This document shows, one piece after another, positions 1 to 64,000 of a stretch of DNA of 64,000 nucleotides. Numbering within the stretch: the first letter of the stretch is position 1; every line of letters begins with the position of its first letter. The position numbers and the translations under genes were made by a program. Source of the DNA: Planctomycetia bacterium (GTDB taxonomy: Bacteria > Planctomycetota > Phycisphaerae > UBA1845 > Fen-1342); assembly GCA_015709575.1 (NCBI GenBank), contig CP054190.1:1178001-1242000 (forward strand), given 5' to 3'. The notes under the pieces were generated by a model that saw nothing but the letters and a program-made list of their open reading frames with translations, searched no databases and was not told the DNA's origin.

Positions 1-167
1 CGCAATCCACCATGACCCGCCGCGGGGCGGCGCCGCAGGGGCGGTCCTACGCGATTGCGGTGTTGATCGAGTTTGGCGGCAGCGGCGGGCGGGTCGCCGG
101 TCCGGCCGCGCGCGACGTCGCAAACGCCGTGATCGACTGGAGCATGACAGACGAGGGCGGGTCGTGA
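1..167 (+). CDS. C-terminal end of a penicillin-binding protein 2-type transpeptidase (partial)
   Basis: Open frame from position 3 to the TGA at 165-167; the start lies outside the window. The visible 54 residues contain YAIAVLIEFGGSGGRVAG followed by an Ala-rich helix. This matches the last beta-strand and C-terminal helix of class B PBP transpeptidase domains, where a GGGGGxVAAPIA-like segment is usual. The stop overlaps the GTG start of rodA (GTGA), and PBP2-RodA is the classic elongasome gene pair, so this is probably mrdA/PBP2, acting in periplasmic peptidoglycan cross-linking. The catalytic Ser and KTG motifs are not in view, so the assignment rests on the tail and the neighbour. Confidence 0.72.
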   Translation, partial: QSTMTRRGAAPQGRSYAIAVLIEFGGSGGRVAGPAARDVANAVIDWSMTDEGGS

Positions 168-1423
168 GCGCGGCTCTGGTAGTGCGGGGACCACGGATGC
201 GCTGGGGGCTGCTGCTACCGGTGCTGTTTCTGCTGTCGATGGGGCTGGCCACGATCCACACGACCTCGGGCAGCAGCGTCGAGGGCGCGGTGCTCCCCGG
301 CCCGGGTGCCGCGCCGATCGCGGATGAGGGCTGGCTTGCGGCGGTGCGCGATGCCGCCGGTCAAACCACGTTTCGCCAGTGGGCGTTTGTCCTCACCGGA
401 GTCGGACTGCTGGCGCTGGTGGCGATTCCGAGCTATCAATGGCTGGGGCGCTATGCGTATCTCGCGTACGCGGTGGTGATGGCGCTGCTGCTGCTGCTGG
501 CGCTGGATCGCTGGCTCGAGCCGTTTGGCATCGACGTGCCGTTCGTGCCCGTCCGTCGCGCGACGCGCCGCTGGATCGAGTTCGGCGCGATCGGCATCCA
601 GCCGAGCGAGTTCATGAAAGTGGCGCTGGTGTTGTGCCTGGCGCGATATCTGCGATACCGCGAGGACGTGCAGGAGTGGCGGGGGTTGATCAAGCCGTTC
701 GCGCTGACGGCGCTGCCCATGGTCCTGATTCATTTCCAGCCGGACCTTGGCACGCTGTTGATGCTGCTGCCGATCCTGTTCGCGATGCTGTGGGTGGCCG
801 GAGCGAAAAAACGGCACTTGGCGGTCGTGCTGGGTGCGGGCATGGTCGCGGCGCCGTTTTTCTATGCCTTCGTGATGCGCGACTACCAGCGCGTGCGGGT
901 GGACGTGGTGTTGCGGCAGGAGACGGCTGATGAGCGCTGGCACCGCCGCGAGGGCTATCAATTGCGGCAGGCCAAGGCGGCGCTGGGCACCGGCGGCGTC
1001 ACCGGCGCCGGTTTCGGACAGGGGCTGTTCGTGACCCAGGATGCGCTGTTGCCCGAGCGCCACAACGACTTCATCTTCGCGATGATCGGCCATCAGTTCG
1101 GCCTGCTCGGCGCAGGGGCGGTGATCCTGGCTTACCTGGTCTTCGCCGTTGTCGGTGCGGAGGTTGCGGGGGTGACGAATGACCCCTTCGGCCGTCTGAT
1201 CGCCGTTGGCCTGACGGTCATGATCGTCGCCCAGGGGCTGCTTAATATCGCGATGATCGTCGGGCTGATCCCGATCACGGGTGTCACGCTGCCGTTTGTG
1301 AGTTATGGCGGCAGCAGCATCTGGGCCGGATTGATCGCCCTGGGGCTATTGCTGAACATCGAGCGCCGGCGTCCGTTGATGATGGGCCGTGCCCCAACCG
1401 CGTTCGATCGGGAGGGCACATGA
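164..1423 (+). CDS. rodA: RodA, SEDS-family peptidoglycan glycosyltransferase
   Basis: A 419-residue polytopic membrane protein of the FtsW/RodA/SpoVE family, which polymerises lipid II during side-wall growth together with PBP2. Family landmarks are clear: GIQPSEFMKVAL near residue 146, the PDLGT motif (residues 194-198) carrying the conserved catalytic-type Asp, GAGFGQG, a PERHNDFIFA motif in the large extracytoplasmic region, and PFVSYGGSS near the end. The GTG start overlaps the stop of the upstream PBP gene, implying translational coupling. The loop before LRQAK is fairly long. I call RodA rather than FtsW because of the PBP2-like neighbour. Confidence 0.93.
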   Translation: MSAALVVRGPRMRWGLLLPVLFLLSMGLATIHTTSGSSVEGAVLPGPGAAPIADEGWLAAVRDAAGQTTFRQWAFVLTGVGLLALVAIPSYQWLGRYAYLAYAVVMALLLLLALDRWLEPFGIDVPFVPVRRATRRWIEFGAIGIQPSEFMKVALVLCLARYLRYREDVQEWRGLIKPFALTALPMVLIHFQPDLGTLLMLLPILFAMLWVAGAKKRHLAVVLGAGMVAAPFFYAFVMRDYQRVRVDVVLRQETADERWHRREGYQLRQAKAALGTGGVTGAGFGQGLFVTQDALLPERHNDFIFAMIGHQFGLLGAGAVILAYLVFAVVGAEVAGVTNDPFGRLIAVGLTVMIVAQGLLNIAMIVGLIPITGVTLPFVSYGGSSIWAGLIALGLLLNIERRRPLMMGRAPTAFDREGT

Positions 1424-1890
1424 AGCCGCCGCAGCGTCACGAATCGGCCGAGATGAGCCGCTATTGGGCCTATCTGTCGCAACAGATGCCCGAACTGGAG
1501 TTGTTGCCGGATGACGCCGCAAGGCGCGAAATGTTCGCGTTTTTGCGCAAACGGACGTCCCTGATGGGGTGGCGGTTCGGGTTGTACTGGCTCGGCTTTT
1601 TCCTGGTCGCAATGGGAAGTACGTATCTCGGCATGCCGGCGCTGACAGGCTTGGTTGGCTGGGTGGGGTTGCCGCACTGGACGGCGTTGTTGATCGTCGT
1701 TCCGGCGCTCATTGTCGCGTTTTACATCGGTTTTGCGCTGCTCTGGCACCGGCCGATGGTGCGGGCGATGCGCCTGGAACTGCAACGGCGGGGCATCCAG
1801 GTGTGTGTGAATTGCGGCTATGACTGCCGGGCGCAGGAGCATCGCCGTTGTCCGGAGTGTGGGCGGGAGCTGCCGACCGCGACGGCTTAG
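1420..1890 (+). CDS. Small membrane protein with C-terminal zinc ribbon
   Basis: 156 residues whose ATG overlaps the rodA stop (ATGA), so it is co-translated with rodA. There are two hydrophobic segments (about residues 55-75 and 82-112), then a basic stretch, then VCVNCGYDCRAQEHRRCPEC, a four-cysteine zinc ribbon of the CxxCGYD...CPECG form common in planctomycete membrane proteins. Function is unknown. Its place in the elongasome operon suggests an envelope role, but that is inference only. The residues between the cysteines are intact, so the ribbon should bind zinc. Confidence 0.75.
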   Translation: MKPPQRHESAEMSRYWAYLSQQMPELELLPDDAARREMFAFLRKRTSLMGWRFGLYWLGFFLVAMGSTYLGMPALTGLVGWVGLPHWTALLIVVPALIVAFYIGFALLWHRPMVRAMRLELQRRGIQVCVNCGYDCRAQEHRRCPECGRELPTATA

Positions 1891-1904
1891 GTCGGTCGGC
1901 CTGC

Positions 1905-1933
1905 TACAATAGTCGATGGCTCATCCGCGGAGG
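1905..1933 (+). promoter_or_regulatory. Putative -10 box and ribosome binding site before the DtxR-type regulator
   Basis: TACAAT at 1905-1910 is a good -10 hexamer; no convincing -35 is visible. GGAGG at 1929-1933 sits 6 nt before a GTG at 1940. An ATG at 1916 would lie at the expected transcription start, so GTG 1940 is the better start unless the mRNA is leaderless. Confidence 0.4.
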
Positions 1934-1939
1934 CCGTCG

Positions 1940-2464
1940 GTGGAAACGTGGAAGGAGTTTGAGCACAACGTCGTGACGCACAGCGCCGCCCACCACCTGA
2001 TGGCGGTGGACGACCTGGTGCGCAAGCTCGGCTACGCGCGCGTGTCGGACGTGGCGCGGGTGTTGGGCATCACGCGCGGCAGCGTCTCCGTGTCGCTGCA
2101 GCCGCTCAAGGAAGCCGGGCTGGTGCAGCAGGATGAGAATCGCCACCTGCGACTTTCGGCCGCCGGCCAGTCGCTGGTGGATTCAATCAAGACCAAGCGG
2201 CATGTCGTGCAGCGGCTCTTCGCCGAGGTGCTGGGTGTTTCCGCGGAGCAGGCCGAAATCGACGCCTGCAAGCTCGAGCACCTGCTGTCGAACGAGACTG
2301 CCCGCCGGCTGGTCTCGTTCCTGCGCTTCGTGGATCGCGGCACGGCCGAGTCGCGACGGTTCTTCGAGGCGCTGCGGTCGCACGATTCACAGTGTTCGCA
2401 CGAGCCGAGCGCCTGTCCGAGCTGTCCGAGCGCGTGCCTGGCCGACACGTTGCGGCAGGGCTGA
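1940..2464 (+). CDS. DtxR/MntR-family metal-dependent transcriptional regulator
   Basis: About 174 residues from GTG 1940, chosen for its GGAGG at proper spacing; ATG 1916 would add 8 residues. The N-terminal winged helix (VSDVARVLGITRGSVSVSLQ, then a wing with ENRHLRLS) is followed by a dimerisation region containing VLGVSAEQAEIDACKLEHLLS, the DtxR-like segment where metal ligands (Asp, Cys, Glu, His) lie. The C-terminus is unusual: five cysteines in a short Pro/Ser-rich tail (CSHEPSACPSCPSACLA), which might bind metal or sense redox. The next gene encodes a ferritin-like protein, consistent with control of iron or manganese handling. Confidence 0.82.
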   Translation: METWKEFEHNVVTHSAAHHLMAVDDLVRKLGYARVSDVARVLGITRGSVSVSLQPLKEAGLVQQDENRHLRLSAAGQSLVDSIKTKRHVVQRLFAEVLGVSAEQAEIDACKLEHLLSNETARRLVSFLRFVDRGTAESRRFFEALRSHDSQCSHEPSACPSCPSACLADTLRQG

Positions 2465-2538
2465 TCGTCCGAGCAGCGCCGGTTCGCCGAGGCGGGCCGA
2501 TGTTTGAACCTGGGTGCTTGCCAATGGGTGGTCATCAC

Positions 2539-3009
2539 ATGTCACAACCCGCGTATGGATCCGCGCCGCGCCACACTGCCGGCGGGGCGTCGCTTTCGAC
2601 TGACGAGCTGGCCGAGGAGCTCAACCGCGTATTTGCCGAGGAGATCGAGGCCGCGATGCGCTATCTGCATCTGGCTAACGCGGTCCGCGGCCTGGACCGC
2701 CTGACGGTCGAGCCGATTCTCAAGCGCGGCTTCTCCGAGACCATTCAGCACGCCGAAGTGATCGCCCAGAAGATCCGCGCGCTGGGGCACGTGCCGCGGG
2801 TCGAGTTGCAGATCGCCTGCCCCGGGGAGCCGGTGACCGCCCGCGAGTCGCTCCGCATCGCGCTGACGTTTGAGGAGGCGGCGCTCGAGGCGTACCAGGA
2901 CCTGCTGCGGCGCGTCGAGGGCGACGTGCCGATGGAGGAGTTCATTCGCTCGCAGATCGCGCTGGAGTCCGCGCACGTCGCGGAACTGAAGGAATTGCTC
3001 GTCGGGTAG
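2539..3009 (+). CDS. Ferritin-like (bacterioferritin/Dps-type) di-iron protein
   Basis: 156 residues from ATG 2539; an in-frame ATG at 2524 would add five residues. This is a four-helix bundle with the ferritin metal-ligand pattern: EEIEAAMRYLHL in helix A, a Glu-x-x-x-x-His (ETIQHAE) in helix B, FEEAALEAYQDLL in helix C and ALESAHVAEL (ExxH) in helix D. It probably oxidises and stores iron in the cytoplasm. No haem-ligand Met is obvious, so I avoid calling it a true bacterioferritin. It lies just after the DtxR-type regulator on the same strand, suggesting a small iron-homeostasis unit. Confidence 0.8.
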   Translation: MSQPAYGSAPRHTAGGASLSTDELAEELNRVFAEEIEAAMRYLHLANAVRGLDRLTVEPILKRGFSETIQHAEVIAQKIRALGHVPRVELQIACPGEPVTARESLRIALTFEEAALEAYQDLLRRVEGDVPMEEFIRSQIALESAHVAELKELLVG

Positions 3010-3084
3010 TGCGGCGCGCGGTACAGGCGGGGTTTTTCGGCGCGAGGAGCAGGTCAGCCGGAGGACGATCGGCGGGGTATCGGA

Positions 3085-4320
3085 TCAGCGAACGGCCTGT
3101 ATCAGGATCACCAGCAGCGCCACCAGCAGCGCGGCTCCCAGCACCACCGTCACCCACATCGGCGTCGTGGCCTGGTCGGAGTTCCGGTCGTCTTGCGGCT
3201 CGGCCGGCGCGACCGTGTTGCCTTGCGACAGTGAATCCAGCGAGTGATGTGCCAGCAGCCGCCCGGCGTGCAGCGGCATCTGGCCGCGCGACAGCAGCTC
3301 CATGTCCACCAGCAGCTCGCGGCAACCGGTGTAGCGCTCCTCCCGGTTTTTCGACATCATCATCTCAATCATCGCGGCGCAGCCCGCCGTGAGCCGCGTG
3401 GTGATGTGGTCCGGCGGCGTCAGCGGCTCGCGCAGGTGCTTGTGCATCACCGCCGAAGGCGTCGGCCCCTCAAAGGGGACGCGGCCGGTCACCATGTGAT
3501 AGAGCGTGGCGCCGAGCGAGTAAATGTCGGCACGCTTGTCGATGTCCACTTCGCCTCGAATCTGCTCGGGGCTGATGTAATAGGGGGTGCCGTAGGCCCG
3601 GCCGGCCTCGGCCATCGCCGCTTCGAGGTCGGTGGCCTCGCGCGCCAGGCCCATGTCGGCCAGCTTGGCGACCCGCTCGGGCGTGAGCATGATGTTCTTG
3701 GGCTTCACGTCGCGGTGGATGATGCCGCGGTCGTGGGCGTGTTGCAGGGCGCGGGCGATCTGCATGGCGATGTTGAGCGCTTCTTCCTCGGGATAGACCT
3801 TGCCGGTCGCCAGCTCGTCATAGACCGTGCAGCCTTCGACGAACTCCATCACGAAGTAGTGCACGCCGTTGTGATCCGCGACGTCGATGGCCTGCACGAT
3901 GTTGTTGTGATTCAGTGCGGCCGCGGCCCGACCTTCGCGGTAGAAGCGCTCCACGAACTCGGCGTTGCGGCTGAGGCGCTTGGGCAGCACCTTTACGGCC
4001 ACGACGCGATCAAGCGAGATCTGCTTGGCCTTGTAGACGACGGCCATCGCCCCCGCGCCGACCTTTTTTTGAAGGATGTAGCCGGGGATCTGCTGGGCCG
4101 GGCGGGTGTCGGAGTCCTCGCTGGCGCCGCCCTGAAGCCGGGCGAGCTGCGTCCGCGTCAGGAAACCCATGTCCACCAGTACGTCGGTCAGCGGGCGGGT
4201 GCGGCCGTTGACGGCGGTGCGGCGCTGCGTCTCCTCGGCGGACTTCACCTCATCGGCGGTAGCGAGATTGCGGGCCAGGACCGCCTTGACAATCTGGCTT
4301 TCTTCGGAGAAGTCCGCCAC
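3085..4320 (-). CDS. Membrane-anchored Ser/Thr protein kinase
   Basis: 411 residues. Residues 1-65 form a helical domain (AVLARNLATADEV...LVDMGFLTRTQL) resembling the small N-terminal regions that precede kinases in planctomycetes. The kinase domain has a Gly-rich loop GAGAMAVVY (88-96), Lys110 in VAVKVL, Glu129 in the C-helix, a catalytic HRDVKPKN (202-209), DMG instead of DFG (222-224) and an APE-like SPEQ. The C-terminus carries one membrane helix (about 388-408) with only a few residues beyond it, so the kinase is cytoplasmic and no PASTA or other sensor domain follows. Convergent with the ferritin-like gene and divergent from the DUF4159 gene. Confidence 0.92.
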   Translation of the reverse strand: MADFSEESQIVKAVLARNLATADEVKSAEETQRRTAVNGRTRPLTDVLVDMGFLTRTQLARLQGGASEDSDTRPAQQIPGYILQKKVGAGAMAVVYKAKQISLDRVVAVKVLPKRLSRNAEFVERFYREGRAAAALNHNNIVQAIDVADHNGVHYFVMEFVEGCTVYDELATGKVYPEEEALNIAMQIARALQHAHDRGIIHRDVKPKNIMLTPERVAKLADMGLAREATDLEAAMAEAGRAYGTPYYISPEQIRGEVDIDKRADIYSLGATLYHMVTGRVPFEGPTPSAVMHKHLREPLTPPDHITTRLTAGCAAMIEMMMSKNREERYTGCRELLVDMELLSRGQMPLHAGRLLAHHSLDSLSQGNTVAPAEPQDDRNSDQATTPMWVTVVLGAALLVALLVILIQAVR

Positions 4321-4487
4321 AGGTGAGAGCCTTGCCGCCGGGAACCGGGTACACTCTGGTTAGTACGCGCGTGCGAGACACTCAAGTGTACTCAGCCGCC
4401 ATGCGGGAATCAAACCACGCGGGCCCGCGGCCCGCGTTCCATCACCCACCGCACCGCCCGTTCGCGCGGGCAGGACGCCGAAGCGCC

Positions 4488-6818
4488 ATGCCGTACGACC
4501 GACACTCGCGATGTGCCGCTCGCGCGATCTTCACGCTACTTTTCTTCATCGGCAGCGCAGCCGGCGCAATCGCCGCCGGCGAGGACTTTTCGACCGTCAC
4601 GGACGACGCCGTCCGGGCGGCGGTGGATCGAGGCGTTGAGTACATCCGGAACCGCCAGACGGGGGTGCACTGGGAGCCGCACGGCCGTGCTGAGGACGAC
4701 CGCCACTTCGGCGGCAGCACGGCCCTGGCGTTGCTGGCGCTGCTGTACGCCGGCGAGGATCCGCGCTCGCCTCGCATGAAGGACTCGCTCGACTGGCTGG
4801 CGTCGAAGCCGCTCCGCAGCGTCTACGCCGTCGGTCTGCGGGCGCACGCGTTGGCGATCGTTCCCGGGGACCGGTACCGCGACCGGCTGACGCGCGACGT
4901 GCAATGGCTGATCGACGCGCAACACCCGCGCGGCTCCGACCACGAGGGCGGTTTCGGCTATGAAACGCACCGTGAAGGCGGATGCGACAATTCCAACAGC
5001 CAGGTGGGCGTGCTGGGGGCGTGGATGGCCGCCGAGGCGGGCGTCACGGTGCCGGATGAATTCTGGTACCTGGTCGAGAATCACTGGCTGCGCGTGCAGA
5101 CGCGCGAGGGCGGCTGGGGTTACCAGAAGGACGGCCCGAACGGCAGCATGACCGCCGCCGGCCTGGCGACGATGTTCGTCGTACTCGACCTGGTTTACGC
5201 CCGCGACACGGGCAAGTTCGACGGCAAGGCCACGTCGCGCTGCGGGATGCTGCAGGAGACCGGCAAGGTCGTTTCCTCGATCACGCGGGCGATGCAGTAC
5301 CTCAGCGACATCTTCGCGCTGGAGAACCCCAACGGCGACAGCGGCTGGACCTACTACTACCTGTACGGCGTCGAGCGGGTGGGGCGGGCTTCGGGCCGGA
5401 AGTATTTTGGCGACAAGGATTGGTTCAAGCTCGGCGCGCGGTTCCTGCTCGCCAAGCAGGACGTGAAGGAGGGCAGTTGGGATCCGCTCACGTCCAACGC
5501 CGAGATGAACACGCTGCACCACACCTGCTTCGCGGTGATGTTCCTCTGCCACGGCCGTGCGCCGCTGCTGTTCAACAAGCTTGATTACGGCGCCGGGGCG
5601 AACACCAAGACGCGCGACGTGGCCGGGCTGAACCGCTACGTGCAGCGCTCCTCCGAAAAGCTGCTCAACTGGCAGACGGTTACGCTGGGCGGCGAGTTTT
5701 CCGACTGGCTTGAGGCGCCCGTGCTGTACATCTCGGGGCACGACGACCCGCGCTTCGCCGAGGCCGACGTGCAGCGCATTCGCGAGTATTGCCTGCGCGG
5801 CGGGGTGGTGCTGGGCGTCGCCTGTTGCAGCAAGCCGGAGTTTTCGGCCGGCTTCCGGCGGCTGGCGGCGCGGGCATTCCCGGAGTATCCGATCCGCGAG
5901 CTTCCACCGCGGCATCCGCTCTTCAACGGCGACGTGCAGTTTCCAATTGCTGAGCCGCCGCCGATGTTCGAGGTCCACAGCGGCAGCCGAACGCTGATGC
6001 TGCTCTCGCCGACGGACATCTCGGCCGCCTGGCACCAGTTCCTGATTCACAAGTACGAACCGCACCTCCAACTGGGCGCGAACATCTTCTGGTACGCAAC
6101 CGACAAGTCCACCTTTGCCAGCCGACTGGCCACGATCGAGATTCCCAGCCGTAACGCCCGGCCGCGCCAATCCGTTGCCGTCGCACGCATGGCCCACGAG
6201 GGCGGGTGGGACGTGGAGGCGTTCGGCTGGACGCGCCTCTCACGCCATGTCGCCAACCAGGGGGGCGTCCGGCTGCTGGTGACGTCGGGCGTGAAATTCG
6301 AAAACCTCAACTTCGAGGAGTTCAAGGTCGCTTACGTCACCGGTACGAAGGCGATGCGGCTTTCGCGCGAGGATCGCGAGTCCCTGCGGAAGTTTCTCAG
6401 CGCCGGTGGCACGCTGCTGGCGGACGCCGCCAACGCCTCGACCGAGTTTCTCAACTCGATCGAGGAGGAGCTGACCGACGTACTGCGCACGCAGCCGCTG
6501 GCCGTGCCGGAGGACTCGGCCCTGCTCACCGGCGCCGGCATCCTCGGTGCCGCGGACGTGACGCGCGTCAACGTGCGACAGGCGGCGCGCAGCATGGCGG
6601 GCACCTCGGGCGCGCCGCGGCTGCGCGGGTATCGAATCGGCCGCCGCTGGGCGGTGCTGTATTCACCGCTCGATCTCAGTAGCGGTTTCCTGGGCACGCC
6701 GATCTTCGGCTGCCGCGGCTACACGCCGGAGAGCGCGCTGGACATCGCTCGCAATATGATGCTGTATGCAGCGCTTTCCTCCAGCGAAAAAGCCAAGATT
6801 GACCGCGAGGCGCGCTGA
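4488..6818 (+). CDS. Secreted protein with terpenoid-cyclase-like repeats and DUF4159 domains
   Basis: 776 residues from ATG 4488, preferred because a signal peptide follows directly (hydrophobic core IFTLLFFIGSAAGAIAA); longer in-frame starts exist upstream. Residues about 30-340 contain alpha/alpha-toroid repeats like those of squalene cyclase/prenyltransferase proteins (for example VDRGVEYIRNRQTG and GGWGYQKDGPNGSMTAAGLATM). The second half has a DUF4159-like segment with a flavodoxin-like or GATase-like pattern (PVLYISGHDDPRF...GGVVLGVACC) and a second similar one at KVAYVTGTKAMRLS...AGGTLLADAA. It is exported and of unknown function; no enzymatic DxDD cyclase motif is visible. This architecture is known from planctomycetes. 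Confidence 0.8.
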   Translation: MPYDRHSRCAARAIFTLLFFIGSAAGAIAAGEDFSTVTDDAVRAAVDRGVEYIRNRQTGVHWEPHGRAEDDRHFGGSTALALLALLYAGEDPRSPRMKDSLDWLASKPLRSVYAVGLRAHALAIVPGDRYRDRLTRDVQWLIDAQHPRGSDHEGGFGYETHREGGCDNSNSQVGVLGAWMAAEAGVTVPDEFWYLVENHWLRVQTREGGWGYQKDGPNGSMTAAGLATMFVVLDLVYARDTGKFDGKATSRCGMLQETGKVVSSITRAMQYLSDIFALENPNGDSGWTYYYLYGVERVGRASGRKYFGDKDWFKLGARFLLAKQDVKEGSWDPLTSNAEMNTLHHTCFAVMFLCHGRAPLLFNKLDYGAGANTKTRDVAGLNRYVQRSSEKLLNWQTVTLGGEFSDWLEAPVLYISGHDDPRFAEADVQRIREYCLRGGVVLGVACCSKPEFSAGFRRLAARAFPEYPIRELPPRHPLFNGDVQFPIAEPPPMFEVHSGSRTLMLLSPTDISAAWHQFLIHKYEPHLQLGANIFWYATDKSTFASRLATIEIPSRNARPRQSVAVARMAHEGGWDVEAFGWTRLSRHVANQGGVRLLVTSGVKFENLNFEEFKVAYVTGTKAMRLSREDRESLRKFLSAGGTLLADAANASTEFLNSIEEELTDVLRTQPLAVPEDSALLTGAGILGAADVTRVNVRQAARSMAGTSGAPRLRGYRIGRRWAVLYSPLDLSSGFLGTPIFGCRGYTPESALDIARNMMLYAALSSSEKAKIDREAR

Positions 6819-6884
6819 ACAGCCTGATTTGCCGCCTCGCGCCGCCGGTCCTGCCGGGAGCGCGGTTGCGGCGCGGAGTCGGAC

Positions 6885-7055
6885 ATGAAGGCGGAACCGC
6901 TGCTGGCCAAGTTGAACGAATTGCGGCATGACGCGGAGGGCGACCGCGAGGACATCGAGTACCTCGCGCTGCATCACGCATTCTGCTTCATCTCGTATCA
7001 CATGGGTGAGTTTCAGAAGTACCTGAACGAGGTCGCGGAAGATCCCAAGCGTTAG
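6885..7055 (+). CDS. Small conserved-looking acidic protein, 56 residues
   Basis: An ATG-TAG frame of 57 codons in the gap between the DUF4159 gene and the J-domain gene. It encodes a helical, soluble, acidic peptide beginning MKAEPLLAKLNELRHDAEGD and ending EVAEDPKR, with a central ALHHAFCFISYHMGEFQKYL amphipathic helix. Codon use is GC3-rich like its neighbours, and there is no competing frame. No known family is recognised. It is probably real because it reads as a well-formed helical protein and fills the otherwise empty space on the same strand. Confidence 0.55.
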   Translation: MKAEPLLAKLNELRHDAEGDREDIEYLALHHAFCFISYHMGEFQKYLNEVAEDPKR

Positions 7056-7111
7056 GACTGTTCAGCCCACGCGGCCGACCGCTGCGCCGCCGGAATCCCG
7101 CGGAGACGGGT

Positions 7112-7780
7112 GTGAGCGACGAACGCCACCGCGACGACTTTGACGCCGGCTCCGCGGCCGGCGCTGCACCGGGAGAGCGGCCGCCGGCGTCGCCTTCCGC
7201 GCGCGCGGCGTCGGCGACGCCCCGCGCCCGGGAGGAGGCCGCCTTTCGCCGGTTTGTGCAGCGCGTCTGGCAGCATGACGTCGCCCCGCTGCTGCGCGAC
7301 CGGCAGGCTGCGCAGCGCCGCGGCGGGGCGCGCATCGGCGGCAGCGTAGGCGCCGGGGCGGGATTGCTGCTGGATCGGCTGTTTGGCCTGCGCGGCCGTC
7401 CCTTCGCACGTTTCGGCACGGTGGTTGGGGCGACGCTTGGCGCAGTGCTGCCGGACGCGTGGGACTGGCAATGGTTCCGCAGCGCCGGGCAGGATGAGCA
7501 GCGCGCGGTTTCGGATGCCGTCCAGCGGCGTGCCGCGGATCTGCCGGAGGTGGAAGCGCTGGAGTTGCTCGGCCTCACGGCTTCGGCGACGCGCGATGAT
7601 CTCCGCATCGCCTGGCGGCGGGCTGCGGCCGAGTGGCACCCGGACGGTGCAGCCAATGATGCTGATCGCACCGAACGCCACCTGCGATTTGTGGCGCTTC
7701 AGGCTGCCCATGAGCGCCTGCGGGCCGCGTACGACGCGGGTCGCCTACCGCTCTCGGGGGATCGCGGCCCATCGCGCTGA
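7112..7780 (+). CDS. J-domain protein with an internal hydrophobic segment
   Basis: 222 residues from a GTG. The N-terminal 50 residues are low-complexity (Ala/Pro/Arg). A Gly/Ala-rich hydrophobic patch at about residues 75-110 (IGGSVGAGAGLLLDRLFGL...GTVVGATLGAVLPDAWDW) may associate with membranes. The C-terminal 65 residues are a J domain: ELLGLTASATRDDLRIAWRR, the HPD triad in WHPDGAA, and a closing helix. The HPD motif is intact, so it should stimulate an Hsp70 ATPase; client and location are unknown. The Gly/Phe-rich and zinc-finger regions of classic DnaJ are absent. Confidence 0.75.
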   Translation: MSDERHRDDFDAGSAAGAAPGERPPASPSARAASATPRAREEAAFRRFVQRVWQHDVAPLLRDRQAAQRRGGARIGGSVGAGAGLLLDRLFGLRGRPFARFGTVVGATLGAVLPDAWDWQWFRSAGQDEQRAVSDAVQRRAADLPEVEALELLGLTASATRDDLRIAWRRAAAEWHPDGAANDADRTERHLRFVALQAAHERLRAAYDAGRLPLSGDRGPSR

Positions 7781-7846
7781 GTCAGGCCGGTCGGTTCGCG
7801 GGCGCTGATTCCCCCGCAGATTGCTTTCGCATACGCTCGCCGGACC

Positions 7847-8848
7847 ATGACCCAGCGAAAGGCCAGTCCTGCTCCGCGGAAGTCTCCGGGGAGGCGTGCA
7901 TCGTCCGGCGCGGTTCCGCGCGCCGCCGCGCCATCTCCTGCCACGCGCTCCGCGAGAAAACCCGCCGTTGGCGGGCACTGCTTCGGCTCGCATCTATCGA
8001 TCGCCGGCGGCATGCACCACGCGATCGAGGACGCCCTGCGGCTGGGGTTCGGCTGCGTGCAGGTGTTCGTCAAGAACCAGCGTCAATGGGCCGCCGCACC
8101 GCTCGATCCGGCGGACGTGGACCGCTGGCACGCACTGCTCGCGACTCCCGGCTTCGGCCCCGCCGTTGCACACGCGACATATCTCGTCAACCTGGCGTCG
8201 CCGGATCCGGCGTTATGGGAGAAGAGCCGCCTCGCATTTGCCGAGGAGCTGGCCCGCTGCGATCAGCTCGGCATCCCATATCTCGTGGTGCACCCCGGTT
8301 CAGCGGTAGGGGGGTCGCGCGAGGATGGCATCCGGCGTGTGGCGGAGGCGCTGAATCGCATCTTTTCAGATTCGCCGACGTTGCGCGTGATGCCGCTGCT
8401 GGAAACCACGGCCGGGCAAGGGGCCACTCTCGGCCGCACCTTTCAGGAGCTGGGCGAGATCATCGCCGGCATTGCCGAGGTGAAGCGCGTCGGTGTTTGC
8501 GTGGACACCTGTCACGTCTTCGCCGCCGGGTATGACATCCGCACGCCGGCGGGCGTCGCGGAGCTGCTCGCCGCCGCGGACCGCTGCGTCGGGCTGGAGC
8601 GCATCCGCTGCTGGCACCTGAATGACAGTCGCGGTGATTGCGGCTCGCGACTTGACCGTCATGAGCACATCGGCGCCGGGCGGATCGGCCGGGCGGGTTT
8701 CGCCGCGCTGCTTTCGGACGCGCGCTTCCGCGATGTGCCCATGATTCTGGAGACCCCCAAAGAAACCGATGAGCGCGGCCGCGAGTGGGATGCGGTAAAC
8801 CTGGCGCTGCTGCGCCGCCTGGAGCGAGGCTCAGCCGGTCGGCGGTGA
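7847..8848 (+). CDS. nfo: Deoxyribonuclease IV (AP endonuclease, Nfo family)
   Basis: 333 residues. After a basic 40-residue N-terminal extension the TIM-barrel endonuclease begins with GSHLSIAGGMHHAI. The zinc-ligand signatures of the family are present: VAHATYLVNLASP, LVVHPGSAVG, Glu in PLLETTAGQG, VGVCVDTCHVFAAGYD, WHLNDSRGDCGS and DRHEHIGAGRIG, with the final ILETPKE. It cleaves DNA 5' to abasic sites in base-excision repair. The N-terminal extension (many Ala/Arg/Pro) is not part of the fold. The 3' end overlaps the convergent YhaM-like gene by 18 nt. Confidence 0.93.
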   Translation: MTQRKASPAPRKSPGRRASSGAVPRAAAPSPATRSARKPAVGGHCFGSHLSIAGGMHHAIEDALRLGFGCVQVFVKNQRQWAAAPLDPADVDRWHALLATPGFGPAVAHATYLVNLASPDPALWEKSRLAFAEELARCDQLGIPYLVVHPGSAVGGSREDGIRRVAEALNRIFSDSPTLRVMPLLETTAGQGATLGRTFQELGEIIAGIAEVKRVGVCVDTCHVFAAGYDIRTPAGVAELLAAADRCVGLERIRCWHLNDSRGDCGSRLDRHEHIGAGRIGRAGFAALLSDARFRDVPMILETPKETDERGREWDAVNLALLRRLERGSAGRR

Positions 8849-9838
8849 CTCGCGCAGCGGGGCGGATCGCTTGTAGACGCGCGTTTCGAGGGCGCGGTTG
8901 TACTGCGTCCAGTCGCCGGACCGGTCGGGGTCGTTGGCGATTTCGGCCAGCATCATGTGCACCTTCGCGTCGAGATTATCGAGGTGGTGCACCAGCACGG
9001 CTTCGGGGATGGCGGGCAGCTTGGGGCTGCCGAATTCGTATTTTCCGTGATGCGCCAGGATCAGGTGATCCACAAGGTTCAGCGTCTCGCGCGGGAAGGG
9101 CTTGCCGAACTCCTGCTCGATCTCACGCACCTTCTCATGCACCCAGATCACGCCCTGCGCGATGTGGCCGACGAGTTGCCCCTCGGTCGTGTACTCAAAG
9201 TTCGTTTCAAACGCCAGCTCGCGCACCTTGCCGACGTCGTGCAGCAGAATGCCGCACAGCACGAGGTCCGCGTTCAACTGCGGATAGCGCGGCAGCACGA
9301 CCAGCGCCAGCTCGAGCAACGCCAACGTGTGCTCCAGCAGCCCGCCCAGGTAGGCGTGGTGATTTCCGCGGGCGGCCGGGGCGCGCTGAAACCCGGCCGC
9401 GAACTGCTCATCCTTCACGAACCGCGCCACCAGCGCCCGCAGCGCCGGATCCTTCACGCCGCGGACGATCTCCACCAGGCGCGTCCACATCGTCCCCACT
9501 TCGTAGGGCGACGTCGGCAAAAAGTCCGCCGGATCCACTTCCCCCTTGGGTACCGCCCGCATGCCGTCGATGATGAACTGCCGCGCGCCTTTGAAGTTCT
9601 CGACCCGCCCGCGCAGATACAGAAACCCACCCTCCGGCATCGCGTCGAACACAGCCTGCGACGCATTCCACATCCGCGCGAGCAACTCGCCAGTTGAATC
9701 GGCCAGCACGGCGTGAATGTACAGCCCGCCGTTGGTCGTCGTGCGCAGATCCTTCTGCACGAGCCGGAAGACCTCGTCCTCGACCGTCTGGCCGGCCTGC
9801 AGGTCGCGGATGTGCGTGCGCTTCCGGGTCGCGGGCAT
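8831..9838 (-). CDS. OB-fold and HD-domain 3'-5' exoribonuclease, YhaM-like
   Basis: 335 residues. Residues 1-95 form an OB-fold nucleic-acid-binding domain (DLQAGQTVEDEVFRLVQKDL...ARMWNASQ). Residues about 160-310 are an HD phosphohydrolase domain: HHAYLGGLLEHTL, the HD pair in LLHDVGK, and HHGKYEFGSP downstream. This is the architecture of Bacillus YhaM and related metal-dependent nucleases. Last gene of a minus-strand trio; only 2 nt separate it from the upstream basic-tail gene. Confidence 0.85.
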   Translation of the reverse strand: MPATRKRTHIRDLQAGQTVEDEVFRLVQKDLRTTTNGGLYIHAVLADSTGELLARMWNASQAVFDAMPEGGFLYLRGRVENFKGARQFIIDGMRAVPKGEVDPADFLPTSPYEVGTMWTRLVEIVRGVKDPALRALVARFVKDEQFAAGFQRAPAARGNHHAYLGGLLEHTLALLELALVVLPRYPQLNADLVLCGILLHDVGKVRELAFETNFEYTTEGQLVGHIAQGVIWVHEKVREIEQEFGKPFPRETLNLVDHLILAHHGKYEFGSPKLPAIPEAVLVHHLDNLDAKVHMMLAEIANDPDRSGDWTQYNRALETRVYKRSAPLRESPPTG

Positions 9839-9840
9839 GG

Positions 9841-10653
9841 TTACTTTCTCCCCTTCTTTGCGGACTTGGTCGGGCGTGCGGCCCGCGATGACTTCGCGCG
9901 CGGGCTTGCGGATTTCGCCAGCGGGGCGGAGGACTTGGTGGCGGACGACTTCGCCGACCGCTTCGCCGGCTTCCGTGTGCGAGAGGCGGGAGTTCTCGCC
10001 GTTCCGGCCTCGGCGGACGCCGGCGATTCCGAAGGCGTTCGCTCGGCTTTCGTGCGGATCGGGTTCCGGTTATCCGGCGGCACATCCACGTTGCTTTTCG
10101 GCGGCGTCCGCCCGAGCGGCGTCTTCGTCGCAGCGCCCGGCACCTGGGCCATCCAGCCGATCGCATCGGGCGAGAGATACGCGGCGTCGTCCCCGTATAG
10201 ATCGCGACGCATCACCATTCCCAGCGGCGTCGTGAAGTACGAGTGGATCGCCGAGGCGACCTCGGTGATCGCCGCCGCCCAATCCCGCCCGCTTTTTTCG
10301 ATTTCGCGCAGCCGGAAGTACACGCGGTCGATGTCGCCGCGGTAGCGCAGCGCGATCTCGGCGATCAGCATCTGCTCCGCAGAGCGGCGCGTCTGGGTCC
10401 AATCGGCGCGTTCGTTGGCGTGAAAGACGGTGCGCTGCAGCACCTCGATCTGACGCAGAATGCGGTGCAGGAATTCGTGTGAGCGGATCGCCGCCGACAG
10501 CGCTTCGATCTGGTCCTGCGGCAGACGCGGCACGGGAACCTCCGACGGGCGCGCGGGTGGCGCATCGGTCAGCCGGGGAAAGACATTTCCCCGGACGAGT
10601 GCGGCATCAACCGCCCGACCCGGCGCCGCCATCGTCGCCGCCGCCGTTTTCAT
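9841..10653 (-). CDS. Unknown protein with Lys/Ser/Ala-rich basic tail
   Basis: 270 residues; an in-frame ATG at 10632 gives a start 7 residues later. The first 170 residues form a helical domain (IEALSAAIRSHEFLHRILRQ...RDIDRVYFRLREIEKSG) that I do not recognise. The last 100 residues are Pro/Ser then Lys/Arg/Ala-rich (KPAKRSAKSSATKSSAP...TKSAKKGRK), like histone H1 tails, suggesting nucleic-acid binding. The start lies inside the end of the upstream lipoprotein gene (47 nt overlap), and its stop is 2 nt from the YhaM-like gene, so the three are likely one transcript; a link to RNA or DNA handling fits but is unproven. Confidence 0.65.
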   Translation of the reverse strand: MKTAAATMAAPGRAVDAALVRGNVFPRLTDAPPARPSEVPVPRLPQDQIEALSAAIRSHEFLHRILRQIEVLQRTVFHANERADWTQTRRSAEQMLIAEIALRYRGDIDRVYFRLREIEKSGRDWAAAITEVASAIHSYFTTPLGMVMRRDLYGDDAAYLSPDAIGWMAQVPGAATKTPLGRTPPKSNVDVPPDNRNPIRTKAERTPSESPASAEAGTARTPASRTRKPAKRSAKSSATKSSAPLAKSASPRAKSSRAARPTKSAKKGRK

Positions 10654-11572
10654 CGTCCTCGTCTTCGGCCGCCGCTTCCATCGCAGCCATGAACTCCATC
10701 ATCATCGGCATCATCTGCGGCATCAGCACCTGCTGCAATTCGTCCATGTTCGAGTACTGTGCCTCGTTGAGAATCTGCGTCAGCCGATCGGCCAGTGGCT
10801 CCGCCGCCTTGAGCGCTGTCAGCATCTGCCTGACCTGCTCCTCCGTGATCGGCTCGCCCATATCGGGGATGACCCACTTGCCGCCGATGCGCTGCATCGG
10901 TAAAGCCTCGCCCGCCGACGCCGCCATCATCGCCGTCGCCTCCGGGGGCACCGGCGTCGTGTCGCCAAACGCCTTCCCCAGCGCCTCCAATGACTCAGGC
11001 GTAAAGTTCAACGTAATGCTGGCGTGGTCGGCGTCCTGCACTTCCACCTTCAGGACGTCGAGCGTCCGGAGTTGCTCCGCCAGCGTGTCGGCGATCTTGT
11101 CCAGCTCAATCGGCGAGCCGAGCTTATCGCCTACCGTGCGCAGCATCGTTTCGATCCGACCATGCCAGTTCTGGAGCGCGTCCATCGCCTCGCTGTTCTC
11201 GGCCAGTGCTTTCACAGCGTCGGGATTGAAGCTCTCCAGCGCCGCCGCCAGCTCGCCCTTGAGCGTGGATTGGACCAACCGGACCATCGAATCGCGTACC
11301 GCATCCGCGATGGCCGCGTCCGCGCCGTCATCCGCCGTGCCGCCGCCGCCCGTCGCAACCGTCGAGCCGATCGGCGGCACGCTGGCCGGCGTGTAACCCG
11401 TCGGGTCCCGCAGCAGGCTGTCGCTCGCGGGCGCAACCGCCCGCGGGGTGCCCGCGCTCACGCCCAGCGGCGTGTTGAACCGCGGCGGCGGATCTCCGGA
11501 CCGCTCACACCCGGTCGCTGCGATCATCGCGGCCACGGCCAGAATCGTCAGGCTTCGTCCGAAGTCCGTCAT
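10607..11572 (-). CDS. Predicted lipoprotein of unknown function
   Basis: 321 residues. A short hydrophobic signal (LTILAVAAMIAATGC) ends in a lipobox-like A-T-G-C, predicting lipid attachment at Cys22. The mature part has a low-complexity linker, then a helical middle region (LVQSTLKGELAAALESF...GRIETMLRTVGDKLG) with a segment resembling secreted ligand-binding folds, and a very acidic Asp/Glu/Gly tail. First gene of a three-gene minus-strand run with the basic-tail protein and the YhaM-like nuclease. No catalytic motif is visible. Confidence 0.65.
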   Translation of the reverse strand: MTDFGRSLTILAVAAMIAATGCERSGDPPPRFNTPLGVSAGTPRAVAPASDSLLRDPTGYTPASVPPIGSTVATGGGGTADDGADAAIADAVRDSMVRLVQSTLKGELAAALESFNPDAVKALAENSEAMDALQNWHGRIETMLRTVGDKLGSPIELDKIADTLAEQLRTLDVLKVEVQDADHASITLNFTPESLEALGKAFGDTTPVPPEATAMMAASAGEALPMQRIGGKWVIPDMGEPITEEQVRQMLTALKAAEPLADRLTQILNEAQYSNMDELQQVLMPQMMPMMMEFMAAMEAAAEDEDDENGGGDDGGAGSGG

Positions 11573-11798
11573 GGTTCTCTCGCGCTGGTTCGCGGAAGGC
11601 TCTCGTCGGCGGTCAGAACAGCCCGGGCGCCGCGGAGTACATCTGCGCAGCCGGGCCGCGGCCGGTCGGACGGCCGTGTCGGGTTGCTGCCCCGTGCGCG
11701 AAAACTAAGCCCCGGCCCCCGACCCGTCAACGGCGAAAGGCCTTGCGCGCCGTGCTCCGGCTCGGACACGGCGGCCCGAACTCGGTACAGTAGGCGTC

Positions 11799-12914
11799 AT
11801 GAAGCGACCCATCCGCGTGCTGATCTCCAAAATCGGACTCGACGGCCACGACCGCGGCGCCAAGCTCATCGTCCGCAACCTCCGCGACGCCGGAATGGAA
11901 GTGATCTACACCGGGTTGTGGCAGACGCCGGCGGCGACCGTTCGGGCCGGACTCGAGGAGGACGTGGACGTACTCGGCGTCAGCCTGCTCTCCGCCGCGC
12001 ACATGACGGTCATGCCCGAAGTGCTGCATCTGTGCCGTGCCTCCGGAATCCCGGATATGCCGGTGATGGTCGGCGGAATCATCCCCGAGGCGGACAAGAA
12101 GCCGCTCGCGGAAATGGGCTGCGCGGGCGTCTTTTCTCCCGGTACGCCCATGAGCACGATCGTTGAGACGATTCAGGGCCTCGCCGAAAAGCGTCGCGCG
12201 GTGATTCTGGCCCAGGCTGAGCAGGCGGCCCCGGATGCCAGCACGCGCACCGGCCTGTCCCGGGCGATCACGCTCGTCAGCGCCGGAATTGAGAAGGGGC
12301 GGCCCGGCCCGGCGCAGCGCCCGAAGTCCAGCCTGATCCTCGGTGTGACCGGCGCGCCCGGCGTCGGCAAGAGCACCTTCATCGGCCGCTTCGCCCGCGC
12401 CCTTCGCGCCCGTGGCGTCAAGGTCGGCGTGGTCGCAGTCGATCCCTCCAGCCCGCTCACCGGCGGCAGCGTCCTGGGCGACCGTCTCCGCATGATGTCT
12501 CAGACGCCGGACGACGGCTTGTTTGTGCGGAGCTTTGCCTCCGGCGGGCAGGCCGGCGGGCTCGCCCCGCACGTGGGGGAAGTCGCCCGCCTGTTGACCG
12601 CCTCCGGCTATCCGGTTGTGCTGATCGAAACGGTCGGCGCCGGGCAGAACGACGTGGACGTGCGGACCGTATCCGACGAAGTGCTCCTGCTCCTCATGCC
12701 CGGCGCGGGCGACAGCGTACAGTTCGTCAAGGCGGGCGTGGTCGAAGTAGCGACCGGATTCGTCGTGAACAAGGCCGATCTCGACGGGGCGGACCTGACC
12801 GTCCGCCAACTCCGGGACGCGCTGGAAGACCAGCGGCCGGTTTGGACCGTCAGCGCCCTGCGCGGGGAGGGGCTTGAACCGCTGTGCGAATGGGTCGCCG
12901 GCCGGCTTGGGTGA
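11799..12914 (+). CDS. Fused B12-binding domain and MeaB/ArgK-type G-protein chaperone
   Basis: 371 residues in two parts. Residues 1-135 are a cobalamin-binding Rossmann domain of the mutase type: KIGLDGHDRGAKLI contains DxHxxG, whose His is the lower axial ligand of B12, followed by SLLSAAH and VGGIIP. Residues 150-371 are a MeaB/ArgK GTPase: Walker A GAPGVGKS, VAVDPSSPLTGGSVLGDR, ETVGAGQND and NKAD. MeaB loads and protects acyl-CoA mutases such as methylmalonyl-CoA mutase. IcmF is a B12 domain-MeaB-mutase fusion; here the mutase catalytic part is missing and no mutase gene lies nearby. Confidence 0.87.
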   Translation: MKRPIRVLISKIGLDGHDRGAKLIVRNLRDAGMEVIYTGLWQTPAATVRAGLEEDVDVLGVSLLSAAHMTVMPEVLHLCRASGIPDMPVMVGGIIPEADKKPLAEMGCAGVFSPGTPMSTIVETIQGLAEKRRAVILAQAEQAAPDASTRTGLSRAITLVSAGIEKGRPGPAQRPKSSLILGVTGAPGVGKSTFIGRFARALRARGVKVGVVAVDPSSPLTGGSVLGDRLRMMSQTPDDGLFVRSFASGGQAGGLAPHVGEVARLLTASGYPVVLIETVGAGQNDVDVRTVSDEVLLLLMPGAGDSVQFVKAGVVEVATGFVVNKADLDGADLTVRQLRDALEDQRPVWTVSALRGEGLEPLCEWVAGRLG

Positions 12915-13648
12915 CGAACGCCAGCCACCCGCCGGAACGCATGGAGGCACGCTTGACCACGCTCACCCGCCTGCTTTCCATGCCGTGGCTCGCCCGTTGG
13001 ACCGAGCGCCTCTCCCGCCCGTCGGCAGTGGTGGCGGTGCTCGCTACGGCGTGGGTCAGTGTGCTGGTTGCGCTTCTATTGGCGGATTCCGGTCTTTTCT
13101 TTGCGATTTCGGCGGGAATCGGCGTCAGCCTGGTCGCCGCGGCAATCACGGTGCTGGCCCCGGCGCTGCGCGGCGACGCACCGGAGCAGCTGTTTCGGCT
13201 TTCGCCGGCGCGCATGCTGGCGGCAATGTCGCTGATTTCTCAGATACTGCTGCTTTTTGGCTATTTCTGGCGGGCGTCCGAGTTCCGAGCCGGTTCCGAG
13301 CCGACCGAGGAGCTTCGCAAGCTCTGGCACGCGGTCGCCGGGGAGGTCAGCGCTCGGCGGGCGTATCCTGATTCATTGGAGGCGCTGGGGGCATTCCGGC
13401 CGGGGGCCGGGTTGGACCTGGTTTTCCAGCCCGGCAGGGCGGATCACCCCGGTCGCCCCGAGATCATCGTCGCATATGAGCGAAAAGCGACACGCCCGAC
13501 GGAAATCCGCCTGTTTGGTGCGAAATTGGGGCGACTGGTGCTGTTTCATGACGGCCGGGTCCAGCGCCTGGCGGAGAGTCGGTTCGTCGCCGCCCGGGAC
13601 GCCGATCGCCAGGCTCGTTCCGCCGACGGCTGGCCGCCGTCTCGATAG
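12911..13648 (+). CDS. Membrane protein of unknown function
   Basis: 245 residues from GTG 12911, which overlaps the stop of the B12/MeaB gene (GTGA); ATG 12941 is an alternative. Two or three hydrophobic segments (VVAVLATAWVSVLVALLLA, FAISAGIGVSLVAAAITVLAP and MLAAMSLISQILLLFGYFW) are followed by a soluble domain of about 110 residues. It includes ELRKLWHAVAGEVSARRAYP and a beta-rich end, vaguely like the C-terminal globular part of type II secretion pseudopilins. No assigned function. Its coupling to the upstream gene may be only transcriptional. Confidence 0.6.
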   Translation: MTNASHPPERMEARLTTLTRLLSMPWLARWTERLSRPSAVVAVLATAWVSVLVALLLADSGLFFAISAGIGVSLVAAAITVLAPALRGDAPEQLFRLSPARMLAAMSLISQILLLFGYFWRASEFRAGSEPTEELRKLWHAVAGEVSARRAYPDSLEALGAFRPGAGLDLVFQPGRADHPGRPEIIVAYERKATRPTEIRLFGAKLGRLVLFHDGRVQRLAESRFVAARDADRQARSADGWPPSR

Positions 13649-13954
13649 CAACTCGTTCTCTGCCGATGACTGTGCATATCGGGGCGCTGCCCCGGTGGAA
13701 AAAACGCCGAGGCCGCTTGTCGATCATCGGCGCGCTGACCATAATCTTCTCCGCATGTCGATGCCGTGGAGACGCGTCGTGCACTGCGAGTCCCATCGTT
13801 CGGTCGTCGCCCGCCTGCATATCGCTGTTCTCACCGTCGCGCAGTTCGGCCGCTCTCGCATGGAGTCTGCCCCCAGCGCCCTGTCGGGCGTGGATCGAGT
13901 GCGCCGTATCCGAACCTCCGCGTTCCAACCAACCCCTAGTTTCGAGTGAGCGCC
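13649..13954 (+). other. Intergenic region without a supported gene
   Basis: About 300 bases between the membrane-protein gene and the H1-like gene. Frames running through here have no recognisable domain and continue out of frame into the H1-like gene. No clear promoter or hairpin was seen. Confidence 0.5.
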
Positions 13955-14428
13955 ATGGCAAAGAAGAAAGCCAAAAAGTCCGCGAAGAAGGGTACGAAGT
14001 CGGCGAAGAAGGTGAAAAAGGCCCGCAAGGCCGCACCGAAGACCGCGAAGAAGCGGGGCGGAAAGAAGGCGGCCGCTCGTCCCAAGGCTGCGAAGAAATC
14101 CGCGAAGCGATCAGCGGCGCGCAAGCCGGCCAAGCGCGTGGCTGCGAAGAAGCCCGCTGCCGCGAAGAAGCCGTCCGCTGCTCCAAAGGTGGTCGCCGCT
14201 CCGAAGCCCGCCACCCCTTCCGCCGGCACGCTGGCGCCGCGCCCCGCTGTGCCGCCGCTCGCGCCGATGTCGCCTCCGCGCCCGGCCGCTCCGCCGCCGC
14301 GCCCCTCCGCTCCGTCGTCCGGGCCGAGTTGGATGCCGTCGGCGCCGCCGCCACCGCGGGATTTTGACGTGTCCGGGTCCGACGATGGTGCGGATGACGG
14401 CGATCTCGACGACGAGGAGGAGGAGTAG
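13955..14428 (+). CDS. Histone H1-like DNA-binding protein with acidic tail
   Basis: 157 residues from ATG 13955; a GTG three codons upstream is possible. Residues 1-85 are almost only Lys, Ala, Arg and Pro with KKAKKSAKKGTKSAKK-type repeats, as in bacterial H1/HctB-like nucleoid proteins. Residues 90-135 are Pro/Ala/Ser-rich. The C-terminus is a run of Asp/Glu (DDGADDGDLDDEEEE). This basic-hinge-acidic layout suggests a nucleoid protein whose acidic tail might fold back on the basic part. Assignment is by composition only. Monocistronic, with no obvious partner. Confidence 0.72.
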   Translation: MAKKKAKKSAKKGTKSAKKVKKARKAAPKTAKKRGGKKAAARPKAAKKSAKRSAARKPAKRVAAKKPAAAKKPSAAPKVVAAPKPATPSAGTLAPRPAVPPLAPMSPPRPAAPPPRPSAPSSGPSWMPSAPPPPRDFDVSGSDDGADDGDLDDEEEE

Positions 14429-14810
14429 CGCCAAAGGCGACTCGCGCTCGCAGCCGCCTCTCGCCGACGTTCGAGTCTGTGGTCTCGCGCAGCGGTTGCG
14501 TTGTGCGAGCCTCGCGAACGCCGATCCGCCCATCCGCGCGGCGGCGTCTCGGGCATCGTCGCGGCCATTGCATGCATGCTACGCCCGCGGCCGTGCACCG
14601 ATGAGTCCGTCGGTGTGCGGCCGCGCTCTATTGAGCCGAGCCGGGCGTGGGCTGCCGGTTGTCGAAAATCGTCGGGCGCAGGTCCGCCGGAAGGGGATTG
14701 CGGTCCGGAGTGCGTTGCGCCCGCGGGTTGTGCGGATATGCTTGGGGGATTCAGACGCGACGGTGCTGGACACCGTTGCACGCCGGTTCGTACCAGTATC
14801 GGGTGCTGAC
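14429..14810 (+). other. Intergenic region upstream of the M28 peptidase
   Basis: About 380 bases with no supported gene. The peptidase frame stays open through here, but the encoded sequence is Arg/Ser-rich with no domain, and a good signal peptide begins only at 14811. A weak GCGCC/GGCG hairpin follows the H1-like stop and has no T-run. Confidence 0.5.
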
Positions 14811-16760
14811 ATGCGCATAGTGAATGCGGCTCTTCGTTTGACCATTTCGGGGTGGCTGCTGGTCGGGATGGCCGCGGCGAGCGCGTCTGAGACGCGGACG
14901 TTCCGCGATGCGGCGGCGCTCTTTTCTACCACGACGTACATGGACCATGTCCGCACGCTCGCCAGTGACGAGTACGAGGGGCGGGGTACCGGCCAGCCCG
15001 GAAACGACCTCGCCGCCCGATACATCTCCGAGCACTTCAAGGAGCTGGGGCTCAAGCCCGCCGGTGACGATGGGGGTTATTTGCAGTACTTCGACGCGCG
15101 GCGCGGCAAGAAGTTTGACGACAAGGTCGCGCGCTTCGAGATCACCGCGCTCGAGAAGGAGTGGCAGCCGAAGCGCGACTGGACGCCCTTCCCCTTCAGC
15201 CAGGCCGGTGATTTTGACGGTCCGGTGGTGTTTGTCGGCTACGGCATTCACTCACCCGACGACGGCATCGACGACTACGCCGACATCGACGTGAAGGACA
15301 AGGTTGTGCTCGCCCTGCGCTATGAGCCGCGCAGCGACGACCCGGAGGCCGCCATCGGCGGCGAGAAGCCCTCCCGCCACGCGCTCTTCGCCACCAAGGC
15401 GTCGGTTGCAAAGAGCCGCGGCGCGAAAGCGATGCTGATTGCGAACCCGCCGTCGCGGGATGAGAAGGACGAGCTTTATCGCTTCGGGCGCGATGGCGCC
15501 CGAGAGACATACGACCTTCCGATGATCCACATCAAGCGCGAGATCGCGGAGGAGCTGCTGCGCCGCGGCGCGCTCCCGGCGCTGGCGGAGCTGGAGAAGT
15601 CACTGGGTGAGAGCCGCACCAGCCGCAGCGCGGAACTGCCCGAGGTGCATGTCAGCGTCCGCACGGGACTCTCCGACAATTCGCTCAAGACGCAGAACGT
15701 CGTCGCCGTGCTGGAAGGCGAGGGAGCGCCGTCGGAGTATGTCGTCGTCGGCGCGCACTTTGATCATCTTGGCATTGCGCCTCGCATGTTCGGCGGCGAG
15801 GAGAAGTTCATCCACAATGGGGCGGACGACAACGCCTCCGGCACGGCCGGGCTGCTGGAGATGGCGCGCGTGCTGACCGCCGCCCCGCGCCTGCGTCGCT
15901 CGATCGTATTCATCGCTTTCAGCGGCGAGGAGATGGGCCTGCTGGGCAGCAAGCACTGGGTGGACCATCCGACTGTGCCGTTGTCGGGCGTGAAGGCGAT
16001 GCTGAACTTCGACATGATCGGCCGTTTTGCCGATGAGGCGGTGCTGATCTACGGCGCGCAGACCGCCACCGAGTTTCCTGCGCTGCTCGAGCGCATCGGG
16101 TCGGAGTCCGGCGTCACGTTCAAGGCCGCCCGCTCGCTCCCCGGCAACAGTGATCACGCGTCGTTCCAGGCCAAGAATATCCCGGTGCTGTTTCCGTTCA
16201 CCGGTCTGCACCGCCAGTATCACCGTCCCGAGGATGATTGGGAGCTGATCCGCCCCGAGGGCGCCGCCCGCATCCTGCGTTTCAGTTTCCTGGCGCTGGT
16301 CGAGCTTGCCAGTCTGACCGACGGTCCGACCTGGTCCGATCCGAAGAAGGCCGGCGTTCCCACCCGCGATGAAGACGATCCCGGTCGTGAGCGTCCCGCC
16401 CGCCGCGCCGCCACCGCGCCGGTCGCGGGCGACTCCCCGACTTCGGACACCGACGCTGCTCCGCCGCCCATGCCGCGCGTGCGGCTCGGCGTCATGCCCG
16501 ACTACAGCGAGGACGATCGCCCGGGTTTGCGAATCACTGATGTGACGGCCGACAGCGCAGCGCAGAAGGCCGGGTTGCGCGGCGGCGACCGCATCGTTCG
16601 CATCGGCGAGACCGACGTCCGTGGCATTGAGACCTACATGCTGGCGCTGGGGAAGGTGAATCCGGGCGACGAAGTCGAGATTGTCGTCGAGCGCGAGGGC
16701 GAGCGCGTCACGTTGAAGGCGACGTTGCCCGCAGCACCGGCGGCTCGGCCGAAGGAGTAG
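14811..16760 (+). CDS. Secreted M28-family metallopeptidase with C-terminal PDZ domain
   Basis: 649 residues from ATG 14811. A signal peptide (LTISGWLLVGMAAASASE) leads into an M28 peptidase with an inserted PA-like domain (residues about 95-235). Zinc ligands and catalytic residues are visible: His/Asp in GAHFDHLG, NGADDNASG (bridging Asp), FSGEEMGLLGS (catalytic Glu and Glu ligand), LNFDMIGR and the final His in HRQYHRPEDDW. After a Pro/Ala linker comes a PDZ domain (LRITDVTADSAAQKAGLRGG), probably for substrate or partner binding. It should act outside the cytoplasm as an aminopeptidase. Confidence 0.9.
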   Translation: MRIVNAALRLTISGWLLVGMAAASASETRTFRDAAALFSTTTYMDHVRTLASDEYEGRGTGQPGNDLAARYISEHFKELGLKPAGDDGGYLQYFDARRGKKFDDKVARFEITALEKEWQPKRDWTPFPFSQAGDFDGPVVFVGYGIHSPDDGIDDYADIDVKDKVVLALRYEPRSDDPEAAIGGEKPSRHALFATKASVAKSRGAKAMLIANPPSRDEKDELYRFGRDGARETYDLPMIHIKREIAEELLRRGALPALAELEKSLGESRTSRSAELPEVHVSVRTGLSDNSLKTQNVVAVLEGEGAPSEYVVVGAHFDHLGIAPRMFGGEEKFIHNGADDNASGTAGLLEMARVLTAAPRLRRSIVFIAFSGEEMGLLGSKHWVDHPTVPLSGVKAMLNFDMIGRFADEAVLIYGAQTATEFPALLERIGSESGVTFKAARSLPGNSDHASFQAKNIPVLFPFTGLHRQYHRPEDDWELIRPEGAARILRFSFLALVELASLTDGPTWSDPKKAGVPTRDEDDPGRERPARRAATAPVAGDSPTSDTDAAPPPMPRVRLGVMPDYSEDDRPGLRITDVTADSAAQKAGLRGGDRIVRIGETDVRGIETYMLALGKVNPGDEVEIVVEREGERVTLKATLPAAPAARPKE

Positions 16761-16894
16761 AGCGGCGCTCGACGTGCCTTGGCGCGCCGTCGCCGGTTCG
16801 GCAGAGGCGTGCGGCCGTTCGCTGAACCGCCTGGAACGAAGTCGTACCGCCAAATACAGTGCGCCATCGCTGGAATTACGCTACGCACGGCGCG

Positions 16895-17932
16895 TCATGG
16901 TGACAGGTCGCGAGCCATCGTGAACGGCCAGAAGCGGTGCCGATCGGCCGGATGGTCCGTATAGGGGTGATTCCACAGCTTGTTGCCGCGGTCGTGCGCC
17001 CAGATGCGAACCCCCGGCATCGGCCACACGTCCAGTCGCCAGCCGTCGCCGCGCACGATCAGATCCCAGTTTGTTCCCACGGCCATTCGCGCCCGTGAGG
17101 ACTCGTCATCGACCGTCTCGATGGCCGTCGCGCGGGTTGCCCGGGCGCTGCCGTCGGCAAACAGCAGATTGTCCGTCAGTTCGCGTTGATGCCACCCTGC
17201 CGTGCGCACGAGGTCAGGGTTCACGACGCCGTTGTCCAGCCCGATCATGTTGAAGAACAGCGGCTCACCGAAGATCGGCAGTGTTCCGGGGGATGGGATG
17301 CTGCCGAGGCGGTGTCCCCACGGTCCGAGCGAAAACGCTCCGGCATACGGCTCCGACGCGCGCGGGAAGAGCGCGTACAGATTGGCCCGGTAGCTGTTGC
17401 CCAGCGTTTCGTAGCAGCCGCGCTCGGCGTTCTCATGCGGCGAGTCATCGACATGCGGGTCGGCTGGATAACCCCGATCCGAAGGGCATTGGAACAGGCG
17501 CATCGGATCCGATTGGCTCTCCGACTGGACCGCGCGCCGGTAGACGTAGCGCGTCAGCGGTCGTCCGCTCCCGCCCCACGGGGTTGAGTCATTCAGCAGA
17601 CGCGGCCCCTGGTTTGTCAGGAACGGCATCGTGGGCGTACGCCCGCCCGTCGCGAACCAGATCGCCGTGCGGCGCAGCCAGTAATCCTCCGGCGGCATGT
17701 AGGTCACCATCATCGGGTGCACGGGGATCACCAGCTCACGGGCGTCTTCCGTAGAATACGCCGTCGCAGCCACGCCGATGCTGGAGAGGTTCATCAGGCA
17801 GGTGGTGCGGCGGGACTGCTCGCGCGCTCCGCGCAGAGCAGGGATCGTGATCGCCAGCAGCAGAGCGAAGATCGCCACCACGACCAGCAGCTCAATGAGC
17901 GTGAAGGCGGAGTGTGGCGTGCGGCGGTTCAA
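16895..17932 (-). CDS. Prepilin-type N-terminal cleavage/methylation domain protein
   Basis: 345 residues. The N-terminus has the type IV prepilin signature AFTLIELLVVVAIFALLLAI, with Phe at the cleavage/methylation position and Glu5. The soluble C-terminal part is large, with CLMNLSSIGVAATAYSTED, a pattern typical of the numerous planctomycete DUF1559-like pseudopilins, and a Cys in LFQCPSDRGYP. It is likely processed by prepilin peptidase and anchored in the cytoplasmic membrane or assembled into pseudopili. No other secretion-system genes lie nearby, as usual for this family. Confidence 0.85.
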   Translation of the reverse strand: MNRRTPHSAFTLIELLVVVAIFALLLAITIPALRGAREQSRRTTCLMNLSSIGVAATAYSTEDARELVIPVHPMMVTYMPPEDYWLRRTAIWFATGGRTPTMPFLTNQGPRLLNDSTPWGGSGRPLTRYVYRRAVQSESQSDPMRLFQCPSDRGYPADPHVDDSPHENAERGCYETLGNSYRANLYALFPRASEPYAGAFSLGPWGHRLGSIPSPGTLPIFGEPLFFNMIGLDNGVVNPDLVRTAGWHQRELTDNLLFADGSARATRATAIETVDDESSRARMAVGTNWDLIVRGDGWRLDVWPMPGVRIWAHDRGNKLWNHPYTDHPADRHRFWPFTMARDLSP

Positions 17933-18143
17933 GGCGCACTCCGGTCACGAATGCTGCGAACGGCGGTACGGTCGGATGCGCCGCGCAGCGAGGAACTGAT
18001 TCTCCATCATATCGTTCGGTTCGAGGCCACTCCAAACCCGGCGATCCAATAGCGCCGGGATTCTCAGCCGCCCAACCACAGAGTGCACTGCTTCGACCGG
18101 CGCCTGGCCATCGCCGCAATCCTAACAAAAACCAAAACTCCGC

Positions 18144-18171
18144 TTGCAATCGTCCGATCCTGTGCTAGGAT
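18144..18171 (+). promoter_or_regulatory. Putative sigma-70-type promoter for the dGTPase-like gene
   Basis: TTGCAA at 18144 and TAGGAT at 18166-18171 are spaced 16 nt apart in an AT-richer patch. If real, transcription starts near 18178, ruling out ATG 18176 as start codon and favouring GTG 18281. Confidence 0.4.
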
Positions 18172-18280
18172 TCGTATGAGTTGGTTTGAGTTCGGCGTTG
18201 CGTCAGCCTTCCCCGCAGCGGTGACCTGGGTCTACGGCTGGGGCCGGCGTGCCCGCTTGGTACAGGTTGAGGGTTCAGTT

Positions 18281-19363
18281 GTGTTGGACCGAACCGAGCT
18301 TGATTCCCAGGCACTTTCTCGTGAGCACGAGGAGTCAATTGCGCCGTCGGAAGCGCTGGACGTCGATCGTCGGCGCGTCGTGATGTCGTCGGCATTTCGC
18401 CGGTTGCAGCACAAGGCACAGGTCTTCATCGGTGCTTCTTCGGATCACTTTCGTACCCGACTGACTCACACGCTGGAGGTGGCCGACGTTGCCCGTGAAC
18501 TGGCCCGATCCGTCGCAGCGAACGAGCGGCTGGCCGAGGTCATCGCCCTCGCGCACGATCTCGGGCACCCACCGTTCGGCCACGCCGGTGAGAGGGCGCT
18601 TGACCGGTGTCTGCATGAGCGTGGCGGGTTCGAGCACAACGCTCATTCGCTGCGCGTCGTCGAGCAACTGGAGCATCCGTATCCGGCCTTCCGCGGACTG
18701 AATCTCACCCGCGTCGTCCGCGAGTGTCTCGCGAAGCATTCCACCGCATTTGACGCGCCCGCTTCGCACCCGCTTCAGGACGGGCGTCCCGCACCGATCG
18801 AGGGACGGATCGCCGCGCTCGCCGATCAGTTGGCCTATACGCTGCACGACCTGCAGGACGGCGTACATGCCGGTCTGCTGTCGGCCGACGATCTTTCGCG
18901 GGTGTCGGCGTGGCGCGAGGCGTGGCGCGGTCCGTCGTCGCCAAGCGCTTCTGAGCTGCGCGCCCGGCTTCGTCCGACGGTGGATGAGATCCGCCGTGTG
19001 CTCGTGACTGCGATCGCGGCGTCCTTCCACTGCGGCCTGAACAGCGCGTCGCAGGGGGCGAGCCCGGAGGCCCTGGTGCGCGAACGCCTCGCGCCGCTCA
19101 GTGCCTTGCTGATGGATCGGGTTTATCGTAACCCGCAGGTGTGCCTGCGCGATCGTCGCGGTGCGCGTGTGCTTGCGGCAGTGTTCGAGGCGCATCTGGC
19201 GGACCCGCGCCGGCTGCCGGAGCGCTTTGGAAGGCGCGTTTCGGCGGAGGGGATTGACCGCGTGGTGACGGATTACGTCGCGGGGATGACTGATCGGTTC
19301 TGTCTGCGGGTGTATCGAACCGTCAAGGCGAGACGTTCGGGGAGTACCGCTGCCCAGCTGTGA
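18281..19363 (+). CDS. dGTP triphosphohydrolase-like HD-domain protein
   Basis: About 360 residues from GTG 18281, chosen for a GAGGG 7 nt upstream and the likely promoter at 18144-18171; longer starts exist at 18176 and 18083. It contains the family signature of dNTPases: SSAFRRLQHKAQVF, then the HD metal site RLTHTLEVADVAR...LAHDLGHPPFGHAGE, then GGFEHNAHSLRVVEQLE and ADQLAYTLHDLQDG. Known relatives hydrolyse dGTP or other dNTPs to nucleoside and triphosphate, trimming nucleotide pools. The length matches type 2 dGTPase-like proteins rather than E. coli Dgt. Confidence 0.88.
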   Translation: MLDRTELDSQALSREHEESIAPSEALDVDRRRVVMSSAFRRLQHKAQVFIGASSDHFRTRLTHTLEVADVARELARSVAANERLAEVIALAHDLGHPPFGHAGERALDRCLHERGGFEHNAHSLRVVEQLEHPYPAFRGLNLTRVVRECLAKHSTAFDAPASHPLQDGRPAPIEGRIAALADQLAYTLHDLQDGVHAGLLSADDLSRVSAWREAWRGPSSPSASELRARLRPTVDEIRRVLVTAIAASFHCGLNSASQGASPEALVRERLAPLSALLMDRVYRNPQVCLRDRRGARVLAAVFEAHLADPRRLPERFGRRVSAEGIDRVVTDYVAGMTDRFCLRVYRTVKARRSGSTAAQL

Positions 19364-19465
19364 TCGCTCACGCTTCGCGGGCGCGTTCCGATCGGATCAT
19401 CCGCAAGGCGGGGTTCCTCTGTCTCGGGTCGATGCCAGGTCGATTCGGAAGGCGCGCAGCAGGGT

Positions 19466-20302
19466 TTATCGCGACGTACCGTGGACCAGCCCATCCCACG
19501 GCGAACTGGCGCTGGCGTACAGTCGCCGGGGAATTCGACCGGCGCGCGCGGCGGCGAAGCCCGCCTCGAGCGCGTGGCGCATCGCGTGCGCCATCAGCAC
19601 CGGCTCCTTCGCGCCGGCGATTCCGGTGTTCAGCAGCACGCCATCCGCGCCCAGCTCCATCGCGATTGTTACGTCCGATGCGGTGCCGACGCCGGCGTCC
19701 ACGATCACCGGGTAGCTTGCGTCCGCACCCTTGAGCTGTTCCAGGATGATTCGGATGTTGTTCGGATTCAGCACGCCTTGTCCACTGCCGATTGGCGATC
19801 CCAGTGGCATGACGCTGGCCGCGCCGGCGTCCCGCAGTCGCCGCGCCAGTACGGGGTCGTCGCTGGAATAGGCGAGCACAATGAAGCCGTCGGCGACGAG
19901 CGTCTCGGTCGCGCGCAGCGTCTCGATCGGGTCCGGCAGCAGTGTTTGTCGATCGGCCAGCACTTCGAGCTTCACCCAGCGCGCGCCGGGGTTGCCCGCG
20001 CCCTCCAGCAGTTCGCGCCCCAGCCGCGCAGCGCGTACCGCGTCGTCAGCGGTGAAGCAGCCAGCGGTGTTCGGCAGGATCGTAAGCCGCGACAGGTCCA
20101 GGAAGTCGAGGATGCTTCGCCCGCGCTGATCGATCAGCCGCTCGCGCCGTACCGCGACGGTCACCACTTCGCAGCCCGAGGCGTCCAGAGCGGCCCGCAT
20201 CAGCTCGTAGTCCGGCTCGCCATCGCGCAGGTACTTGCCCGTGCCCACGAACAGGCGCGATCGAAAGGAAAAGTCCGCGATGCGAAGCGGCGGCGCATTC
20301 AT
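19466..20302 (-). CDS. thiG: Thiazole synthase ThiG
   Basis: 278 residues from ATG 20302. TIM-barrel thiazole synthase of thiamine biosynthesis, joining deoxyxylulose phosphate, dehydroglycine and sulfur from ThiS thiocarboxylate. Typical features: [14 protein letters not shown] at the start, [32 protein letters not shown] (with the Schiff-base-type Lys), [12 protein letters not shown] and [10 protein letters not shown]...[14 protein letters not shown]. It starts 1 nt after the stop of thiS, so the two are translationally linked. No thiamine riboswitch motif is visible upstream of thiS. The C-terminus ends normally. Confidence 0.95.
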
Positions 20303-20303
20303 C

Positions 20304-20516
20304 TCAACCGCCTCCCACGAGCGTGACGATCTCGACGCGATCCTGCGGACGCAGCACGGCCGACACGAAGTCGGCCCGACGGACCAGCCGCTCATTCACT
20401 TCGACCGCGACGCGCTGGGGGTGCAGGTCGTGCTCCGCCAGCAGCATCGCGATGCTGGATCCAGCGGCGATTTGTCGCGGCTCGCCGTTGACGGCGATGC
20501 CGATTGTTTCGCCCAT
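20304..20516 (-). CDS. thiS: Sulfur carrier protein ThiS
   Basis: 70 residues from ATG 20516. A ubiquitin-like beta-grasp protein ([21 protein letters not shown]...[13 protein letters not shown]) ending in LVGGG, the C-terminal diglycine that is adenylated and converted to thiocarboxylate as sulfur donor to ThiG. The frame is open 28 codons further upstream, but the ATG at 20516 gives the standard family length. Coupled to thiG. No thiF or thiO lies in the immediate neighbourhood. Confidence 0.92.
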
Positions 20517-20870
20517 GCGGGCATTATAGGTGAGCCGTGCGTGTTCGGCGCAGGCGGCGTCCTGCCGCCACGATGTCGTCGCGCCAGGCTTCATAGGCAA
20601 ATCGGTGATGGGTGGCGGTCGCGCGGGCCGATCTTCCGCTCCCCCAACGTGAGCGGCTCAAGCCCGCGCGATTGACGCCTGATCGGTGATGTGCGGACCC
20701 GCGACAGATTCTGTGGCGGTCCGGTCGAACCGGAAACGAGGAGGGCGGCGGTGAATCCGCTCCGCGACCGCCCCCTCCTCACCGGTTGTCGGCGGCATTG
20801 CTCCCCAAGGCCGGCCGACACTCCCCAGCGCAGATCATCAGAATTCGTGCCGCCTCGGCGGCGGACGGTG
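20517..20870 (-). other. Intergenic region with a strong GC-rich hairpin
   Basis: About 350 bases upstream of thiS and downstream of the coiled-coil gene. At 20738-20780 a long hairpin (GAGGAGGG pairing with CCCTCCTC, continued by GGCGG/CCGCC with one bulged C; 13 pairs, 16-nt loop) could act in termination of the coiled-coil gene, but it lacks a T-run. No TPP-riboswitch core was found before thiS. Confidence 0.4.
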
Positions 20871-21143
20871 CTATTCGGCGTTCTTCCCCGGATCCTGCTC
20901 CAGCATCTTGCGTAGATAGGCGTTTTCGCGGCGGGTCGCTTCGAGGTCGAACATCAGGTACTTGATGGACAACCGCAGAAAATCGAGGCTCTCCTGCAAC
21001 CCCCGCACGCTCTTCTTGATGTCCTCGTGCCGCTGCTGCGTCTCCGCCGCCAACTCGCGCAAACGCGAACGCTCGGCTTCCGGAAGCGTGTCGATCTCGG
21101 CGACCAACTCGCTGAGCTTCTTCTGGAACGTAGCTTCGTCCAT
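20871..21143 (-). CDS. Small coiled-coil protein
   Basis: 90 residues, preceded by a strong GGAGGA ribosome binding site 6 nt before the ATG. Nearly all helical with heptad character (LSELVAEIDTLPEAERSRLR...ESLDFLRLSIKYLMFDLEAT), and acidic/basic residues in register. No membrane segment or enzyme motif. Similar small coiled-coil proteins occur in planctomycetes, but their role is unknown. It stands alone between the thi genes and proC on the same strand. Confidence 0.7.
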   Translation of the reverse strand: MDEATFQKKLSELVAEIDTLPEAERSRLRELAAETQQRHEDIKKSVRGLQESLDFLRLSIKYLMFDLEATRRENAYLRKMLEQDPGKNAE

Positions 21144-21634
21144 CGCGATTCCTCCGGAGGATCGCGGCTCGCTTCCGAGCCGACTTCTTTCCGCATCAGG
21201 GCGCGCCGGTCGCGGAACAGCCCGCAGCCCGCATCGCCGTGCAACGTTGGGTGCAGAGCAACCGCCGTGCCGAAATTGCCGGCCGGGAGCGATTTTGTTT
21301 TGTAGATTTCTAAAGCCCCGCCCTCATTCGGCCGATCAGGCGCCCCCGCACTTGTTATCGGGGCGCTCCCGCGCGCGTGGCAGGGGGTAGGTGGCCAGTC
21401 GAGGAGCGGCCGACATCGCAGAGCCGGTAACGCGAGGCGCGTGTTCACGCAGCGCGACGCGCTGTTGCCGGTGTGCATCACCCGGTGACGGCGGGGTCCT
21501 GATATAAGGGCGCAGCCAGCGCCGCCTGGCGATGATGGAATTTATTATCGCAAGGAGAATGGCCCCCAGGGTACCTGCAGCGCTTGCGGTGCTCGCACGA
21601 TGTGGCGTCCGTGCCACGCCCCGCGCGGGGCCGA
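21144..21634 (-). other. Intergenic region, nothing recognised
   Basis: About 490 bases between the coiled-coil gene and proC. It has a short AT-richer patch (TTGTTTTGTAGATTTCTAAAG at 21295-21315) that may include promoter elements for the coiled-coil gene. Frames here lack domains or ribosome binding sites. Confidence 0.45.
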
Positions 21635-22435
21635 TCACCCGCGGGCCAACTCGGCCCCCCGCGCCGCCGCGCACTGAACCGCACGTCGGATGATGTCCGC
21701 GAATCCGGATCGATCAAGTGATTCCAGCGCCGCCGCCGTCGTGCCCGCCGGTGACGTGACGGCGGCCCGCAGTTGTGCTGCACTCGCGCCGCTCGCCTCC
21801 AGCAAGCGGGCGGCGCCGATCAGCGTCTGCCGTGCCAGCAGCTCGGCCGCCTGCGGCGCAAGTCCCTCGGCTGCACCGGCTGCGCTCAGGCACTCCACCA
21901 GCTCGTAGAAGTAGGCCGGGCCTGATCCGGACACCGCCGTCACCGCGTCGAATTGATCCTCCGGCAGCGCAAGCGTCACGCCGCCCGATTCAAAGATCCG
22001 CCGCACGACCGTCTCGTCCGCGTCGTTCGCGCGTGAACCGCGGCAAACCACGCTGACGCCCGCCCCGACCGTCAGCGGCGTGTTGGGCATCACGCGCACC
22101 ACGCGCGCCCCGGGAACCTGCGCTTCGATCCAGCGCGTTGTTATTCCCGCCGCGATCGAAACAAGCAGCGCGGACGGTGGTTGTCCCGATGCTGCCATCG
22201 AGCGCAGCGCTTCCGCCATGACTTGCGGCTTGACCGCGAGAATCACAATGTCCGCACCGGCGGCCACGGCTGCGTTGTCCCAGGCTGCGATGACCCCCAG
22301 ATGCCGACAGGCGGTGCGCCGCGCCTCATCCGGTTCTGAGACGCGCACGTTGTCCCGTTGCGCCAGCCCCGCGCGCAGCACGGCCGCGATCGTCGCCTGC
22401 GCCATGTTCCCGCCGCCGATGAACCCGAGCTTCAT
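21635..22435 (-). CDS. proC: Pyrroline-5-carboxylate reductase
   Basis: 266 residues from ATG 22435. Rossmann NAD(P)-binding start [35 protein letters not shown] and the family signature near the end ([20 protein letters not shown]). It reduces pyrroline-5-carboxylate to proline, the last step of proline synthesis. The ATG overlaps the stop of moaC (ATGA), so the two are co-translated although their pathways are unrelated. All expected motifs are present. Confidence 0.94.
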
Positions 22436-23007
22436 GCCCCGACCCTGCGACGGTTCGTCGAGCGCTTCTTTCCGCCTGTGCCCGCTCCCACGACTGCGGA
22501 TCGGGAGCTGCCGTCGGCACGATTCCACTCGCCGCTACGCCCGCCGCGCTTGTGTTCCAGCCGGATCGGCCCGATCACGATCCCCCGGTCCACCGCCTTG
22601 CACATGTCGTAGATCGTGAGTGCCGCCACGCTGGCCGCCGTCAGCGCCTCCATCTCGACACCCGTCCGCCCCAGTACGCGGACTTCAGCACGGATGGTTA
22701 CGCTGCGCGGCGGAGTAATCGTGAGGTCCATCGCGACGTGCTCCGGCGACAGTCCATGACAGAGCGGAATCAGCTCGCTGGTGCGCTTGGCCGCGAGAAT
22801 GCCCGCGATTCGCGCCGCGGCCAGCGCGTCGCCCTTGCGACTCACCCCGGACCGCAACAACTCGAGGGCCGTCCGGCTCATCGTCACGCGCGCCGACGCC
22901 ACCGCCACGCGCAGCGTCACCGGCTTGTCGGCCACGTCCACCATTTTGACCCTTCCGGCCGCGTCGATGTGCGTGAGCGCCGGCTGCCGGCGTGCGGATC
23001 GCGTCAC
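22432..23007 (-). CDS. moaC: Cyclic pyranopterin monophosphate synthase MoaC
   Basis: 191 residues. Typical MoaC start ([21 protein letters not shown]), the RKGD segment, [13 protein letters not shown] and [20 protein letters not shown] with catalytic Lys in MCKAVDRG. It makes the pterin ring precursor of molybdenum cofactor. A C-terminal extension of about 30 basic residues ([20 protein letters not shown]...) is not part of the family; it ends inside the proC start. No other Moa gene is near, so Moco genes are scattered. It overlaps the PLP-enzyme gene by 4 nt. Confidence 0.94.
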
Positions 23008-24116
23008 GACTTCACTCCTTCAGCGCCGGGCCGTTCCAGCGCCGGTCGCAGTGCTTCGGTCCATGCGAAGTTCGAAAACGCGCCGCCAGTATGTAGAAAG
23101 ACCACCGGGCGCGAAACGCCCAGCCGCCGCTGCTCCACTCCGCGCGCCAGCCCGACCATCGCCTTCGAGGTGTACACCGGATCGAGGATCAGGCCCTCGC
23201 TGCGTGCGAGCCGACCGATCAGCGCAACCGCTTCCGGATACGGCGTCGCGTATCCCTCGCCGATGCAATCATCGATCAGCCCCGCGTGGATCTCGGTGTG
23301 CAGGTCGCGCCGACAGCGGTCCGGCAACTGAAAGGCGTCGCAGGTCGCATGGCACAACGAGGCCAGCGCGGCGCGGTGATACGCGGCGTCGTCACTGACG
23401 GGCACAAAGTGAAGCCGTACGTGATCCAGCCGATGCAGCCGCCGTCCCAGCAGCAATCCCGCGGCTGTCCCTCCGGATGAAACCGCCGTCATCAGATCGC
23501 AATTTTCGATCCCGGACGCGGCCAACTGCTCGGCCAGCTCGGCCGCTGCGCGAATATAACCCCAGCAGCCCAGCGGCTCTGATGCGCCGGTCGGCGTGAA
23601 TCCAGGCCGGCGTCCGGCGCTTCGCAGCCGCGCAAGTGACGCCGAAATAATCTCCTCGCGCCGCGCGGCATACTCACTCGCATCGTGCGCTTCAAATGTA
23701 GCGCCGAACAGCCGCTGCAAGAGGTGATTTCCCTGCGGCGGGTCGATGGACATGGGCAGCCGCGTTGTGTCGCCGCTCCCAGCGGTCACTCCGGCCCGCG
23801 GTGCTGCGGGTGAGCCCGTGCCGCGTGGCGGACGAAGTATCAGGTGGCAGTGCAGCCCCAGACGGGCGCAAGCCGCCGCGGCCGCCCGGCAGTGATTCGA
23901 ATGGGCCGTTCCCTCCGTGACCAGCGTATCCAGCCCGTCGCGGCGCAGCTTGGCGAGGATGTACTCGAGCTTGCGGATTTTGTTGCCGGAACACTCCAAA
24001 CCGGTCAGATCATCGCGTTTGATCCAAACCTGTGCGTCGCCGAAGCAGCGCTCCAGCCGGCGCAGCGGCGTCGGCAGCTCGGCCAGTATTTCCCGCGGCG
24101 GCTCCAGCGATGTCAA
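23004..24116 (-). CDS. PLP-dependent enzyme of the D-cysteine desulfhydrase / ACC deaminase family
   Basis: 370 residues. Fold type II PLP enzyme: [20 protein letters not shown] contains the Schiff-base Lys, [17 protein letters not shown] follows the substrate loop, [12 protein letters not shown] is the phosphate-binding loop and [10 protein letters not shown] lies near the end. Family members deaminate D-cysteine or 1-aminocyclopropane-1-carboxylate; substrate cannot be told from this sequence. First gene of a run with moaC and proC, with overlapping junctions, suggesting one operon. Confidence 0.85.
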
Positions 24117-24281
24117 TCCGCACCTCCGATGGCCCGCTGGCGGGCTGCTCTCGCCGACATCCGCGCACTCGGCGCTCTGCGGCGCGGTAGGGCCGTGGCG
24201 TCATGGTACCATTCCGCCCGATTCGTCGCGCCACACCGCGCACCATGCGCCGGGAACGCGGCGCAGCGAGGGTTTGCAGCC

Positions 24282-24923
24282 GTGTCGGGATCGTCTGCGT
24301 CAGACCGCTCCGGAATTGCTCACCCGCCAGGCCGGGCATCGCAGCGCGGCCGTCGGCGAACGCTGCTGATCGTCACGCTGGCGGCCTTTGTGGTCGTGGG
24401 TTTCGTGGTATCGAGCTGGCTGCGCGGTGGCGGCCTGCCGGGGGTCTCGCTTGCGGCGGTCGAGTTGAACGTCGGGCTGCTGAAGTCGGAGGAGACTCAC
24501 TTCCTCGGGCGCGACGTCTGGGAGCACACCTTCGGCGTGCGGGAGGATGCGCCGGCCTATTCGCTTTACGTCGACGAGCGCGGGCGTACGATTGGATTCG
24601 CCGCCATGCTGGAGTTTGACGCGGATCGAAGGGCCGTTGCACCGGACTCGCTTCGACCGGCGCTTGAATTCCTGAAACGCTACGTCGGCGACCTCGGCCT
24701 GGCGGAGTTCGCGCCGGCGCCCGCCCGCGACGCAAACACGCCCGCCAATGCCGTGTCGCGCGAGACCCGCCGCGTGATTCGCGGAATGAACGTATGGCTG
24801 CTGGAATATGGGGAATATGAAGCAAGCGGGGCGGCGAGTCCCGCCCGGCTCGTGCGCAGCCGGTCGTACGTCGTGGTGACGAATCCCGGCTGGCCGATCC
24901 CGGAGGGGGTCAACGCGCGCTGA
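24282..24923 (+). CDS. Single-pass membrane protein of unknown function
   Basis: 213 residues from GTG 24282, preceded by GAGG; ATG 24129 would add 51 Arg/Ala-rich residues without a domain. A basic stretch is followed by one membrane helix (TLLIVTLAAFVVVGFVVSSWL) and a soluble 165-residue domain of alternating beta and helix (VELNVGLLKSEETHFLGRDV). Not recognised. The 3' end overlaps the convergent livM gene by 14 nt. Confidence 0.55.
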   Translation: MSGSSASDRSGIAHPPGRASQRGRRRTLLIVTLAAFVVVGFVVSSWLRGGGLPGVSLAAVELNVGLLKSEETHFLGRDVWEHTFGVREDAPAYSLYVDERGRTIGFAAMLEFDADRRAVAPDSLRPALEFLKRYVGDLGLAEFAPAPARDANTPANAVSRETRRVIRGMNVWLLEYGEYEASGAASPARLVRSRSYVVVTNPGWPIPEGVNAR

Positions 24924-26409
24924 CGCGCGACGGGGCGGTGCGCGGCGCGTGTCGGCGATGGGGCAGGAAGTCCCAGATTTCCTTCAGCCCGAACAGGCCC
25001 TGCGGACGAAAGATCATCACCGTGACCAGCAGCAGCGCGTAGATCACCATGCGATAGTCGCCGAGCCGCAACGGTATCTCCGTCGGTCCGAAGCGCACCA
25101 CCGGGTACTTCAGCGCCAGCCACCGGACCAGTTCCGCGAAGGCTACCACGCCGGCCACGAACAGCACGCCGCGCAGCACGTCCCGTCGCAGGATGCAGAA
25201 CACCACCAGCAGCGCGGCGTATACCAATTCATATCCGGCCACCTGAATCGACAGCAGCGGGAAAGAGAATGCGAACAATCCGGCCGATCGGCAGGCCTCC
25301 AGCGCCACGGCTGACGTGGCGATCACGACCAGGTCGCGCCAGTTGTCGCGTGGTGTCAGGGCGACACGCGCCAGGCCGATGTACAGCGCCAGGTACCAGA
25401 CGTGCGTCGGGTCGCGCAGCCATTCGGCCATCACCGTCAGCAGCACGGCCGCCAGCGTCGCGCCGCTGATGGATCCCATTCCGCCCAGCACCACGATGAT
25501 GATCACGTCGAAGCTGCGCATGAATCCGGCGTCAAGCGGGCGCAGGATCGTGCCCGGCTGATGGGCGTACAGGGCGCCGGCCAGGCCGGCGAAGAACGCG
25601 GCAAAGACGAACGCGCGCACCTTGTAGAGCGTGATGTTCACGCCCATCGCCTGGGCAGCGGTCTCATCCTCGCGGATCGAGAGCAGCGCCCGGCCGGTGG
25701 CCGATTGCTTGAGGCGATAGGCAAACACGAGCGTGACGGCGACGAACGCATACACCCAGAACAGCGACGTATATTTCGGGACGTCGGTGAAGCCCTGCGC
25801 GCTGCCCAGCGGAAGCGGCAGCCAATCAGCAGCGCTGGCCGCGCGCATTTCGTCGATGTCGTAGAACTGCCGGTTGGATCTCTCCAGCAGCACGCGGCAG
25901 ATTTCGCCGAAGCCGAGGGTGACGATCGCCAGGTAGTCCCCGCGCAGGCGCAGCGACGGCAGGCCGACCAGGTATCCCGCGCCGGCCGCGACCAGTCCGC
26001 CGACGATCGCCGCACCCACGAAGAGCCAAGCGCCGAGGGGCGGCAGATGCGGAAACGGCCAGATCGTTGAAACCGGCGTTTCGACCAGGAGCGCCTCACC
26101 CCACAGGGCCATCGTGACGTAATAAGTCAGGGCGGCTGAGACGTATCCGCCGATGGCGAAGAACCCGGCGTGCCCGATCGAGAACTGGCCGGTGTAGCCG
26201 TTGACGATGTTGAGCGACACGGCCAGCACGATCGCAATGCCGACGTCGATCATCACCCGCAGGTGGTAGCGATCGAAGGAGCGCCCGGCGAACTCGTCGA
26301 GCAGCGCGGCGGCGCAAATCATCAGGATCAGCGGGATCAGCGCCGCGGACAGCGCCAGCAGCATCGATCCGCGCAGCGACCGGGCATGATCCTGAATCTG
26401 CGACTTCAC
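24910..26409 (-). CDS. livM: Branched-chain amino-acid ABC transporter permease LivM
   Basis: 499 residues from GTG 26409, chosen for AAGGA at the right distance; the frame is open upstream without domain. LivM-type permease with about ten membrane segments: VSLNIVNGYTGQFSIGHAGFFAIGGY, the GLPSLRLRGDYLAIVTLGFGEI cytoplasmic EAA-like loop, and GGMGSISGATLAA. A long C-terminal region (about 130 residues) adds further hydrophobic helices beyond the usual about 320-420 residues. Works with LivH, LivK and two ATPases. It is the last visible liv gene; no livG/livF follows. Confidence 0.9.
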   Translation of the reverse strand: MKSQIQDHARSLRGSMLLALSAALIPLILMICAAALLDEFAGRSFDRYHLRVMIDVGIAIVLAVSLNIVNGYTGQFSIGHAGFFAIGGYVSAALTYYVTMALWGEALLVETPVSTIWPFPHLPPLGAWLFVGAAIVGGLVAAGAGYLVGLPSLRLRGDYLAIVTLGFGEICRVLLERSNRQFYDIDEMRAASAADWLPLPLGSAQGFTDVPKYTSLFWVYAFVAVTLVFAYRLKQSATGRALLSIREDETAAQAMGVNITLYKVRAFVFAAFFAGLAGALYAHQPGTILRPLDAGFMRSFDVIIIVVLGGMGSISGATLAAVLLTVMAEWLRDPTHVWYLALYIGLARVALTPRDNWRDLVVIATSAVALEACRSAGLFAFSFPLLSIQVAGYELVYAALLVVFCILRRDVLRGVLFVAGVVAFAELVRWLALKYPVVRFGPTEIPLRLGDYRMVIYALLLVTVMIFRPQGLFGLKEIWDFLPHRRHAPRTAPSRVSAR

Positions 26410-26458
26410 GGAGCAGCGTTCCTTCTGCAACGGCGTCGGCGGCCGCACGACGGATGGA

Positions 26459-27466
26459 TCAGACCTTCTCCCGCAGCGGCGAGCCGAGGATGCCGGTCGG
26501 TCGGAGCAACAACACAAGAATCAACGCGCTGAACACGTACACGTCTTTTAGTCCCGACCCCAGGTATTTTTGCAGGTAGCTTTCGCCGAACTGCTCGGCG
26601 AACGCGATCAGGAAGCCGCCCAGCACCGCGCCGCGCAGGTTGCCGATCCCGCCCACCACCGCGGCCACGAACGCCTTGAGTCCCACCAGCACCCAGGTTG
26701 GATGGGCGGTCTGCTGAACGGTCGGGAATTTCAGCACATAGAGGAACCCCGCCGCCGCCGCCAGCACCGCTCCCAGCACGAACGTCATGGAGATGACGCG
26801 GTTCACCGGCACGCCCATCAGCGCGGCACTGTCCGTGTTGAACGACACCGCCCGCATCGCCATGCCAAACTTCGTGCGTCGCACCAGCAGATCCAGCAGC
26901 ACCATCAGGGCCAGCGCCGTCGCGATGATCACCACGTCCAGCGAGCCGATTCGGGCGGTGCTCTGTCCTTCGCCGATCACGAGCAGGTCCGAGTCCGGCA
27001 GCAGCGTCGGCATCCGCTGCGGTTGCGTGCCGAAGGGCAGTCGCAGTGCCGGAGCGGGCGGCTGCGCCGTGTCATCCCCGCGAACCAGCGTGAACTGAAG
27101 CTGACCGGCGTTTTGCAGAAACAGCGACACGCCGATGGCCGTGATCAGCACGTTCAGCCGCGGCGCGCCGCGCAGCGGCCGATAGGCGAAGCGCTCGATC
27201 AGGAAGCCTGTCAGCCCGCAGAGCGCCATCGCAAACAGCAGCGCGGCACCACCGACCCACCACGGCAAAGGCGCTCCGACTCCCACGCGCGGCAGCAGCG
27301 CCGAGGCGAAGAGAAAGCTGCCCCACGCCCCCAGCACGACCACGTCGCTGTGAGCGAAATTGATGAATTTCAGGATGCCGTACACCATCGTGTAGCCCAG
27401 CGCGATCAGCGCGTAGAGGCTGCCCACGGTGACGGCCATCGTCAGGATTTGCAGCAGGTCGGCCAA
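26459..27466 (-). CDS. livH: Branched-chain amino-acid ABC transporter permease LivH
   Basis: 335 residues with a LivH-type start (LQILTMAVTVGSLYALIALG), TMVYGILKFINFAHSD and VVVGGIGNLRGAVLGGFLIA near the end, matching the inner-membrane permease that pairs with LivM. A 40-residue insert between the third and fifth helix (LRLPFGTQPQRMPTLLPDSD) is longer than in E. coli LivH. It is separated from livM by 49 nt and lies downstream of livK, forming one minus-strand operon. Confidence 0.92.
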   Translation of the reverse strand: MADLLQILTMAVTVGSLYALIALGYTMVYGILKFINFAHSDVVVLGAWGSFLFASALLPRVGVGAPLPWWVGGAALLFAMALCGLTGFLIERFAYRPLRGAPRLNVLITAIGVSLFLQNAGQLQFTLVRGDDTAQPPAPALRLPFGTQPQRMPTLLPDSDLLVIGEGQSTARIGSLDVVIIATALALMVLLDLLVRRTKFGMAMRAVSFNTDSAALMGVPVNRVISMTFVLGAVLAAAAGFLYVLKFPTVQQTAHPTWVLVGLKAFVAAVVGGIGNLRGAVLGGFLIAFAEQFGESYLQKYLGSGLKDVYVFSALILVLLLRPTGILGSPLREKV

Positions 27467-27568
27467 GGCGGCTCAGGGTGTGGGGCAGGGGGGTCGATTC
27501 GTTGCCGTCGCACGGCGGCGCGCCGCGGCGGATCTCCGCGGAGCGCCGTCCATCCGAGGAGCCTGTGC

Positions 27569-28765
27569 CTATTCCTTTGCCTGGTCCGGCTCGACGCGCG
27601 CCACCATCGTCCGCTCGCCGTTCTTCATCTGAACGATCACGGCGGACTTTACCGCGTTGCGGTCCGGACCGATGGTCACGTTGCCCGTGACGGCGTCAAA
27701 GTCGCGTGTCGCGGCAATGGCCGCCGCGAGATCCTTGCCTTCGAGCGACTTGGCCCGCTTCATCGCGTCGAAAAGAAGCTTGGCCGCGTCATACCCCAGC
27801 GCCGCCAGCCCGTCCGGGATGTCGCCGAACTCGGCCTTGTACTTGCGAATGAAGTCCTGCACCTTGGGCGTTTCGTCCTGGGCTGCGTAGTGGTTGGAGT
27901 AAAACGCGCCTTCGATCGCCTCGCCGCCGATCTTGGCGAGCTGGTCGGAATCCCAGCCGTCGCCGCCCAGCAGCGGACACGAAATGCCCAACCGCCGGGC
28001 CTGGATCGCGATGTTTCCCACGTCCGTGTAGTACCCGGGGATGAAGATCATGTCGGGGTTGGTGCCGCGGATCGCGACGAGCTGGGCCGTGAAGTCGTTG
28101 TCGCCGGCCTTGTAGCGCTGCTCGCTGGGCACCTCGCCGCCGAGCTTGGTGATTGCCCGCTTGAAGTCCCGGGCCAGCCCCTCCGAGTAGGCGGAGCTCT
28201 GGTCATAGAGCGTCGCCACCCGCTTGGCGTTGCGGTCCACCGCGAACCGGGCACAGGCGAACCCCTGAAAGGCGTCGATGAAGCAGACGCGGAAGATCAT
28301 GTCGCCGACCTTCGTCACGCGCGGATTCGTCGAGGAGGGCGTGATCATCGGCACGCCGTGCTCCTGGCAGATCGGCGCGCCTGCCAGCGACAGGCTGCTC
28401 GCCACCTCGCCCAGCACCGCCGTGACCTTGTCGCTGGCCACCAGCCGGGTCACGACCGTGCCGGCCTCTTTCGGGTCGCCCTTGGTGTCATATTCCCGCA
28501 ACTCGATCGGCCGCCCGTTCAACCCGCCCGCGGCGTTGAACTCCTTGAGTGCGAGCTTGATCCCGTTCGACGTGGACTTGCCAAAGGTCGCCTCCGCGCC
28601 CGTCAGCGAGCCGTAGTGTCCGATCAGGATCGGCTTGCCGGCGTCATCCGCGAGCGTCCCCGCCGGCGCGATGAGCCAGCCCAGGCCGCCACCCAGCGTG
28701 GCGGCAGCCGTCAGAAAAACCGTTGCCGCTCGTCGGCGACTGATCGACCGCATGGAGTTCTTCAT
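27569..28765 (-). CDS. livK: Branched-chain amino-acid-type substrate-binding protein LivK
   Basis: 398 residues from ATG 28765. The N-terminus has a RRR motif and hydrophobic core (SRRRAATVFLTAAATLGG), possibly a Tat-type signal. The mature part is a Leu/Ile/Val-binding fold: ILIGHYGSLTGAEATFGKST, LNGRPIELREYDTKGDPKEA, ITPSSTNPRVT and RVATLYDQSSAYSEGLARDF. It binds amino acids or similar acids in the periplasm and feeds LivHM. Position first in the operon is typical. Substrate is not certain; aliphatic amides or short carboxylates also fit this family. Confidence 0.9.
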   Translation of the reverse strand: MKNSMRSISRRRAATVFLTAAATLGGGLGWLIAPAGTLADDAGKPILIGHYGSLTGAEATFGKSTSNGIKLALKEFNAAGGLNGRPIELREYDTKGDPKEAGTVVTRLVASDKVTAVLGEVASSLSLAGAPICQEHGVPMITPSSTNPRVTKVGDMIFRVCFIDAFQGFACARFAVDRNAKRVATLYDQSSAYSEGLARDFKRAITKLGGEVPSEQRYKAGDNDFTAQLVAIRGTNPDMIFIPGYYTDVGNIAIQARRLGISCPLLGGDGWDSDQLAKIGGEAIEGAFYSNHYAAQDETPKVQDFIRKYKAEFGDIPDGLAALGYDAAKLLFDAMKRAKSLEGKDLAAAIAATRDFDAVTGNVTIGPDRNAVKSAVIVQMKNGERTMVARVEPDQAKE

Positions 28766-29061
28766 GATTCCGGCTCCTCGAATTGGACCGACAAGACTGA
28801 AACGAATCGGCCGGATGCGAACCTCGCCATCACGAGCGCACCCTCGCCGCGCGGTTTTCGGACGGTACTGTATCGCAAACACTGCTCCGCCCCAAGCCGC
28901 GATCGACTCGCGCCCGCCCCCTGTCCCGCCGAGGGCGATCCGCCGCGCCGCCACTCCCCAGACGGGCGGCGCGGCTGTTCTATTCAACGTCCGGGGAAGC
29001 GCTTATCGTTCCGTCCGATGCCGGGAGCAATCTCCCGCCGCGCCCGGAGCGCCCGACCTTA

Positions 29062-29892
29062 ATGTCCGCCCAGCCCCTGCCGCCGATTCGATCCAGTCGC
29101 CTGTGGGCGACCTTCAAGGCGCTCTTCCGCGCCCGCATCACGCAGGGCGTGATCGTGATCCTGCCGATCTGGCTCACGATCATCGTGGTCAAGTTCGTCT
29201 TTGAGGTGATGCGCGACTCCTCGCAGTGGGCGCTCGACGCCCTCACGCCGCGCGAGCAGATGGTCGAACGCATCCGCAGCGGCGTCGTCCAGCATCTGCC
29301 CGATGCCTGGCGGCGCTGGACCGGCGCTACCGACCTGCGCATCGCCGAGTTGATCGAGACCTGGGGAATGGCGGTGTTTTCCGTTTTCCTCACGATTTTC
29401 ATCCTTTACCTGATCGGCCTCTTTGCGGCGAACATCGTCGGCCGCCGCGCCATCACCGGCATGGAGGGGCTGCTGGAGCGCGTCCCGCTGGTCAAGACCG
29501 TTTATCGCTCGACCAAACAAATCCTCGCGACCTTCGCCAGCGAGCAGAAACAGAGCATGCAGCGCGTCGCGCTGGTCCCACTGTTCGCCGACCGCGTGTA
29601 TACGATTGGATTTATCACGAACGCATTCAAGGACACGACCAGCGGCGAAGAGCTGTGCACCGTGTTTGTTTCGAGCGTGCCCAGCCCGACCACCAGCTAT
29701 GTGCTGGTCGTCCGCAAGGCCGACCTGATCGAACTGGATTGGAAATTCGAGGATGCGCTCAAGATGGTGATTTCCGGCGGTATCCTGCTGCCGGCGCCCT
29801 TTTCAATCGTGGCGCCGGGGGCGAGCGTGCCGCTGATGGCAAGTGCCGCCGGTCGAACCCCGACTCTTCAGACGCCGTTGCGGCAGGAGTGA
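29062..29892 (+). CDS. DUF502-family membrane protein
   Basis: 276 residues with two membrane helices (ITQGVIVILPIWLTIIVVKFV and AVFSVFLTIFILYLIGLFAANIV), followed by the family core VGRRAITGMEGLLERVPLVKTVYRSTKQ, VALVPLFADRVYTIGFITN and VFVSSVPSPTTSYVLVV. DUF502 proteins are widespread in bacteria, with no clear biochemical role. Divergent from the liv operon; 1 nt before the next gene. Confidence 0.9.
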   Translation: MSAQPLPPIRSSRLWATFKALFRARITQGVIVILPIWLTIIVVKFVFEVMRDSSQWALDALTPREQMVERIRSGVVQHLPDAWRRWTGATDLRIAELIETWGMAVFSVFLTIFILYLIGLFAANIVGRRAITGMEGLLERVPLVKTVYRSTKQILATFASEQKQSMQRVALVPLFADRVYTIGFITNAFKDTTSGEELCTVFVSSVPSPTTSYVLVVRKADLIELDWKFEDALKMVISGGILLPAPFSIVAPGASVPLMASAAGRTPTLQTPLRQE

Positions 29893-29893
29893 G

Positions 29894-30727
29894 ATGTCCA
29901 TGAACCGACGATTCCTGGCTTTTTGCATGATCGGCGCGGCCCTGGCGCCGCTGGCCTGCGAAAAGAGCGAGCCGCCGCGCGGTGCAGGCGCCGGGGCGGG
30001 CACGTCCGCTGCCGGCGGCCCAGCAGGGAACGGTGGCTCGTCCCCCGCCTCGGCCAAGGCCGCTGGCGGCGCGCCGGATTCGCAGACTTCCGATGCCGCC
30101 GCCGCCCGAGCGCTGGCCGGCCTCTCCGACGCGGCGGCCGCCGCCGCACAGGGGGCAGCCACCCAGGCGCTCCCGGACGGCCATCCTCCGATCACCGGCG
30201 GATCAGTGGCGCAGCCGCCGTCGACGACCGGCTCCGGCACCGCCGACACCGGTGCGGCCGCGCCGGCTGGCGCGATCCGGTGGGAGGTTCCTGAGTCCTG
30301 GCAGTCCCAGCCGCCGGCCAGCCAGATGCGCAAGGCCCAGTACGTCATGCCCGCCGTGGAGGGCGACCCCGAGAGCGGGCTATGCGTCGTCACACTGCTC
30401 GCCGGTGGGGCGGGCGGCGTCGATGCCAACGTCGCCCGCTGGGTGGCGCAGTTCAAGAAGGCCGATGGCGGCCCGTTGGGTACCGACGATGTGAAGCGCG
30501 AGGACCGCGAAGTGCGCGGGCTGAAAGTCACGCGGGTTGAGATGGCGGGGCGGTTTACGGATGCCATGACGGGCCGGACGACCACTACCACTACCGATTT
30601 CCGACTGCTCGGCGCCATCGTCGTCGCGCCGGATGGGCTGTGGTTCTTCAAAGCGACCGGACCCGACGCGACCATGCAGTCCCATTCAGCCGCGTTCGAC
30701 AAACTGCTTGAGTCCCTGACCCGGTAA
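29894..30727 (+). CDS. Predicted lipoprotein with low-complexity linker
   Basis: 277 residues; ATG 29900 is an alternative start. Signal FLAFCMIGAALAPLAC with lipobox-like L-A-C. A linker of about 80 residues rich in Ala/Gly/Ser/Pro precedes a folded domain of about 150 residues (WEVPESWQSQPPASQMRKAQYVMP...DAKxxDKLLESLTR-like end) that resembles the secreted domains found after such linkers in planctomycetes. Follows DUF502 on the same strand, probably co-transcribed. Function unknown. Confidence 0.65.
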   Translation: MSMNRRFLAFCMIGAALAPLACEKSEPPRGAGAGAGTSAAGGPAGNGGSSPASAKAAGGAPDSQTSDAAAARALAGLSDAAAAAAQGAATQALPDGHPPITGGSVAQPPSTTGSGTADTGAAAPAGAIRWEVPESWQSQPPASQMRKAQYVMPAVEGDPESGLCVVTLLAGGAGGVDANVARWVAQFKKADGGPLGTDDVKREDREVRGLKVTRVEMAGRFTDAMTGRTTTTTTDFRLLGAIVVAPDGLWFFKATGPDATMQSHSAAFDKLLESLTR

Positions 30728-30749
30728 ACGGAAATCGCCGAGGACTTCG

Positions 30750-31661
30750 ATGATTCCAGGCGGATGGGCGCTGCTGCTTGCGTTCGTGGCGTTGGTCGCA
30801 GCGATCGGCCCAGCGCTGCGCGACTGGCAGGTTCGTCGTGTCGCTGCGCGGCGAGACCCGCGCAGCGTGCTGGACCCCGTCGCGCCGACGCCGCTCTCCG
30901 ACACCGGCGCCGTGCTCGCGGCCGTCCTGGCGACCGTGCTTTGCGCCGGGGGCGGCTGGGCACCGTTGGCGGCACTGCTATCGACGTATGCCGTGCTGAC
31001 CGTGGGGCACCGCAATCAGTCGAACGCGGTGGGTGCGATTGGTCTGTTGTTGTTGGCGGCAGCGATGGTGCGCGTGTCCTTGCACTGGCTCCCGCGCACC
31101 GGCTTCAACGGCGTGCTCGGTGTCCTGATCGGCGCGTGGCTGCTGAACTGGTTCGCGTTGTTCTGGCATCAGCAACTGCACGATGGCCGGGCGTGGACCA
31201 CTGCGGGGCGGTTGGTGCCGATCGCGGAGCAGTTGTCTTACGTCGCGCTCGCGGCCGCGCTGCCTCTCTTCGTGCTTCAATCCGGCGGACTGCACGCCCT
31301 GGTGCTGGAAGCAGAACTCTTCCGCGCCGTGGACGCGGGCACCTCCGCTGCGCCCGGCGTGGCCGCAAGCCCTGCTCCAGGGGTGTACCACGGGGGAACT
31401 CGCGGCATCGGCATCGGCGGGGTCATTGTGTCGCTGATCGGGCTCTCCATGTGCCTCGGGCTGTTTCAGCGCCTCCGCGGGCCGGACGCGCGGCTGGGTG
31501 CACGCCGCGCGGCCCGCGTCGGGGCGTATGTCGCGCTGGCGCTGGCGGCGCTGCCCGTCTGCCTGCTCGTGCACGTCACAACCGGGCGCACCCTTAATCC
31601 GCTGCTGCTCGCCGCGCTGGTGCCGGCGTTCGCGCTGCTTGCACGAATCGGCCGCACGTAA
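30750..31661 (+). CDS. Polytopic membrane protein, unknown
   Basis: 303 residues with 7-8 hydrophobic segments, among them ALLLAFVALVAAIGPAL, VGAIGLLLLAAAMVRVSL and VLGVLIGAWLLNWFALFW. A HQQLHDGRAW loop and LVPIAEQLSYVALAAALPL follow. The gene starts 22 nt after the lipoprotein stop. No family is recognised. The composition (Leu/Ala/Val) and length are normal for a small permease-like or scaffold protein. Confidence 0.6.
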   Translation: MIPGGWALLLAFVALVAAIGPALRDWQVRRVAARRDPRSVLDPVAPTPLSDTGAVLAAVLATVLCAGGGWAPLAALLSTYAVLTVGHRNQSNAVGAIGLLLLAAAMVRVSLHWLPRTGFNGVLGVLIGAWLLNWFALFWHQQLHDGRAWTTAGRLVPIAEQLSYVALAAALPLFVLQSGGLHALVLEAELFRAVDAGTSAAPGVAASPAPGVYHGGTRGIGIGGVIVSLIGLSMCLGLFQRLRGPDARLGARRAARVGAYVALALAALPVCLLVHVTTGRTLNPLLLAALVPAFALLARIGRT

Positions 31662-31860
31662 GCCCGACGCCGCGCGCGATTGCCGGTTGGCGCTGAGTCC
31701 CCTCGGTGCCGGGGGTGCGGGGGTCGTGCACTGTAGCAGCGCGGAATCCGGCCGATGGATGTGGTTCATGCGGATATACTGGAGGGTGGCGGGAAGTCGT
31801 TGCCTGGGGCGCCCGCGCGCTTCAGGCGGATCGGCGTCGGATTGGACGGAGAATCGGACC

Positions 31861-33081
31861 ATGCATACGCGATGGAGTTGGACGGCGCTGGCGTTGAGCC
31901 TGGCTGTTACGAGCGGCGCCTGGGCGCAGCTGGAGAAGGGGTCAATCGCCCCGGACATCGAAGCGAAGGTGTGGCTCAACACCGATGGGGAGGCCATCTC
32001 GCTTCAGGACACCCGCGGCATGATCACCGTGCTGTACTTCTGGGTGTCGTTCCACGAGGGCGGGAAGTACTTCTTCGACGACCTGAACGTCTTTGAGAAC
32101 AGTCAGGGCGTCGCCATGGGTGTTCGGATCATCGGCCTCACCTCCGGTGAGGCGAAGCGCACCGAGCCGGGCATCAAGAAGCACAAGATATTCTTCCCCG
32201 TTGGTTGCGAGTCAAAGGCCGACCAGGACTACCGGGTCGAGTTCTGGCCCTACATGGTGATCGTCGATCCCGAGGGCAAGGTGGCCTGGAGCGGCTCGCC
32301 GGCGGACGGCAGCGAGGCGGTGACGACGATCCGCGACATCCTTGCCACGAACCCGCCGACGCGAACCCATCCGAAGGCGGCAGCCGCAGCCCGCAGTCAG
32401 TTGGGCGTGGCGCGCGCCGCGCTGCAGACGGAGGATTATTCCGGTGCGACCCGTGCGGCGCGGATCGCGCTGGAAAAAGCGATGACGGGCGACACGCTCA
32501 AGACGCATTGCCAGGAATTCGTGGATTTGCTGGAGGCGCTCGGGCGGGATGCGATTCTGCGGGCGGACCGGGCGGTGAGCGCCGAGAACTGGAGTGAGGC
32601 GGTGCGCCAGCTGCGCTTCGTGACACGCCACTTTCGCGGCCTGGATTGTTACCGAACCGCCAAGGACAAGCTCGACAAGCTCGCCAAGGACCACGAGAAC
32701 GTGAAGCGCGAGCTGGGGGACATCGCCGGGTCGGAAGCGGCCAAGGCGGATATCAAGCGCGCCCGTCAGTTCGTGGAGCAGCGTAAATTCGGTGAAGCGT
32801 ACGTGCTGCTGGAGAAAGTCGTCGCTACCTACCCGGATTCGGCCGAGGCGGATGCCGCCGACGCCTTGCGCGGGCGTCTGGCAGGCGACGCGCGCGTCAT
32901 GGCGGAAGTCACGGACTACAAGGCCGCGAAGGACTGCAAGGAATGGATCTCCAGCGCCCGGTCCTACATCGCGGCTCGGCGGCTGACGGAGGCCCGGGCG
33001 CTGCTGCGGCGCGTGCTGGATGAGTATCCGGATTCGAGTTTCGCGGATGAGGCGATGACCGAACTGGTGCGCATTCAGTAG
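31861..33081 (+). CDS. Secreted TlpA/AhpC-like thioredoxin-fold protein with TPR-like tail
   Basis: 406 residues from ATG 31861 with signal peptide (TALALSLAVTSGAWA). Residues about 25-165 have a thioredoxin-like order (GSIAPDIEAKVWLN, ITVLYFWVSFHEGG, PYMVIVDPEGKVAWSG) but the CxxC active site is replaced by VSFHEG, so it is not a redox-active thioredoxin of normal type. Residues 170-406 are helical repeats with TPR-like pairs (AEAYVLLEKVVATYPDSAEA- and ALLRRVLDEYPDSS-type). It may be an envelope scaffold; no partner is visible. Confidence 0.72.
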   Translation: MHTRWSWTALALSLAVTSGAWAQLEKGSIAPDIEAKVWLNTDGEAISLQDTRGMITVLYFWVSFHEGGKYFFDDLNVFENSQGVAMGVRIIGLTSGEAKRTEPGIKKHKIFFPVGCESKADQDYRVEFWPYMVIVDPEGKVAWSGSPADGSEAVTTIRDILATNPPTRTHPKAAAAARSQLGVARAALQTEDYSGATRAARIALEKAMTGDTLKTHCQEFVDLLEALGRDAILRADRAVSAENWSEAVRQLRFVTRHFRGLDCYRTAKDKLDKLAKDHENVKRELGDIAGSEAAKADIKRARQFVEQRKFGEAYVLLEKVVATYPDSAEADAADALRGRLAGDARVMAEVTDYKAAKDCKEWISSARSYIAARRLTEARALLRRVLDEYPDSSFADEAMTELVRIQ

Positions 33082-33178
33082 GTCCGGCAGTCGGCCGCCG
33101 ACACCTGGCTCAGTTTCAGGATACAGGGGCGCGGTCGCGTGCGCGCGGCCGCGTCCATCACGCCGCCTCAACCGTCGC

Positions 33179-34021
33179 TCACTCTGCCAGCCGCGCTTCA
33201 GCGCCTGACGTTGTCGAAATCACCGCCAGCAGCGCCGGACCGTTGCTGCGCCAGGACGCCTCCGGACCGATGTCGCGCGGCAGCTCGAGTGTGATGGAGG
33301 GGACGCCCTGGTCGCGTCCGGCCCAACTGCCGAAGCTGCCCGGCGTGGGGTACCCGATGTGCGAAGTCACGGCGTAGCGGTTGAAGCGGGCCATCAGTTG
33401 CGCGAGCTGGCCTGCGGGGCCGTCGAAGTTGTTGCACTCGCGGCCGCCGTGGATCGAGTGGATGCTGATGACGCGCTCGGGGCGCAGTTCGCGCATGGCG
33501 CGGACCACGGCGCGGGTCTCCGGCTCGCTGGCGGCCTCGGGTCCATGACGGTTTGATCGCGGCAGCCGCGTCCAGTTCGAGGCGGGGAAATTTCGGTTCA
33601 GATCGACGCCGTTGGCGTTCTGCCGAGTGTTGCGCAGCACGCCGTCCGGGTTGGCGACCGGCAGCACGGCCACGCCGGCGCCCTGGCGGTCGCGCGGGTA
33701 CGTTCGCAGGTGATCGACCAGCGCCCCCCCGAGCGAGACGGCGCTGCGTTCGTCGCCGTGAATAGCGGCGAAAATGAACGTGCGGTAGGGCGGCTCGCCG
33801 AACAGGTGCAGCCGCAGCGGGCGCTTCTCGACGGACTCGCCGATGATCAGGATTCGCTCATCCGGCGCCTGGCCGGGCTCCTCCACGAATCCCGCGAACG
33901 GGCGGTGGCGCGCGGCGCAGCCGAGCGAATGCGAAAGAAGCAGGGCCGCCAGGGCGACAGTGGCGGAGCCGCGGAGCAGGGTTGTGCGCGCGGCGCGGCA
34001 CGCGCGACCAGAGCGGGGCAT
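33179..34021 (-). CDS. M14-family zinc carboxypeptidase, predicted lipoprotein
   Basis: 280 residues from ATG 34021. Signal ends in a lipobox-like SLGC. Zinc-site motif HGDE (IFAAIHGDERSAVS) supplies His and Glu, substrate motif NPDGVLRNTRQNANGVDLNRNFP is typical, a second His lies in ISIHSIHGG, and the catalytic Glu is in SITLELP. The overall length and motif spacing resemble MpaA/murein tripeptide amidases, so peptidoglycan-peptide turnover is plausible. It would act outside the cytoplasm. Confidence 0.85.
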   Translation of the reverse strand: MPRSGRACRAARTTLLRGSATVALAALLLSHSLGCAARHRPFAGFVEEPGQAPDERILIIGESVEKRPLRLHLFGEPPYRTFIFAAIHGDERSAVSLGGALVDHLRTYPRDRQGAGVAVLPVANPDGVLRNTRQNANGVDLNRNFPASNWTRLPRSNRHGPEAASEPETRAVVRAMRELRPERVISIHSIHGGRECNNFDGPAGQLAQLMARFNRYAVTSHIGYPTPGSFGSWAGRDQGVPSITLELPRDIGPEASWRSNGPALLAVISTTSGAEARLAE

Positions 34022-34199
34022 GGCGATCTCCTTCCGGGAGAAGCCTGCAATATGCGCGGCAAACCACCAGTGCGGCGCGCGAGGCCGATTCTCGGACCGT
34101 TCCGGGTTGTGGCATCCGGTTCGACAGCACGAGCGCCTCCGGCTCGTCAATTTCGGACCGGGGCTGGGAGCGCTCGTATTCCGGCGTTCGGGGGTTGCG

Positions 34200-35285
34200 T
34201 CAATGGCCGAACGAGCCGACCTGCGGCGTGAACGTGCCCTGCGACTCCGTGAAGGTCCGCACCATTTCCAGGATTTCGCGATGCTTCTGCGCGCTGAACT
34301 TCGAGCCGCGCATCGCGAAGTCGTCCGCGCCGCCGAAAAAGCGCAGCAGCGGAATGCCGGCCGCGAGGTCTTCCGGCCAGCCGCGGAAGATCTGGCTCTG
34401 GTAGCGCAGCGCGTCACGATCGAGCTGAATGCGCAATTCCTCGTCCGGTGTCAGCCCGCGGGCAAGCTGAAAGTCCGGGGGCACGTAGGTGAGGTCATTG
34501 ATCTCGTACACCGCCACATACCACTCGCGCCCGTCGGCGTCGCGCGCGGACGAACCGCGGGCGATGACGCCGTCCTTGTATCGCTCGCGCTTGCGGACGA
34601 TCTCGGACCAGTTGGCCGGGTACTGCACCCATTCGCCCGGTCCCGGCCCGTCGCGCGAGGCGTGAGCATCGACCAGATGATCCGTCTCCCACGCGCTGTA
34701 GCCCTGCCACAATGCTGCCTCGTAGGCCATTCGAGCCTGGTCTTCCGAGCGAACGGCGTTCATATCGATGCCGCCGGCGCCGGAGCGGTAGCCGTGATCG
34801 ACGCGGGCCGCGCTGCGGGCGCTGGTCTCCGCCGCCCCGTCGGACAGCGTGGCAGCGTTGGGCCGCGCCGCGGCCGCTCCCACGGCGGCGGTCGACTGCG
34901 CCGATCGCGGCGACGACGCCCGCGCCAGGATGCCCTCGGCCTGAAGTTCGTAGGCGCTCGCGTCGACGTCATCCGGCAATGTGGCAAGTGCCGTCAGCAC
35001 GGCCCGGGCGCGGGCGGTCGCTATCGCCGCATCGCCGCTTCGATAGGCCTTGCGCGCCTGAAGCAGATCCACGCGCACCTGCGCCAGCGTCAGTTCATTC
35101 TGCGCCTGGCGCTCCTGCAGCGCGGATTCGACGTCGGCGGCCGGAGTCGGCGCCGGGACGGGGGCCGCGGGACGCTCCTGCCGAGCGGCCGCCTGCTCAA
35201 TCAACCGGCGGTCATCGTCAGCAAAGGCCGCGGCGCTCATCAACCCGGCGGAAAGAACCACGATCCACGCGGAGTGCAACTTCAT
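34200..35285 (-). CDS. Secreted protein of unknown function
   Basis: 361 residues from ATG 35285, which overlaps the stop of the HEAT-repeat gene (ATGA). Signal peptide (WIVVLSAGLMSAAAFA), then a helical region with repeated Ala/Gln/Arg (LQERQAQNELTLAQVRVDLLQARKAYRSGD) and a C-terminal domain of about 160 residues with many aromatics (WSEIVRKRERYKDGVIARG, LTYVPPDFQLARGL, QSQIFRGWPEDL). No family is recognised. Probably works with the upstream secreted HEAT-repeat protein. Confidence 0.62.
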   Translation of the reverse strand: MKLHSAWIVVLSAGLMSAAAFADDDRRLIEQAAARQERPAAPVPAPTPAADVESALQERQAQNELTLAQVRVDLLQARKAYRSGDAAIATARARAVLTALATLPDDVDASAYELQAEGILARASSPRSAQSTAAVGAAAARPNAATLSDGAAETSARSAARVDHGYRSGAGGIDMNAVRSEDQARMAYEAALWQGYSAWETDHLVDAHASRDGPGPGEWVQYPANWSEIVRKRERYKDGVIARGSSARDADGREWYVAVYEINDLTYVPPDFQLARGLTPDEELRIQLDRDALRYQSQIFRGWPEDLAAGIPLLRFFGGADDFAMRGSKFSAQKHREILEMVRTFTESQGTFTPQVGSFGH

Positions 35286-36577
35286 GGCCGTTTCTCCTCG
35301 AGCCACCGCTTCCACGCGGGGATCTCGAAACCGAAGTTCTCGCCCGTGAGCAGCTTCAGCGCTTCGAGGACTTCCGTTCGATAGACGGTGACCTCGCGGC
35401 GCTGCAGTTCGGATTGAATCGTGACAAACCCGGCGTCGAAAACGCCGATCTGCGGGTTGTGTGCGACGCGCACCTGCCCTGAAATGGTGGTGATGGTCTG
35501 GCCGCTGAAGACCTGCTGCCACTCGCCGAAGTATCCGCGCACCGGCACCTCGACCATCTTCCAGCGCCGCACCTTCAGCGCATCGATCAGCTCCGGCACC
35601 GCGCTGGTGTCCGCGATCTCGCCGAGCACGTACGCCGCCCGGCGGATCAACTCGTCGTTGTCGCTGCGCAGCGCGCGGCGCATCTGCGGTGCGATCCGGG
35701 GATCGTCGCGCGACTTGAGCCTGGACACGGCCCGCTCGCGCACGCCGCGGTCGCCATCGACCAGCACCAGCGCCGCGAGGTTCATCGTGGCTTCATCCTC
35801 GGTGAAGGAGCCTAGCGCCTCGACCAGCAGCTCGCGCGTCGAACGACTGCCGCCGGAAAGGACGCGCGTCATCGGCAGAATCGCCAGCGGGTCGCGGATC
35901 TCCAGAATCGCAGTGCGGCCCGCGGCGCGCATTTTTTCGAGCTGGCTTTCGAGCTGTTGCGTACGAACCGTGCGAATCCTCCGCATCCAGTTGCTTTGAA
36001 TCGCGCCGACGACGCGCTCGTCGTTTCGATCGCCCTCAGCCCGCGGCTCTTCCTCCGGGCGGGCGGAGCGGTCTCGCCGCACCGTCGTCCGAGCATCTAC
36101 CCAGAACTCACCCACGCGGACGTGACCGAGAGCGCCGCGCGCTGCAGCGAAGTCCGCATCCAGCTCAACGGCCCGATGGAGGTGCTTGCGGCGCTCGGTG
36201 GACAGCCCGCGCTCCTGACACCACTCCGCCAGCGCGAACTGCCCCTCAGCGGTGTCGGCGGTGTCGGCGAGGCGCAGCTCGTATTCCTGAAATGGCGACG
36301 GTGCGACCTCGATCCGCGTCACGGCGTCGGCCGGCAGCGTGATAGTTCCGGCGGTCGTACGAACGACGTAATTCTGATCATCCTTTGAGACGATCTCGCC
36401 CTCGACGGTGCCGCCCGTGGCCAGGTGCAGGACGTCTGCGCTAGTTGGAGCCGCAGCACAGGTGGTCAACAGCATGGCGGCGAATCGTGCAGCCAGGTTC
36501 CGTAGCACTGCGGGGTGCGCAATCCGGGGGCGGCCGTGGTGGCGGGTGTGAACAGGGAGACAGCGGGCGGGGGGCAT
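35282..36577 (-). CDS. Secreted protein with HEAT-like repeats
   Basis: 431 residues from ATG 36577 (another ATG at 36613). A hydrophobic signal-like segment (FAAMLLTTCAAAPTSA) precedes a domain starting VLHLATGGTVEGEIV, which resembles small SH3-like/Sm-like folds. Residues 200-360 have HEAT-like repeats (DPLAILPMTRVLSGGSRSTRELLVEAL, DPRIAPQMRRALRSDNDELIRR, AAYVLGEIADTSAVPELIDAL). C-terminus ends in WKRWLEEKRP. Suggests a periplasmic scaffold. Coupled to the following secreted gene. Confidence 0.7.
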   Translation of the reverse strand: MPPARCLPVHTRHHGRPRIAHPAVLRNLAARFAAMLLTTCAAAPTSADVLHLATGGTVEGEIVSKDDQNYVVRTTAGTITLPADAVTRIEVAPSPFQEYELRLADTADTAEGQFALAEWCQERGLSTERRKHLHRAVELDADFAAARGALGHVRVGEFWVDARTTVRRDRSARPEEEPRAEGDRNDERVVGAIQSNWMRRIRTVRTQQLESQLEKMRAAGRTAILEIRDPLAILPMTRVLSGGSRSTRELLVEALGSFTEDEATMNLAALVLVDGDRGVRERAVSRLKSRDDPRIAPQMRRALRSDNDELIRRAAYVLGEIADTSAVPELIDALKVRRWKMVEVPVRGYFGEWQQVFSGQTITTISGQVRVAHNPQIGVFDAGFVTIQSELQRREVTVYRTEVLEALKLLTGENFGFEIPAWKRWLEEKRP

Positions 36578-36754
36578 GGCGAAACCCCACGGCAGGAAAA
36601 CGTCGACAACCATCCCGATTATACCCCCCCGCCAAGTGGCCGGCGTGCCGGCGGGACAGGCTGCCGCCCGGAGTTGCTGACAGATTCCGACAATTCGGGA
36701 TCGATTGCACTGACGCGATGGCGAGACCAGCGGGTCACGCCCCCGACCTTGCCC

Positions 36755-37948
36755 TCAGGCCCCTCGAATACCGGGTAGGGCGGACGCGGGCACCCCCACA
36801 CCTATCGCCGCGCGGGAAGCAGTCGATCGAAGTACCTGCATGTGCCTGCGAGCGCAGTGGTCCCAATCGAATTCGGCCGCCCGGCGGGCGCCCCGCCGAA
36901 CCAGTTCCTCCTGCAGCGCCTCGTTTGCGAGCACTTCGATCAGGCGTTCGGCCCAGGCGACGGGGTCATCTTCGGCGAACGCAGCGGCGTTGCCGGCCGT
37001 CTCCATCACTCCGGCTGCACGCGACGCGACCACCGGGCAGCCCATCTGCATCGCCTCCACCAACGGCTGGCCGAAGCCCTCGAAGCGGCTCGGAAACGCC
37101 AGCGCCGCCGCGGATGAGTACAGGCCGACCAGGTCGCGTCGTCTCACGCAGCCCAGCAGGTGTACGCGCTCCGCGATCCCGAGGCGCTCTACCAGCGCCA
37201 TCAGCTCGGTGCGACGCTGAGAGATCATTCCCGTCAGCACGAGGTGTTCGGGCCGCCCGGCGCGGACCAGCAGCGCAAATGCCTGCAACAGTGTTTCGTG
37301 ATTCTTGTGCGGCCAGTCGCCGGCCGGGTAGAGAACGAACGGGGCATCGGGCAGGACGCGGGTTGAGCGCGCATGGGCGGGATCCCAGTCTGTTCGCAAG
37401 GAGGCGATTTCCGGCGTCGTGAATCCGCCGGAAGGAATGACGTGAAGCGCGTCGGCGGGCACGAACATCCGCTCTCGCAGGCAGCGGGCGGAAAAGTCGC
37501 TGTAGGTCACGACGGCGTCGGCCAGCGCGACCGAGGGGGCGATTCGCTCGCGCCGCCAGGCGAGTTGTTCGTCGCTGAAGTACTGCGGGAAGTACTCGTG
37601 CTGAATGTCGGGAACATGCAGCACCACCGGCATCGGCAGCGGTCGCGGATAGAAGAATGAGAGCGGGAAGCAGACTACGTCGAGCGCCACGTCATCGAGT
37701 TGGCGCAGGATCCAGTCCGAGTAACCGGGGCCGTAGTGCGGCTCCGGATCCTCGGCGATCACCTCCACCCGTCGATCCCGCAACAGCGAATCCAGGTCCG
37801 GGTGCACGACGAACTGCGGCCGCGCAAAGAGCACCAGCCGATCCGAGCCGAGCTGTGCCGTCAGTTGCGAGAGCAGGCGGCGCACGAATACTTCCTGTCC
37901 GCCAACGCTTCCCGGCTTGAGCGAGAGGACTTGGAACCCGATCCGCAT
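36755..37948 (-). CDS. GT4-type glycosyltransferase
   Basis: 397 residues, retaining GT-B glycosyltransferase. N-terminal GSVGGQEVFVRRLL acceptor-side loop, middle LYPAGDWPHKNHETLLQAF, and the donor-site motif FPSRFEGFGQPLVEAMQMGCPVVAS (E-x7-E). Transfers a sugar from a nucleotide donor to a surface glycan or other acceptor. Located 2 kb from the neu operon on the same strand but separated by a diguanylate cyclase gene, so a shared function is only suggestive. Confidence 0.87.
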   Translation of the reverse strand: MRIGFQVLSLKPGSVGGQEVFVRRLLSQLTAQLGSDRLVLFARPQFVVHPDLDSLLRDRRVEVIAEDPEPHYGPGYSDWILRQLDDVALDVVCFPLSFFYPRPLPMPVVLHVPDIQHEYFPQYFSDEQLAWRRERIAPSVALADAVVTYSDFSARCLRERMFVPADALHVIPSGGFTTPEIASLRTDWDPAHARSTRVLPDAPFVLYPAGDWPHKNHETLLQAFALLVRAGRPEHLVLTGMISQRRTELMALVERLGIAERVHLLGCVRRRDLVGLYSSAAALAFPSRFEGFGQPLVEAMQMGCPVVASRAAGVMETAGNAAAFAEDDPVAWAERLIEVLANEALQEELVRRGARRAAEFDWDHCARRHMQVLRSTASRAAIGVGVPASALPGIRGA

Positions 37949-38262
37949 GGTTCAATTGCTTTCTGATTTGTGAATCGCGACGACGCCGGGCGAGTCGACA
38001 CACGGCGTTGCGCGTCCTTCGCGCCCGGCGCCCCCTTGATATCGGTCGGAGTTCGAAGGAGCCGAAGCGCCGGAGGTGCGCGGGGCGCAGAATTCGCGAT
38101 AGCGCCATCGGTCGCGGTCGGAGCGACGAATATCCGTCAGCCGCCGGGAGCCGCTGGGCTTGGCACAGTCGGTAAGCGAGTCGCGCGCGGATACATGTCG
38201 CCGGCGGCCGCAGCGGATGACGGGAAACGAACAGGCGCGCTGCGGCTACCGATAGAGTCGTC
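37949..38262 (+). other. Intergenic region between divergent genes
   Basis: About 310 bases between the glycosyltransferase (minus) and the diguanylate cyclase (plus). It should hold both promoters; AT-richer TTCAATTGCTTTCTGATT at 37951-37968 is next to the glycosyltransferase start. No confident -35/-10 pair. Confidence 0.4.
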
Positions 38263-39642
38263 ATGCATCCGCGGAGCGAACCAGTGTCCGTCTCGAGCGG
38301 CCTCGTGCTGCACGGCGCCGCGGTGCTGCTGCTCGCGGTGTTGAGCGTCGCGCTGCCGGGCTGGATCGCTCACCGCGCATGGGTCGAGCACATGGCTGGT
38401 CAGTCGGCCGCAGCGGCTGCCCCGTGGATTCGGCATGGCGTGCTCATGGCGGAACGGAGCGGTTCGACGGCTGCGTCGACCGACGGCGTGACGGCGATAC
38501 CCGCGATTCCGCCGCCGCGCCGGAGCTCGCTCCCGCTTCGCTGGGCGGCCCTGGCGCGGGATGGCCAGTTGCACGAGCTTGTCGCGCCGCGGGGTGTGCG
38601 GCCTGAATCGGCGATCCAGCCCGGGCTGAGCGATGCCGCGGGTTCGCGACGGCATGGGCGCGTCGCAACGGATGACAACGGTCAGGCGTTGGATGCGTGG
38701 ATTCTGCCGAACGGGGAGGGGGGCGAAGCGCTGTGGGTCCTGACGGACGCCCCGGCCGACCGCGGCGATCCCATCCTGGTCGTGGCAGCTTGTGCGATTG
38801 CCACCATCACCGGACTTGTCCTGTCACTGGTGGCGCTGCAGGCCGCGTTGCTGCGCCCGGTTGCGCAGGCGCGGCGCGCGGCGGAGCGCATCCGCGCAAC
38901 GGTTCTGGAGCTATCGCAGAATCGCCATGCGGATGGTGTGTGCGAAACCGCTGCGCTGCTTGGGCGACTGGGGGACGAGCTGCGGGCGCTGCGCAGCGAG
39001 ACGCGGGTGTTGCGCCACACAATGCACAATCGGGTGGAGGCGCAAACCGAGCGCGCCGCGCGCGCCGTGCAGCGGGCCGAGCGAGAGGCGGAGCTGGATC
39101 CGCTGACAAAGGTGAAGTCCCGCCGCGCACTCGATCGGGAGGTTCCCGCCATGTTCGCGCGGCAACAGGCCGCCGGCCAGGAACTGGCGCTGGCGATGAT
39201 CGACCTCGACAACTTCAAGGCCCTGAACGACACCTTCGGCCACCAGGCGGGGGATGAGCTGCTGGCGGCGGTCGGCGACCTGCTGCGGGCCAGCGTTCGC
39301 CGCGCGGCGGACATCGTGGGGCGATATGGCGGCGATGAGTTCGTCGTGGTGCTGCCGAACACGACCCCGGGCGAAGCTTCCGTCATTCTGCAGCGTTTCG
39401 TAGACCTCGTCGCCGAGCGGGCCCGCGCCTGGCACACGCCCGCCGGGCGCGTCAGCGCGTCGGTCGGCGTCGCGGCCCTCAACGAGAACGAGGCGACCAC
39501 ACCGGACGAGCTGGTGCAGATGGCGGACGCCGCGATGTACGCGGCCAAAAACGGCGAGCGACGGATCGTGATCTATGACCGGCGGCTGGGGGCGTCCCCG
39601 CGAAAGGGGCGGGTCGGTCGCGGCGGGCCGGGGGCCGTGTGA
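38263..39642 (+). CDS. Membrane diguanylate cyclase (GGDEF)
   Basis: 459 residues; a GTG at 38284 is an alternative start. Two membrane segments (VLHGAAVLLLAVLSVALPGW and VVAACAIATITGLVLSLVALQ) flank a periplasmic region of about 140 residues. A HAMP/coiled-coil-like stretch leads to the GGDEF domain: DPLTKVKSRRALD, MIDLDNFKALNDTFGH, and RYGGDEF at about residue 355. The I-site RxxD (RAAD) sits exactly five residues before GGDEF, so product inhibition by c-di-GMP is expected. It converts two GTP to c-di-GMP. Stop lies 6 nt from the convergent CII-like gene stop. Confidence 0.9.
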   Translation: MHPRSEPVSVSSGLVLHGAAVLLLAVLSVALPGWIAHRAWVEHMAGQSAAAAAPWIRHGVLMAERSGSTAASTDGVTAIPAIPPPRRSSLPLRWAALARDGQLHELVAPRGVRPESAIQPGLSDAAGSRRHGRVATDDNGQALDAWILPNGEGGEALWVLTDAPADRGDPILVVAACAIATITGLVLSLVALQAALLRPVAQARRAAERIRATVLELSQNRHADGVCETAALLGRLGDELRALRSETRVLRHTMHNRVEAQTERAARAVQRAEREAELDPLTKVKSRRALDREVPAMFARQQAAGQELALAMIDLDNFKALNDTFGHQAGDELLAAVGDLLRASVRRAADIVGRYGGDEFVVVLPNTTPGEASVILQRFVDLVAERARAWHTPAGRVSASVGVAALNENEATTPDELVQMADAAMYAAKNGERRIVIYDRRLGASPRKGRVGRGGPGAV

Positions 39643-39648
39643 GCCGTC

Positions 39649-40221
39649 TTATCGACCGTGGTCCGGTGGTGGTGTGCCGGGCGTGTCGTACAGGCCGCGC
39701 TCGCATGTCACGACGAATCGCTCTGCGTGCCCCTTAAGGTCATCCCACGCCCGGCGGATGGACTCGGCCTCGCAGGCGGTGATCCGGCCGTCGTTGCCGA
39801 TGCTGCGGCTGACTTCCCCGAGCAGGCTGCTGAACTGTTGGACCAGGCGCTGCGTCCCGCCGAGCAGTTCGGCGTCGCGCTCCAGCGGCTCAACGGCGGG
39901 ATTGGCCACAAAGTAGCCGCCGGCCTTCCTGCAAAGCCACTCGACGATGCCGCGGTCGTTCGTCTCGCGATAGACCAGGTGCAGGCGATCCAGCGGGTTG
40001 CGAGCGCCGGAGCCGTCCTCCTCGTCCCGCGGCGGCGGCTGGCACCACTTGTAAACCAGTGCGGCGGAGAGCTTGAGCTTGGCCGCGAGGGTCTTGACGC
40101 CGACGCGCTCGATTGCGTCGCGCAGCACTTCGTAAGATTCCACGGGGCGCTCGCTCGGGTTGACGGGGGGCAAACTCTCCACTGGAGCGCTATTCTCAAA
40201 CGGCGACCGGTCGCGCGTCAA
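39649..40221 (-). CDS. CII-like / helix-turn-helix DNA-binding protein
   Basis: 190 residues, starting with TTG 40221 that overlaps the stop of neuB (TTGA); GTG 40182 is another choice. The N-terminal domain has a helix-turn-helix order (LRDAIERVGVKTLAAKLKLSAALVYKWCQPP) reminiscent of phage CII regulators. C-terminal part is helical (LVQQFSSLLGEVSRSIGNDG). It could regulate the upstream nonulosonic operon or act elsewhere. It is not inside a visible phage. Confidence 0.6.
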   Translation of the reverse strand: MTRDRSPFENSAPVESLPPVNPSERPVESYEVLRDAIERVGVKTLAAKLKLSAALVYKWCQPPPRDEEDGSGARNPLDRLHLVYRETNDRGIVEWLCRKAGGYFVANPAVEPLERDAELLGGTQRLVQQFSSLLGEVSRSIGNDGRITACEAESIRRAWDDLKGHAERFVVTCERGLYDTPGTPPPDHGR

Positions 40222-41288
40222 CGGGCGGCCGAGCCGGGCGGCGCCGACGGCGGCCCTGCGGCGGACTCGGCTTCGCGCAAGTCTGTCGCCTCGATCAGCT
40301 CGTCATCCTGAATCGCCCGGGCCAGGCGGCGGCCCAGCAACTGCCGTACGTCGCAGGGGCGAACCCCGCGCCCGGGCCGGCGGAACGCCAGATCCTCCGG
40401 GCGGAGGACGTGTCCCTCCGGCAGAAATCGTGCGGCTACGGCGCTGCGCCCGATCACCGGCTCACACGGCATCCGCCGCTTGACCTCGGTTCCCAGCATG
40501 CGCTCAACCCGCCGCACCGACCGCACCAACTCCGCGAATGCGGCGGGGTCAGCACTGGCGGCGTGATCCGGGCCATCGTCGCCGCAGTGCAGCGTCAGGT
40601 GTTTTTCAATCATGCAGGCCCCCAGCGCGACGGCCGCGGCGGCTGCGTCAGAGCCGAGCGAGTGATCGGAGAATCCGACCAGGCAATCGGGGAATTCGTC
40701 GCCGAGCACCGTGATCGCCCGAAGGTTCAGTTCGTTATCGGGGGGCGGGTAGGCGGATACGCAGTGCAGCAGCGTCAGCCGCGCAGCGCCGGACTGGCGC
40801 AGCGTGCGTACCGCGCAACGGACTTCGTGCAGTTCGCTGGCGCCGGTGCTCAGCACGATCGGCAAGCCGGTGCGCGCCGCGGCCGCCAGCAGCGGCGCGT
40901 GCGTCACCTCGCCGGAGCCGAGCTTGAGCAGCGGCAGCCCCAGTCGCAAGGCCTGGGCCAGGCTGGGTTCGTCGAACACCGTGGCAAAGACGCTCAGGCC
41001 GGCGGATCGGGCATGCTCGACAATGGTGAGATGATCCTGCTCACCCAGCCGCAGCGACTCGAGCATCCGCAACTCGTCGGCGCGATGCCGCCGACTGCAC
41101 AATTCGCCGGGGACGAAAAGTTGCAGCTTCACGGCGTCCGCGCCGGCGCGACGCGCTTCATCCACCAGGCGCATGGCCCGTGAGGCCGAGCCGTTGTGAT
41201 TGACGCCCAATTCCGCCACCACCAGGCAGCGCGAGGGTTCCTGGCCCGCGATCAGCTCGTGGAAGGACGAGCACCCGTGACCCACCAT
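40218..41288 (-). CDS. neuB: N-acetylneuraminate/legionaminate synthase (NeuB family)
   Basis: 356 residues from ATG 41288. NeuB TIM barrel: VVAELGVNHNGS, ADAVKLQLF, LGSGEVTHAPLL, VLSTGASELHEV, HCVSAYP, and FSDHSLGSDAAAAAVALGACMIEKHLT. The C-terminal 60 residues form an SAF (antifreeze-like) domain (RFLPEGHVLRPEDLAFRRPGRG). Condenses an N-acetylmannosamine-type sugar with phosphoenolpyruvate to a nine-carbon acid. The exact sugar (sialic or legionaminic type) is not determined. It overlaps the methyltransferase gene by 37 nt. Confidence 0.9.
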   Translation of the reverse strand: MVGHGCSSFHELIAGQEPSRCLVVAELGVNHNGSASRAMRLVDEARRAGADAVKLQLFVPGELCSRRHRADELRMLESLRLGEQDHLTIVEHARSAGLSVFATVFDEPSLAQALRLGLPLLKLGSGEVTHAPLLAAAARTGLPIVLSTGASELHEVRCAVRTLRQSGAARLTLLHCVSAYPPPDNELNLRAITVLGDEFPDCLVGFSDHSLGSDAAAAAVALGACMIEKHLTLHCGDDGPDHAASADPAAFAELVRSVRRVERMLGTEVKRRMPCEPVIGRSAVAARFLPEGHVLRPEDLAFRRPGRGVRPCDVRQLLGRRLARAIQDDELIEATDLREAESAAGPPSAPPGSAAR

Positions 41289-42028
41289 GCAAACCTCCGA
41301 TCGTTCCGAACGTCGCGGATCTCGCAGCGCTCGAGCCACACGATGGTCAGCCCGCTCGCGGCGCACAGCGCCGACACATCGTCGGCGCTCCAGAATGAAT
41401 AAATCATGCCTGCCAGGCCGGCCGGCGCTCCCGCACCCAGGCGAACCGTGGACGGCTCCATGACCTCGCTCGCAAAGTCGCGCAGCGAATCGTCGTCGGT
41501 TCGCCAATCCGCGATCACCGCGCCGCCGGGCCGGGTGACGCGCCGCAGTTCGCGCAGCGCTGCGGTCGTGGCCGCTCTGCCGCCCAGTTGGAACAGCGTG
41601 CCCCAAGAGAGCGCGACGTCCGCTGCAGCGTCCGGCAGCGGTTGCCGGTTCAACGGCGCGGCGTGCACTGTCACCTCGGCGCCGCAGCGCTTTGCAGCGG
41701 CGCATGTCAGCGCGGCCATCTGCGGATCGGCGTCGGTGGCGATGACGCGCCCGAAGCCCAGTTCGTGCAGCGCCAGCGCGTGGCGGCCACTGCCGCAACC
41801 CGCGTCGAGTGCGGTCGCGGCGCCGCGGGCGGCGGGCGGGATCAGTGCGCTGATTGCCCGCAGTGCGGCCTCACTGGGCCAGCGCCGACCGACCGCGCCG
41901 TTGCGTCCGCGCCAGTTGTTGAGCGGCGCCCCGGTGGCCAGCGTTTCGGCGGCCGGTTCAGCGGCGATTGCCGCCATCGTGCAGGTCGCGGCCGGCTTCG
42001 CCGCCTCGATTGCCGGGTTACTCGGCAT
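41252..42028 (-). CDS. SAM-dependent methyltransferase in the nonulosonic acid operon
   Basis: 258 residues from ATG 42028. Class I methyltransferase: motif I LDAGCGSGRHALALHELG, acidic residue in VIATDADPQ, then ADVALSWGTLFQL and LRRVTRPGGAVIADWRTDD. The N-terminal 60 residues are Ala-rich with no domain. Its start overlaps the end of neuA by 11 nt and its end overlaps neuB by 37 nt, so it is embedded in the operon and may methylate the nine-carbon sugar, its CMP form or a precursor. Confidence 0.8.
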   Translation of the reverse strand: MPSNPAIEAAKPAATCTMAAIAAEPAAETLATGAPLNNWRGRNGAVGRRWPSEAALRAISALIPPAARGAATALDAGCGSGRHALALHELGFGRVIATDADPQMAALTCAAAKRCGAEVTVHAAPLNRQPLPDAAADVALSWGTLFQLGGRAATTAALRELRRVTRPGGAVIADWRTDDDSLRDFASEVMEPSTVRLGAGAPAGLAGMIYSFWSADDVSALCAASGLTIVWLERCEIRDVRNDRRFAWWVTGARPSTS

Positions 42029-42680
42029 GCGCCACCGCCGCTTCGAGCAGAGCTTCGGCCGTCTGCATATCTTCCGGGGTGTCAATGTCCACGCTGCGCG
42101 AAGCGGGCATCGGGTACGCCAGCATGCGCTTTGTCGGGTGGTCGCGCAGGTAGTCGCCCAGGGGATAGACGTATACGGCCCCGTTGAGTCGGTAGAGGGT
42201 GCCTTGCGCAGGCAGCGTGCGGAACTCTCCGGTAGCGTGGATCGTGCCGCACCATTCCGATGGTGCGACCGGGGAGACTGTCGCGACCGCGCCGGCCGGG
42301 TGCCGCCGCCATAGTTCCAATGCGCCGCGGATGTCGGCGGCACTGCGCAGGGGCGACGTGGGTTGCAGCACCACCATCGCGTCATAGCGCTCGCCCAGCG
42401 CCAGCAGATGCTCCAGCAGAAAGCGATTGGCGTCGCGCGTGGGCGTGTTGTCGGCGGCCAGCCGCGCGGGACGCAGCACCGGGCAGGACACGCCATACTC
42501 CGCGGCGACCGCCGCGATGCGAGGGCAGTCGGTATTGACGTAGACCGCGTCCAGTGCGCCGGACTCCAGCGCGCTGCGGCAGGTGTACGAGATCAGCGGG
42601 CGACCGCCCAGCGGCGCGAGGTTCTTGTTCACGATGCGCCGTGACCCGCTCCGTGCGGGAATGATGCCGACGAATGTCAT
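42018..42680 (-). CDS. neuA: CMP-nonulosonic acid cytidylyltransferase (NeuA family)
   Basis: 220 residues from ATG 42680. Nucleotidyltransferase start IIPARSGSRRIVNKNLAPLGGRPLI, QPTSPLRSAADI with the phosphate-binding loop, and a conserved D-x-D near the end (SVDIDTPEDM). Activates a nine-carbon acid with CTP. The ATG overlaps the neuC stop (ATGA). Of the 225-residue length typical of NeuA; no C-terminal acetylhydrolase domain is attached. Confidence 0.92.
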   Translation of the reverse strand: MTFVGIIPARSGSRRIVNKNLAPLGGRPLISYTCRSALESGALDAVYVNTDCPRIAAVAAEYGVSCPVLRPARLAADNTPTRDANRFLLEHLLALGERYDAMVVLQPTSPLRSAADIRGALELWRRHPAGAVATVSPVAPSEWCGTIHATGEFRTLPAQGTLYRLNGAVYVYPLGDYLRDHPTKRMLAYPMPASRSVDIDTPEDMQTAEALLEAAVAHAE

Positions 42681-43948
42681 CGCGTGCCCCCCGACCCGCA
42701 TGTCGGTGCGCCCGCGGCGCGGTGCGTCCGGAGTTGTGTCGGCGGCCGGTCAGGTTCGTGTGGCGAATGCACGGCTGTCGCACCGGTGCAGTGGTCGACC
42801 AGCCTTTTTGAGAGCAGGCGCGGATCATCGGCGAAGCGGTGCAGCAGCGCGACGATCCGGTCCGCGGCGCCTCCGGGCCCGTATGGGCTGTCGTTCGCGG
42901 CGCTTTCACGAATTGCAATCGTCGTACGAATCGCCGTCCGCACATCCGCGGCGGTCGGCCTCTGCAGCGTCACAGTCGTCGTCGCGGTGGGACGTCCCTC
43001 TTGTCTCTCACCGACGATTACTGCCGGGCAGCCCAGCACGGGTGCCTCGATCACGCCGCTGGAGCTGTTGCCGACGTAGCAGGCGGCATGACGCAGCGCG
43101 GACAGATAGAGCGCCGGGGGAAGCGCGGCCAGCAGTGTTGCGTCCGACCGCGGCGCGGCCCAGCGTCGGATCGCGTCGTCTATCCGATCGCCTTCGGCGT
43201 CGCCGTTGGACAGCACGAACAGCTTGTGAAGATCGCTCAGCTCACCGAGCGCATCCAGCATCGCCCGCAGGTCCCTGTGCGCCTGTTCCGTCCGCAGCGT
43301 CACGGGCAGGAAGCTCGCGAGAAGAAATCGCTTTCCGGTCGCGGAGCCGCGCGGCCGGACTTCGGTCGGCAGTCCGGTCGCCGACACCAGCGCTTCAAAG
43401 GCGGCCGCCTGCTTCACGATTCCGTCCAGCGAAGGCAGGCCGACCACATGAATCCGCCACGCCTCCTCGCCCAGGGCGCGCAATCGCTCCGCCGCGAGTT
43501 CGTGGGATGCAAGATGCAGTTGCGCGAGCTTGGTCAGCGCGTTGCGGAGATTGGCGTCCTGGTTCGTGGCGACGTCCGTCTCGCCGCCGCCGAGGTGCGC
43601 GAGCGGCACACCCAGCATCGTCGCCGCGACGCCGGCCGCGAACGATTCGTAGCGATCCCCGGCAACGAGCACCCAGCGCGGGTTGATTCGCGCGATCACC
43701 TCAGCGCAACCGCAGACCCCGCGTCCGGTTGCCTGCGCGACGTGCAGCGGGGTATCAGCACCATCTAGGATGGGAACTCGTGCCGTGATGCCAAGGTCCG
43801 CTGCTTCGATCTCGCGAACCGTCGCGCCGTGACGTTCGCTGAGGTGCGTGCCGGTGACGAGCAATCGCGCATCTGCGCCGGCGGCGCAGACGACCGGTTC
43901 CACCAGCCGCCAATCCGCACGCGATCCCGTCACTACCAGAATGCTCAT
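42677..43948 (-). CDS. neuC: UDP-GlcNAc 2-epimerase, hydrolysing (NeuC type)
   Basis: 423 residues. GT-B fold epimerase: VTGSRADWRLVEPV at the N-terminus, VAGDRYESFAAGVAA, HLGGGETDVATNQDANLRNALTKLA, LPSLDGIV and YVGNSSSGVIEAPVLGCPAV. Hydrolyses UDP-GlcNAc (or a UDP-diacetyl-bacillosamine analogue) to the mannosamine product used by NeuB. A 40-residue tail after RFADDPRLLSKR is family-atypical. Coupled to neuA. Confidence 0.9.
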   Translation of the reverse strand: MSILVVTGSRADWRLVEPVVCAAGADARLLVTGTHLSERHGATVREIEAADLGITARVPILDGADTPLHVAQATGRGVCGCAEVIARINPRWVLVAGDRYESFAAGVAATMLGVPLAHLGGGETDVATNQDANLRNALTKLAQLHLASHELAAERLRALGEEAWRIHVVGLPSLDGIVKQAAAFEALVSATGLPTEVRPRGSATGKRFLLASFLPVTLRTEQAHRDLRAMLDALGELSDLHKLFVLSNGDAEGDRIDDAIRRWAAPRSDATLLAALPPALYLSALRHAACYVGNSSSGVIEAPVLGCPAVIVGERQEGRPTATTTVTLQRPTAADVRTAIRTTIAIRESAANDSPYGPGGAADRIVALLHRFADDPRLLSKRLVDHCTGATAVHSPHEPDRPPTQLRTHRAAGAPTCGSGGTR

Positions 43949-43993
43949 CGTTGCGCCCGTCTGCGGGGTGTCCGCCGGGCGCCGCGATCCGCG

Positions 43994-45400
43994 CTACGCA
44001 GCGCCCTCGCGCTGCTGCGGCGTCATGTGCCGGGCGGCCCGCTGCATCATCCACAGCGGAACCAGCCGGCCCAGCACCATCGCGAGCATCACCCACAGCA
44101 TCCCGTATGGGTACAGATCGGATGCATGGCCGATGCCGGTGGAGAGATTGCGACTCGTGATCGTGGCGACGGCCTCGCCGCCGAGCCCCGCGCCGCCGAC
44201 GGCTGACGCCGCGTCCAGCAGCGCATCGCCCAGCTGGATGGGTCGCCCGAACCGCACGCCGACGATTGAATCAATCAACAGGATGCCGATCGCGACCGTG
44301 CCCGTCAGGATCAGCAGTGCCCGCAATGTTCTTCGCGCCGCCACCGTCGCACCCCGTATGGCATGCGGATGGTCGCCGGCGTGCGCGGTGCGGCGTGTTC
44401 CGAACAGGGCGGCGAGCAGCGTCCATCGCAACCCGCCAGCGGCACTGCCCGCCCCGCCGCCGGCCAGGATCGCCGCTGCGAGGATGACGCGAGTGCCGTC
44501 TCGCGTGCTGGAGTCGAGCGGAACGACTCCGCCCACGCCATTGGCGGCCCCGACAATCGCGTAGCTTGCGCGGATTCCGCGCTCGATGACGCCATCTGGC
44601 GTGATAGCAGCCGGATCAGCGCCGCGTGCCGGGGCTCCGAATCGGCGTGGTTGCTCGAAGAGGACGTTCGTGAACGCGAGCAGAAGCAATAGTCCGGCGG
44701 CGAAGGCGAACTGTCGCATCATGGGACGCCAAATCGCGCCAAACGAACGCCATAGCAGACACAGGGAGATAACCGACGGTCCCAGCAGGGCGAAGGCGCA
44801 AAGCGCGCCTGTCAAACTGAGAGACTCGGAGGCGGCCGCGCCGAATCCGGCCGCGGTCCGCAAGCCGAATAGCGCGGAGAGCCACGGGGTGGTCGAATCC
44901 TCACGGATCGCGGCAATGGACGCGATTGCGGTGCAAAACCCGGCGGAAATGAGCCATGCGGCGCGGGCTGTCGCGGCCGGTCGCGGGCTGGCGCAGAATG
45001 GCGCGATTCCAAGCTTCGCTTCGGCATTTGCGCACGCTCCGACGAACCAGACTGCTCCGGCGACCGCAATCAGCGTGAGCGCTGCGATACCAATGTGGGT
45101 GTAATCGCGAATGGGGTGGTAAGTGAGCAAACCCGCACCGCAAGCCGCGCTGCAGGCGTCAAAAGTCGTCTGCCAGAGGTGCAGCGACCAGTACGCGGCG
45201 CGGCGCGCGTTTTCGTGGGTCGAGGCATGCGGAAGCAGCAGGATCGCACCCATCGCGACGATCAGCAGCAGATTGCGCGCGTCGGCGAGCGGATGCGCTC
45301 GAATCCGCTGTCCTGCGGCGGGTCTCTCGGATCCTGAGCCGCCGCATGACCCGGCGGGTGATGAATCGCGACAGGATGAGCCAGAATCGCTCGAAAACAT
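43994..45400 (-). CDS. TrkH-like ion transporter subunit with degenerate filter
   Basis: 468 residues from ATG 45400. About ten membrane helices with TrkH/KtrB-like segments: LWQTTFDACSAACGAGLLTY, GGGAGSAAGGLRWTLLAALF and ALLDAASAVGGAGLGGE. The four-fold pore-loop glycine positions are partly kept, but the usual Thr-Val/Thr-Gly filter surroundings are altered, so potassium selectivity is uncertain. No trkA-like regulatory gene is nearby. The stop is 45 nt before neuC, which may place it in one transcript. Confidence 0.62.
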   Translation of the reverse strand: MFSSDSGSSCRDSSPAGSCGGSGSERPAAGQRIRAHPLADARNLLLIVAMGAILLLPHASTHENARRAAYWSLHLWQTTFDACSAACGAGLLTYHPIRDYTHIGIAALTLIAVAGAVWFVGACANAEAKLGIAPFCASPRPAATARAAWLISAGFCTAIASIAAIREDSTTPWLSALFGLRTAAGFGAAASESLSLTGALCAFALLGPSVISLCLLWRSFGAIWRPMMRQFAFAAGLLLLLAFTNVLFEQPRRFGAPARGADPAAITPDGVIERGIRASYAIVGAANGVGGVVPLDSSTRDGTRVILAAAILAGGGAGSAAGGLRWTLLAALFGTRRTAHAGDHPHAIRGATVAARRTLRALLILTGTVAIGILLIDSIVGVRFGRPIQLGDALLDAASAVGGAGLGGEAVATITSRNLSTGIGHASDLYPYGMLWVMLAMVLGRLVPLWMMQRAARHMTPQQREGAA

Positions 45401-45645
45401 TCCGGTATCGTCGGGTGTGCGGCTAATTGCGGCAACCAGCGCACCGGGCGCGGGGATCAAGCAAATCTTGCGCCAGCGCCGATAGAATGCTGGCAGGGTG
45501 TGACGCTGTCGCGGGCGTCGTCGGGGCCGACCTGGTCCAAGGGTCGGGCGTGCCCCTCTCCGCGGCGGCGGCGAGCGATGTCCGGCACGATGACTCGTGT
45601 GGGCCACACGGCTCGATCGGGCAATCACGTCAGAGGAGATTCGTC

Positions 45646-46965
45646 GTGGGAATTCGTCGTAGCCGTCGTTCGTCGCCGGATCGCCTGGTACGTCTGCTGG
45701 GCGTGGCGGCCGTGTTTGGGCTGCTGGGGACGGTGGGCTGGTGGATGCACACGGCGTGGCGGCGGGGGGGTGAGCCGGGCGCGCGCGGCACAGCGGTGAT
45801 GACGGCCGAGCAGGGAAGGGACTGGACCGGCGGGCTGGCGGAGCACGCGGACCGCGAGAGGTTCGGGTTGAACCGGGACGGGGCGCCTGAGCCACTTTCG
45901 TCGGCGAGGTTGTCCACCGATGTCGAGCGGGTCGCAAGCGCGGGCGGGAGCGACGGGGTGACGGGCGGGGTGGACATGATGCCGCGCGATCCTGCGGCAG
46001 CGGCGGGTGCCGCTGCGATGCGCACGGCCGGAGATGAAGCGGAGTCGAAGCCGGCTGCGGAAGCAGGGGATGGTTTGAAGGAGGGGGCGAAATCGGAGCC
46101 AAAGGCCGATCCGAGGACTGCGGCCCCAGGCGCGTCGGTCGATGGAAAGGACGTCGCACCCGAGCCGGCGGCTGCGCAGAGCGCGGATGCGGCACCGGCC
46201 GCGGGGCGGTCATCGCCGGGCAACGAGACGACGCGCCGGGCCGAGGAACTGATGGAGCGCGGCCGGTTCGTGGAAGCGCGGACGCTGCTGAGCGATGCGT
46301 TGAAGCGGGCGAGCGGCGGGCAGGCGGCGGCGCTGCGGACGCTGGCGCGGCGGGCCGCGGACGAGTCGATTTTCTCGCCGCGGCAGGTGGCGGATGATCC
46401 GCTGACGGCGCTGTACACGGTGCAGAGCGGGGATAACCTGGTGGGGATCGCACGTCGGCACGACGTGCCGGCGGAGATTGTTGCACTGGTGAACGGGCTC
46501 AAGAGCGCGGACAGCATCCGCGCCGGGGCGACGCTGAAGATCCCGCGCGGGCCATTTCACGCGACCGTGATTCAGAGCGAGTTCCGGCTGGACCTGTACC
46601 TTCAGGACACCTACGTGCGGAGCTACCCGGTCGGCCTGGGGCGCGAGCAGCGCACGCCGAACGGTTTGTGGAAAGTGGTGGATCGCGTTCCGAATCCGAC
46701 CTATTACCCGTCGGAAAACGCCACATTGAGAGAGGTGGTGCCGGGGGGCGACCCGAAGAACCCGCTGGGCACCCACTGGATCAAAATCGAGGGAATCGAG
46801 GGGGATGCGATCGGGCAACCGAGCTATGGTCTGCACGGCACGAATGACCCGGCGTCGATCGGGAAGAATGAGTCGCTGGGCTGCGTGCGGATGCACAACG
46901 ACGACGTGGCGTTCGTGTTCAAGGCGCTGCGTCCGGGCAAGTCCACGGTGCGCACCGCGCCGTAG
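45646..46965 (+). CDS. Membrane-anchored LysM and L,D-transpeptidase (YkuD) protein
   Basis: 439 residues from GTG 45646, which has AGGAG 8 nt upstream; the frame is open further upstream without any domain. One membrane helix (LLGVAAVFGLLGTVGWWM) and a long Ala/Glu/Asp-rich linker precede a short helical repeat, LysM (YTVQSGDNLVGIARRHDVPAEIV) and a YkuD domain with HGTNDPASIGKNESLGCVRM, the His/Ser-Gly-Cys motif of L,D-transpeptidases. Makes 3-3 peptidoglycan cross-links or attaches proteins to the wall. Cys is in place, so it should be active. Confidence 0.88.
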   Translation: MGIRRSRRSSPDRLVRLLGVAAVFGLLGTVGWWMHTAWRRGGEPGARGTAVMTAEQGRDWTGGLAEHADRERFGLNRDGAPEPLSSARLSTDVERVASAGGSDGVTGGVDMMPRDPAAAAGAAAMRTAGDEAESKPAAEAGDGLKEGAKSEPKADPRTAAPGASVDGKDVAPEPAAAQSADAAPAAGRSSPGNETTRRAEELMERGRFVEARTLLSDALKRASGGQAAALRTLARRAADESIFSPRQVADDPLTALYTVQSGDNLVGIARRHDVPAEIVALVNGLKSADSIRAGATLKIPRGPFHATVIQSEFRLDLYLQDTYVRSYPVGLGREQRTPNGLWKVVDRVPNPTYYPSENATLREVVPGGDPKNPLGTHWIKIEGIEGDAIGQPSYGLHGTNDPASIGKNESLGCVRMHNDDVAFVFKALRPGKSTVRTAP

Positions 46966-47263
46966 CAGCTTGCTGAGGAAGTAGATGCGCGTGACCGCAC
47001 GGTCGCGAGCGCGAGGGGTTGTCGCGAACCACGGCCGGCCCCCGGGCCGGCCGCTACGATTTACACAGGCGTCCGGCCGCGCGGTCTCCATGAGCTGCCG
47101 GTGGCGGGATTCGCGCGGGGGACGGCGCAGGTTCCGCCTGCCGCGCAGAAACCGTCAAGCCGGGAAAAACCTCCACCGATAACGAATGGCGGAGCGCGGC
47201 GGCTGTGCCCGGTTGGAGGAGCACACCGCCGGCGAAAGAGACCCCGTCCGGGACACACGCATC

Positions 47264-48421
47264 ATGGACAAGCCCACCCCGCGGAACGACAGCCCGACGA
47301 ACACCGGCACGAGCAGCGCCGCCGCGTCCCGCGGTGCGCGCGGGACGAGCGCTCCCGAGTTGAGCAGCGCGCCGCGCGAGGCGCTGCCGGATTTTGAAGA
47401 GCTGGCGCCTGGCTCGACGCGGATTCAAGACACGGTGTTTGAAGAGCGGGACGACGTGCTGAGCGTGATCAACGAGCTGGAGGATCAGCTCGACCGCTAC
47501 CAGGAGCTGCGCGGGACGCTGGAGCGCGACCTGGTGCAATCGACGGAGCAGCTCAGCGCCACGCAGCAGCGGGTGCAGGAGCTGGAGTGGCAAGCGGTCA
47601 CGTTGCAGACGCGGATCGACGCGCTGGAGCAGATCAAGCAGGAAGTCGGCATCCTGGAAGAGCAGGTCGACGAGGCCAATGCGCGCTCGGCGCGGCTGGC
47701 GGAGCAGGTCAGCGCGGCCGACAAAGAGAACACGAAGATCGCCAGCGAGCTGAAGACGGCCAACAAGCAGCTCGAGGAATTGTGGGCGGTCCGGAAGGAG
47801 CGCGACGGGCTGCGCGGGGACCTGCGCTCGATGCGGGCGCGGCTGGACGAGCTGGAGCGCAGCCAGCGCGAGACGATGGAGGAGCGCGCGGGGCTGCAGT
47901 CGCGCGTGCAGGAAACGCAACTGGCGCTGGAGGAATCGCGGGCGACGCGGCTGCAGCTTGAGCAGAACCTTCAGATCGCGCATGAGCGAATCGGCGAGCT
48001 GCAACGGATTCAGAAGTCGCTGGAAGAGCGGTTGGAAGCCGGTCGGGTGGAGAAAAAGAACTTCCAGGCCCAGATCGGGCACCTGGAGCGCGAGAACGGG
48101 CGGCTGGTGGAGCAGCGGCAGTTCTACGAATCCGAGCTGACGGGGCTGCGCAACGCGAACCGACAGGCCGAGGCGGCGCTGGTGAGCATGAAGAAGGCGT
48201 TCGCGGAGGTGCGAATCGCGGTGACGGAGACGCGCACCCGGGCGCGGCGCAGGACGATGGACCTCTGGCCGCGGATCGGCTCGACCGGGCCGGGCGCCGG
48301 CCATGCCGCCGGCGGGTCGCTGACGGTGGATCCGGCGGGCGTGGGGTCCGGCGAAGGGCGGGTGATTCGCTCGGCGGCGATCGCGGCGGAAGCGCTCGCG
48401 CGGGGCGGGGAAGAGGAGTAG
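47264..48421 (+). CDS. Long coiled-coil protein
   Basis: 385 residues from ATG 47264. Residues 60-320 form a continuous heptad coiled coil (ELEDQLDRYQELRGTLERDLVQ...QLELEQNLQIAHERIGEL-type), with acidic and Arg-rich flanks. The N-terminal 60 residues are Ser/Thr/Ala-rich and the C-terminus is Gly/Pro/Ala-rich with no domain. No signal peptide or membrane helix. Similar coiled-coil proteins occur widely; function unknown. The stop is followed by 370 bases before glycogen phosphorylase. Confidence 0.72.
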   Translation: MDKPTPRNDSPTNTGTSSAAASRGARGTSAPELSSAPREALPDFEELAPGSTRIQDTVFEERDDVLSVINELEDQLDRYQELRGTLERDLVQSTEQLSATQQRVQELEWQAVTLQTRIDALEQIKQEVGILEEQVDEANARSARLAEQVSAADKENTKIASELKTANKQLEELWAVRKERDGLRGDLRSMRARLDELERSQRETMEERAGLQSRVQETQLALEESRATRLQLEQNLQIAHERIGELQRIQKSLEERLEAGRVEKKNFQAQIGHLERENGRLVEQRQFYESELTGLRNANRQAEAALVSMKKAFAEVRIAVTETRTRARRRTMDLWPRIGSTGPGAGHAAGGSLTVDPAGVGSGEGRVIRSAAIAAEALARGGEEE

Positions 48422-48791
48422 CGGCCCGTTGAGAATGTAGCGGTCGGCAACGAGCACGGCCGCGGCGATTACAACGAGCTGGCACGGGCGAGGAGGATGG
48501 CGGCGAAGCGCCGTGCCGGGATTTGCTGGGGGTTGATTCACATCGCTGGGTGGCACATCGGCGCGGACTGGCCGAAGTGCGCAATTTTCCTGACAATGGC
48601 GAAAGACGCGTGCATGGTATCTCGCGCGCAGGTGTGCGCGCGCCGCTACCGGCGGGAACGCGGTGGCGTTGTGCGCGGAATGAGTCGTGCGGCTTCACCC
48701 ATCTGCGGGCGGAGGCGCCGGGCATGAATCGATCGTGCTGCCGGTCCGGTCAGGGCCGTGGCGCGCGGCATCGCGAGTGGAGTAGGATCGC
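48422..48791 (+). other. Intergenic region upstream of the phosphorylase gene
   Basis: About 370 bases. A loose promoter-like CTGACA is at about 48592, without a convincing -10. Frames are short and domain-free. Nothing else is recognised. Confidence 0.4.
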
Positions 48792-51356
48792 TTGAGCAAC
48801 GTCCAGATTCGAAAATTCGTCATTGTTCCGACCATGCCGGAGTCGCTGGAGCCACTGCGGCTGCTGGCGAACAACCTGTGGTGGGCGTGGAATCCGCCGG
48901 CAACGGACCTGTTCCGCCGGCTGGACCCCGACCTGTGGGAGTCGGTGGGTCACAACCCGGTGGCGCTGCTGGGCAAGATCCGGCAGGAGAAGCTGGAGAA
49001 GGCGGCGCGTGATGCCGCGTTCACGGCGCAGCTTTGCCGGGTGATGGACCAGTTCTACGTGTACATGGAGAGCAGGACGTGGTTTGCCGAGCACTTCGCA
49101 GAGCGGCAGCCGGACACGATCGCCTATTTCTCGGCGGAGTTCGGGCTGCATGAGAGCCTGCCGATCTACTCGGGCGGCTTGGGCGTGCTCGCGGGGGATC
49201 ACCTGAAGAGCGCGTCGGACCTCGGGTTGCCGCTGGTGGGCATCGGGCTGATGTATCGGCAGGGGTACTTCGAGCAGCAGGTGACGCAGGACGGGCAGCA
49301 GCTCGACGTATACCCGTCGCATGACTTTCACACCTGGCCGGCGACGTTGATGCGCTCGCCGTCGGGCGGCGTGGCGACGATCACGGTGCCGATCGTCGGG
49401 CACACGCTGACGGCCCAGGTCTGGCAGGTGAAGGTGGGGCGGGTGCGCTTGTTGCTGCTGGACGCGGACCTGCCGGAGAATCCGCCTGAGTTGCGCACGA
49501 TCACGCACCGGTTGTATGGCGGGGATCACGTGATGCGGATCCGGCAGGAGGTGCTGCTGGGGATCGGCGGCATGCGGGCGCTGCAGGTGCTGGGGATCCG
49601 GCCGGTGGTGTGCCACATGAATGAGGGGCACGCCGCGTTTCTGGCGCTGGAGCGGATCCGTGAGGCCATGACGGAGCACAAGCTCACGTTTCACGAGGCG
49701 ATTGAAGCGACCAGCGCCGGCAACATCTTCACGACGCACACGCCGGTGCCGGCGGGGATTGACCGGTTCGAGGTGCCGCTGGTGGAGGAGCACCTGGCGT
49801 GGATGGCCCGCGACCTGGGAATCTCGATGAACGAGCTGCTCGGGCTGGGGCGGGAGAATCCGGGGCAGCTCGACGAGCCTTTCTGCATGGCGATCCTGGC
49901 TCTGCGGCTTGCGAATCGCAGCAACGGCGTGTCGCGGCTGCACGGCGAAATCTCGCGCGGGATGTTCCAGAGCTGCTGGCCGGGGGTACCGAAGAACGAG
50001 GTGCCGATCACGCACGTCACGAACGGCATTCACCTGCGGTCATGGGTGAGTGCGCCGATGTACGAACTGCTGGAGCAGTACCTCGGACCTACGTGGGCGG
50101 ACGGCAGCGGGCGGGATGAGGATACGTGGGAGCGCGTCAGCACGATTCCCGATCCCGAGTTGTGGCGGGTGCACGAGCGGCGGCGCGAGCGGCTGGTGAC
50201 GGTGGTTCGCAAGCGGCTGCGCGAGGAGCTGCGGCGGCGCGGGGCGTCGCCGGCGGACATCAAGCTGGCGGACGAGGTGCTGGATCCGACGGCGCTGACG
50301 ATCGGCTTCGCCCGGCGTTTCGCGCCGTACAAGCGCGCAACGCTGCTGCTGCGGAATCCGGAACGGCTGGCCGCGCTGTTGAACAACAGCACCCGGCCGA
50401 TTCAGTTCATTTTCGCAGGCAAGGCGCATCCGCGCGACGGGGCGGGCAAGGAACTGATCAAGCAGATCTGCGCGGCGACGCGCAAGCCCGAGTTTCGGCG
50501 GCGGATTGTTTTCCTTGAGAACTACGACATCAACCTGGCGCGCGAACTGGTGCACGGCGTGGACGTCTGGCTGAACAATCCGCTGCGTCCGCTGGAGGCA
50601 TCTGGCACCAGCGGGATGAAGGTGCCGGCCAACGGCGGCTTGAACTGCTCAGCGCTCGATGGCTGGTGGATCGAGGGCTACAACGGAGAGAACGGCTGGG
50701 CGATCGGCGATGGGCGCGAGTATGACGACCGCGCTTATCAGGATCACGTCGAGAGCGACTCGCTCTATAACCTGCTGGAGAGCGAAATCGTGCCGATGTT
50801 CTACGACCGCACGGATGACGGGCTGCCGCGGCGTTGGCTGTCGCGGGTGCGCGAGTCGATGCGGAGCCTGTGCCCGGTCTTCAGCACGAATCGCATGGTG
50901 CGCGAGTACACGGAGCAGCTTTATATGCCGACGGCGCAGCGCTTCCGGCGGCTGTGCGCTGAGGGGCACGCCGGCGCCCGGCAATTGTCGCGCTTCCGGG
51001 CGAAGGTGACGGAGTCCTGGCACCAGGTGCGGGTGATCGACGTGACGGCGGACGCGGATGCGACGGTGCACGTCGGCGGGTCGCTGCGGATCACGGCGCG
51101 GGTGCACCTGGGGACGGTGCGGCCGGAGGATGTGCTGGTGGAGGTTCTGCATGCGGCGACGGGTGCTTCGGTCGAGTTTGACGCGCCGGCGCGAATCGCG
51201 ATGACGCGCGCCAGCGGCGACGACTCGGGGGATTACGTGTACCACGGGGCGATTCCGTGCACGGCCAGCGGTGAGCATGGCTACGCGGTGCGGGTGGTGC
51301 CGCACCACGAGGATCTGCCGGGACGGTATGACCCGGGGATCGCGGTGTGGGGGTGA
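48792..51356 (+). CDS. glgP: Alpha-glucan (glycogen) phosphorylase
   Basis: 854 residues from TTG 48792, preceded by AGGA; ATG 48834 is an alternative that would trim 14 residues. GT35 phosphorylase of the DUF3417-bearing type: an N-terminal domain with LANNLWWAWNPPATDLFR, YFSAEFGLHESLPIYSGGLGVLAGDHLKSASDL, FTTHTPVPAGIDRF, and the PLP-lysine motif SGTSGMKVPANGGLN. Releases glucose-1-phosphate from glycogen with phosphate. Normal length and motifs, hence likely active. No other glg gene is nearby. Confidence 0.93.
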   Translation: MSNVQIRKFVIVPTMPESLEPLRLLANNLWWAWNPPATDLFRRLDPDLWESVGHNPVALLGKIRQEKLEKAARDAAFTAQLCRVMDQFYVYMESRTWFAEHFAERQPDTIAYFSAEFGLHESLPIYSGGLGVLAGDHLKSASDLGLPLVGIGLMYRQGYFEQQVTQDGQQLDVYPSHDFHTWPATLMRSPSGGVATITVPIVGHTLTAQVWQVKVGRVRLLLLDADLPENPPELRTITHRLYGGDHVMRIRQEVLLGIGGMRALQVLGIRPVVCHMNEGHAAFLALERIREAMTEHKLTFHEAIEATSAGNIFTTHTPVPAGIDRFEVPLVEEHLAWMARDLGISMNELLGLGRENPGQLDEPFCMAILALRLANRSNGVSRLHGEISRGMFQSCWPGVPKNEVPITHVTNGIHLRSWVSAPMYELLEQYLGPTWADGSGRDEDTWERVSTIPDPELWRVHERRRERLVTVVRKRLREELRRRGASPADIKLADEVLDPTALTIGFARRFAPYKRATLLLRNPERLAALLNNSTRPIQFIFAGKAHPRDGAGKELIKQICAATRKPEFRRRIVFLENYDINLARELVHGVDVWLNNPLRPLEASGTSGMKVPANGGLNCSALDGWWIEGYNGENGWAIGDGREYDDRAYQDHVESDSLYNLLESEIVPMFYDRTDDGLPRRWLSRVRESMRSLCPVFSTNRMVREYTEQLYMPTAQRFRRLCAEGHAGARQLSRFRAKVTESWHQVRVIDVTADADATVHVGGSLRITARVHLGTVRPEDVLVEVLHAATGASVEFDAPARIAMTRASGDDSGDYVYHGAIPCTASGEHGYAVRVVPHHEDLPGRYDPGIAVWG

Positions 51357-51507
51357 GCGGAGCGCGGCGCGTCGCCTGCTTGCGCCTCGCGGCGCCGGAA
51401 GGTGTCTCGCAGCGCAGGATGGCTCCGAACGGTTCGTATTACGCCCTCCTTTCACCACCAGTGACGAATCGGATGGCGGCGCTGGCGTCGGAGATGAAAG
51501 GCAAGCG

Positions 51508-51879
51508 ATGTCGGACATGGTGACGACCGTTGCGGAGTTGCGCCGACTGGTGTCGGTGTTCGTCGAGGAGCGCGACTGGCGGCAGTTCCATGACGCCAAG
51601 AACCTGTCCATGTCTTTGGCGATCGAGGCGGCCGAGCTGATGGAGCATTTTCAATGGCTGCGCAGCGAGGAGTTGGACGGACGACTTTCGGATGATGGGT
51701 TGCGGCGGCAGGTGGCGGAGGAGATGGCCGACGTGGGGTGCTACCTGCTGGCGCTGGCCAACGCGCTGGAGATCGATCTTTCGGCGGCTATTCGCGGCAA
51801 GATCCTGGCGAATGCGGAGCGATACCCGGTTGAACTGTCACGAGGGCGGGCGGATCGGCCGGAGGTGAGTGGCGACTGA
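51508..51879 (+). CDS. MazG-like nucleotide pyrophosphohydrolase
   Basis: 123 residues from ATG 51508. All-alpha NTP pyrophosphohydrolase fold: FHDAKNLSMSLAIEAAELMEHFQW contains the ExxE metal motif, and EEMADVGCYLLALANALEID the second ExxD. Proteins of this size hydrolyse dNTPs or modified nucleotides as house-cleaning enzymes. It is complete and of typical single-domain length. Last backbone gene before the initiator tRNA region. Confidence 0.85.
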   Translation: MSDMVTTVAELRRLVSVFVEERDWRQFHDAKNLSMSLAIEAAELMEHFQWLRSEELDGRLSDDGLRRQVAEEMADVGCYLLALANALEIDLSAAIRGKILANAERYPVELSRGRADRPEVSGD

Positions 51880-52026
51880 GGAGCGGTGGAAGGGGGGCAT
51901 AGCAGTCCGTTGATAAAGTCGCCGCGGCCCTGAAAAAAACGCGTTTTCGACAGCGCCAGCGGGGCCGAAAATGCCGCGAGTGGGCTTCTTCAATGGACTG
52001 ATAGGGTGTGATCCCCTGAAGTTACG

Positions 52027-52224
52027 GTGGCGGGTGGCCGCGGCGCTGGGCGGATCCTCGTGTGGAACGGGTGGGTGGGCATGTGCGCGTATGAGTGCGG
52101 CACGGCGGAGCGCGGCGACTCGAACTGCGACGGAGCTGCGAACAACTTCGACGTGGACGCGTTCGTGATGCCGCTGACGGAACCGAGCGCATACGCGGCG
52201 GCCGATCTGGGCTACGAAGCTTGA
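52027..52224 (+). pseudogene. Remnant of a secreted protein's dockerin-like C-terminus
   Basis: A short frame whose second half reads GDSNCDGAANNFDVDAFVMP then LTEPSAYAAA. This is the dockerin-like GDxNCDGxxNxFDxDxFV tail seen at the ends of many secreted planctomycete proteins; such Asp/Asn positions bind calcium. The upstream part of the frame has no domain, and a stop lies just before it, so this is the decayed end of a longer lost gene. It lies 36 bases before the tRNA. Confidence 0.6.
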
Positions 52225-52260
52225 CACCGTCGCATTCGGCGATAGAGTTACCGAACTGAT

Positions 52261-52333
52261 TGCGGGGTAGAGCAGTTGGCAGCTCGTCGGGCTCATAACC
52301 CGGAGGTCGCAGGTTCGAGTCCTGCCCCCGCTA
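52261..52333 (+). tRNA. Initiator tRNA-fMet (CAU)
   Basis: 73 bases, folding as a full cloverleaf. Anticodon CAT at 52294-52296. Initiator hallmarks: three consecutive G-C pairs at the base of the anticodon stem (GGG/CCC), an A-T pair at position 11:24, and no base pair at position 1:72 (T opposite T, where most bacteria have C-A). T arm GCAGG-TTCGAGT-CCTGC. The CCA tail is not encoded. The 3' half (from 52293) is also the antisense end of the serine recombinase gene, marking the integration site. Confidence 0.95.
52293..52333. other. Probable left attachment site of the integrated element
   Basis: The 41 bases shared by the tRNA 3' half and the recombinase C-terminus are the likely core of the attachment site: integration here keeps the tRNA intact, using element sequence as its new 3' end. 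No second copy of this tRNA segment was found up to 64000, so the right site is outside the window. Confidence 0.6.
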
Positions 52334-53906
52334 TTCCGGCCGCCGCAACTTCATCGGTTGCGGCGGTCTCTTTTTGGACCACCCGCCCGTTCGGCAGGAC
52401 CACCATCGGCCCGATGACCTCGGCGATGAACCGGTTGACTTGGGCGGGAGACATCAGCCCAGCGAAGTTGGCCTTGGCCTCCAGGAACGCCTGCCGGCAG
52501 TCGGCCATCAGGTCGTCCATATCGGCGACCGCCTGGACGGCCACCGATTCGAGCGCCTGCCGAAGCCCTTCCCTCTTTTCCTCGTGCTCGGCAATCTGCC
52601 GTGAGATCGACCGCTTGGCGAGCGGCTCAATCTCCGGATCGACCAGGACACGGATCAGGCCGGCGAGCGTCTTATCCACTTCCGCAATCTCGGCCTTAAG
52701 CCGTGACGATTCGTTCCGGTTCGCATCGAGCGCTTCCCGCGACATGGCCGCGACCTCATCGAGCACGCCGTCCATGTCCTCAAACACGGCGCCCATCGCC
52801 GCCTGAATGCGCGCCAGGAGCTTGTCCTCGCGGACCGACGCCGCGTTGCCGCAGGCCTCCGGCCCGTGCGACTGCCGCCGGCCGCAGGCGTAGTAGCGGT
52901 ACGAGCCCTTGGCGTTGCTGCTCTTGCGGGTGTAGTACACGCCGCCGCAGCCGGCACAGAACAGGTGGCGGGTGAACGGCCTGACCTCCGCCGCCTCGCG
53001 CGGACGGTCAATCCGGTTCGCCGCAAGCTGGGCCTGCGCCCGCTCGAACGTCTCATCGTCGATGATCCTGAGCGACTCATCGCGGTTCACGACATGCCGG
53101 CTCTCATCGGTCCAGCGAGGGACACGATGCCCGGTGGCGCGATCGAGCTTGAAGCAGCGCCGCAGGTAGCGGACTTCGCCGACCAGCATCGAGTTGGTGA
53201 GGATGCTCCTGATCGTCCCGAATCCCCACGGCCCGCCGAGCCGCGTCGGAACGCCGCGCTCCCGCACGCGACGAGCGACTTCCTTGAGTCCGATCGACTC
53301 CGCCAGATAGGTCTGGAACACGAAGCGGACCGTCTCCGCCTCTTCGGGATGAATCGCGAGCCGCTTCTTTCCGTCATCGGTTTGGACAATGCGGTAGCCG
53401 TAGGGCGGAGGCCCGCCTGTCCAGCAGCCTTCCCTGTGTCGCTGGACCAGCCCCTCGCGGGTCCGCTCCGCGAGCACGCGGCTGTAGTCCGCCGCGACGA
53501 CGAGCTGCACGCCGCGGGCGAGGGCGTTCGTCCCTTCGGTGACGCTCACCACCTCGACGCCGTGCTGTTCAAGATCCTCAACGAGGACGTGCGTTTCGGC
53601 CGCACGGCCGAGACGATCGTATTTGTAGACGTAGAGACGCTTGATGCGGCCCGCTTCCGCTTCCTCCATGAGCCGCAGGAGTTCCGTGCGGCCGCCCTTT
53701 GTCCGGCCGGTTTTCGCCTGATCGATGAAGTGCTTGAGCGGCCTTCCCGCCGCACGTTCGCACGACTCGATCTGCACGGCGATGCTCGTGCCGTCGTCCT
53801 GGGCGTGACTGGAATAGCGGGCGTAGAGGGCGTCGTACTTCCGGCTATCGCCGTTCGCCGATCCGCCGCGCCCGTTGGTCGCATGCTGTCGGAGTGCCGT
53901 CACCAT
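52293..53906 (-). CDS. Large serine recombinase (integrase of the tRNA-linked element)
   Basis: 537 residues. Resolvase domain with catalytic Ser in YARYSSHAQ (32-33), then YKYDRLGRAAE and SVTEGTNA; a recombinase domain (ERTREGLVQRHREGCWTGGPPPYGY); a zinc ribbon (CAGCGGVYYTR...YACGRRQ); then a long coiled coil. The last residues GAGLEPATSGL are antisense tRNA, and the stop codon is built from the anticodon loop. ATG 53906 has GGAGG 8 bases upstream. Serine integrases usually avoid tRNA genes, so the target choice is notable. Confidence 0.92.
   Translation of the reverse strand: MVTALRQHATNGRGGSANGDSRKYDALYARYSSHAQDDGTSIAVQIESCERAAGRPLKHFIDQAKTGRTKGGRTELLRLMEEAEAGRIKRLYVYKYDRLGRAAETHVLVEDLEQHGVEVVSVTEGTNALARGVQLVVAADYSRVLAERTREGLVQRHREGCWTGGPPPYGYRIVQTDDGKKRLAIHPEEAETVRFVFQTYLAESIGLKEVARRVRERGVPTRLGGPWGFGTIRSILTNSMLVGEVRYLRRCFKLDRATGHRVPRWTDESRHVVNRDESLRIIDDETFERAQAQLAANRIDRPREAAEVRPFTRHLFCAGCGGVYYTRKSSNAKGSYRYYACGRRQSHGPEACGNAASVREDKLLARIQAAMGAVFEDMDGVLDEVAAMSREALDANRNESSRLKAEIAEVDKTLAGLIRVLVDPEIEPLAKRSISRQIAEHEEKREGLRQALESVAVQAVADMDDLMADCRQAFLEAKANFAGLMSPAQVNRFIAEVIGPMVVLPNGRVVQKETAATDEVAAAGIAGAGLEPATSGL
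52340..52377 (+). terminator. Rho-independent terminator of the initiator tRNA
   Basis: A perfect 10-bp stem (CCGCCGCAAC at 52340-52349 with GTTGCGGCGG at 52357-52366), 7-base loop, then TCTCTTTTTGG. It starts 7 bases after the tRNA and reads in its direction. It lies inside the recombinase coding sequence on the other strand. Confidence 0.85.
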
Positions 53907-54020
53907 CGTCCTTGCCTCCGTCGGAGTCGCCGGGATTCGACCGAATGGCGCGCTCGCGGTAGAGGGCCACCGCCCTTGCCGCGATGACGCGAACCAGCCA
54001 CCGCCTTGCGGCGGCGCGGT

Positions 54021-54047
54021 CCTGTATCACTATACGGTCCGCGTCAA
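54021..54047 (-). promoter_or_regulatory. Weak promoter candidate upstream of the recombinase
   Basis: On the minus strand TTGACG (54042-54047) and TACAGG (54021-54026) are 15 nt apart within the 260-bp gap between the recombinase and the J-domain gene. Spacing is short, so this is tentative. The gap holds no other supported gene. Confidence 0.25.
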
Positions 54048-54166
54048 AACCGGATGCGCTTTGCACGGGATTTTCCGTGTCCCTTGCGACGGTTGCAAGA
54101 CAGGATGGAACGGCCGGCCGCAATCATCGACTCCTGGCAGCATTTCCTCCGCACTCTCCGGCCCGA

Positions 54167-54940
54167 TCAGGCATGCTGTGTCTGCGCGAAATGCTCGCAG
54201 AGCCTCTGGTACGCCGCCGAGACTTCCTTGAAGCGCTGCACCGCCAGTTCGACCAGGTGCGGCTCGACGTTCCGGCCCGTGAGCCCGTCGGGGTGGTACT
54301 TGCGGCTGGCGATCCGGTAGGCTTTCTTGACCTGCTCCAGCGTGGCGCCGCGGTCGAGGCCGAGCAGGGCAAGGTCGGCGTCATGCGAGGCATCGTGCCG
54401 GCGGGCTTGCTTCCCCGCGCCCGCATCATCCTCCGGCATCCAGCGGTGCCGGTGATGGCCGTTTGCTGTCGCTCCCGCACCTGAAGGCTCGCTCCGCTTC
54501 CTTTCCTCCGCTTCCAAGCACGCCACCAATCGTTTGAACTCGCCGGAGGCTTGCTCGATGAAGAAGCGGGCTGCGGCCGCCGAGAAGCGGATGCCTGGCG
54601 GCGACGACAAGATCGCGTGAACCTCCGATGAGCCGTCCCTACCCGCGATCCCAAGGCCGACGACCAATGGCACCTCTTGCCAGTCGATGCAGGAAGCGCC
54701 GGACACGCGAGGCAACGACCAATTTCCGCGAGAGAATCCTGCGCCAACCGTGCCCTCCAATCCAGGGAACACCTTGAACCCGCGCTGCTCGAAGAAACGT
54801 ATCGCAGCTGCGAGCGATTCCTGTGGCAAGAGTCGCACCTTCGTTCCCTTTCCCCATCGCACGGCCACGCGCTTGCGACGCCACCAGTCCCATGCGAAGC
54901 CGGCCAATCCACCGATGATCGCGAGGATGATGATTTCCAT
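54167..54940 (-). CDS. N-terminally anchored membrane protein with C-terminal J domain
   Basis: 257 residues. A membrane helix at the very start (IIILAIIGGLAGFAWDWW), then an unknown 130-residue domain (LAAAIRFFEQRGFKVFPGLEGT, beta-alpha mix), a His/Arg-rich hinge and a J domain (LALLGLDRGATLEQVKKAYRIASRKYHPDGLTGRN) with intact HPD. It should recruit Hsp70 to the membrane. In this element it lies next to the TraG-like ATPase cluster, and a role in complex assembly is possible but unproven. The host J-domain gene at 7112 is unrelated in its N-terminal part. Confidence 0.78.
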   Translation of the reverse strand: MEIIILAIIGGLAGFAWDWWRRKRVAVRWGKGTKVRLLPQESLAAAIRFFEQRGFKVFPGLEGTVGAGFSRGNWSLPRVSGASCIDWQEVPLVVGLGIAGRDGSSEVHAILSSPPGIRFSAAAARFFIEQASGEFKRLVACLEAEERKRSEPSGAGATANGHHRHRWMPEDDAGAGKQARRHDASHDADLALLGLDRGATLEQVKKAYRIASRKYHPDGLTGRNVEPHLVELAVQRFKEVSAAYQRLCEHFAQTQHA

Positions 54941-54963
54941 GAGTTACCTGCCTTCCCTCGGTT

Positions 54964-55257
54964 TCAATCCCACTCCTGCTGGGGCGGTTCGGGTTCGCGT
55001 TCCGACTCCCGCTGGCGCTCCGCCTGCTTGAGGCGATCGTCCAGGATGGACGGCTGCTCATCCGGGTCGCGAGACTCACCCTGCTTCTCCTGCATGACTT
55101 CGCCGGGCGTTTTCGTGCCGTAGATGCCGTACACGGTCGGCTGTGCCACGTTCGACTCCGGGTGAAACGCCGCGGCCCGCAGTTCGGCGAGTCCCTGCCG
55201 GAACATCGCCGAGGCGTGCCCGGCCCCGATCTTGGGTGCGTTCTCTTCGCGTGCCAT
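54964..55257 (-). CDS. Small polar protein of the element
   Basis: 97 residues, highly charged, with no membrane helix. Starts AREENAPKIGAGHASAMFRQ and ends in a Glu/Arg/Pro-rich tail (QRESEREPEPPQQEWD). The central PTVYGIYGTKTPGEVMQEKQ is short and conserved-looking. Not recognised. It lies 23 bases upstream of the J-domain gene and 27 bases downstream of the membrane protein gene, on the same strand, so it is part of one operon. Confidence 0.6.
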   Translation of the reverse strand: MAREENAPKIGAGHASAMFRQGLAELRAAAFHPESNVAQPTVYGIYGTKTPGEVMQEKQGESRDPDEQPSILDDRLKQAERQRESEREPEPPQQEWD

Positions 55258-55284
55258 GATTCCGTTCTCCTATGAATGAGTGAG

Positions 55285-55884
55285 TTACCGACCGTCGCGC
55301 ATGCGGCGGAACGATTCCGCCGTGTCGCGCTGTTCAACGAATGCGTCGTGCAGGTCCATCGTGCGGCGGTGCTGGAGCGCCCCGCTCATCCCGGACGAGG
55401 CCGCGGCGCACACACCGGCCAGCGCCAGGTACGCCGCGAGCGGCACGCTCACGATCGCCACACAGAGGGCGATGCAGCCGACGTAGAGCGGCTCGATGAC
55501 CGTCTTGATCCGATGCTCCGGGCTGCGCCGCCAGACCTTCTGCAGGGTCGGAGCGCCATTGAAAAGCGTGTGCGGCTGCGGCCCGCCGCGCCTCACGCGC
55601 GCTTTCGTGCGGACGCGCGCCATGAGCAGCGCCAGCCAGTAGAGCAGCAGGAAGACGAGCATCGGACCGGCGGAGTGGCCTTGCCACAGCACCGGCCAGA
55701 ACAGGATGAGCACAAAGCCGGCCGCCGCCTGGAGGCCGAAGTAGCGCTGGCCGAACGAGTCCGATCGGCGCAGGAACACTTCGACCGTCACGCCGAAGGT
55801 GCGGGCGATGAAGAAGAGCACGCCGAGGAAGTTGTTGACGCCGGTCTTCGAGAAGAGCGGCTCGGGTTGTTTCTGTTCCCACAT
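55285..55884 (-). CDS. Membrane protein of the element
   Basis: 199 residues from ATG 55884, which has GGAGA upstream; ATG 55908 adds eight residues. Hydrophobic segments: VNNFLGVLFFIARTFGVTVEV, AAAGFVLILFWPVLWQ, GPMLVFLLLYWLALLMA, and CIALCVAIVSVPLAAYLALAGV near the end, so four passes. The C-terminal ALQHRRTMDLHDAFVEQRDTAE is helical and polar. Not recognised. Located just downstream of the TraG-like ATPase on the same strand, which suits a membrane anchor for that ATPase, whose own N-terminus lacks one. Confidence 0.68.
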   Translation of the reverse strand: MWEQKQPEPLFSKTGVNNFLGVLFFIARTFGVTVEVFLRRSDSFGQRYFGLQAAAGFVLILFWPVLWQGHSAGPMLVFLLLYWLALLMARVRTKARVRRGGPQPHTLFNGAPTLQKVWRRSPEHRIKTVIEPLYVGCIALCVAIVSVPLAAYLALAGVCAAASSGMSGALQHRRTMDLHDAFVEQRDTAESFRRMRDGR

Positions 55885-55969
55885 CGTCGAGTCTCCGTTG
55901 TTCCGCATGCGCCCAGTGACCGCGCCGGCGGTCCGGGCCGCCTTTCCGCTCTCTCACGTCACGCGGGCG

Positions 55970-57469
55970 CTAGGCCCTCTGGTTGAACTGCACCGGGAGC
56001 CAGGTCCGGCCCGATGCCTTGAACACTCTTCCGTTCTGAAACACGATTCCGTCCACGATCCAGCCGTTGTCCGGCCCGCCCGTGCGCAGCCGGGTGAACT
56101 CGCGCGGCTCGACTTCCGCCTCCATGACTTCCGAGAATCCGCCGCTCGTGGTGCCGTTCTCCCGCGCCCAGTCGAGGCCGAGCAGCGCGCTCACCTGGTC
56201 GTCCGCCGGGTGCGAGTGATTGCCGCTCGCACGATATTGCAGCGTCCGCCCGATGAGACGGGAGGCCCATTCGTTCGTCTGGGGATCGCTGTTGGCGTGA
56301 AACACCTTCAGCCCGCAGTTTCCGAAGATGGAGTCCGCTTCGGCGCGCCCCTTGTCGCCGCCGCCGAGCGCGGCGTACACGCCCGGCACTCCCTGGGTCA
56401 GTAAGGCGCAACCGACTCGGGAGGACCGGCAGGCGGCAAGGAAGGCGGCGTCGCGCGAACTGGCAAACGTCTGGAACTCGTCACACCACAAGAAGACCGC
56501 GCGACTCGCGGCATCAATCCGTCTTCCCTCCATGCAGCGCTGCCAGCAATACTTGAGCACGGCATTGGCGATGACCCCTGTTTCGCGGTAGACCTGCGTC
56601 GGCAACCCGCAGACGATCACCGCGCCGTTCTCGCAGTCGCCGGGGGTGAGCGTGGTATCCGTGCCGAAGAGTTCGCGAAGAACGCTGCGCTGCATGGGGT
56701 CCAACTGGGAAGTCAGACAGGAGACCACGACCGATCGCGTCTTCGGCGATAACGTGCAGAACTCGCACAGCACGTAGTCGGCTACCAGCGCGAAGTCCTT
56801 CTCCTGCGAACTGTTCTTCGTGCGCTTGTCCGCCTCCGTCAGCAGCTTGAAGCAGAACGACGAGCTGCGCCATTGCTCGGAGCGGACATCATCGAGCGAC
56901 TGCGGGGCCGAGATCACCGCGCGGTAGAGGGCGTCGATGGTCACCGTGCCGGTCGCCAGGATCAGCAGGTCAACGAAGTTCCGGATGAGTTGCTTTGTCG
57001 CGCGCCGCCAATATGCTTCGTCATCGCGCGCCCCGCCGCTGTCTCCCTGGCGGTCCGCGCACTCGAGGATCGCTTCGAGCAAGCCGACCACATTTTCGGC
57101 GGCGCCGACCGCTCCCTCCCGAGCCAGTTCGTACGACACGGGGTTGAACCGCCAGGGGCCGCCAGGGCGCATGACCCGCAGATCCGCGGTGCGCCCTGTC
57201 GCGGCACAGTATTCTTCCCAGCGAAACACCTCGTCGCTTTTCGCACAGCACACGAGCATCCCGGCCTTGGCGTTCCCGAGCAGCCCGAGCGCCAGGGCGC
57301 GCCCGCTGCCGGTCGATTTACCAGCACCACTTGCGCCAACCACCAGGGAGTTCTCCGTAGCCATCCTCGCGGTATACACATCTTCCGCCGACCACCGCAC
57401 CACGGGCACCGACAGCGCGTCCGCAGCCTGACCCGCATGTGACCGACGTTTCTTGAAGAGTCCAAGCAT
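55970..57469 (-). CDS. TraG/VirD4-like type IV coupling ATPase
   Basis: 499 residues. Walker A GASGAGKST (45-53), MLVCCAKSDEVFRWEEYC, a central helical all-alpha insert, and Walker B/TraM-type LWCDEFQTFASSRD followed by FLAACRSSRVGCALLTQG. This matches the TraG/TraD/VirD4 coupling-protein core that pumps DNA-protein complexes to a type IV secretion pore. The N-terminal transmembrane domain is absent; a four-pass protein is encoded right downstream. No relaxase or pore genes are visible in the window. A role in some other DNA-translocation process is possible. Confidence 0.85.
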   Translation of the reverse strand: MLGLFKKRRSHAGQAADALSVPVVRWSAEDVYTARMATENSLVVGASGAGKSTGSGRALALGLLGNAKAGMLVCCAKSDEVFRWEEYCAATGRTADLRVMRPGGPWRFNPVSYELAREGAVGAAENVVGLLEAILECADRQGDSGGARDDEAYWRRATKQLIRNFVDLLILATGTVTIDALYRAVISAPQSLDDVRSEQWRSSSFCFKLLTEADKRTKNSSQEKDFALVADYVLCEFCTLSPKTRSVVVSCLTSQLDPMQRSVLRELFGTDTTLTPGDCENGAVIVCGLPTQVYRETGVIANAVLKYCWQRCMEGRRIDAASRAVFLWCDEFQTFASSRDAAFLAACRSSRVGCALLTQGVPGVYAALGGGDKGRAEADSIFGNCGLKVFHANSDPQTNEWASRLIGRTLQYRASGNHSHPADDQVSALLGLDWARENGTTSGGFSEVMEAEVEPREFTRLRTGGPDNGWIVDGIVFQNGRVFKASGRTWLPVQFNQRA

Positions 57470-57484
57470 GGTGACGACCTGCCT

Positions 57485-57568
57485 TCAGTTCCGATTCAGC
57501 CTGTTGTCCGCGTCGGACTTCCAGATCACCGCGATGATGAACACGACGAATGTCGGGATGAGTGCCAT
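57485..57568 (-). CDS. 27-residue single-pass membrane peptide
   Basis: A 28-codon frame: MALIPTFVVFIIAVIWKSD then ADNRLNRN. It is preceded by AGGAG, 7 bases from the ATG, an excellent ribosome binding site. The first 17 residues form one hydrophobic helix and the rest is polar. It fits exactly between the ParB-like gene and the ATPase gene on the same strand (10 bases after the former, 15 before the latter). It resembles short membrane anchors or regulators encoded in secretion operons. Confidence 0.62.
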   Translation of the reverse strand: MALIPTFVVFIIAVIWKSDADNRLNRN

Positions 57569-57578
57569 ATCGAGTCTC

Positions 57579-58409
57579 CTACTTGCCGTTGCTTGAGATG
57601 ACCTTGATGACTTCCGCCAGTGGCCGCCCGTCCGCGCCCGCCGACCTGATCCGCTCCGCCAGGTCAGCGAGCCATGCGATGAGGCTCTCCACCGAAAGCG
57701 TCGGCGCCGACACCGAGACCGACCGTCCCTCACCGAGCGGGATGCTGACCCGCTCGCGCGGCGTGCGTGCCTTCCGAGTCGGCCGACGCGCCGATGCGCG
57801 CTGCGTTTCCAGTTCCTTGGCCCGCTGAATCACGTCGTCCCGAGTCAGGCCGCCGTTCACGGCCTGCTGGCAGAGCCGCTGCCGCTCCGCGGAGTCGGTG
57901 AGCTTGGCCAGTTCGTAGGCGGTGCTCATGCCCACCGCGCCCGAGGTCACCGCTGCCTGAACTTCTGCGGGAAGCACCGTGAGGGTGAGCAGCTTCGAGA
58001 TGCTCGCCGGGGACAGGCCGAGCTTGACCGCGACCTCGCGGGCGCACCATCCCGTTTCAGACATCAGCTTGTGGATCGCCGCGCCGCGTTCCATCGGAGA
58101 CAACCCCACGCGCTGGGCGTCCAGGACGAGCTGCCTGTGCAGCACATCGCCTTCGGAGAGGGCTTCCGACTCCACGATGACCGGCACTTCTGTCAGCCCG
58201 GCCTTGCGCGCCGCCCGAAGTCTGCGCTCGCCATCGAGGACGATGAGGGTGTCCCCCTCGCGGCGGACCAGCAGCGGCTGGAGAATGCCCGCCTCGCGGA
58301 TGCTCTGCGCCAGGCCGGCGAGTTCCTCCTCGCCGAACCCGGTGCGCTCGCGCACCTGCGGCCGGCAGACGAGGCGGTCGATGGGAACGCGGTCAATTCT
58401 GGTGGACAT
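57579..58409 (-). CDS. ParB/KorB-like DNA-binding protein
   Basis: 276 residues from ATG 58409. ParB N-terminal domain: IDRVPIDRLVCRPQVRE, AGLAQSIREAGILQPLLVRR and the CTP-pocket motif VLDGERRLRAARKAGL. A helix-turn-helix follows (TGWCAREVAVKLGLSPASISKLL). C-terminus (LSVESLIAWLADLAERIRSAG) may dimerise. No ParA is encoded in view, so it may act as a regulator or nucleation protein rather than in partition. Stop is 10 bases before the 27-residue peptide. Confidence 0.85.
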   Translation of the reverse strand: MSTRIDRVPIDRLVCRPQVRERTGFGEEELAGLAQSIREAGILQPLLVRREGDTLIVLDGERRLRAARKAGLTEVPVIVESEALSEGDVLHRQLVLDAQRVGLSPMERGAAIHKLMSETGWCAREVAVKLGLSPASISKLLTLTVLPAEVQAAVTSGAVGMSTAYELAKLTDSAERQRLCQQAVNGGLTRDDVIQRAKELETQRASARRPTRKARTPRERVSIPLGEGRSVSVSAPTLSVESLIAWLADLAERIRSAGADGRPLAEVIKVISSNGK

Positions 58410-58731
58410 CGCCCGCTCCTTTCGCGCGCTGCCGCAGTTCGGCCATTTCGATTTCGTCGAAGAGGTGCCGACTCTCGCGATCCTTGAGGGCCGATCGGCC
58501 CGTGAGGATTGCCCCGATGACGTAGAAGAGGTCATCGATCGGCAAGCCAGGCAGGAGGTCCAAGGGCGAACAAAGCAGTACGACCAGCCCAAACACCATC
58601 GCGTACTTGGTCAGCTCAAGGCCGACAGTGCGCAGGCGACTCGCCGGCAGGGCCAGGAGGATCAACATCGCCAGGAACAGCAGGGTGCTGCACCCGACGA
58701 ACACCTTGAGGAACGAGAAGAACTCTGCCAT
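58393..58731 (-). CDS. Small DUF1232-like membrane protein
   Basis: 112 residues from ATG 58731. Two hydrophobic segments (FFSFLKVFVGCSTLLFLAMLILLAL and YAMVFGLVVLLCSPLDLLPGLPIDDLFYVIGAI). The SPLDLLPGxPxDD pattern resembles the DUF1232 signature (SPIDLIPD...LDD). C-terminus is polar. It overlaps the ParB-like start by 17 bases, so the two are coupled. First gene of the minus-strand run. Confidence 0.68.
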   Translation of the reverse strand: MAEFFSFLKVFVGCSTLLFLAMLILLALPASRLRTVGLELTKYAMVFGLVVLLCSPLDLLPGLPIDDLFYVIGAILTGRSALKDRESRHLFDEIEMAELRQRAKGAGDVHQN

Positions 58732-58847
58732 GTATTGCTCCCTATGTCCGGCTGAGCGGCAAAGCCTGTTCGCACCTGCTGGGCCGTCAGACGTACGCTT
58801 CGGACTCAGACCCGTGCCCAGCACACCAAAGATCTGGCTTAACGCTC

Positions 58848-59597
58848 ATGGAAATGCTAAAACATGGGCCGGGCAGGTCCACGCACTCTGCCCGCCATTT
58901 GAAGGACACTTCGCATGCACTTGACGATCCTGTCGCTGGAGCCATCCAGGTGAGCCGCAAAGAAGAGCAATCCCGTCCTGGCCGAACAGTGATCGCCGAT
59001 GCCCAGGCGGTCGTTGCCTTCCGCGTGGGCAAGGGCTGGGCGCGTGAGGATCTTGCTCGAAAGGCACACCGATCGCTGAAGTCGATCGATCGCATCGAGG
59101 CGGGGCAGCCGGTCTTCCCCCGAACGCTTGAGGGAGTAGCCGCTGCGCTAAATGTTCCGTTGGAGAAGCTGATCGTGTCGGCTGACCGGGCTCACAACTC
59201 GGGACACGCAGCGTCGTGTGCGCACGCCGTCGATCTCGATAGTCTCGTACACGGACGGCGCAACGATGCGCTCGCGGTTGAGGTGCGGATTGTGGTGCCC
59301 AGTGATTCCAAGGTGCCTCCTCATCCAACGTCGATCATCAGCGGCCTGCGCGATGCAGCTGGCCTTAAGCATCCCATTCGCATCGTGTCGTCGGACATCT
59401 GTGCGCCGAGCATCGCCCCCTCGGGTGCCCTGATCATCACAGCGGTCATGATCCGATCCGATGCACGGGTCGTGTTCACCAAGCTCGTCGCTGGGCAACT
59501 GGACAGCCTCGACGTTCGTCTGTTTACAAGAACGAACGGCGGTTTTTTCTATCTCAGCACACGCGCATGGAATGCAAGGTCTGGCTATACTGACTGA
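58848..59597 (+). CDS. XRE-type HTH protein with C-terminal effector-associated-like module
   Basis: 249 residues; GTG 58950 is an alternative start, removing 34 residues. The HTH lies at about residues 45-95 (AFRVGKGWAREDLARKAHRSLKSIDRIEAG). The rest is an alpha/beta region; its end, SGALIITAVMIRSDARVVFT then KLVAGQLDSLDV, resembles the GS-strand / DAxxLhxAhxxGxLdxL module seen in effector-associated domains of bacterial conflict systems. The match is by eye only. It is divergent from the ParB operon, fitting a regulator of the element. Confidence 0.6.
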   Translation: MEMLKHGPGRSTHSARHLKDTSHALDDPVAGAIQVSRKEEQSRPGRTVIADAQAVVAFRVGKGWAREDLARKAHRSLKSIDRIEAGQPVFPRTLEGVAAALNVPLEKLIVSADRAHNSGHAASCAHAVDLDSLVHGRRNDALAVEVRIVVPSDSKVPPHPTSIISGLRDAAGLKHPIRIVSSDICAPSIAPSGALIITAVMIRSDARVVFTKLVAGQLDSLDVRLFTRTNGGFFYLSTRAWNARSGYTD

Positions 59598-59598
59598 A

Positions 59599-59928
59599 TC
59601 ACGCCAACATCTCCGCCAGCACGCTGCCCGGAACCCAGTTGCTCCCCTTAAGCTCGGCCTCCGTGCTGAATCCGACCATCCGGTACGAGCAGCCGATCCG
59701 GCGCGGGGCGGATAGCCGACGCCGGAGCCGATCATGCACGATCGCTTGCGCCTCTTCCGCGTCGGGACTCCCGAGTCGGAGTTCCCGCAGCGGCCCGCCG
59801 ACCCGGCCATAGCGGACGGTGACGACCCAGTCGCCAAGCAAGTCCCGGCCGACCGAGACTTCGTACCGGCGGTGATGGTTCAGCTCATCGCTGTGCGCTT
59901 CGAGCGCGATGGTCAGGAGGTCGAGCAC
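59599..59928 (-). CDS. WGR-domain-like protein
   Basis: 109 residues. Core RYEVSVGRDLLGDWVVTVRYGRVGG is like the WGR domain (WSV...WGRIG) found in poly(ADP-ribose) polymerases and standalone bacterial proteins, followed by helix EEAQAIVHDRLRRRLS and IGCSYRMVG. WGR domains can bind DNA ends or 5'-phosphates. ATG 59928 lies 16 bases inside the resolvase 3' end, so the two are translated together. Confidence 0.7.
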   Translation of the reverse strand: MLDLLTIALEAHSDELNHHRRYEVSVGRDLLGDWVVTVRYGRVGGPLRELRLGSPDAEEAQAIVHDRLRRRLSAPRRIGCSYRMVGFSTEAELKGSNWVPGSVLAEMLA

Positions 59929-60500
59929 GCGGCCTCCGTCGCTTCGCTTTCCCGGAGGTACTGGTAGAGCGTCTCTCGGCTGATCCCGAACTCGCGGGCG
60001 AGCCGGGCTTTCTTCTCGCCGACGGCGGCGCGGGCGCGGAGTTCCTGCACCCGCTCCGGCGACAGCGCCCGCTTCCGTCCCCGGTAGACGCCGCGCTGCT
60101 TGGCCAGCGCGATGCCCTCGCGCTGCCGTTCCTTGATGAGGTCGCGCTCGAACTGTGCGACGGCGCCGAGCACCGTCAGCATCAGGTTCGCCATCGGCGA
60201 CTCCTCGCCGGTGAAGAGCAGGTTCTCTTTGATGAACTGGACGCGGATGCCGCGCTTGGTCTGTTCCTGGACGATGCGTCGAAGGTCGTCCACGTTGCGG
60301 GCCAGGCGGTCCATGCTGTGGACGACAATCATGTCGCCTTCTCTGGCGTAGGCGACGAGCGCCTTCAGTTCGGGACGGTCAGTGTCTTTTCCGGAGGCCG
60401 CGTCGGTGAACACGCGGTCGAGTTGCACGCCTTCGAGTTGCCGCTCCGCGTTCTGATCGTACGAACTGACCCTGACGTACCCGATCCGTTGACCCTTCCC
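59913..60500 (-). CDS. Tn3-type resolvase, 5' end removed by transposon insertion
   Basis: The frame from 60500 reads GKGQRIGYVRVSSYDQN, the full catalytic N-terminus (Ser in VRVS), then QLDRVFTDAASGKD, VVHSMDRLARNVDDLRR, ESPMANLMLTVLGAVAQFE and a C-terminal HTH (VGEKKARLAREFGISRETLYQYL). But no start codon remains: a TGA overlaps the transposon end at 60504-60506, and the first usable GTG (60428) lies past the catalytic Ser. The gene probably lost only its first few codons. It may still be made if some alternative start exists. Confidence 0.82.
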   Translation of the reverse strand, partial: GKGQRIGYVRVSSYDQNAERQLEGVQLDRVFTDAASGKDTDRPELKALVAYAREGDMIVVHSMDRLARNVDDLRRIVQEQTKRGIRVQFIKENLLFTGEESPMANLMLTVLGAVAQFERDLIKERQREGIALAKQRGVYRGRKRALSPERVQELRARAAVGEKKARLAREFGISRETLYQYLRESEATEAACSTS

Positions 60501-60501
60501 C

Positions 60502-60525
60502 TGTCATAACTCGAAGTGCACTTCA
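60502..60525 (+). repeat. Left terminal inverted-repeat end of the tni transposon
   Basis: TGTCATAACTCGAAGTGCAC begins exactly where the resolvase frame is broken. Tn402/Tn5053-family ends start TGTCATTT-, so TGTCA fits. A second TGTCATACTCCGCC copy at 60557 may be an internal transposase-binding repeat. A possible 5-bp target duplication is TCCCC (60497-60501). A weak promoter for tniA (TTGCCA 60530, TAGTGT 60554) lies between. The matching right end is not in the window. Confidence 0.6.
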
Positions 60526-60637
60526 CAGATTGCCATTGATTTGTCTCGCTTTCTAGTGTCATACTCCGCCGCATAACCTGCCTCAGTCGGTTGCACTGGC
60601 CAGCAGATTATCGCAGTCCTATTCAGCAGCGGACCCC

Positions 60638-62272
60638 ATGACCGACATCGCGCTCATAGAGGAAAAGGCCTGGATCGAGGCGCGCCGCCGGGCGGAGCTT
60701 ATCCGACCGCTGGTAGAGATGACGCGGTGCCCCAGACGGATGGTGAGTGCCGCCGCCCAGGCACTGGGATTGTCTGAGCGGCAAGTGTATGACTTGATCA
60801 GGCGCTGCCGGCTGAGCGACGGGACGGTGTCGGCGCTGGTTCCGAAGATGTCCAGCGGCGGACGCGGCAAGTCGAGACTGAGCCGCGCCCGGGAGCAGGT
60901 GCTTCGACAGATTATCGATCAGGTGTACCTTACGGGCCAGCGCGTCACGCCGCAGGTGTTGATTCGGGAGGTCCGTCATCACTGCGCGAGAAACGGCATG
61001 CCCGCGCCGGCTGCAAGCACGATACGCCGACGGTTGAAGCACCTCAGTCCCGATGATCGGCGCAAACGTGGCGAGAGCGCCCAAGTCAAGCCCGCAGCCG
61101 GAATGACCCCGATCCCGCAATTCCCGCTTGACCTTTTGCAACTGGATCACACGAAGGTGGATGTCATCATTGTCGATCCTGTGGATCGCAAGCCGATCGG
61201 CAGGCCGTGGCTTAGCGTGGCCATCGACGTGCACAGCCGATGCATCGCCGGGATGCACCTGTCACTGGAAAGCCCTTCGGCCACGTCCGTTGGGCTGTGT
61301 CTGGTGCATGTCGCCACGGAGAAGACATCCTGGCTTGAAGGGCGTGGCATTGATGCCGAGTGGCCGATTGCCGGAAAGCCGCGAGCCATCGCCGTGGACA
61401 ACGGAGCCGAGTTCCACAGCGCCGCGTTTGAGCGCGGATGCGCGCAGCACGGCATCGCCATCCACTGGCGCCCGCCGGGTCAGCCGCATTTCGGGGGCAT
61501 TGTGGAGCGCGTGATCGGCACGCTGATGCAGCAGGTGCATGAGCTGCCGGGGACGACCTTCTCGAATCCGGCCACTCGCAGGGGGTACGACAGCGACGGC
61601 ACCGCCTGCCTGACGCTTCAGGAATTGGAGCATTGGCTCACGATTGCGATCGCTCGCATTTACCACCAGCGTTCGCACGCCGGGCTTGGCGGCGAGACGC
61701 CGATAGCGCGTTTCCGGGAGGGCATGCGGACGATGAAGCAAGAGGGGCGGAGCCTGCCGGTCGTGCAGAATGCACAGGCGTTCCTCATTGATTTCTTGCC
61801 GATTTACCGGCGCACGCTGCAACGCGCGGGAATCACGATTGACTACATCACCTACTACAGCAACGGCCTCAAGCCCTGGATCGCGCGCCGGTCGGAACTG
61901 GGCCCGCTGTTGGTGCGGCGCGATCCCAGGGATCTGAGCCGCGTCTACGTTCTGAACGACGAGACCGAAGGCTACCTGGAGGTGCCGTATCGCGATCTGG
62001 CGCGCCCGGCAGTGACGTTGTGGGAGCATCGGCTTGCCGTGCGGCGGCTGCGAGAGCAGAACCGGCATGCCATTGATGAGATGGCTCTGTTTCGCGCGAT
62101 CGAAGAGCTGCGCGCCATTGAGCGCCGTGCGGCGGCGACGACGAAGACCGCCCGTCGCAACCATGCGCGCCGGCAGCCTGCGGAGCAACCGGTCCCCGCC
62201 CGGAAAACGCCCGTGGCCCCGGTGACCGCGCCGGTCGCCGCGTCGCCCTTTGCCGAGATAGAGGAATGGTGA
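60638..62272 (+). CDS. tniA: Transposase TniA (DDE family)
   Basis: 544 residues. N-terminal helix-turn-helix region (MVSAAAQALGLSERQVYDLIRR), then an RNase H-like integrase core with Asp170 in LLQLDHTKVD, Asp254 in AVDNGAEFHS and Glu290 in GGIVERVIG, forming the DDE triad. C-terminal beta-barrel (LVRRDPRDLSRVYVLNDET) and a basic tail. Cuts and joins the transposon ends with TniB. All catalytic residues are present and the length matches Tn5053 TniA, so it should be active. Confidence 0.95.
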   Translation: MTDIALIEEKAWIEARRRAELIRPLVEMTRCPRRMVSAAAQALGLSERQVYDLIRRCRLSDGTVSALVPKMSSGGRGKSRLSRAREQVLRQIIDQVYLTGQRVTPQVLIREVRHHCARNGMPAPAASTIRRRLKHLSPDDRRKRGESAQVKPAAGMTPIPQFPLDLLQLDHTKVDVIIVDPVDRKPIGRPWLSVAIDVHSRCIAGMHLSLESPSATSVGLCLVHVATEKTSWLEGRGIDAEWPIAGKPRAIAVDNGAEFHSAAFERGCAQHGIAIHWRPPGQPHFGGIVERVIGTLMQQVHELPGTTFSNPATRRGYDSDGTACLTLQELEHWLTIAIARIYHQRSHAGLGGETPIARFREGMRTMKQEGRSLPVVQNAQAFLIDFLPIYRRTLQRAGITIDYITYYSNGLKPWIARRSELGPLLVRRDPRDLSRVYVLNDETEGYLEVPYRDLARPAVTLWEHRLAVRRLREQNRHAIDEMALFRAIEELRAIERRAAATTKTARRNHARRQPAEQPVPARKTPVAPVTAPVAASPFAEIEEW

Positions 62273-63177
62273 TCGCCGGCGACGGCCTCTCCCACTTGCT
62301 TCCGTCGGCGCGGGAGATCGCCGCGCTGCCGGCGGACGAGCGATTGAACAGGCTGCCGCTCCATCACTGGATCGGTTATCCCGCCGCCCAGGCGGCCGTG
62401 GCGAAGCTTGAAGGGATGATCGCCCAGCCGCCCGCTCTGCGGCCGGCCAACCTTCTCATCGTGGGGCCAAGCAACAACGGCAAGACGATGATCGCGGAGC
62501 GTTGCCGGCGCCTGCATCCGGCCCGCACGTCCGTCGATGGCGAGCACCAGGTCATCCCGGTGCTCGTCATGCAGATGCCGCCGGCGCCATCGGCCCGACG
62601 CTTCTATAGCGCCCTGCTGGCCGCCCTGGGGGCGCCGCTATGGGCCAACGGTTCCATGGACCTTCGCGAGCAGATGACCTGTCGGATCATGCGCAAGGTC
62701 GGCGTGCGGCTCCTCATCATCGACGAGCTGCACAACATACTGGCCGGGCGCCCCGGTCAGGTGCGCGAGTGCCAGAATCTCCTGCGGTTCCTCGGCAACG
62801 AGCTGCGCATCCCGATCGCCGGCCTCGGCACGAAGGAAGCCTACCTCGCCATTCGTTCCGACGACCAGCTGGAGAACCGCTTCGAGCCGTTCCTGCTTCC
62901 GCGCTGGACAGACGGCGCAGAACTGGCCAGGTTGCTGATGAGCTTCGAGGCGATCCTGCCGCTTAAGGAGCCGTCCAACCTGGCGTCGCCCGAACTGCGG
63001 ACGCCGATACTGCAACGTTCCGAAGGCACGATCGGCGAGATGTCAGCGCTGCTGGTTGCGGCCACCCGGGCAGCCCTGGAGCGGGGTTGCGAGCGCATCG
63101 ACCTGGATCTCCTGGCGGCGGCTGACTACCTGCCGCCAACGGAACGGCGGCGCCAGTTCGAAGCGTCCCTGCAATGA
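62266..63177 (+). CDS. tniB: Transposition ATPase TniB
   Basis: 303 residues. The ATG overlaps the tniA end by 7 bases. AAA+ ATPase: Walker A VGPSNNGKTM (66-75), Walker B LLIIDELHNIL, sensor NLLRFLGNELRIPIAGLGT and the arginine-rich end. It works like MuB/TnsC: loading at target DNA and recruiting TniA. Complete and of normal length. Confidence 0.94.
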   Translation: MVIAGDGLSHLLPSAREIAALPADERLNRLPLHHWIGYPAAQAAVAKLEGMIAQPPALRPANLLIVGPSNNGKTMIAERCRRLHPARTSVDGEHQVIPVLVMQMPPAPSARRFYSALLAALGAPLWANGSMDLREQMTCRIMRKVGVRLLIIDELHNILAGRPGQVRECQNLLRFLGNELRIPIAGLGTKEAYLAIRSDDQLENRFEPFLLPRWTDGAELARLLMSFEAILPLKEPSNLASPELRTPILQRSEGTIGEMSALLVAATRAALERGCERIDLDLLAAADYLPPTERRRQFEASLQ

Positions 63178-63557
63178 CCGCGCCGACGGATAGCTACCCG
63201 ATCGATCTTCAGCCGCCGGCGCCGCCGGCGATACGCTGGCCGCTGCATCCCCCGCCGTACCGTCTGGAGTTGCTTAACGAATGGATCGCGCGACTCGCGC
63301 AAGACTACGGCGTCACGGCCACGCTCTTCTGCCGTCACGTGCTCTCCGTGACGCCGCCCTTGCCTGATACGATCCCCGATCACGCACAACGGACGCTGGC
63401 GATGGGAGCCGGCATCGAGCTCGACTGCGTGCGGCGGATGACGCTTGCAGGGATGATGCGGGAGGTCATGGCGGAGGTTGAGCGGACGTGCAAGACGAAC
63501 CCGCAGGCGGTACATGCGTTCACTCGGAAACTGCGGCCGGCGGCACCGCAGGCATGA
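63174..63557 (+). pseudogene. tniQ: Truncated TniQ (N-terminal third)
   Basis: 127 residues, ATG overlapping the tniB stop (ATGA). The N-terminal TniQ pattern is present: WPLHPPPYRLELLNEWIARLA, HAQRTLAMGAGIELDCVRRMTL. TniQ of the family is about 400 residues with a zinc-finger region. Right after the stop, in the next frame (63554-63625), RALRWIEAGQYCPLLRC resembles the family's RQYCPLC finger region, as if a frameshift followed by deletion broke the gene. TniQ guides target choice, so this copy may move poorly unless helped in trans. Confidence 0.68.
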
Positions 63558-63687
63558 CTGCCCGCGCTTTGAGGTGGATCGAGGCCGGACAATACTGCCC
63601 ACTTCTGCGGTGTTCTTCCGCACGTTAACGGTTCTTTCAGTCTTTCCCAGTACAGTGCGGCTCCATCATAACTAGATGGAGTTCATT

Positions 63688-64000
63688 ATGCACCCTCGCC
63701 GCCTCCTACCCCTGTGTCTGATCCTCTTTGTGCTGTGCATGCTCCCGCTATCCCAGGCCGCTGCCTTCAGCGCGTTCATTTCAAATGCGGGCTCCAATAC
63801 CGTATCAGTGATCGACACCGGCACCAACTCTGTCACTGCGACCATTTCAGGCGGCGACACGCCTTACGGCGTGGCCGTCAGCCCTGACGGCGGGACTGTG
63901 TACGTCACCAACCACGGAGACGATAGCGTGTCAGTCATCAGTGCGGCCACAAACTCGGTATCCGCCACAATCACGCTGGCATCCGGTGCCCATCCCGTAG
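63688..64000 (+). CDS. YVTN beta-propeller secreted protein (partial, 3' end outside)
   Basis: The frame starts at ATG 63688, preceded by GGAG 6 bases upstream (ATG 63676 is in frame but lacks a site). Signal peptide ([21 protein letters not shown]), then [40 protein letters not shown] and [17 protein letters not shown]: the YVTN repeat of six- or seven-bladed propellers. It continues past 64000. The first bases around 63600-63690 are AT-richer than the tni genes. Likely cargo or the next host gene. Confidence 0.78.

Follow-up and report, generated by a model that had tools for sequence, protein, structure and literature searches.

Initiator tRNA, recombinase and hairpin at the locus

The window, by which we mean the whole stretch of 64,000 nucleotides that was analysed, holds a single tRNA gene, a tRNA-Met(CAT) called by ARAGORN at 52260-52334. 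Settled by hand, the mature gene occupies 52261-52333 of the forward strand, with an acceptor stem formed by 52261-52267 and 52326-52332, and in the whole genome (3.89 Mb, one contig) it is the only full-length match to the initiator tRNA. A recombinase frame of 537 aa (C-terminus ...AAGIAGAGLEPATSGL and stop), which ends in GAGLEPATSGL, runs antisense to the 3' half of this tRNA and takes its TGA stop from the complement of TCA at 52293-52295, in the anticodon loop. We read the features of the locus as follows.

52261-52333, +: host initiator tRNA (CAT), with T1:T72 and A73 at 52333; left half of the target site (ARAGORN call and relatives' tRNAs)
52314-52318, +: TTCGA of the T-loop, at a distance of 17 nt ahead of CTA; putative attB half-site motif for the zinc ribbon, by the rule of PMC3783163
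52331-52333, +: CTA common to the tRNA end and the element right ends; proposed crossover, core CT or TA
52293-53906, -: large serine recombinase (LSR) with Resolvase, Recombinase and zinc ribbon domains; last 12 codons and stop from the host tRNA in antisense
52293-52331, -: recombinase tail ..AGAGLEPATSGL and stop, encoded by the host tRNA
52334-52380, +: left end of the element, terminator hairpin (52340-52349/52357-52366) plus T-run (52371-52375); replaces the earlier downstream region of the tRNA
52334-64000, no strand: element interior with genes for a DnaJ-domain protein, a TraG/D-like protein, ParB, a resolvase and TniA-like and TniB transposition proteins; right end outside the window

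The hairpin has perfect 10-bp arms, then TCTCTTTTT; the folding energy of the stretch is -25.3 kcal/mol, that of shuffles -12.3 (z -5.5), and the arms encode recombinase residues 514-523 on the opposite strand. When the arms of different elements were aligned by hand, with the loop held constant, 5 of 10 pairs were altered on both sides, and such two-sided changes filled 14 cells against 4.8 in shuffles (0 of 500 shuffles gave as many). Judged from this covariation, the hairpin is kept across elements despite sequence change. An earlier note on this DNA had described the overlap of tRNA, recombinase and hairpin, with a stop codon made from the anticodon loop; both are real. Its statement that three functions constrain the same bases holds only in part: tRNA and terminator each overlap the recombinase, but they are adjacent to one another, so that any base serves two functions.

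PF00239, PF07508 and PF13408 score above cut-off in this order (Resolvase, Recombinase, zinc ribbon), the make-up of an LSR. Among solved sequences, the closest matches, of weak similarity, come from phage-type serine integrases, YokA among them. AlphaFold, run with four sequences, gave an uninformative model (pTM 0.28). A close recombinase is present in 12 of 150 related genomes, the window's own counted. In eight relatives (G043, G016, G061, G046, G146, G048, G328, G169), the recombinases are 46-83% identical, end on tRNA-fMet in the same frame and finish with GAGLEPATSGL or close variants; that of G048 has an internal stop. The relatives with names are Planctomycetota, among them one Phycisphaeraceae. 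A plasmid search gave no match, and viral contigs yielded only LSRs of 25-30% identity.

Two further gene groups of the window were recorded. A resolvase, TniA-like transposase, TniB and a further ORF (59913-63557) form a Tn5053-like unit inside the element, and at 40218-43948 on the reverse strand lie adjacent putative NeuB-, NeuA- and NeuC-like genes (nonulosonic acid synthesis), recognised by eye.

Host tRNA, attachment site and element ends

The 3' half of tRNA-fMet comes in types that belong to host families: CCTCGAGG in f4, CTGG/CCAG in f7, CAGG/CCTG in f1, mostly TTCAAATCC in f10, GCGGGTTCGAATCCCGC in f17, and CCGAAGG with an encoded CCA in f9. Each occupied tRNA carries the type of its own host family (f1, f4, f7, f9, f10 and f17), whereas the recombinases cross families: the L052 recombinase, from host family f1, shares 83% identity with L051 from family f7 but 77% with the window's, itself from f1, and L082, from f10, shares 83% with the window's. 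The tRNA thus belongs to the host, and element sequence is found only past CTA; a tRNA 3' end donated by the element, as proposed, is not supported. Moreover, tRNAs 97-100% identical to this one, the T-T included, are found in dozens of genomes without such a recombinase after the tRNA; the T-T is therefore native to the clade and does not come from the element, as had been suggested. An identical tRNA and downstream hairpin in relatives without the recombinase had been named as evidence against an element-derived overlap, and the outcome is split: the tRNA is present there, the hairpin is not. That the terminator hairpin is the element's is supported.

At five loci (L037, L038, L040, L056, L061), CTA is the exact point at which element homology sets in, and the DNA to its left is unrelated and not tRNA; Rfam found nothing in these flanks. 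The left flanks of L056 and L061 have a 52-bp block in common, though they adjoin different recombinase subfamilies. With this block as query, and then a consensus, a right-end motif was found in 23 of 249 genomes, and it nearly always runs up to CTA. What follows it is the recombinase gene (G044, G014, G015), another LSR gene (G011, G020) or GTTGACC...GGTTAACG, and this last sequence also stands immediately after tRNA-fMet elsewhere, where the alignment holds from the first base on. Right-end junctions, one copy in the window's own genome included, continue in register into sequences that directly follow tRNA-fMet in other genomes. A reading of GTTGACC... as native host flank was rejected, since each genome has it twice behind right ends as well and, in several, LSRs lie 3-6 kb inside it; it is probably the left end of another element, which leaves the junction position unaffected. 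In G044 and G014, the right end joined to the recombinase appears attP-like, while some other junctions (L037, L038, L040) could represent secondary sites, or copies that have decayed, instead of attP.

The T-loop may explain how the site is recognised. Of 25 right-end copies, 19 have TTCGA and 5 have TTTGA at 22 nt before CTA, whereas in the tRNA TTCGA stands 17 nt before it. This 5-bp shift concerns the left half-site only; in the right half-site no symmetric motif was found. In serine integrases, the zinc-ribbon motif of attP is shifted by 5 bp relative to attB, lying farther from the core in attP (PMC3783163). As far as such spacing can tell, the 5-bp difference is a fit to what the LSR model predicts for attP and attB, and we infer that the zinc ribbon of the recombinase reads TTCGA of the T-loop.

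We therefore consider it very likely (probability about 0.86) that the locus is the attL junction of an element whose own LSR inserted it at the 3' end of the host initiator tRNA gene; the serine recombinase element at tRNA-fMet that leaves the tRNA whole, as first described, is supported. The crossover would fall at CTA, tRNA nucleotides 71-73; the host would keep its whole tRNA and the element would bring only the hairpin and recombinase side, its hairpin serving the tRNA as terminator and substituting for the displaced one. With the attachment site lying inside the recombinase gene, it is the host tRNA, in antisense, that provides the last ~12 codons and the stop. The element would presumably excise as a circle, and excision would replace these codons. 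The sequences examined contained neither an excised circle nor an empty isogenic site.

The far end is less precisely placed. The window's genome has two right ends, one on the minus strand and inverted (C1:1306626) and one on the plus strand and direct (C1:1313638). The latter, outside the window, is a candidate that would close an element of ~83 kb; GC falls from 67.7% to 63.5% over 83 kb, and the drop ends near it. The inverted copy, together with IS-like DNA after the plus right end, points to later rearrangement of this element, and the exact right-end partner is uncertain; conservation of the genes downstream of the tRNA was insufficient to place the far end. In G016, the tRNA, the recombinase, a right end (1785063), the next left end and another right end (1837159) follow one another on one strand, an order that reads as a tandem array.

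As a side observation, the right end is a conserved sequence of ~60 nt, TCGAAAAAGTCTCT..CGAGAC..TTTTCGA..GTTCCCTCTA (loci L156-L185; in the window's genome, G000, C1:1306626-1306685 on the minus and C1:1313578-1313638 on the plus strand). Two right ends per genome are frequent, which suggests that LSR elements of several types are arrayed in tandem at tRNA-fMet, much as in SCC.

The recombinase tail and other explanations

Because the gene runs through the crossover, the tail of the recombinase depends on the DNA past it. By sequence comparison, the C-terminus is tRNA-encoded in attL and different at attP-like junctions (AAGIVRGR and stop in L038; AAGIGGTTLFSKQMSRAS... / AAGIGGTTLFSKQMSRASRDLF... 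in L061), and the tail predicted for our recombinase on joining its own inverted right end is AAGIERTALSSKKS... Integration might thus swap the tail, the tRNA-encoded version tuning or locking the integrated state and the circle having another C-terminus, an idea compatible with the attL explanation. In Mx8-type integrases, a change of tail tunes or locks the integrated state. The predominance of frames that stop inside the tRNA (23 against 3 reading through) also favors such a switch. However, the three frames used across tRNA types give tails unrelated to one another, and thus there is no conservation of a peptide as such. On the attP side, the frame is open in 23 of 24 cases against 20 and 21 for the other two, hardly a difference, so that conservation of a coding tail there is weak; and the tail may be inert. 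We regard the switch as possible, though doubtful. Selection for GAGLEPATSGL itself as a tail peptide is not supported, given that other tRNAs give other frames and peptides; the fMet cases use one common frame, itself among the frames that stop inside the tRNA.

A different explanation is a classic tRNA island, in which the crossover lies in the anticodon loop and the gene is restored by a second tRNA 3' half that the element brings with it. Half tRNA-fMet copies, starting in the anticodon loop at CTCATAACC, are indeed common in the clade, and in two cases (L054, L084) a copy of the recombinase lies behind such a half. Yet the 3' half of the tRNA tracks the host and not the element, no displaced half tRNA-fMet is present in the window's genome, and those halves that were examined are parts of elements with a tyrosine integrase, so we rejected an anticodon-loop crossover and hold the classic island to be highly improbable here. 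A tyrosine integrase lies beside an intact tRNA-fMet at L071 and in G342; in G342, its gene (8237-9430) lies next to the intact tRNA, and an older serine recombinase stands behind the displaced half. Tyrosine integrases of the clade use the anticodon loop of the same tRNA-fMet, and displacement as in G342 explains L084 and probably L054. The G342 element (L102, 1401-9653 of G342 C15) also has DNA-methylase-like cargo; it split tRNA-fMet at the anticodon loop and moved the 3' half away along with the older recombinase.

That the gene is a fixed, immobile relic whose overlap with the tRNA is chance read-through is equally improbable: the own-genome right ends are inverted or IS-flanked and the close copy of the recombinase is single in this genome (two further LSRs lie elsewhere), but its 537-aa frame is open with a highly conserved N-terminal catalytic region, the same junction occurs in many families with independent flanks, and there is the GC drop over 83 kb.

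Occurrence among serine recombinases and comparison with known systems

A PF07508 profile search of 244 planctomycetote genomes and 18 relatives showed that the attL arrangement at tRNA-fMet has counterparts at other tRNAs. Among 125 distinct complete planctomycetote LSR frames, 23 stop inside a tRNA (~1/5, kinship not corrected), all in antisense and entering the tRNA by its 3' end, none in sense; the tRNAs are Pro (8), Met (7), Asn (4), Gln (2), Ala (1) and Arg (1). Three more LSRs read through a whole tRNA (Pro, Pro and Ser). In a small control of nine other genomes (Bacillota and one Geobacteraceae), the count was 1 of 30 LSRs. One case is a second LSR of the window's genome (L210; G000 C1:2353078, minus), which ends ..SKSRGDWIRTSDLLDPNQAL and stop, antisense to tRNA-Pro(TGG). 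The overlap of tRNA and recombinase is not due to chance, as it recurs across different LSR subfamilies and six tRNA types. Separately, a 38% identical recombinase (L060; G114 C79) ends ..WRQGELNP and stop, antisense to tRNA-Ala(GGC), here too with a strong hairpin after it.

As ~1/5 of the sampled planctomycetote LSR genes end inside a tRNA, searches for split tRNAs would miss such islands. The T-loop spacing would offer a simple rule by which one enzyme class could reach many tRNA genes, and the host-encoded tail a natural case of a protein end set by the place where its gene is inserted. It is tempting, though on present evidence rather unlikely, to see here a recurrent planctomycete class of serine recombinases that reads the universal T-loop with its zinc ribbon, inserts at tRNA 3' ends, has one protein form when integrated and another when free, and is helped by the host-encoded tail to hold the integrated state.

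SCC elements also use serine recombinases at the 3' end of a housekeeping gene, rlmH, and form tandem arrays. The present element would resemble them in its apparent tandem arrays; it differs in target (tRNA-fMet instead of rlmH) and presumably in recombinase, which in SCC-type cassettes is ccr. An island related to SCC is described in PMC10581047. A classic tRNA island of the Islander type would be expected to have a tyrosine integrase and a displaced tRNA fragment at its far end, in contrast to the serine recombinase domains and the lack of a half tRNA-fMet in this genome. With LSRs of the A118, Bxb1 and phiC31 type (PMC3783163), the recombinase has in common the three domains and the attP motif 5 bp farther from the core; it differs in targeting an initiator tRNA at its 3' end and in having a gene whose own 3' end spans the attachment site. 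According to a survey of actinobacterial elements, in its passage on this subject, serine recombinases rarely integrate into tRNA genes; its examples are phiRSM1 (tRNA-Ser 3' end) and the AICEs of mycobacteria (tRNA-Leu), where a serine recombinase is likewise found at a tRNA gene; these involve other tRNAs and other hosts, and that passage makes no mention of an antisense tail overlap (PMC3218068). In the Mx8 and SSV integrases, the gene also crosses an attachment site at a tRNA and integration alters the protein, but these enzymes are of the tyrosine class and their elements bring along a piece of the tRNA, unlike the serine recombinase and intact host tRNA described here (PMC4383910). Integration-dependent immunity of mycobacteriophage BPs likewise has attP inside a gene whose C-terminus is rewritten by integration; there, the rewritten protein is the repressor and its function was tested (PMC4557955). 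Our searches of the open-licence literature did not turn up a paper on such a combination. The parts have precedents, and what looks new is their combination, the host-encoded tail and the frequency of the arrangement in the phylum.
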